From positions 1 to 21,568 of IMG/VR virus record IMGVR_UViG_3300043803_001339: a stretch of 21,568 nucleotides of DNA. One strand, 5' to 3'. How positions within the stretch are numbered: the stretch's first letter is position 1; each line of letters begins with the position of its first letter. Below, one piece after another: positions 1-21,568 of this stretch. The position numbers and the translations under genes were made by a program. Source of the DNA: a virus. The notes under the pieces were generated by a model. It did no database searches and was not told the DNA's origin. It saw only the letters and a program-made list of their open reading frames with translations.

Positions 1-1
1 A

Positions 2-625
2 GATTCTTTGATTAATCGCGCAAGAAACAATCTTGTTGCCAAGTTCATGGGTAATCCAGATTTTACTCACATGGTATTTATCGACGTAGATCTTCAATTT
101 GATAAGGAAGCTATTCTAAAGCTTCTCTGGCATGAAAAAGATGTCATGACTGCGTCGTATCCAATTAAGGAGATTAATTGGGACAAGGTAAAAGAAGGTG
201 CTATGGCAGAAGTTGCAGCACCTGATCTTATGGAATATGCAACTAGATATGTTGTTCACATGACTAAGCCTGGCGAAACTCAATTAAATATTGATAATGG
301 TGCAGTTGAATGCTATGAAGCTGGTACTGGATTCATGCTAATTAAGCGCCAAGTCTTTGATAAGATGTTTAAAAAGTATAAGAAATTAAAATACAAAGAT
401 GACACTGGCGCATTAAGTGGATCAGAAATAGATAACGCGTATGCCTTATTTAATTCTTATGTTGATGATGATGGAAGATTCTTGTCTGAAGACTATGGCT
501 TCTGTAGATACTGGCAAAAGATGGGTGGAAAAATTTGGGTTGATCCAACTATCAATTTGACCCATTTTGGGCGTATCAAATATACGGGAAAAATGTTAGA
601 GTTTCTTAAGAGAATAACACAATAA
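2..625 (+). CDS. Phage glycosyltransferase (GT-A fold, GT2-like), 5' end missing
   Basis: The reading frame is open from the first bases of the window (D-S-L-I-N-R-A-R-N...), so the gene starts upstream; the internal TTG at 8 is not its start. The visible 207 residues carry the pattern of phage GT-A glycosyltransferases: an N-terminal NRARNN stretch, then THMVFIDVDLQF, where DVD is the metal/nucleotide-sugar-binding DxD-type motif. These are followed by a SYPIK segment, EAGTGFMLIKR in the middle, and a C-terminal LSEDYGFCRYW...VDPTINLTHFG block. Known relatives transfer a sugar from a nucleotide sugar. In a phage the acceptor could be a virion protein, DNA or the host surface, and none is visible here. 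It lies just upstream of the fibre gene. The family call is confident; the substrate is unknown. Confidence 0.8.
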   Translation, partial: DSLINRARNNLVAKFMGNPDFTHMVFIDVDLQFDKEAILKLLWHEKDVMTASYPIKEINWDKVKEGAMAEVAAPDLMEYATRYVVHMTKPGETQLNIDNGAVECYEAGTGFMLIKRQVFDKMFKKYKKLKYKDDTGALSGSEIDNAYALFNSYVDDDGRFLSEDYGFCRYWQKMGGKIWVDPTINLTHFGRIKYTGKMLEFLKRITQ

Positions 626-642
626 AATTCCTATAATCTTAT

Positions 643-649
643 TACTATA
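643..649 (+). promoter_or_regulatory. TACTATA promoter-like element ahead of the fibre gene
   Basis: TTACTATAAAA (642-652) is repeated exactly at 18108-18118 ahead of the sheath gene. A second TACTATA copy lies at 668-674. The two are 62 and 37 nt upstream of the fibre start. The heptamer is -10-like and recalls late promoters of other myoviruses. Promoter activity is inferred from placement and recurrence only. Confidence 0.45.
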
Positions 650-651
650 AA

Positions 652-668
652 ACTAGTTTTTGACTAGT
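652..668 (+). other. Short hairpin in the fibre leader
   Basis: ACTAGT (652-657) and ACTAGT (663-668) form a 6-bp stem with a TTTTG loop, between the two TACTATA copies. No T-run follows, so it is not a convincing terminator. It could be a 5'-leader structure or chance. Confidence 0.25.
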
Positions 669-704
669 ACTATACAATAAGACGCAGATTAACATAGGAG
701 TACC

Positions 705-2723
705 ATGGCCCGTTTAAGAACAGAAACCGCACCAGAAATAACAGTAAATGATGAGTCTGTTGTTTTTAAAGCAGCAACTGGAGCAACCGCACCATTAGTT
801 GAATTTAAGAATTCAAGTGGTACAGTAGTTGGTAATATAGCAGCAAACGGAGTATTGAATGTTACATCCGTTATTGCATCTAATGCAGGAACTGGATCTA
901 CTGATCTTGCCACAAGAGCATATGTAGATACTTTGTTTGCGGGAGTGAACTGGCATGATCCAGTTGCTTTAGCTACAACAGCAGCACTGCCAACATGCAC
1001 CTACGATAATGGAACTTCTGGCGTTGGAGCAACTTTAACAGCAACTGCAAACGGCGCACTAACTATTGATACTGGCACTGTTGCAGTTGGTGATTCTGTT
1101 TTAGTAAAAAATCAAGCCACTGCAACGCAAAATGGAATATATTCAGTAACCGCCACTGGTTCAGCTGGCGCAGTATGGGTTCTCACTAGAAGAACTGATT
1201 CTGATAATAATCCAACTGGAGAAGTACAAGAAGGTGACGCCATATTTGTTATTGGTGGATCAGTCAATATTAACTGTGGATTTATTCTTTCAGGAACAGC
1301 AACTGGAGCAAATGACACCATTATTTTTGGAACAGATAACTTAGTCTATTCACAATTTACTGGAACAGGTTCGTTTACAGCAGGTGATGGTTTAGTAATA
1401 TCAAACAGTGCTGTGAATATTGTTACTGCAAGCTCAGGAAGAATAGTAGTTAATGCCGACAGTATTGATTTGGCTAATGTATCGCAAACAGATACTAATA
1501 CAGGAACAGCTACAAGCTTTGTCGTTGGTTTATCCATAGACTCTTATGGAAGAGTAACTGGAACAAACAAGTCAGATGTTTCTTTTACTGGCTATGCAAC
1601 TTTGGCAAACCCAACTTTCACTGGTGCTCCGTTAGCTCCAACGGCAAATGTTAGCACAAATAATACCCAAATAGCTACAACAGCATTTGTCATTGCAGAG
1701 ATTGCAGACGAAGCCATCCTTAAGACATTAGCGAATGCAAAAGGCGATATCTTTACAGCTTCAGCAGATAATAGTCCAGCAGTTTTGGGAGTTGGAACAG
1801 ATGGTCAAAGACTCGCAGCAAATTCGTCTGCAACAAGTGGACTTTCTTGGGCAGCACACGATCTAGATAGCCTTAGTGACGTAGTTATATCTACACCTGC
1901 AAATAATCAATTCTTGAAATATAATGGTTCAGCTTGGGTTAACGCAGTTAGCACAGAAATTCAAAATATTGCTGACCTCGCAGATGTAACAATAACGTCT
2001 GCTACAAATAATCAGTTTATAAGATACAATGGTTCAGCCTGGGTTAACTCATCCGTAGCAGAGATCGTAAATATCAATGATCTTCTAGACGTAACAATAA
2101 CCTCTGCTGGTGCTAACCAAGTTCTTCTTTATAACGGTTCAGCTTGGGTTAATACATCTAATCCAACAATAGCTGGTAACTTAACAGTTTCTGGTAACTT
2201 AACAGTTACTGGAACAAATACAGTAATTAATACTACAGAATTACACGTTGCAGATAACGTTATCATGTTAAATAATGACGTTACAGGAACACCTAGCGAA
2301 AATGCTGGTGTAGAAATTGAGCGTGGAACTTCAACCAATGTTTTGCTCAGATGGAATGAAACGTCAGACCGTTGGGAATTCACCAATGACGGAACATATT
2401 ACCAAACAATTTACATGGACACAGTAACCAATGCTCAGACTGCAGCTTATACGCTAGCCTTGGCAGATAATGGTAAGATGGTAGAAATGAACGTTGCTTC
2501 AGGTAATGCTCTCACGGTTCCAACCAATGCAAACGTAGCATTCCCAGTGGGAACAACCATAACGATTCTTCAGACTGGTGCTGGACAGACTACTCTTACA
2601 CCTCAATCTGGAGTTACAATTAACGCAACCCCTGGCCTTAAGTTGCGCACACAGTGGGCATCTGCTACACTTATAAAGAGAGCCACAGATACGTGGGTAG
2701 CACTAGGAGACTTGGCGGCATAA
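705..2723 (+). CDS. Tail-fibre-like virion protein with tandem repeats
   Basis: This 672-aa protein is rich in T, A, N, S and G, as expected for beta-rich trimeric phage fibres. The N-terminal part has ATRAYVDTLFAGVNWHDPV, a phrase common in phage fibres. Around residues 300-330, TGAPLAPTA...TTQIATTAFV is another classic fibre segment. Residues about 389-485 hold three 35-residue repeats built on DL.DVTITSA..NQ...YNGSAWVN. A C-terminal domain follows with GNLTVSGNLTVTGT, VADNVIMLNNDVTG and RWNETSDRWEFTNDG. There is no signal peptide or membrane segment. AGGAG at 696-700 supports the ATG at 705. The role is probably host recognition or a structural fibre/appendage. Side-fibre versus baseplate-associated placement cannot be decided. 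Confidence 0.8.
   Translation: MARLRTETAPEITVNDESVVFKAATGATAPLVEFKNSSGTVVGNIAANGVLNVTSVIASNAGTGSTDLATRAYVDTLFAGVNWHDPVALATTAALPTCTYDNGTSGVGATLTATANGALTIDTGTVAVGDSVLVKNQATATQNGIYSVTATGSAGAVWVLTRRTDSDNNPTGEVQEGDAIFVIGGSVNINCGFILSGTATGANDTIIFGTDNLVYSQFTGTGSFTAGDGLVISNSAVNIVTASSGRIVVNADSIDLANVSQTDTNTGTATSFVVGLSIDSYGRVTGTNKSDVSFTGYATLANPTFTGAPLAPTANVSTNNTQIATTAFVIAEIADEAILKTLANAKGDIFTASADNSPAVLGVGTDGQRLAANSSATSGLSWAAHDLDSLSDVVISTPANNQFLKYNGSAWVNAVSTEIQNIADLADVTITSATNNQFIRYNGSAWVNSSVAEIVNINDLLDVTITSAGANQVLLYNGSAWVNTSNPTIAGNLTVSGNLTVTGTNTVINTTELHVADNVIMLNNDVTGTPSENAGVEIERGTSTNVLLRWNETSDRWEFTNDGTYYQTIYMDTVTNAQTAAYTLALADNGKMVEMNVASGNALTVPTNANVAFPVGTTITILQTGAGQTTLTPQSGVTINATPGLKLRTQWASATLIKRATDTWVALGDLAA
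1869..2159 (+). repeat. Three tandem 105-nt (35-residue) repeats in the fibre gene
   Basis: The units start near 1869, 1974 and 2079, the last being partial. Their DL(S/A/L)DV cores are exactly 105 nt apart, and each contains (N/A)NQ(F/V)(L/I)..(Y)NGSAWVN. The nucleotide sequence GGTTCAGC(T/C)TGGGTTAA is nearly identical in all three. This indicates internal duplication within the fibre shaft. Confidence 0.85.
2173..2207 (+). repeat. 17-nt direct repeat in the fibre gene
   Basis: CTGGTAACTTAACAGTT occurs at 2173-2189 and again at 2191-2207, an 18-nt period. It encodes GNLTVS then GNLTVT. It is a small in-frame duplication marking the start of the C-terminal fibre domain. Confidence 0.8.
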
Positions 2724-2724
2724 T

Positions 2725-3141
2725 ATGGCAGCAGACAGCGGAAAAAGAGAAAAAAGAAAAAGAGCTAAACCTACCCTCGCAGAGGGTACAGCAGCCGCAA
2801 CAGCGAACAGCACTATAACAAGTGCAGGTTTTACAGTTGGCACAGTTACAACAACTGCAACCACCACCGTAGCATTAAATAACACTGTATTGCCAGCTGT
2901 TACAGACACAACAGTAACCCCATTGGGAACTGCAATTAACTATGCAGTAGGAGCATTTTCACCTCCAGCGTTCTTTTCGCCTCCAGCTTTCTTTTCGCCG
3001 CCTGCGTTCTTTTCGCCTCCAGCTTTCTTTTCGCCTCCAGGATTCTTTGGTCCTCCAGGATTCTTTGCTCCTCCAGGATTTTTTGCGCCTCCAGGATTCT
3101 TTGGTCCTCCAGGATTCTTTGCTCCTCCAGCGTTTAAATAA
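2725..3141 (+). CDS. Small protein with PASTA-like domain and ten PP(A/G)FF repeats
   Basis: This 138-aa protein starts one base after the fibre stop, with GGCGG just upstream. It has three parts: (1) a basic N-terminus (GKREKRKRAKP, residues 6-16); (2) residues about 31-76, with VGTVTT...TVTPLGTAINYAVG, which resemble a PASTA domain (VGTVT... G..V..GT.IN..V), a fold known for binding peptidoglycan or stem peptides; (3) residues 79-138, ten hexapeptides of the form (S/G/A)PP(A/G)FF. The PPG units are collagen-like in local sequence but do not follow the G-x-y triplet period. There is no signal peptide. Next to a fibre gene, it may be an accessory adhesion or tail-tip protein. PP(A/G) is also a plausible target for the prolyl-hydroxylase-type enzymes that follow. 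The function is inference. Confidence 0.75.
   Translation: MAADSGKREKRKRAKPTLAEGTAAATANSTITSAGFTVGTVTTTATTTVALNNTVLPAVTDTTVTPLGTAINYAVGAFSPPAFFSPPAFFSPPAFFSPPAFFSPPGFFGPPGFFAPPGFFAPPGFFGPPGFFAPPAFK
2959..3138 (+). repeat. Ten 18-nt tandem coding repeats, (S/G/A)PP(A/G)FF
   Basis: The units are four SPPAFF, one SPPGFF, then GPPGFF, APPGFF, APPGFF, GPPGFF and a terminal APPAFK. Codons are highly similar (CCTCCAGGATTCTTT), so copies probably spread recently by slippage or recombination. The first half is SPPA-type and the second half GPPG/APPG-type. Confidence 0.95.
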
Positions 3142-3156
3142 TTCTAAAAAGAATTA
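3139..3156. terminator. Hairpin at the convergent gene junction, possible weak bidirectional terminator
   Basis: TAATTCT (3139-3145) and AGAATTA (3150-3156) form a 7-bp stem with an AAAA loop. The stop codons of both convergent genes lie in or at this stem (TAA at 3139-3141 on +, TAG at 3146-3144 on -). There is no strong T-run on either side, so efficiency is doubtful. Confidence 0.35.
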
Positions 3157-3785
3157 ACAGCGTAAAAGGCTGGAATAACCCATCTGGTACCAGATAAAAC
3201 TGGGGTTACTCCATGAATGTAGTTCACATCTCCCGGATGTGAAACAGCCATACCAGCTACTGGCTTTATCTTTAAAGAGTGTTGTGTATAAAAAAGCTCG
3301 CCACCAAGATAATCATCATTAATATAAAATAATGAATTGATATCATAATCAGGAAAAGCGTTAGGTCTTCCGTCCTGCAACTGCTTGTCTGCATGAGCTA
3401 TTTGAAAATCACCAGGTCTCCAGCACACTATCACGGGTGCTCTCTTTTCAACAACACAATTATAATTTTTATTTATATTTGCAGTCATTTTATCAATATA
3501 AAAATCAATTAGATCATATATATCTCTATCTAATCTTTTTACAATATAAGAACTACAAGTTCTATTTAACCAAACATCGGCACCATATTTTATGGTACCA
3601 TCTTCATGGTATTCGCTTTCTCTTGAATTATCCCATTCATCTATTTTAGATACGAAGTTTTGCAACTCGAGTAGATCAGTCTTATCAATAAAATTTTCTA
3701 TAATTTTAATATTATCGGTAGAATCTCCAAATGTTCCAGGCAAAACTTTCCAAGGTTTTTCTTCTGTTATTTCTTCGTTGAACAT
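3144..3785 (-). CDS. 2OG-Fe(II) oxygenase, prolyl-4-hydroxylase-like
   Basis: This 213-aa protein has the complete double-stranded beta-helix signature of 2OG-dependent dioxygenases. The iron ligands are H131 and D133 (QIAHAD) and H191 (YIHGV). R201 (SGTRW), ten residues after the last His, is the likely 2OG-carboxylate binder. FYINDDYLGGELFY (153-166) is typical of the P4H-like branch. Family enzymes hydroxylate a side chain or small molecule using O2 and 2OG. It is the only minus-strand gene in the window, ends against the PP(A/G)FF gene, and diverges from another oxygenase. GGAGGG lies just upstream of its ATG. Its orientation suggests an inserted, independently expressed gene. The substrate is unknown; the PPG repeats next door are one candidate. 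Confidence 0.88.
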   Translation of the reverse strand: MFNEEITEEKPWKVLPGTFGDSTDNIKIIENFIDKTDLLELQNFVSKIDEWDNSRESEYHEDGTIKYGADVWLNRTCSSYIVKRLDRDIYDLIDFYIDKMTANINKNYNCVVEKRAPVIVCWRPGDFQIAHADKQLQDGRPNAFPDYDINSLFYINDDYLGGELFYTQHSLKIKPVAGMAVSHPGDVNYIHGVTPVLSGTRWVIPAFYAVNSF

Positions 3786-3804
3786 ATTTAACCCTCCGCA
3801 AATT

Positions 3805-3838
3805 GTGGTATACTGGATTCCGGTTTAAAGTATATCAC
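3805..3838. promoter_or_regulatory. Symmetrical divergent promoter/operator candidate
   Basis: GTGGTATACT (3805-3814) and AGTATATCAC (3829-3838) are inverted copies with one mismatch, separated by 14 nt. Each arm contains a TATACT -10-like hexamer, one reading right and one left. Predicted starts fall near the centre, giving leaders of about 40 nt to both flanking oxygenase genes. The two promoters would read across each other. No good -35 is visible. The symmetry could also be a repressor site. Confidence 0.45.
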
Positions 3839-3861
3839 ACATCTATTGGAGATAAGTAATT

Positions 3862-4611
3862 ATGAACCCACAATATGTTTTTGATCCAAGATTAGGAATT
3901 ATTATATATAGAGGTGCCATCAAAGACACCGAGAGTATAATCGATAAGCTTGAGTCTGGATTAGGAAAATCTAATCACGATATATTCAAATGGGACTTGG
4001 GAACAACTGGAGATCAAAGAAAAGACAAAGGCTATAGGAATTGTAGTGACTTTAAAATACATCCAGACAATACAGTTTGGGAAAACTTTCCAGAAGTTTC
4101 TGAAATTAAAGAAGCATGTGAAGCAGTAAAGTCTCCTTTGCTCGAGTGCCTGTATGACTATGAAGTTAGACACGGAATAAAAATGGATTTTATGGAAAGT
4201 TTTAACTTTGTTAAATACATTCCAGGTGAACACTTTTCTGCTCACGCAGATCATGGATATAGCTATAACTGTACAGTTTCATCTGTGGCATATCTTAATG
4301 ATGATTACGAAGGTGGAGAACTGGTTTTTGATGTTCTTAAATTGAAAATAAAACCAAAAGTTGGAGATATAATACTATTTCCATCGACATACATCTACGC
4401 CCACAGTTCTATTCCAGTTATATCTGGAACAAAATATGCAGTTGTGACGATGTTTGACTATAATGAAAGAACTCATAAAGGCTTTCAGTATGGGCACAAT
4501 TTAGACGGATCACCAGCTGACCCTAATGCAGGAAAAGCTCCAAGATTCCCTGGCAGAATGCCTAGCTCAATAAAGCAGTTAGATCCAGATTATTTATTCT
4601 CAGGTATTTAA
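3862..4611 (+). CDS. 2OG-Fe(II) oxygenase, prolyl-4-hydroxylase-like
   Basis: This is a 249-aa dioxygenase. The iron ligands are H128 and D130 (HFSAHAD) and H181 (YAHSS). K191 (SGTKYAV) sits where the 2OG-binding basic residue is expected; Lys is the normal residue in animal P4Hs. VAYLNDDYEGGELVF (142-156) is the P4H-like strand block, followed by KPKVGDIILFPS. A roughly 50-residue C-terminal tail rich in P, G and D (HNLDGSPADPNAGKAPRFPG) lies beyond the catalytic fold and may bind substrate or partners. GGAG (about 3849-3852) precedes the ATG. It is divergent from the minus-strand oxygenase, and its stop directly abuts the next ATG. The substrate is unknown. Confidence 0.88.
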   Translation: MNPQYVFDPRLGIIIYRGAIKDTESIIDKLESGLGKSNHDIFKWDLGTTGDQRKDKGYRNCSDFKIHPDNTVWENFPEVSEIKEACEAVKSPLLECLYDYEVRHGIKMDFMESFNFVKYIPGEHFSAHADHGYSYNCTVSSVAYLNDDYEGGELVFDVLKLKIKPKVGDIILFPSTYIYAHSSIPVISGTKYAVVTMFDYNERTHKGFQYGHNLDGSPADPNAGKAPRFPGRMPSSIKQLDPDYLFSGI

Positions 4612-5349
4612 ATGACAAAAGTAACACTTTCAAGAACTCATAATAATTCAGTTGAAATAAGACAATCTCGACTTAAAAGAGATTGGATGGATCAAACCCA
4701 TAACAAGCATGCGTATCAATGCACACCAGTTACCACAGCGAATGTTAGTGGATGGGAAATGATTCTTCCCGAAGAATTAGTTGTAATTTGGGATGGTGGA
4801 CCCAGTCCAGCAAGAATAGTTAGCGGTGGCGTCCACAATGGATTTCATTTTGCCCATTCAAACATTCACGGAATGATATCAATTGCAACTGGTTGGGCTA
4901 TAAACACTGAAGAAGGTTATAGTTTATGGACAACTGGTTCGCCAAATTATTATGTTGATGGAGCTTCACCAATGACAGCTAGCATTCCAAGTAGTTGGTG
5001 GCCAGATGAAGTTCAAACAAACTGGGTAATACACAAGATAAATGAACCAGTTGTATTCCCTAAGGGAAGTCCTTTCTTGTTTTTTACTATTTATCCAACA
5101 GATCTACTTCCAAGTGTAGAATTCGAAGTACTCAATAGATGGGAAGATAGAGAGCTTGAAGAATCAAGAAGAAAATATAATGAGTTTAAAATGAAAAACT
5201 CACAGGAAAAACCATGGACATGGGTAAAGGGAATAAAAACTGGTCTAGACGCAGATGGAAAAAAAATAGGCCCAGGTACTAAGGGTATGTTGAGGTTAGC
5301 TGAATTAGATGATACGGCAGGAGAAAACGATTATGATGAATTACAATGA
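4612..5349 (+). CDS. DUF6065-type protein of unknown function
   Basis: This 245-aa protein matches my memory of the DUF6065 pattern. It has RDWMDQTHNKHAYQC (23-37), a NVSGWE block (44-49), WDGG (60-63), a His-rich FHFAHSNIHG stretch, GSPN in the middle, TNWV, and KGSPFLFFTIYP near residues 141-152. The charged C-terminal tail is predicted helical (NRWEDRELEESRRKYNEF). I know of no established activity for this family. Here it sits between two 2OG oxygenases with zero or negative spacing, so it is very likely co-translated with them. The cluster of conserved W, H and D residues suggests a binding or catalytic site. Whether it prepares a substrate or is itself modified is open. Confidence 0.7.
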   Translation: MTKVTLSRTHNNSVEIRQSRLKRDWMDQTHNKHAYQCTPVTTANVSGWEMILPEELVVIWDGGPSPARIVSGGVHNGFHFAHSNIHGMISIATGWAINTEEGYSLWTTGSPNYYVDGASPMTASIPSSWWPDEVQTNWVIHKINEPVVFPKGSPFLFFTIYPTDLLPSVEFEVLNRWEDRELEESRRKYNEFKMKNSQEKPWTWVKGIKTGLDADGKKIGPGTKGMLRLAELDDTAGENDYDELQ

Positions 5350-6223
5350 CGTAAAAGGAAAGCATCTTGGTGGCGGAGTCGTCCTTTTCGAAAATGCCGC
5401 AGAGATAGACTGGGATTGGATGTACAACTTCTGTGAAAGAAGTATAGAAAAAGAGAAGGCAGAAATGTATAGCCTTGCAATACATCCAAATACTGGAGAA
5501 GAAGTTTATGTAAACAATAGTGGATATTATTTTCCTATTGAAACAATTGAACAGATGCCCTACAGAGCGACAAGAATACATAGAGATCAAGAGCTTCAAG
5601 CAATGAAAACCCTAGCTTTTATTGATGAAGTAAAATATAAATGTTTGTTAAAATATATAGAAATGTTTCCCTTGGTTTACAAATGTGTTTGGTGGCAAAG
5701 TAGAGGTCATATAACACAATATAAATCAGACGTTTATATGGGTCCTCACGCAGATATACAAACAGATTATATGTATGGGGTTCCTCATCCAACTCAGCAA
5801 CTAGCAATGAAGAATGTAGTTGGTACGATATTTTATATTAATGATAGCGTTGAGTCTGATGATGAGCTTAATGGTAAAAATTTTACAGCTGGTTCACATT
5901 ACTTTCCTTATTTGGATATAGAATACTTTCCTAAAAGAGGAGACGTATTAATGTTTCCAAGTGACTATATGGCCGCTCATCAAATAAAGCCAACAGGTGA
6001 TGGTGTAAGATATGCATATCTTGGGTGGTATTGTCATGGAAGCCCGAATGAGGCTTTGGGTGAAAATGTTCTTGATCCATTGAAAGATCCTGCTAATGCA
6101 ATTAATACAGTAAATGTTTACCTTCCTTTTCTTAGACAAGATTATTTAAAACATCTTGAAGGTAAAGGGTATAAAGAAGACTCACTACAGTACATTGTAG
6201 CCTTAAACATGGAACAATATTAA
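5333..6223 (+). CDS. 2OG-Fe(II) oxygenase (duplicated module copy A, gene 1)
   Basis: This is a 296-aa protein from the ATG at 5333, chosen because AGGAG (5319-5323) sits 9 nt upstream; the ATG at 5309 lies before that site. It overlaps the DUF6065 gene by 17 nt. The iron ligands are H139 and D141 (GPHADIQ) and H216 (AAHQI), with R226 (GVRYAY) as the 2OG binder. TIFYINDS replaces the usual NDDYEGGEL run, and the segment before the last His (DIEYFPKRGDVLMFPSDY) is canonical. The N-terminal extension of about 120 residues is longer than in the smaller oxygenases here. Its partner in module copy B is 11838-12587, which has the same catalytic layout but limited sequence similarity. Confidence 0.85.
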   Translation: MMNYNDVKGKHLGGGVVLFENAAEIDWDWMYNFCERSIEKEKAEMYSLAIHPNTGEEVYVNNSGYYFPIETIEQMPYRATRIHRDQELQAMKTLAFIDEVKYKCLLKYIEMFPLVYKCVWWQSRGHITQYKSDVYMGPHADIQTDYMYGVPHPTQQLAMKNVVGTIFYINDSVESDDELNGKNFTAGSHYFPYLDIEYFPKRGDVLMFPSDYMAAHQIKPTGDGVRYAYLGWYCHGSPNEALGENVLDPLKDPANAINTVNVYLPFLRQDYLKHLEGKGYKEDSLQYIVALNMEQY

Positions 6224-6225
6224 TA

Positions 6226-6447
6226 ATGAATATTTCACTAGAAGAAATTAATTTGATTAAAGAAAAAACTTCTTTATATTTAACTAAGTCTATTTATAAA
6301 TTATCCTATATCCTAGGTAGGGATCCGGAACAAGTAATGAGCACAACTTCCCTGGAAGAGTTGTTGGATGGCGATGCATCGCCAATGCAAAAAGATGCAA
6401 TCACCTCATTATATAATCAAGTTACTGCATTAAAAAAACTTAATTAA
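6226..6447 (+). CDS. Small helical protein, module copy A, gene 2
   Basis: This 73-aa protein belongs to no family I recognise. It looks all-helical and is rich in L, K, E and S. The core SLYLTKSIYKLSYILGRDPEQV closely parallels KSYLSKSIATLSSILGLETDV in the 71-aa product of 12612-12827, sharing YL.KSI..LS.ILG. Both also end in a helix of the form (Y/L)N(Q/K)...LKKL or YNKL. It begins three bases after the oxygenase stop, so coupled translation is likely. A subunit, adaptor or carrier role with the neighbouring enzymes is plausible. There is no clear phosphopantetheine-type DSL motif, so I do not call it a carrier protein. Confidence 0.7.
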   Translation: MNISLEEINLIKEKTSLYLTKSIYKLSYILGRDPEQVMSTTSLEELLDGDASPMQKDAITSLYNQVTALKKLN

Positions 6448-6448
6448 T

Positions 6449-6655
6449 ATGGAACCTAAAGAAATTAGCGAAGAACTTATTCATGAGTTTACGGAAAAAA
6501 TGGATGACGCAGTACCTACATATTCTGATGAAGACGAAAATATTGTAATGGAAAATGGCGGAACTACAAGGGAGTATGTTCTAACAAATGACTTTGTTGA
6601 AATGAATAGATATATAATTCTTCCTTTATCTCCAAGTATAGAAGATTTAACATGA
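6449..6655 (+). CDS. Short acidic protein, module copy A, gene 3
   Basis: This 68-aa protein is very acidic (SDEDENIVME in the middle, many E/D at the N-terminus), with a hydrophobic C-terminal stretch (RYIILPLSPSIEDL). I do not recognise it. It begins one base after the previous stop with no clear Shine-Dalgarno site and overlaps the next gene through ATGA, so it is probably translated by coupling. It occupies the same position as the 63-aa acidic product of 12829-13020. I see no convincing sequence similarity between the two, only shared size, charge and place. Confidence 0.6.
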   Translation: MEPKEISEELIHEFTEKMDDAVPTYSDEDENIVMENGGTTREYVLTNDFVEMNRYIILPLSPSIEDLT

Positions 6656-6936
6656 GCTATAATGCAATTGAAGACTTAAAATATATAGATAGACAAATTA
6701 GTTTCTATTTATACTGCATCGGCTTAGATGGTTCTAATACAGATATCTATACTATAGATGAAATCATAAAAGCAACTAGATCTATAACTATAGCTCCGAT
6801 AGATGATGTTGAATCTGGTAAGTTAAATTTAGGTCAAGATCCTTCTTACTTGTATTTAAAGAATCAAAGAATTTCACTAATTGGAAACATAAGAAGATTA
6901 TGGCATATGCGTCAAATTGCGATTGGGGCAATTTAA
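6652..6936 (+). CDS. Small protein, module copy A, gene 4
   Basis: This 94-aa protein is a paralogue of the 93-aa product of 13001-13282. Shared positions are R.Q...SF.(L/Y)Y..G(L/I)D near the N-terminus, TID(E/D)(I/L)I in the middle, and Y(L)K.Q.I.L....RR.W...Q.A near the C-terminus. It is predicted mostly helical with an amphipathic, arginine-rich last helix, and has no signal or membrane segment. The family is unknown. Its ATG overlaps the previous stop by 4 nt. The conserved basic RR.W helix could contact the acidic gene 3 protein, nucleic acid or the methyltransferase-like protein. This is inference. Confidence 0.68.
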   Translation: MSYNAIEDLKYIDRQISFYLYCIGLDGSNTDIYTIDEIIKATRSITIAPIDDVESGKLNLGQDPSYLYLKNQRISLIGNIRRLWHMRQIAIGAI

Positions 6937-6937
6937 T

Positions 6938-7642
6938 ATGATGTATGAAAAAGATTATTTTGACAATTTAGCAAGATTGATTAAGTATACAGACATAGAA
7001 TCCATTGAAGAGTCGATACAAAAAAGTAAAGATGTTAAATCATATTTAGATACATTGTCTCTTGATAAAAGAAAAATTGCAGCCGGTATGGATTTTCTAA
7101 TTTGGTATTTTGATGTATTTAGTCAAGAAAGCCATTTTTGGAATACTAATCAAGCTTATTATTACGCCGCAAATACTCATGAGTTTGGTTTCCTAACGGC
7201 TAACCCTAAGACCTCTCTTATGACGCTACCTGCTTTCAACACAGGGCTTGTCAGACTAATGCAAAAAAGATCAGAATTAACTCTGTTGAATAATTATCAG
7301 TTAAATTTATTTGAAAGAATAATAAAAAAAGATAATGAAAACTGGAATTATAATACAATTCTAATGCAAGACGTAGAATCTGGAACCGCTGGAAAATACG
7401 ACTTTATATGCATGAGTATACACGACGTATTACACGATCCTGAGGTAATTATTAAGTTTTACAATATGTTAAATAAAAACGGAACAATAATGATGTTATA
7501 TACGGGTACCGATTCCTTATATAAAGACGAGTCCGTTTTTACTGATTTTCACGAAGTACACGAATGCCTTAAGAATATAGAGGATTCCTGCGTGTACCAC
7601 AATCCAACAGGTGCCGCTGTTACATATGCGGTAAAATTGTAG
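6938..7642 (+). CDS. Degenerate methyltransferase-like protein, module copy A, gene 5
   Basis: This is a 234-aa protein starting at ATG 6938, one base after the previous stop; an earlier in-frame TTG at 6917 is unlikely. The second half reads like the C-terminal part of a class I methyltransferase: YDFICMSIHDVLHDPEVI (motif IV-like) then FYNMLNKNGTIMMLY (motif V/VI-like, with NG before a strand). The glycine-rich SAM motif I is not recognisable at the expected place (SLMTLPAFNTG). The acidic residue after strand 2 is replaced within LLNNYQL. The product of 13275-14009 is a paralogue: SE(L/I)..LNN..L.L(F/Y)E, the SDS or TDS run, and the C-terminal YH or VYH block align. It may be a catalytically altered or scaffold homologue. 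Confidence 0.6.
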   Translation: MMYEKDYFDNLARLIKYTDIESIEESIQKSKDVKSYLDTLSLDKRKIAAGMDFLIWYFDVFSQESHFWNTNQAYYYAANTHEFGFLTANPKTSLMTLPAFNTGLVRLMQKRSELTLLNNYQLNLFERIIKKDNENWNYNTILMQDVESGTAGKYDFICMSIHDVLHDPEVIIKFYNMLNKNGTIMMLYTGTDSLYKDESVFTDFHEVHECLKNIEDSCVYHNPTGAAVTYAVKL

Positions 7643-7649
7643 TACTATA
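7643..7649 (+). promoter_or_regulatory. TACTATA element immediately upstream of a gene lacking an SD
   Basis: TACTATATATAATATG places the heptamer 13 nt before the ATG at 7656. If it is a -10 element, transcription would start at about the A of the ATG, giving a leaderless mRNA. This fits the absence of any Shine-Dalgarno sequence there. Confidence 0.4.
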
Positions 7650-7655
7650 TATAAT

Positions 7656-8333
7656 ATGATTGTTTTAGATAATTTTGTAAAAGATCAAATCTTATTAGAT
7701 GAAATTAAATATACCAAAGACTTTTTCCCAGAGTCAATGGGCGATGAAGAACGTATTGCCACTGTTTTAAATGGATATCACGATGAATTATGCGACTGTT
7801 TTGCTCCATATATGTTCTGGGACGGGTGGCATAAGTCAGATGCAGATACTCCAAGAAAAAGATTAATTAAAGCAATCTGGGAAAATAATCTTCCTTTTCC
7901 GATTGAAGAATTATGTGGATTTGAGTATTGGACTAGAACCTTTAAGCCAGGACAATTCTTAGATGTTCACGTAGATGAAGATACTTTCCTGTATGCAGAC
8001 ACCAAGGTTTTTAGAGGGCCAAAGATTGGCTGCGTATACTACCCAGAAACAAATGATGTTGTAGGCGGTTTTCTAGAACTACATCCTCAAGCGATATCAG
8101 AAGATACCCCAGATGCTCTTGAAAGAGAAAATATGAATTCTCTGGTTGTTCCTATGGAACTTAGGGAAAGAATAGCATGCCTTCCAAATAGATTGATCAT
8201 CTTCGATGCTGGTCACGTTATACATAATACGACTCCCCCTATTAGCGGTGTTAGAAGGGTTGTTGTTATTAATGTTTGGCATAAGGACAGTCCCCCTTCT
8301 GCGTTGACAACTGGAAAATTTTATTATGAATAA
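7656..8333 (+). CDS. 2OG-Fe(II) oxygenase
   Basis: This 225-aa protein has iron ligands H105 and D107 (DVHVDEDT) and H190 (HVIHNTT), and a 2OG-binding R200 (SGVRRVV) exactly ten residues later, the same spacing as in the P4H-like genes here. The central IGCVYYP...VVGGFLELH block replaces NDDY.GGEL. KPGQFLDVH is the usual approach to the first ligand. The C-terminus VWHKDSPPSA may be a substrate-side loop. There is no Shine-Dalgarno sequence upstream, only a TACTATA element 13 nt before the start, so the gene may have its own leaderless transcript. It overlaps the next oxygenase by 8 nt. The substrate is unknown. Confidence 0.85.
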   Translation: MIVLDNFVKDQILLDEIKYTKDFFPESMGDEERIATVLNGYHDELCDCFAPYMFWDGWHKSDADTPRKRLIKAIWENNLPFPIEELCGFEYWTRTFKPGQFLDVHVDEDTFLYADTKVFRGPKIGCVYYPETNDVVGGFLELHPQAISEDTPDALERENMNSLVVPMELRERIACLPNRLIIFDAGHVIHNTTPPISGVRRVVVINVWHKDSPPSALTTGKFYYE

Positions 8334-8934
8334 TTTAAAAGTTGTTAATTTATTTTCATTAAATGTATATACATCTTATTTAGAGAATATAAATAATGAT
8401 ATTATTTTAAATGAAATTAAAGAACATTCTGGTTCTATACCGGACGTAAAAGATCCTCATCCAGCACATACATTTTATGAGGATAGAACATTTCCATTTG
8501 AAAAATCTGAATGTAAAAAATTATTTAAAGAAATAGAAAAAACTGTAAGTTCTATTCTTAATAGAGAAATGAAAATAAATTCTATATGGACACTCTCCTT
8601 AGAGGAGGGACAGTCGGTAACAGCCCATACCCACAAGGTTAATACTCATTTATATCCAGAAGAATACTTTTCTGTCTCTTACTATATCAATGCACCAAAA
8701 AACAGTGCAGATTTAATATTTACTACATCACATTGCAATACAATTGAAACATCAACTGCAATTACTCCAGAAACAGGAATGTTAGTTATGTTCAATTCTT
8801 ACATAAACCATATGACCAATAGGCATTATAATAAAGAGCAGAGAGTTGTTGTTAGCGCAAATCTAAGTCCATCAAATGCAAACACTGCAGAAAATCCAGA
8901 TTGGTCAGCATACGTAGTCCCAAGCAACTATTGA
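8326..8934 (+). CDS. 2OG-Fe(II) oxygenase-like protein with HxH variant
   Basis: This 202-aa protein has the double-stranded beta-helix pattern: TLSLEEGQSVTAHTHKVN, YFSVSYYINAP, ITPETGMLVMFNSYINHMTN, then EQRVVVSANL. The final His is H162 and the basic 2OG residue R173. The first ligand motif appears as H101-T-H103 rather than HxD. An H.H-type motif is, to my memory, found in the TIGR02466-like branch of putative 2OG oxygenases, so this may be normal for that subgroup rather than decay. The gene overlaps the previous oxygenase by 8 nt (ATGAATAA), which suggests coupled expression and perhaps a heteromeric or two-step reaction. Confidence 0.72.
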   Translation: MNNLKVVNLFSLNVYTSYLENINNDIILNEIKEHSGSIPDVKDPHPAHTFYEDRTFPFEKSECKKLFKEIEKTVSSILNREMKINSIWTLSLEEGQSVTAHTHKVNTHLYPEEYFSVSYYINAPKNSADLIFTTSHCNTIETSTAITPETGMLVMFNSYINHMTNRHYNKEQRVVVSANLSPSNANTAENPDWSAYVVPSNY

Positions 8935-8947
8935 TAGAAGAGGAAAA

Positions 8948-10057
8948 ATGACAGTTACAAGAGATACCTATAAAGAATTTATTGGAAACATAAAGATCAA
9001 TGACATTGATCCGATTGTGAACGCTCCAGAAGTTGACTTTGATGCTGTTGACCATGTTGTTAAAGCTAACCTTGATGTAGTGTTTACTTGGGATTATTCT
9101 TTAGTCCGCACACAATTAAGAAAGCTTTACGAAAAAGCTAAGAACAATCAATGGAATGGAGAAACCGCATTAGACTGGTCTACTCCTGTTGATATAGAAA
9201 AGTCTGTGGCTGAGGATTATGCAAATTTTGGATCGACTAGAGAGATGTCGGTTTACAAGGGTAGTCCTGTGGAAAAATGGGGCGATAAAGAATGGTTGCA
9301 ATTCGGCTTAGAAAGTAGAAGGTGGATGATCTCACAATTCATACACGGAGAACAAGGTGCTTTGATTTGCTCCGCAAAACTAACTCAGACATGTCCATGG
9401 TATGATGGAAAACTTTTTGCTGCAACACAAGTTATGGATGAAGCTCGACATGTTGAAGTTTTTGCAAAGTATACTAATGAAAAATTGGGTGGAACACTTC
9501 CTTTTAATTGGCATATTCAAAGCCTAGTTGATGACACCATCGCTGATAATCGTTGGGACATAACCTATTTAGGTATGCAGATTATGGTTGAGGGGCTCGG
9601 CCTTGCCTCAATGGCATACATGCGTGAACTGACAAGCGAACCACTGTTAAAGCAATTGTTACGTAATGTTATGGCTGACGAAGCACGCCATGTTTCATTC
9701 GGTATCATCTCACTCAAGGAAATCTATGCAGAAATGAGCGATTCAGAGATCATGGAACGTCAGCAAATTGCTTATGAAGCTAGCATAAAGCTTGGAGAGC
9801 GAATGCTCCAACAAGAGGTGTATGAAAAGATGGGGGTTAAGACAAAAGACATTGCCCCATTCTTGTTAAACGATCCAGCACAGGCTTGGATTAGAAAGAT
9901 GCTTGCGGCTAAGATCATTCCAAACCTTAGTAAGTTAGGATTGCTAGATAGAAATGGAGCATGGCTAAGAAGAAAGTTTGAAGAAATGGGAACCATAGAA
10001 TTTGAAAATCTTGGAGATACAGAAGAGGAATTCTCGGCTTTTATCCACAGTTACTAA
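8948..10057 (+). CDS. Ferritin-like diiron oxygenase/oxidase
   Basis: This 369-aa protein is mostly helical with a full set of diiron ligands on a four-helix bundle: E135 (IHGEQ), E165 and H168 (DEARHVEVF), E215 (IMVEGLG), and E245 and H248 (DEARHVSFG). This E / ExxH / E / ExxH pattern belongs to the ribonucleotide-reductase-R2-like and desaturase-like branch of the ferritin superfamily. The WDYSLVRTQLRKLYEKAKNNQWN block near 48-70 matches a group of bacterial ferritin-like proteins I recall. Such enzymes use O2 to oxidise an organic substrate. It lacks features that would make it a clear NrdB. AGAGGA lies upstream of the ATG. It adds a second class of iron/O2 enzyme to the oxygenase cluster. 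Its substrate is unknown. Confidence 0.8.
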   Translation: MTVTRDTYKEFIGNIKINDIDPIVNAPEVDFDAVDHVVKANLDVVFTWDYSLVRTQLRKLYEKAKNNQWNGETALDWSTPVDIEKSVAEDYANFGSTREMSVYKGSPVEKWGDKEWLQFGLESRRWMISQFIHGEQGALICSAKLTQTCPWYDGKLFAATQVMDEARHVEVFAKYTNEKLGGTLPFNWHIQSLVDDTIADNRWDITYLGMQIMVEGLGLASMAYMRELTSEPLLKQLLRNVMADEARHVSFGIISLKEIYAEMSDSEIMERQQIAYEASIKLGERMLQQEVYEKMGVKTKDIAPFLLNDPAQAWIRKMLAAKIIPNLSKLGLLDRNGAWLRRKFEEMGTIEFENLGDTEEEFSAFIHSY

Positions 10058-10058
10058 T

Positions 10059-10706
10059 ATGAAAACCCCTAATGATTTTAAAGTAAATACAGTTTATTCT
10101 TATGATACGCCAAATGATTTAAAAAATTATTACAATGATTGGGCCCATGAGTATGAAGATTATACTGAACAGGTAAATTATATTCTTCCACAAAAAGTAG
10201 TTGAAATATTTTGCTCCTATCCATTAAGTAATGATTCTATAGTTCTAGATATTGGCTGTGGAACAGGATTGGTTGGTTATTTTCTTGGTTTAATAAAACA
10301 AGATATATGGATAGAAGGAACAGACATATCTGGTTCGATGATACAAGTAGCAGCAAAAAAAACTAAACCAAATTTTAAACCCACCTATGACTGGATGATT
10401 GTACAGGACTTTAAGAAAAATAAATTTTTACTAGAAGATCATTATGACGGAATAATTAGTGCAGGAACTTTTACTCTTGGACACTTAGATTGCGATGATT
10501 TAATTACTTCAATAAAATTCTTAAAAAAAGATGGGTTAGCAACAATTAGTATAAAAGAAGATCATTTTATTAAAAATAGTTTTAACGAAAAAATATCTCA
10601 GTTAAAAAAAAATAATATAATAAAAAATGTAGAATATTTTAAAGTTAATTCATATAATTCTGATTTCATCGCACAGTCAATTGTTGTAAAATTTAATAAG
10701 GTTTAA
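10059..10706 (+). CDS. Class I SAM-dependent methyltransferase
   Basis: This 215-aa protein is read from ATG 10059, one base after the diiron gene stop; an in-frame TTG at 10002 would overlap heavily and is not favoured. SAM motif I is intact: IVLDIGCGTGLVGYF (61-75). It is followed by the acidic post-strand-2 residue D89 (EGTDISGSM), a YDGIISAGTFTLGHL motif IV-like segment, and LKKDGLATISI. This contrasts with the two methyltransferase-like module proteins, which lack motif I. The N-terminal YYNDWAHEYEDYTEQVNY helix is typical of small-molecule or lipid methyltransferases (UbiE/TPMT-like). The substrate is unknown. Linkage to the diiron gene and a glycosyltransferase suggests a small-molecule or sugar tailoring step. 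Confidence 0.85.
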   Translation: MKTPNDFKVNTVYSYDTPNDLKNYYNDWAHEYEDYTEQVNYILPQKVVEIFCSYPLSNDSIVLDIGCGTGLVGYFLGLIKQDIWIEGTDISGSMIQVAAKKTKPNFKPTYDWMIVQDFKKNKFLLEDHYDGIISAGTFTLGHLDCDDLITSIKFLKKDGLATISIKEDHFIKNSFNEKISQLKKNNIIKNVEYFKVNSYNSDFIAQSIVVKFNKV

Positions 10707-10712
10707 AAAAAA

Positions 10713-11447
10713 ATGATACCAAAAATAATATGGCAAACACATAGCTATAAATTTAAAGATCTTCCATTATTTTTAAAAGGACCAATGTTATCTTGGCAAG
10801 AAAATAATAAAGATTATAAATATAATTATGTAAATCATATTGAAAGAAAAATATTTATTAATAATAATTTTGGTAAAGAGTGGCTATCTTTTTATGAGCA
10901 ATGTGAATCTCAAGTTTTTCAGGCGGATATGTGGAGAGTACTCTGCGTATATGAATATGGTGGGATATATGCAGACATGGATACCATATGCTTAAGAAGT
11001 ATAAATGATTTTATGAATTTAAATAAAGATTTTATTTGCGAAGCAGGATTTCCTAAAACTCATGGTTGGATAAATACTTCAATTTTTGCTAGTCAACCAA
11101 AGGGCAAATTTATCACAGATTTAAAAAATTTAATCTATGATAGGTGTAAAGCTAAAAATGGGAATCAAATAACAGTTGAAGATTGTGGTCCATTAGCATA
11201 TAGTCAGTTAATGGATAACTATATTGAAAATAGACGCGATATATCAGACATACAGTTATCTGATTCTAATTATGAGATAAATAAAGAAGAGTCGGTGCTA
11301 CAAATCAATGGCTCAACAACTTGGAACGATATTAAGTGGGGCTTTGATTTTTCTTACCTAAACGATATTTACAAATCTCTTATAAAAGATTCTAAAATAG
11401 ATATAAAATTATACGCCAAAGGAGGCCATGGCGGTTGGATTGTTTAA
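10713..11447 (+). CDS. GT32-type glycosyltransferase (OCH1-like fold)
   Basis: This 244-aa protein opens with MIPKIIWQTH, the hallmark of the GT32 / capsular-polysaccharide sugar transferase group. It continues with QADMWRVLCVYEYGGIYADMDT (about 70-91), where D88-M-D90 is the DxD metal and nucleotide-sugar site. The later HGWINTSIFASQPKG segment and the terminal GGHGGWIV are also family-like. Known members transfer mannose, galactose or similar sugars onto glycans. In this cluster it probably glycosylates a product of the oxygenase/methyltransferase pathway, a virion protein, or host polysaccharide. The gene is very AT-rich with long A-runs before its start, so its ribosome site is weak (AAGG at a distance). 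Confidence 0.85.
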   Translation: MIPKIIWQTHSYKFKDLPLFLKGPMLSWQENNKDYKYNYVNHIERKIFINNNFGKEWLSFYEQCESQVFQADMWRVLCVYEYGGIYADMDTICLRSINDFMNLNKDFICEAGFPKTHGWINTSIFASQPKGKFITDLKNLIYDRCKAKNGNQITVEDCGPLAYSQLMDNYIENRRDISDIQLSDSNYEINKEESVLQINGSTTWNDIKWGFDFSYLNDIYKSLIKDSKIDIKLYAKGGHGGWIV

Positions 11448-11462
11448 TTCAAAAAGCCTTTA

Positions 11463-11837
11463 ATGTCTATGGCATATAATTTAATTGGAACTAACCCCAA
11501 ATCCTGTACCGGTATATGTATAAGGTTAAACATTTGGAAGTGGTATGAGTTTGTGAGAATGTTAAAATATTTTAACATAATTTCTGAATCAGAATTCCCC
11601 TTATGGATGACAAACGATCAAGTTGAAATATCAGAAAAAGAATCAAAAAAAATATCAAAAAATATTAAATTAAATCTAGATAGTTTTAATAAATTTATAA
11701 AAGAAATATATACGGAAAATATTCCGTACTCATTTATGCCGTGGCACAGGGAGGTGTGTTGCCCCATATTAAATGGATCAGATTTGAAATATGTGCTATT
11801 ATTTTTAGACAATTGTGGCGGCTTTAAGGTTGAATAA
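11463..11837 (+). CDS. Conserved-looking small protein of unknown function, Cys-containing
   Basis: This 124-aa protein carries SCTGIC (C15, C19), VCCPI near residues 98-102 and NCGGFKVE at the C-terminus. The pattern NIWKWYEF followed by a C-terminal FLDNCGGFKV resembles a loosely defined group of small bacterial hypotheticals, a weak match from memory. The paired cysteines could bind metal or form disulfides, but no full zinc motif is present. It lies 15 nt after the glycosyltransferase and its stop touches the next ATG. No clear Shine-Dalgarno sequence is seen; an ATG at 11469 is an alternative start. Confidence 0.55.
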   Translation: MSMAYNLIGTNPKSCTGICIRLNIWKWYEFVRMLKYFNIISESEFPLWMTNDQVEISEKESKKISKNIKLNLDSFNKFIKEIYTENIPYSFMPWHREVCCPILNGSDLKYVLLFLDNCGGFKVE

Positions 11838-12587
11838 ATGATGAAAAAATATAAACCAAGAATAATTATATTTACTGACTTCTTGCCAGAAGAAGATTGG
11901 AAAATTGTAGATAAGTACTGTAGGGACAATGCTCACAAATTTCCGTATGTTGGATATGGTTCTCCAATACGATGGAAGATAGAAGAGCATTCTAAAAATC
12001 CAGACATTAAATATGTTCGTTCTTTTTTAATTTCGCAAGAAGAATATGATTTATATATTAAAGGTGAAATACCAGAACCATACCCCAACGATACTAAGCA
12101 TGGAGATAATTATGTCATCTCTATGGAAGAAGTTCAAAAGACAGAAGAACTGCCAATAACAGCACTGCTACATTATACTAGTTGGCCAAATAGTGCAATA
12201 CAAAATAAAACATATGATATCATTAATGGTTATTTATTTAGTGTTGTTGACATTGTTAAAGATATATATGATGAAGAGTGCTTTAGCGAAAGCGGTCCAT
12301 GGATAGCAGTCGCTAGAGAGGGTGGGTATATGAATATGCATTGTGATGGAACATTCATTCAGAACAGAGATGCAGTAACACAATATTCTAGTGTCTACTA
12401 TGTAAATGATGACTATGAGGGCGGCGAATTTAATATGCCGTTAATGGGTTTTAAATTTAAGCCAAAAGCAAATTCTCTTCTTGTTTTTACGCATTCATCC
12501 CATGAAGATATGGCACACGAAGTAACCCCTGTAATTTCGGGTGAACGCTTTGTATCTCAGGGTTTCTTCGCCATCAAAAAAACATGA
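11838..12587 (+). CDS. 2OG-Fe(II) oxygenase, P4H-like (duplicated module copy B, gene 1)
   Basis: This 249-aa protein has iron ligands H168 and D170 (NMHCDGT) and H227 (MAHEV), and the 2OG residue R237 (SGERF). SSVYYVNDDYEGGEFNM (184-200) is the P4H-like block and matches those in the two oxygenases at 3144 and 3862 better than the one in its positional counterpart at 5333. So the module may have kept the position for an oxygenase while exchanging the enzyme type. An N-terminal region of about 150 residues with a YIKGEIPEPYPND stretch precedes the catalytic fold. TATACT at 12594-12599 follows the stop and could start the next transcript. Confidence 0.87.
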   Translation: MMKKYKPRIIIFTDFLPEEDWKIVDKYCRDNAHKFPYVGYGSPIRWKIEEHSKNPDIKYVRSFLISQEEYDLYIKGEIPEPYPNDTKHGDNYVISMEEVQKTEELPITALLHYTSWPNSAIQNKTYDIINGYLFSVVDIVKDIYDEECFSESGPWIAVAREGGYMNMHCDGTFIQNRDAVTQYSSVYYVNDDYEGGEFNMPLMGFKFKPKANSLLVFTHSSHEDMAHEVTPVISGERFVSQGFFAIKKT

Positions 12588-12611
12588 TAGACTTATACTA
12601 AAGGAGAAAAT

Positions 12612-12827
12612 ATGCAACTCGGTCTCTACGATGTAGATAAAGCAAAAACACAGGCAAAGTCCTATTTATCAAAATCAATAGCTACGCTTAGTTCCATTCT
12701 TGGCTTAGAAACAGATGTTATTGATTTAGATCAGGCAAATCCTTATCCCGAAGGTAGTCATTTGCACGCAGCTTATCTTTGTTTATCAAATGAATTAAAA
12801 GCTTATAATAAACTTATTGGAGAGTAA
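12612..12827 (+). CDS. Small helical protein, module copy B, gene 2
   Basis: This 71-aa protein has a strong ribosome site (AAAGGAG, 6 nt before the ATG). KSYLSKSIATLSSILGLETDV parallels the 73-aa product of 6226-6447. The shared core is YL.KSI..LS.ILG, with a matching C-terminal helix (LKAYNKLIGE). The middle (DQANPYPEGSHLHAAY) differs. There is no known family. Conservation of this core in both module copies while DNA identity is lost argues that the protein is under selection and not a spurious reading frame. Confidence 0.72.
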   Translation: MQLGLYDVDKAKTQAKSYLSKSIATLSSILGLETDVIDLDQANPYPEGSHLHAAYLCLSNELKAYNKLIGE

Positions 12828-12828
12828 T

Positions 12829-13020
12829 ATGAGCAGTATTGAAAACTTTGATTGGTCAATAAGGAAAGGCGAATCTGTAACCGATATTACAGATTGGGAT
12901 AATGAAACAATTGAGTGGGACTCTGCAACAGGAATATACTATGTTGCAGGCAAACCAGTAAGCATGTGTCAAGGTGTGGCAATGTTTAAGGAAGATAAAG
13001 ATGACAACGATAAAGTATGA
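12829..13020 (+). CDS. Short acidic protein, module copy B, gene 3
   Basis: This 63-aa protein starts at ATG 12829, behind GGAG (12819-12822). It is acidic and W-rich (DWDNETIEWDSATGIYYVAG), with a C-terminal KEDKDDNDKV tail. I do not recognise it. The alternating W..T..I.W...TG.YYVAGKPV run suggests a small beta-hairpin or WW-like strand pair. It shares only position, size and charge with the product of 6449-6655. Its end overlaps the next gene by 20 nt. Confidence 0.6.
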   Translation: MSSIENFDWSIRKGESVTDITDWDNETIEWDSATGIYYVAGKPVSMCQGVAMFKEDKDDNDKV

Positions 13021-13282
13021 CGCCAATGCCGAGCTAGAGATTAGATCTCAGCATCTAGCATCGTTTATGTACGTACTTGGTATTGATGAAAAAGATTTTT
13101 TAGAAGTAACAATAGATGATTTAATATCTTTAATTAGAAAAAGATACGCTTATGATCATGATATATCTTTAGATGTAGCTTCAAAAGAGTATATTAAAAA
13201 GCAAAATATAGCTTTATCTAGAGGGGTAAGAAGAGCTTGGTTCGATGTTCAATTTGCAAACTATGAGGTTAAAAATGTCTAG
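13001..13282 (+). CDS. Small protein, module copy B, gene 4
   Basis: This is a 93-aa protein from ATG 13001, with AAGGA at 12989-12993; an in-frame ATG at 12974 lies further inside the previous gene. It is a paralogue of the 94-aa product of 6652-6936: S-Q/H..SF.Y..G(I/L)D, TID(D/E)(L/I)I, and Y(I/L)K.Q.I.L....RR.W...Q.A are shared. It is predicted helical with a basic third helix. It overlaps the next gene by 8 nt, so the two are probably made together. Confidence 0.7.
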   Translation: MTTIKYDANAELEIRSQHLASFMYVLGIDEKDFLEVTIDDLISLIRKRYAYDHDISLDVASKEYIKKQNIALSRGVRRAWFDVQFANYEVKNV

Positions 13283-14009
13283 TGATAAAAGATATGAACC
13301 TCAGATGTCTTTTGACTACACAAAATGGGTTTATGATTGGAAGTCGTTTGCTAGCGAATCAACAAAAATTGATGGACCAGATTCTGTAGCAATATCGAAC
13401 TACCTATTTAATGTAGTTGGTGTTGATAAAAGAAATATTGCAACTGGCGGTGCGAGTGACTATGAGTTCGTAATCCACTATCCAAGACCAAACCTTGCCG
13501 ATTCATACGGGCAATCTCAGTGGATGCCGATACTCCTCATACAAGCATTAATGGATATTAGTCCGAAGAGACGCATACTGGCACTTTCTGGGGGTCTTGA
13601 CCGTTTTAGATTAAAGCCGTTTCAAGAGATATATAATTCAGAAATTTATTTTTTAAATAATAAAAAACTTGCACTATATGAGAAGTTTCAATACGAAAAT
13701 GCTCCCATGGAATATGGCGTGGTAACTCAGCAATACCTAGAGAGTAACTTAGACTTTACTTTTGATATGATAGTTGGTTGGTCTCAGGATATGGAAAATC
13801 CATTCATTCCAGTAGATTTTTATCTGGATAGATTGGAAAAGGGTGGTATTTTAATTATTCAAAATAGTTCTGATAGCGTTTTCCTATATCAAAATGACAC
13901 TCAAGCATCTCCAGTATGGGAATATCATCAGGATATAAAATCAAGAGACGACTGCCATATGTACCATATTCCACTTTTCTATGGAATAACAATTGTTGTA
14001 AAGCAGTAA
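13275..14009 (+). CDS. Methyltransferase-like protein, module copy B, gene 5
   Basis: This is a 244-aa protein read from ATG 13275, which has GAGG (13265-13268) 6 nt upstream; the ATG at 13245 has no such site. Its Rossmann-like features are RRILALSGGLDRF (a glycine-bearing loop in place of the usual GxGxG), then IYFLNNKKLALYEKF, where the ribose-binding acid is Asn, then FDMIVGWSQDMENP and LEKGGILIIQNS. It is better preserved than its paralogue at 6938-7642. Both share the LNN core, the post-motif S/TDS run and a C-terminal MYH/VYH segment. Methylation activity is uncertain because the SAM-binding residues are changed. It ends the accessory block. Confidence 0.62.
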   Translation: MSSDKRYEPQMSFDYTKWVYDWKSFASESTKIDGPDSVAISNYLFNVVGVDKRNIATGGASDYEFVIHYPRPNLADSYGQSQWMPILLIQALMDISPKRRILALSGGLDRFRLKPFQEIYNSEIYFLNNKKLALYEKFQYENAPMEYGVVTQQYLESNLDFTFDMIVGWSQDMENPFIPVDFYLDRLEKGGILIIQNSSDSVFLYQNDTQASPVWEYHQDIKSRDDCHMYHIPLFYGITIVVKQ

Positions 14010-14020
14010 AATAAAACCAT

Positions 14021-14027
14021 TACTATA
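14021..14027 (+). promoter_or_regulatory. TACTATA element at the start of the structural block
   Basis: ATTACTATATAG lies in the 43-nt gap between the module B methyltransferase-like gene and the first structural-block gene, 32 nt before its ATG. It shares TTACTATA with the fibre and sheath copies. CTGGAGAG before the ATG gives the ribosome site. Confidence 0.45.
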
Positions 14028-14052
14028 TAGCCTAGCTTAACCCTGGAGAGCC

Positions 14053-14340
14053 ATGCTATATAACTCTAATATTACTTATAATAATTCAAGTTATACGTAT
14101 AATGGTAATTTAATAATTAAGGCACCAAGCCTTATAAGTCCAATTATATTAAATAATATAATAATATCTTTTTCATCAAATGAAGATTATTCTAACTATA
14201 CAACCATAGCATTAGTAAGCATGGATATGAGTCCAAGTGGTATTCTAACCCTTGAAGTATTGGATAAAGACGTGTCCGCAATATCTTCTGCTCAGGTAAT
14301 AGCAATTGGAGCAGCTGGCGAAATATCTATAGTTGGCTAA
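14053..14340 (+). CDS. Small unknown protein, probably virion-associated
   Basis: This 95-aa protein is rich in N, S, I and Y, and looks all-beta (ITYNNSSYTYNGNLIIKAP..., SPSGILTLEVLDKD). The tail AIGAAGEISIVG is glycine-rich. There is no signal peptide or catalytic motif. It is flanked on both sides by TACTATA-type elements and opens the structural block, so it is probably a virion or neck-associated accessory protein, perhaps a decoration-type fold. The function cannot be named. Confidence 0.6.
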   Translation: MLYNSNITYNNSSYTYNGNLIIKAPSLISPIILNNIIISFSSNEDYSNYTTIALVSMDMSPSGILTLEVLDKDVSAISSAQVIAIGAAGEISIVG

Positions 14341-14347
14341 AACAAGC

Positions 14348-14354
14348 TACTATA
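14348..14354 (+). promoter_or_regulatory. TACTATA element upstream of the connector-like gene
   Basis: GCTACTATAAC lies in a 46-nt gap, 39 nt before the ATG at 14387. It is followed by TTGGAG as the ribosome site. This is one of six intergenic copies of the heptamer in this window. Confidence 0.4.
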
Positions 14355-14386
14355 ACTGACAAATTGCAAGTTTTATTGGAGAAAAA

Positions 14387-15286
14387 ATGACTATTAGCAG
14401 CGTACTTGTCAATGATACTATAAGAATTAAAGTTAAATTCATTGACATCAATGCATCCACAGGAGAGCAAATTTCCGTTACCCCAAACTCCGTCACTGCT
14501 GAAATTAAAAAAGATGATGGAACCCTAGTTGTTTCTACTGCTCCAACCGCATTAAGTGGCTCAGAATATTACTACGATTTTACCCCTACAACTCCTGATA
14601 CATATAAAATTAAATTTATTGGATATATGTCTGGTGGAACAACAATTACTGTTAACCAACAGCTCTATGTAAGCACATCAAGCGATGAGTACAAGCCAAC
14701 AATAACTTTAAAGGCAGATGAAATAATGACATTTGCCCCAGACGTAACTCCACTATATCTGAGCCCAGAAGAAATACTTCCACTATTTCCAGAAGCTTCT
14801 TTGATAGAAATAGGTGAATTAATACATTTCCATTCTTTAGAAGTTGAAACTATTTATGGAATTAAAAATACATATGAGGCAAGCAAATTGGCATATGCAG
14901 CTCTAGAGTATATTAAAGCCGCAGTAGCATGTGACCTCAGTAGAATGTATAACTATGGAGGAGATGACGACGTTTCTGTCACACTTGCTGACTTGACTGT
15001 AACGGCAAGAAACATCCCAAGAACAACTATCTCAAGAGGAAATGCTGTTACTTGGTGTCAGATAGCAGTAGCTTTGAGGAAGGAAATGTTAGCCATGAAA
15101 ACTGGTGCAAGGGGGATGCAGCCAAAAGGTCTTCCATCTCATCAGATTTTTGGTGCAGGTAAATTTGTCGATCCAGATACATATAGAGAAGTCTGGTTGA
15201 GCGACAGAGACTTGTACGGCACAAGCAGAAGTGCTGCATTAAAGGGTGATCCAATGCCAGATAGAGATATACGCGGATATGATTGA
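14387..15286 (+). CDS. Head-tail connector/neck-like protein with Ig-like N-terminus
   Basis: This 299-aa protein has two parts. Residues 1 to about 100 form a beta-rich Ig-like domain (NDTIRIKVKFIDI..., YYYDFTPTTPDTYKIKFIG). Residues about 110-250 are helical (LSPEEILPLFPEASLIEIGELIHFHS, TYEASKLAYAALEYIKAAVACDLSRMY), as in phage head-tail adaptor proteins that insert at the portal. The C-terminus is R/D/G-rich (PMPDRDIRGYD). Its place just before a neck-type gene and the sheath genes supports a connector or neck role. The N-terminal domain is related to that of the sheath-like protein at 15655. Confidence is moderate because the adaptor assignment rests on helix pattern and order. Confidence 0.58.
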   Translation: MTISSVLVNDTIRIKVKFIDINASTGEQISVTPNSVTAEIKKDDGTLVVSTAPTALSGSEYYYDFTPTTPDTYKIKFIGYMSGGTTITVNQQLYVSTSSDEYKPTITLKADEIMTFAPDVTPLYLSPEEILPLFPEASLIEIGELIHFHSLEVETIYGIKNTYEASKLAYAALEYIKAAVACDLSRMYNYGGDDDVSVTLADLTVTARNIPRTTISRGNAVTWCQIAVALRKEMLAMKTGARGMQPKGLPSHQIFGAGKFVDPDTYREVWLSDRDLYGTSRSAALKGDPMPDRDIRGYD

Positions 15287-15653
15287 TTTAGAAAGATCAT
15301 TTAAAAAAATACTTAAAGATTGGGGCCATGACGTATACATTCAGAGAATGATGCCAAATGGTAATTACAGAGATACTCTAGAAAGAGTAACTACAAGAAA
15401 TGTTTTTCCATCTGGTTTGACCAACGCAAAATTAGCACAGGAGCAGATGGAGGGAATTGCTGTTAACTCTGAGGTGGTTTATTATTTTCAGGCTGAAATA
15501 AATCCACAAGAAGGCGATAGAATATATGAAAACTTGCCAAATACATTTGGAAAACAAACAATATATTTAGTTGATACATGTTCGCCAAGGCGTGGTAGGA
15601 ATGGTAAAATTGTATTTTGGGTAGTTGGAGCAACAAAAGAAAAACAGGTTTAA
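15279..15653 (+). CDS. Neck / head-closure-like protein
   Basis: This is a 124-aa protein from ATG 15279 (MIDLERSFKKIL), overlapping the previous stop by 8 nt; an in-frame GTG at 15246 would overlap by 41 nt and is less likely. It is a small beta-barrel-type protein: DVYIQRMMPNGNYRDTLERVTTRNV, then VYYFQAEINPQEGDRIYENLP. The EGDRIY turn is characteristic of head-closure/stopper-type neck proteins (SPP1 gp16-like or HK97-type joining proteins), in which an oligonucleotide-binding-like barrel seals the portal. Size and gene order fit. Sequence evidence alone is moderate. Confidence 0.55.
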   Translation: MIDLERSFKKILKDWGHDVYIQRMMPNGNYRDTLERVTTRNVFPSGLTNAKLAQEQMEGIAVNSEVVYYFQAEINPQEGDRIYENLPNTFGKQTIYLVDTCSPRRGRNGKIVFWVVGATKEKQV

Positions 15654-15654
15654 T

Positions 15655-17250
15655 GTGTTAGTCGTACAAAGAAATCAAACACTAAAAATTAAATTCTTGT
15701 TTGTTGATCTCGGTGAAGTATATGATCCAACTGAGCTAGCTACACCAATAGATGTAACAGTCTCAATTGTAAGAGGCGATAATAGATTTTCTGCAATAAT
15801 TAGAAATCCAATTTCTTATCTATACACCAACGCAACTCCTGATCCAAACGCCTATATAGAAAGAACTGAAAACTCTGAATTTATTTTTAACTACAAAGTT
15901 CCAGAAGGAACCTACCCAGGTGTATATACTGCGGTAGCAAAAACTGTTAAAGATAATTTTCAAATTATAATAGAATCAAAATTTGAAGTAAAAGAATCAG
16001 CATATGAGCCGCTTCCTACCGTTCCAATGGGCAATAGATCGAGCGTAGTTACTTATAAGCCTTCTTATGAGGACATAAACTTTTCCAATATGCAGAGCCT
16101 ACTTCTGGTGGGGCATGCTAACGGAATAGAATTAAATAGTCCAATAAAAATAAGATCTGTTCAACATGCAGTTGAATTATTAAATGGAGATATAAATAGC
16201 CCTCTTATGAGAGGCGTATTTGACGCATATGATGCAGGCGCAAGAAGTATATTTATCTGCGCTGCCGCTCCAATGACAGAGTATGTAGATGACATAGATA
16301 ACAGATTAATTTCTTCATCTTATGTAGACTACCAATCTGCAACACCCGTTTTTCAAACATTTTACGAAAGATATTACGAAAGACTATCTACCACTTACTC
16401 AGTATTAACAGCACTTGATTTTATTGATGTTTTAGTTCCTTTGGAAACATCTATAATAAAAACAGGTGGAGTAGATTTTGTTTCTCAATTAGCAGATTAT
16501 TGTGATGATTTCCATAATGAAACTGGATATGTTCAAATTGGAGTTATAGGATCAAAAACAAATGGCATAACATCTACAGACATTGATGAAATAGAAGACG
16601 ATCAAAATCTGTCTGATAAGTTTACAACTTATAATATGTCTGGAGATATTGTTTCTGACTCTGGCAGATATGTTGTCCCAGTTTATGGTGAAGCTTTATT
16701 CTCTCACGCACAATTAGATTCTACATACATTAGCTCAGTTGCAGCAGCTGTTGCTGGTCTTATTGTTTCTAATCCATTAAATTTTGGTCTGGTTAGAAAA
16801 AGAATACCTGGAGCAATGTCAGTATATGGTTCTAATTTAAATTCACTGGAAATGAATAGACTCGATGCCATAGGTATAAATACAATATATAGAAACAATA
16901 AAGCAAGAAGGGCTCAACCCTTTCAAGTATATCTAACCAATGATTATACTATGGCAAATATCAATTCAATTTTCTCCAAGCTACCACAAATGAGATTGGC
17001 TTCATATCTATCAAGTTCAGTAAAAGGATTTGGCTATGATTCCATTGGTAAATTTGGTTACGATAAAGTGATTGATAATACAAGGCAGTTACTTAAAAAG
17101 CTAAAAGATGATGGAACAATAGTGGATTATGAATTCAATGCAAAACCATCAAGTTCAGAGTCTGGCGTAATTTTATTGTACATAAATATAATCTCTTCAT
17201 TAGGTTTAAAAAAAATAAACCTATCATTAGCAGCAGGGCCGGGAGCATAG
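15655..17250 (+). CDS. Tail-sheath-like protein with fused Ig-like N-terminal domain
   Basis: This 531-aa protein is read from GTG 15655, one base after the previous stop, with ACAGG upstream; a TTG at 15625 is an alternative. Residues 1 to about 118 form an Ig-like domain (NQTLKIKFLFVDLG..., NFQIIIESKFEVKE) related to that of the connector-like protein. The rest has the sheath layout: LLLVGHANGIELNSPIKI, GVFDAYDAGARSIFICAAAP, VPVYGEALFSH, TYISSVAAAVAGLIV, and a C-terminal SLEMNRLDAIGINTIYR. It is longer than, and separate from, the more canonical sheath at 18163. It may be a minor sheath-family component such as a neck or baseplate initiator/terminator, or a second sheath type. Confidence 0.7.
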   Translation: MLVVQRNQTLKIKFLFVDLGEVYDPTELATPIDVTVSIVRGDNRFSAIIRNPISYLYTNATPDPNAYIERTENSEFIFNYKVPEGTYPGVYTAVAKTVKDNFQIIIESKFEVKESAYEPLPTVPMGNRSSVVTYKPSYEDINFSNMQSLLLVGHANGIELNSPIKIRSVQHAVELLNGDINSPLMRGVFDAYDAGARSIFICAAAPMTEYVDDIDNRLISSSYVDYQSATPVFQTFYERYYERLSTTYSVLTALDFIDVLVPLETSIIKTGGVDFVSQLADYCDDFHNETGYVQIGVIGSKTNGITSTDIDEIEDDQNLSDKFTTYNMSGDIVSDSGRYVVPVYGEALFSHAQLDSTYISSVAAAVAGLIVSNPLNFGLVRKRIPGAMSVYGSNLNSLEMNRLDAIGINTIYRNNKARRAQPFQVYLTNDYTMANINSIFSKLPQMRLASYLSSSVKGFGYDSIGKFGYDKVIDNTRQLLKKLKDDGTIVDYEFNAKPSSSESGVILLYINIISSLGLKKINLSLAAGPGA

Positions 17251-17251
17251 C

Positions 17252-18052
17252 ATGGCGCAAAATACAGTTGGCTGGCCAAGGTTTGGCCAAACAGATTCAT
17301 ATACAAAATTAAGATTTGCAGAGCCACTTCAGTCAGAAGGTAATCTATCGTATTTGGAATTTATTTCTACTGTTAAATCTTTATGGGAACAATCTTTTCC
17401 AAACTTTCCAATTAAATCATCATCTCCATCAGACCCATCATTTACTTGGTTTAATCCAAGCTACGTAGATCCTGTCACTGGCGAAACAATAGGGAGAATG
17501 GAAGACACTTCGGCAATTATAACTTATTCTTTAGAATTAAGAAAAGCTCACTCGGTTGAGCCTAAGCCAAGAATGAGACAAATAACAAGTGGAAATATGT
17601 ACATATATGGCCAAAGATTCCAGAATGTTATAGCCTTCCACGCACTTGCCCCATCAGGCAACAGAGCCGGCGCAAACCCAAATGTAAGAATAGATGACCA
17701 AGACAATGCCTATTTGGTTGAATCTTTAATTGAAACATTTGAAGATTTTATGATGGAATTTACCCCTATCTTTAAAAAGATAGGAGCTTCAGAGTTAATC
17801 TATTCAAGAAGATTAGCGGACTCAGAGGTCAACAGAGAGTCTAAAGATATTCACAAAAGAACAGTAACCTACATGCTCACAACAGAAAAGACATTTGCAG
17901 CTAGAGCAGAAGTAATTGAACAGATTGCAGTTGATGTGAGAACCGCTATGGCCTATGAGCCAGAGCTATTAGTTCAGGCTACTCCAAACTACGACAATAT
18001 AAGCATTAATATTATTGACCTTCAACAGGGTTCTACACCTGGATTTAATTAA
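17252..18052 (+). CDS. Unknown tail or neck protein between two sheath-type genes
   Basis: This 266-aa protein begins one base after the sheath-like gene with GGGAG upstream. I do not recognise a family. An N-terminal aromatic-rich part (SFPNFPIKSSSPSDPSFTWFNPSY) precedes alternating strands and a long helix around residues 155-180 (LVESLIETFEDFMMEFTPIFKKIG). This is followed by KRTVTYMLTTEKTFAARAEVIEQIAVDVRTAM. Position suggests a tail-completion, terminator or neck protein capping the tube and sheath, in the manner of T4 gp3/gp15, but that is inference from gene order. Confidence 0.58.
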   Translation: MAQNTVGWPRFGQTDSYTKLRFAEPLQSEGNLSYLEFISTVKSLWEQSFPNFPIKSSSPSDPSFTWFNPSYVDPVTGETIGRMEDTSAIITYSLELRKAHSVEPKPRMRQITSGNMYIYGQRFQNVIAFHALAPSGNRAGANPNVRIDDQDNAYLVESLIETFEDFMMEFTPIFKKIGASELIYSRRLADSEVNRESKDIHKRTVTYMLTTEKTFAARAEVIEQIAVDVRTAMAYEPELLVQATPNYDNISINIIDLQQGSTPGFN

Positions 18053-18083
18053 GTATATAAAAAACTTATCTAAATTGGCTTGT

Positions 18084-18103
18084 TGAGTTATTTTTATAAC
18101 TTA
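18084..18103 (+). other. Hairpin in the leader before the sheath gene
   Basis: TGAGTTAT (18084-18091) and ATAACTTA (18096-18103) pair with one G-U and a TTTT loop. It lies 6 nt before the TACTATAAAA element. Without a T-run it is at most a weak terminator for the upstream transcript. Confidence 0.3.
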
Positions 18104-18108
18104 TCTGT

Positions 18109-18115
18109 TACTATA
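18109..18115 (+). promoter_or_regulatory. TACTATA promoter-like element before the main sheath
   Basis: TTACTATAAAA (18108-18118) is an exact 11-nt copy of 642-652. It lies in the largest gap of the structural block (18053-18162), 54 nt before the sheath ATG. CGGAGG (18145-18150) is a strong ribosome site. A dedicated promoter would fit the high demand for sheath and tube subunits. Confidence 0.5.
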
Positions 18116-18162
18116 AAAGAAGAATTAATGCCCCATAATTTAGTCGGAGGTTTAAAGATAAC

Positions 18163-19410
18163 ATGGCTATTCCTGGAGTAACCACCATAATTAGAGATCG
18201 CTTTTATAGTGTATCGCGCTCAAACACACCAGCAGGTCCTAGAATTGTTGTAATAGCAAAAAGAGACACTGCAGATGACACAGAGAATGTTAGTGACCTT
18301 GACGTAGTTTTGGCCACAACTGAAAAAGATGTAATCACTGCTTTCGGTGAAGGCTCAGACCTTCATAAAGCATTTTTAGAATTAATTTCTGCAGGAGCTG
18401 AAAGAATCTACATGGTTCCACTTCCAAGCACAACTGCATTTAATCACACAGATGGCTATATAACAGCAACTGGATACACATTAGATGCAATGTTTGATGC
18501 TGCGTATGCTGCAGCTGAAACAGTTCTTCCTGACATCATCGTTCCTTGGGGCAGGGGCGGAAACTCTGATGACTGGGAAGATCCAGCAACTCCTGGCGAC
18601 ACAGAGTATGGCTTTCACGCCAACAACTCATCGACATATGGAAACAGCTGGGTATACAAGGCGGCTGTTAGAACTAAGAATATTGCAGAAAATATTCACC
18701 CATGCATTTCAATCTTGGGAGTTAAGCCATATGATGCTGGTACAAAAGAAATTATGACACCAGCAGCAGTTGCATCGCATTTAGCTCTCAGCACCCTTGT
18801 AAGCAGAGATGTTGCAAACCTTAAGGAATACGGTCCTTATGTATGTGTAATCGCAACAGAGATTAAGCCTGTATCTTATGGCACAAGCACTGGAGCCGAT
18901 TACGGTTATGCAAACGGAGCCTGCGCAATGGCAGCATCGTTGAGCAAACTTGCTGCATACTCTTCGGTTACAGCAAAGCCAATATACAACGTAGAAACAA
19001 TGCGTTATGCGCCAACAAGAACACAGCAAGAAGCACTCGCCAATAAGGGTGTAAACTCAGTAGTTCTTAACTTTAACAAGATTGCAGTATTCGGTGACGG
19101 ACTCACATTTGCTGCAACTGGTTCTGATTACTCAAGACTCTCTACCAAGAGAGTTGTAGATGAGACAGCGAACGTTGTTCGTCAATCATGCCAGAAGTTT
19201 GTTGGTGAACCATCGACTATCCAAATGAGAACATCAATGGAAACGGCGATTTCATCAGCACTCAGAGGAATGCAATTATTAGGTGCCCTGCTGGCAAGTG
19301 ATTTCAACGTCACATATGTTCCAGATTTAAACAAGGCGATTGTAGACCTCATTATCACACCTGCTTTCGAACTAAAGTCGATTGAGGTTCAAATAGCTGT
19401 TAATATATAA
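18163..19410 (+). CDS. Main contractile tail sheath protein
   Basis: This 415-aa protein has typical sheath landmarks. The N-terminus MAIPGVTTIIRDRF begins with the PGV phrase common in sheaths. DLHKAFLELISAGAERIYMVPL follows, then a subtilisin-like-domain core with long strands and helices (IHPCISILGVKPYDAG, KEYGPYVCVIATEIKP). The C-terminal domain is very characteristic: LSTKRVVDETANVVRQSCQKFVGEP, then ISSALRGMQLLGALLAS and a final ELKSIEVQIAVNI strand, which donates to the neighbouring subunit's handshake sheet. It assembles around the tube and contracts on infection. It has a strong ribosome site, its own TACTATA element and less AT-biased codons than its neighbours, consistent with high expression. 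Confidence 0.88.
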   Translation: MAIPGVTTIIRDRFYSVSRSNTPAGPRIVVIAKRDTADDTENVSDLDVVLATTEKDVITAFGEGSDLHKAFLELISAGAERIYMVPLPSTTAFNHTDGYITATGYTLDAMFDAAYAAAETVLPDIIVPWGRGGNSDDWEDPATPGDTEYGFHANNSSTYGNSWVYKAAVRTKNIAENIHPCISILGVKPYDAGTKEIMTPAAVASHLALSTLVSRDVANLKEYGPYVCVIATEIKPVSYGTSTGADYGYANGACAMAASLSKLAAYSSVTAKPIYNVETMRYAPTRTQQEALANKGVNSVVLNFNKIAVFGDGLTFAATGSDYSRLSTKRVVDETANVVRQSCQKFVGEPSTIQMRTSMETAISSALRGMQLLGALLASDFNVTYVPDLNKAIVDLIITPAFELKSIEVQIAVNI

Positions 19411-19430
19411 TACCGATTGGAGGGTAAAAA

Positions 19431-20123
19431 ATGGCTTCTGATACAAACAATATAAATAAATATCTAAATACATATACAACTTTCTCGGGTGCAGATATCG
19501 TAGCCACATTTGGTGGTGTTGAAATAGGTGCACTTTCAGGAATTACATTCTCTGTAACAAGAGAAAAAGCACCAATTTACACAATGGGTTCACCAAACCC
19601 GCGTTCATTCTCAAGAGGTAAGCGCGGTATTGCTGGTTCATTAATTTTCACGGTGTTTGATCGCCCAGCACTTTACACAATGTTGGAAAAGAATTACACA
19701 AACAATAAACCAATGGACTTCTACACCAGAGCTCATAATACACTTCCCGGTGATATAAATTCAATGGGAAGAGGAATTCCAGGAGTTGGAGCAGAAGGAA
19801 GAAATAACTGGACAAGAGACGTTCAGAAAAAAGTCCCTTACTACGCAGACCAAATCCCACCATTCGATATCACAGTTACATTTGTTAACGAATATGGAAA
19901 CGCAGCAGTAAGATCAATTTACGGAGTTGAGCTTTTGAACGAAGGTTCAGGAGCATCAATGGATGACATAGTAATTGAAGAAACAATGACCTACGTTGCT
20001 AGAGAACTTGGACCAATGTACACCATTGCGACATCTGCTCTTGAAAAGGATCAAAGCAATCTTTCTGATATTATTAGCGGAAACGCCGTAAAGGGTATGA
20101 GAACAGATATAATCCGTCCATAA
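19431..20123 (+). CDS. Tail tube protein, main candidate
   Basis: This 230-aa protein directly follows the sheath (20-nt gap, TTGGAGGG ribosome site), the usual sheath-tube order. It has the tube-type beta-barrel pattern: SGADIVATFGGVEIGALSGITFSVTREKAPIYTMG, then RSFSRGKRGIAGSLIFTVFDRPAL, DQIPPFDITVTFVNEYGNAAVRSIYGVELL, and DIVIEETMTYVARELGPM at the end. These blocks recur in the next two genes. It stacks in hexameric rings to form the DNA channel. Of the three paralogues this is the best placed to be the bulk tube subunit. Confidence 0.82.
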   Translation: MASDTNNINKYLNTYTTFSGADIVATFGGVEIGALSGITFSVTREKAPIYTMGSPNPRSFSRGKRGIAGSLIFTVFDRPALYTMLEKNYTNNKPMDFYTRAHNTLPGDINSMGRGIPGVGAEGRNNWTRDVQKKVPYYADQIPPFDITVTFVNEYGNAAVRSIYGVELLNEGSGASMDDIVIEETMTYVARELGPMYTIATSALEKDQSNLSDIISGNAVKGMRTDIIRP

Positions 20124-20144
20124 CTAGATCTTAATAGTTATTCT

Positions 20145-20184
20145 GAGTAGTGCATGAGGGGAATACTTCCTTCATGCACTATTC
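20145..20184 (+). terminator. Strong hairpin between tube genes, terminator or attenuator
   Basis: TAGTGCATGA (20148-20157) pairs perfectly with TCATGCACTA (20172-20181). The stem extends outward by G-U, A-U and G-C pairs, giving about 13 bp. The loop GGGGAATACTTCCT can form a few more G-C pairs. It is followed by TTCTATTT, a weak T-run. It lies in the 76-nt gap after the main tube gene and may reduce downstream expression or protect the tube mRNA 3' end. Confidence 0.6.
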
Positions 20185-20199
20185 TATTTAGGAGATAAA

Positions 20200-20907
20200 A
20201 TGGCACAAGCCAGCAAAACGTATACCATTTCTTCTGTTAATCCAAAAGATGGAACGTTTAAATTCGAAGATGCATTAAATAATATTTCTTATGCTGGAGC
20301 AGACATTGTCGCAACAATGATTTTGCCCCCAATGGGAACCGCCAATACAGCTGGTGACTATTTAGAAATAGGAGATCTACAAACTGTATCCTATTCAATC
20401 CATAGAGAGAACACACCAATAAGAACATTGGGACATTCAAACGTAAGAGGATTTGTTAAGGGATCTAGAACAATTGCCGGATCATTAATCTTTACCGTAT
20501 TTAATGAATACACTTGGTATAAAATTAAAGAGTATCAAGATTATCTATCTAGAAGTAATGGGTTCTTTGCGCCATTGGCGGACATGCTTCCACCTTTTGA
20601 TATCGTCTTTACATTCTTTAATGAATACGGCAATGCTTCAAAAATGAAGATATATGGAGTTACTATAGTTGACGAAGGTCAAACCATGTCGATTGATGAT
20701 ATAATGACTGAACAAACATATACATTTATGGCTAGAGGCATTCAGCCAATGACTAATATAATTAATGAAAAAGAAATGATGAAAATGCCAGAAGAAGATG
20801 CTCGAAGAGCAGCTCAAAGAAATAGAAATATATTTGGCGACAGCATTGAGGGAGTGGGTGTAACTACTCTCTATCAAAACTTTATAGAAGAAATTTATAC
20901 TCTTTAG
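20200..20907 (+). CDS. Tail-tube-like paralogue 2
   Basis: This 235-aa protein is clearly related to the preceding tube protein. AGADIVATM, VSYSIHRENTPIRTLGHSNVRGFVKGSRTIAGSLIFTVFNEY, and LPPFDIVFTFFNEYGNASKMKIYGV all have direct counterparts, as does the DDIMTEQTYTFMARGIQPM end. It has an extra N-terminal strand pair and a charged C-terminal extension (EDARRAAQRNRN). TTTAGGAG precedes the ATG. It is separated from the main tube by a strong hairpin, so it is probably made in lower amounts. It may be a tube initiator or baseplate-proximal ring, as gp48/gp54 are in T4, or an alternative tube. Confidence 0.78.
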   Translation: MAQASKTYTISSVNPKDGTFKFEDALNNISYAGADIVATMILPPMGTANTAGDYLEIGDLQTVSYSIHRENTPIRTLGHSNVRGFVKGSRTIAGSLIFTVFNEYTWYKIKEYQDYLSRSNGFFAPLADMLPPFDIVFTFFNEYGNASKMKIYGVTIVDEGQTMSIDDIMTEQTYTFMARGIQPMTNIINEKEMMKMPEEDARRAAQRNRNIFGDSIEGVGVTTLYQNFIEEIYTL

Positions 20908-20916
20908 TAGGTAAAA

Positions 20917-21568
20917 ATGGCCGGCAATAGAAGTGAAAGATTTGATCCGCTGTCTAATCAGTTAGACTTAATATGGTCTGGTAGTCCAACACCAGAAAAA
21001 AACTCATTTAATAGCTATTATGATTACTTCTTTAGCGGAGAAGACATTAAAGTTTATATTGATGGATTATTTTCTGAAGAATATGAATTAGACATAGCTG
21101 CATTATCTTATAATATAAGACAAGAAAAGCAACCGCTCTATGGTTTCTGGTCATATAATTATGATGCAATGATGTATGGTACAAGAATTATAACTGGAGA
21201 GTTTTCGGTATACACAAGATACCCAAGAAGAATAACAGATTTAATAGAAGAAGCTGCAAAAGCAAGAACACAGCAGCCAGATCCAAGAAAAGATAATTCT
21301 TTAATTAAATCTTCTTTAAGAAACATAGATTATGGTTCAGCTAGTTCCGCAGTAAGAAGTTTGCAGGACGAAAAAAATGTTCAAAAATATTGGGCATATA
21401 GTCAGTTAGATAGAATATCTACTGATCCATTTTCAAAGAACGTTGTAGACTCAGGTAAGAATATATTCAGTGCCCACCCACCATTTAATTTTATTATTCT
21501 CTATGGAGTTGAGGAAGTTTCAACAACAGCAAAAGATTACTTAAAAGCAGAAGATAAAGTTATAGAAT
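20917..21568 (+). CDS. Tail-tube-like paralogue 3, cut by the window edge
   Basis: The frame is open from ATG 20917 (AGG upstream at 20909-20911) to the window end, giving 217 residues. It shares the tube pattern: SGEDIKVYIDG, LSYNIRQEKQPLYGFW, GTRIITGEFSVYTRYPRRITDLI, and HPPFNFIILYGVEEV, matching the PPFDI.FTF.NEYG block. Relative to the other two it has an insertion of about 60 residues (KARTQQPDPRKDN...STDPFSKN) between the mid strand and the PPF block. Such an insertion would project from the ring, as expected for a baseplate-hub-proximal or specialised tube protein. The 3' end is not seen. Confidence 0.72.
   Translation, partial: MAGNRSERFDPLSNQLDLIWSGSPTPEKNSFNSYYDYFFSGEDIKVYIDGLFSEEYELDIAALSYNIRQEKQPLYGFWSYNYDAMMYGTRIITGEFSVYTRYPRRITDLIEEAAKARTQQPDPRKDNSLIKSSLRNIDYGSASSAVRSLQDEKNVQKYWAYSQLDRISTDPFSKNVVDSGKNIFSAHPPFNFIILYGVEEVSTTAKDYLKAEDKVIE

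Follow-up and report, generated by a model that had tools for sequence, protein, structure and literature searches.

What does a phage gain from carrying the same series of small genes twice, in the same order, among its tail genes? This question is raised by a 21,568-nt stretch of viral DNA (IMG/VR record IMGVR_UViG_3300043803_001339, positions 1-21,568; hereafter the window, to which all coordinates refer), in which a first-pass annotation described a 2OG-Fe(II) oxygenase gene followed by four further genes, here called g2 to g5, in a copy A and a copy B, and proposed that they form an undescribed module. All ten open reading frames are present in that order (Table 1). The likely starts of g5A (6938/6941), g3B (12829), g4B (13001) and g5B (13275) were chosen by comparison with relatives.

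Table 1. Genes of the tail-fibre island and of module copies A and B in the window.
Feature	Coordinates	Strand	Evidence or remark
Tail fibre protein, head of island	705..2723	+	phrog_8745 5.3e-29
Protein with C-terminal (PPxFFx)n repeats, proposed island substrate or adhesin	2725..3141	+	read directly
2OG-Fe(II) oxygenase, opposite strand	3144..3785	-	phrog_61 2.9e-17
2OG-Fe(II) oxygenase	3862..4611	+	phrog_61 9.6e-27
DUF6065 protein, frequent left neighbour of module	4612..5349	+	PF19541 6.9e-37
2OG-Fe(II) oxygenase before copy A, variable companion, not core	5309..6223, alternative start 5333	+	PF13640 2.6e-7
g2A, 73-aa helical protein, copy A	6226..6447	+	homologous to g2B and type D g2
g3A, 68-aa acidic protein, variable slot, type A	6449..6655	+	not alignable to g3B
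g4A, 94-aa helical protein	6652..6936	+	4-nt overlap with g3A
g5A, predicted methyltransferase-fold protein, non-canonical pocket	6941..7642, alternative starts 6938, 6917	+	
2OG-oxygenase-like protein, 225 aa, usual right neighbour of type A modules	7656..8333	+	PF13640 6.8e-4 (below Pfam cut-off); position conserved
c7, 2OG-Fe(II) oxygenase (PF13759)	8326..8934	+	1.5e-9
c9, R2-like/AurF-like diiron oxygenase, tied to type B modules	8948..10057	+	PF11583 1.5e-7
c10, class I methyltransferase	10059..10706	+	PF13649 7.3e-8
2OG-Fe(II) oxygenase before copy B, variable companion	11838..12587	+	PF13640 5.7e-11
g2B, 71-aa helical protein, copy B	12612..12827	+	
g3B, ~63-aa acidic protein, variable slot, type B	12829..13020	+	
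g4B, 93-aa four-helix protein	13001..13282	+	20-nt overlap with g3B; AlphaFold2 pLDDT 91
g5B, predicted COMT/TrmR-like Rossmann fold	13275..14009, upstream starts 13245, 13263	+	8-nt overlap with g4B

Copies A and B are old paralogs under purifying selection

Pairwise BLASTP aligned g2A with g2B (E=2e-5, 42% over 31 aa), g4A with g4B (E=5e-7, 27%) and g5A with g5B (E=6e-13, 26% over 219 aa), while g3A and g3B gave no alignment and the two leading oxygenases, first described as different subtypes, had only the superfamily core in common. Both of these oxygenases match PF13640 above its cut-off and have the HxD...H...R residues, read directly as HAD ... AHQIKP ... RYA before copy A and HCD ... 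AHEVTP ... RFV before copy B. Iterated profiles of g4 and g5 built from either side found both copies (E<=1e-32); the B-side g2 profile also found both g2 copies (2e-24), whereas the A-side g2 profile found copy A alone within the window, and g2A aligned with the g2 of the distant type D (hhalign P=6e-18). Mean A-B local score z values against shuffled sequences were 17.5 for g5, 14.9 for g4, 4.2 for g2 and 0.7 for g3. Homology of g3A and g3B was therefore rejected at the sensitivity used, and the two proteins are alike in size and charge only, as first described.

The proportion of synonymous differences between the copies (pS 0.62-0.81) is near saturation, which accounts for the reported loss of nucleotide identity, and dN/dS is 0.03-0.24 within type A and 0.04-0.49 within type B, lowest for g5 and highest for g2. 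These data indicate that g2, g4 and g5 of the two copies are paralogous, collinear and maintained by purifying selection, and that the duplication of the module is old and real.

A four-gene core recurs in other phages

The order g2-g3-g4-g5 was found across many IMG/VR contigs and is kept in types A and B and in the distant type D, in which DUF6065-g2'-g2-g3-g4-g5 was present in 36 of 38 loci, the remaining two being cut by contig ends. The loci include the distant types C-G, among which the third genes are unrelated, a single fused g3-g4 gene occurs, and an extra g2-like gene is sometimes present. The constant core consists of these four genes; the leading oxygenase can be exchanged and is frequently lacking, since it is missing upstream of g2 in whole type A groups (L017-L025 and L034-L041) and variable among type B loci, so the set had to be reduced from five genes to four. 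Neither of the two outcomes named beforehand as refuting the module, a lack of relationship among genes 2, 4 and 5 in profile searches or an order not conserved in any related phage, was observed, because these genes are homologous by profile and their order is conserved in many phages.

The type B modules are associated with the diiron oxygenase c9, which occurs in 12 of 16 type B groups and in 0 of 8 A-only groups (Fisher p=0.0013, with phylogeny not corrected for) and also matches NF006200 at 1.4e-8, under that model's cut-off. The methyltransferase c10 comes after c9 wherever both occur, and the order in L053 is c9-c10-g2B-g3B-g4B-g5B.

The module also appears to be undescribed, as had been supposed. 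Its families had no credible match in Pfam, PHROGs, NCBIfam, PADLOC or cultured phages; tblastn gave no match in cultured phages for g5A, g5B, g3A, g3B, DUF6065 or two distant g5 types, and no relative of g5 was found in the bacterial and archaeal genomes searched. The PADLOC models yielded a single weak, partial cyclase match, to g4B (E=0.0055), and a defence-system reading of the module was not supported.

g5 is predicted to have a methyltransferase fold with a non-canonical pocket

The AlphaFold2 model of g5 has a Rossmann-like methyltransferase fold (pLDDT 77, pTM 0.80), and Foldseek placed it closest to TrmR (E 2.6e-9; TM about 0.5), with COMT-like O-methyltransferases at E about 1e-7. 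The fold thus agrees with the initial description of g5 as methyltransferase-like, but the members do not share a conserved SAM-binding signature. In comparison with COMT/TrmR-like class I O-methyltransferases (PDB 5zw3, 3ntv), which the predicted fold resembles, no conserved GxGxG of motif I was found after beta-1, the best column having Gly in 24 of 38 members, and the acidic SAM-ribose residue at the end of beta-2 is replaced by Asn in all members examined (38/38). The strictly conserved polar residues are N, E, Y and two H. We conclude that g5 is predicted to be a COMT/TrmR-like methyltransferase fold with a non-canonical cofactor pocket.

The predicted structure of g4 is a helical bundle for which the fold search gave nothing better than E=0.5, and a PDB profile search gave no match for g3B or g4. 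A likeness between g2 and g4 was suggestive only (hhalign P 0.002 to 0.00025).

The module lies in a tail-fibre island marked by a repeat protein

The module is located just downstream of a tail fibre gene and a gene whose product ends in (PP[FY]F)n or (PPxFFx)n, usually with a DUF6065 gene near, and the sheath and tube genes of the tail-gene cluster adjoin it. The first description had not recognised this wider island of repeat protein, many 2OG oxygenases and DUF6065. A PPxF repeat gene accompanies the module in 22 of the 24 locus groups; in the 23rd (L053) the repeat is elsewhere on the contig (L342), and the 24th has just 3.1 kb of upstream sequence. In the converse test, 236 loci were retrieved by repeat DNA alone and compared with 60 random-pattern phage loci as a control. 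2OG oxygenases were found in 183 of the 236 and DUF6065 in 136, versus 0/60 for each in the control, and oxygenase matches amounted to 31 per 100 kb at (PPxF)n loci versus 0. Recognisable g4/g5 were found in 17 of the 236, and because repeat/oxygenase islands are thus mostly without the module, it is dispensable for the island's basic function. The non-repeat part of the repeat protein matches tail proteins (phrog_31 4.9e-6). The repeat protein is encoded beside putative modifying enzymes, one feature expected of a virus-encoded system for modifying a fibre or repeat protein.

Proposed function and alternatives

Our tentative reading, to which we give a probability of roughly 45%, is that g2-g3-g4-g5 encode an accessory sub-complex of an island that modifies or matures the tail-fibre-associated proline-phenylalanine repeat protein. 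In this model, in which the complex, its substrate, the chemistry and the part played by g3 are all inferred, the island 2OG oxygenases, joined in type B by c9 and c10, would oxidise residues in the repeats or the fibre and tailor them further; g2 and g4 would be small helical adaptors that bind g5; g5, with its altered cofactor pocket, would present or alter the substrate; and g3 would be an exchangeable third subunit setting which partner or site is addressed. Such a role of g3 would explain why two diverged copies with different g3 types are retained. An unlikely extension is a combinatorial protein-modification machine, with a shared helical/Rossmann g2-g4-g5 core, g3 as the exchangeable specificity subunit that steers island oxygenases to different sites of an adhesive Pro-Phe fibre tail, and a new, non-SAM activity in g5. 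The rarity of the module among repeat/oxygenase islands counts against the sub-complex reading, and the island might be a shared hot spot for the module and not a shared pathway.

If the sub-complex model is true, uncultured phages use an oxygenase battery and a modular adaptor unit to alter the chemistry of a repetitive tail-fibre protein, and phage-host attachment has a layer that has been little explored. The model would also provide a functional setting for the numerous phage 2OG oxygenases that are often labelled auxiliary metabolic genes, and define new protein families together with one testable island. Even if the proposed chemistry does not hold, the association of (PPxF)n proteins with 2OG oxygenases makes the question directly testable.

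The alternative that survives best, although we consider it improbable, is that g2-g5 themselves belong to the virion or to its assembly, as a complex of adaptor or chaperone type that mounts the fibre or repeat protein, with g5 as a dead scaffold performing no chemistry. The predicted helical adaptors, the lost SAM signature of g5, the fast evolution of g2 and g4 and the position beside sheath and tube genes all point in this direction, but most phages that have this island lack the module, no credible PHROG structural family match was obtained, and the invariant polar residues of g5 look like a functional site.

Distinctly less probable is a small peptide-modification or secondary-metabolite pathway in which g3 is the ribosomal precursor or carrier peptide for the oxygenases, c9, c10 and g5. 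The g3 proteins are short, acidic and highly conserved within a type (mean identity 70-76%; for g3A, mean 76% and minimum 68%), are exchanged between types, and stand among tailoring-type enzymes that resemble the cyanophage amino-acid/sugar modification cluster of PMC7824862. Against this, neither a leader/core pattern nor a protease or exporter was seen, the fibre-linked repeat protein occurs in nearly every module group, and g3 is fused to g4 in L216, which fits a subunit and not a released peptide. The N-terminal part of that fused protein is related to g3B (P=2e-5), and g3A is perhaps related to the g3 of L214.

A nucleic-acid-directed modification or host-takeover module, with g5 resembling tRNA methyltransferases, appears very improbable: TrmR is the top fold match of g5 and a tRNA cmo5U34 methyltransferase profile matched weakly (E=0.013), but the SAM signature is not conserved, no credible RNA-binding family match was found, PADLOC gave only the weak g4B match, and the module sits in a fibre island. 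Finally, two unrelated, convergently arranged gene sets or a recent, functionless tandem duplication, to which the unalignable g3 and modest pairwise g2 similarity might be attributed, are contradicted by the profile homology of g2, g4 and g5, synonymous near-saturation with purifying selection, and identical order on many contigs.

Relation to known systems

To our knowledge, chlorovirus PBCV-1 has no g2-g5 counterpart. It is a eukaryotic algal virus, whereas the island described here has several oxygenases beside one repeat protein; the likeness lies in a virus-encoded 2OG oxygenase of the prolyl-hydroxylase superfamily. As cited in PMC9301287 and PMC7019647, the PBCV-1 prolyl 4-hydroxylase was tested on peptide substrates (Eriksson 1999), and hydroxyproline was not detected in PBCV-1 particles (unpublished; PMC7019647 reference 162). 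This negative virion result for the known precedent of viral prolyl hydroxylation counts against the sub-complex reading.

Amino-acid/sugar modification clusters of cyanophages (S-SSM6a type) are similar in being phage clusters, of 8-12 genes, that include both 2OG oxygenases and methyltransferases. The excerpted description names carbamoyl transferases, a halogenase and HAD phosphatases, with capsule decoration or an antibiotic as the suggested outcome; no PPxF repeat gene, DUF6065 or g2-g5 appears in this part of the text (PMC7824862). T4-like cyanophages likewise carry several 2OG-Fe(II) oxygenases per genome, for which DNA repair or 2OG metabolism was suggested in an excerpted account that leaves module and repeat protein unmentioned (PMC3037559).

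One module phage (G010) has a terminase with 86% identity to its counterpart in Actinomycetia phage DSL-LC01; since neither the module nor the PPxF repeat was found in DSL-LC01, this is a mere host hint, for G010 alone. In other islands, the slot of the module is occupied by a protein of ~240 aa, which was rejected as a lone g5 as it gave no credible g5 profile match; its clusters resemble oxygenases and, by eye, a second DUF6065-like protein.

Two diverged copies of the module are retained

The open reading frames found on the window, a single virus record of 21,568 bases, matched those listed in the first-pass annotation, and the starts of the core genes were chosen from the starts of their relatives. 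When the two copies were compared by BLASTP, g2A aligned with g2B (2e-5), g4A with g4B (5e-7) and g5A with g5B (6e-13); g3A and g3B gave no alignment, and the oxygenases preceding the copies matched at superfamily level only. Iterated profiles recovered both copies of g4 and g5 starting from either A or B, and both copies of g2 from the B side. The mean A-B local-score z against shuffles was 17.5 for g5, 14.9 for g4, 4.2 for g2 and 0.7 for g3. Synonymous differences per site between the copies were 0.62-0.81, and dN/dS was 0.03-0.24 inside type A and 0.04-0.49 inside type B, with g5 lowest. Therefore, profile homology, synonymous divergence and low within-type dN/dS support the proposal that both copies were kept under selection through long divergence.

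Gene order of the tail-fibre island and positions of features in the window
Island order	Feature	Coordinates	Remark
1	Tail fibre
2	Repeat protein	2725-3141	Ends in PPAFFS/PPGFFG units
3	2OG oxygenase		Minus strand
4	2OG oxygenase
5	DUF6065	4612-5349	PF19541
6	2OG oxygenase
7	Module A, g2A	6226-6447
7	Module A, g3A	6449-6655
7	Module A, g4A	6652-6936
7	Module A, g5A	6938/6941-7642
8	2OG-like protein		225 aa
9	2OG oxygenase
10	R2/AurF-like diiron protein
11	Methyltransferase
12	Glycosyltransferase
13	Protein		124 aa
14	2OG oxygenase
15	Module B, g2B	12612-12827
15	Module B, g3B	12829-13020
15	Module B, g4B	13001-13282
15	Module B, g5B	13275-14009
16	More structural genes		Including sheath and tube-like proteins
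	phrog_9206 match, first	19431-20123
	phrog_9206 match, second	20200-20907

The module comprises four genes

Module order was surveyed in IMG/VR loci, which fell into 24 groups by shared sequence. Cut or short contigs aside, g2-g3-g4-g5 occurred together with their order kept, except at L029 (g2 not recognised), L065 (module breaking off close to the contig end), and L049 and L050, where an oxygenase gene between g3B and g4B (5009-5725 and 8978-9763, respectively) was the sole internal interruption observed. The gene ahead of g2 encodes an oxygenase in the window and in some relatives; the type A loci L017-L025 and L034-L041 lack one there. The observed duplication is confirmed. The earlier interpretation stood as regards a maintained, undescribed module, g2-g5 being new as a gene module within the part of the literature searched; it failed as regards five constant genes and was incomplete on the island setting. 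Eight groups carried type A only, 11 type B only and five both (some contigs are short), so the two types look old and separately inherited rather than recently duplicated in tandem.

Type B has companions. The diiron gene c9 was present in 12 of 16 B-containing groups versus 0 of 8 A-only groups (Fisher p=0.0013, uncorrected for phylogeny), and the methyltransferase gene c10 in 11 of 16 versus 0 of 8; L053 reads c9-c10-g2B-g3B-g4B-g5B. Among the matches listed, c9 occurred in 2 of 236 loci fetched by the repeat, and it was found in 0 of 38 type D loci.

Distant types and predicted structures

With a profile neutral to type, more divergent modules came to light in loci collected for a different purpose: types C (L214), D (L164, L168, L177, L182, L193), E (L216, L230), F (L237) and G (L276). 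A scan with type D g5 yielded 36 loci, and the order DUF6065, g2', g2, g3D, g4, g5 held in 36 of 38 type D loci, contig ends cutting the other two. Homology of g2 extends over types A, B and D (P=6e-18); a further g2-like gene (P=1e-5) is found in types C and D. The third genes of types C-G could not be aligned with g3A or g3B, with two exceptions: g3B is related to the g3 portion of L216 (P=2e-5), and g3A shows a weak relationship to g3 of L214 (P=0.001). In L216, g3 is fused with g4 in a 158-aa protein (7486-7962), which is evidence of the two working together. The module families had no credible matches, only weak sub-threshold ones, in Pfam, PHROGs and PADLOC, and g5 had none in NCBIfam; relatives of the queries tried were not found in INPHARED, nor a g5 relative in GTDB genomes.

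The AlphaFold2 model of g5B (pLDDT 77, pTM 0.80) best matched TrmR (E 2.6e-9) and COMT-like O-methyltransferases among solved structures, with TM ~0.5, and in BFVD four uncharacterised uncultured-phage proteins (20-44% identity). Across 38 non-redundant members, Asn occupies the position following beta-2 without exception, no glycine pattern is conserved at motif I, and the other invariant residues are Asn, Gly, Tyr and His, with Glu and a second His near-invariant. g5 is a family of predicted methyltransferase fold from which the usual SAM signature has been lost. The g4B model has four helices (pLDDT 91) and no convincing solved-structure match.

The module is an accessory of a tail-fibre island

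In 22 of the 24 groups the module had a (PPxFFx)n or shorter (PP[FY]F)n repeat nearby; the L053 group has it elsewhere on its contig (L342), and the last group offers only 3.1 kb of upstream sequence. N-terminal domains of the repeat protein match tail proteins in some phages. In a converse test, 236 non-independent loci among the matches listed were fetched by repeat DNA patterns alone: the repeat fell inside an ORF in 222, a 2OG oxygenase matched in 183 (31 oxygenase matches per 100 kb) and DUF6065 in 136, and neither was found in 60 arbitrary-pattern control loci (545 kb). A g4 or g5 could be recognised in just 17 of these 236 listed loci, which makes the module an accessory of the island; where present, it mostly lies straight after DUF6065, sometimes with an oxygenase intervening.

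With paralogy, order, selection, island association, the predicted g5 fold and g3 exchange established, we infer that the island oxygenases may act on the proline-phenylalanine tail or on the fibre, that g2, g4 and g5 would form a complex, and that g3 would determine specificity. A chlorovirus enzyme is the precedent for viral protein hydroxylation, according to citations in PMC9301287 and PMC7019647; hydroxyproline was reportedly undetected in PBCV-1 particles (reference 162 of the latter). A main functional rival is a small-molecule or capsule pathway, the interpretation given to cyanophage clusters of oxygenases and methyltransferases in PMC7824862. For now, the system is best filed as a new variant of virus-encoded virion-protein modification, with putative function.

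Additional observations

Repeat proteins encoded next to tail fibre genes occur widely in IMG/VR (the window, L043, L050, L096 and at least 236 further loci), strongly tied to 2OG oxygenases and DUF6065 and mostly without g2-g5. DUF6065, of which the partial literature searched made no mention, is a regular island member (the window and many loci, including L304, L307, L325, L366 and L375), at times as a tandem pair. The window also has a second tandem gene pair: adjacent ~230-aa genes that match phrog_9206 and probably encode tail tube proteins, although the label reads 'major head protein'. A ~205-aa protein, glutathione peroxidase-like by eye and possibly linked to oxidative chemistry, recurs in islands (L093:11985-12614, L121:16345-16974, L159:9409-10023), and a ~180-aa protein, NAD(P)-binding by eye (GIYSPGAMGST), in those of some B-only phages (L096:7756-8304, L101, L103, L050).

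The terminase of G010, the module-bearing contig of L043, is 86% identical to that of Actinomycetia phage DSL-LC01 (OQ999401.1), in which the module was not found; from this comparison, modules are found in phages whose terminases differ strongly. DSL-LC01 instead has numerous genes for collagen-like fibres, together with a halogenase.
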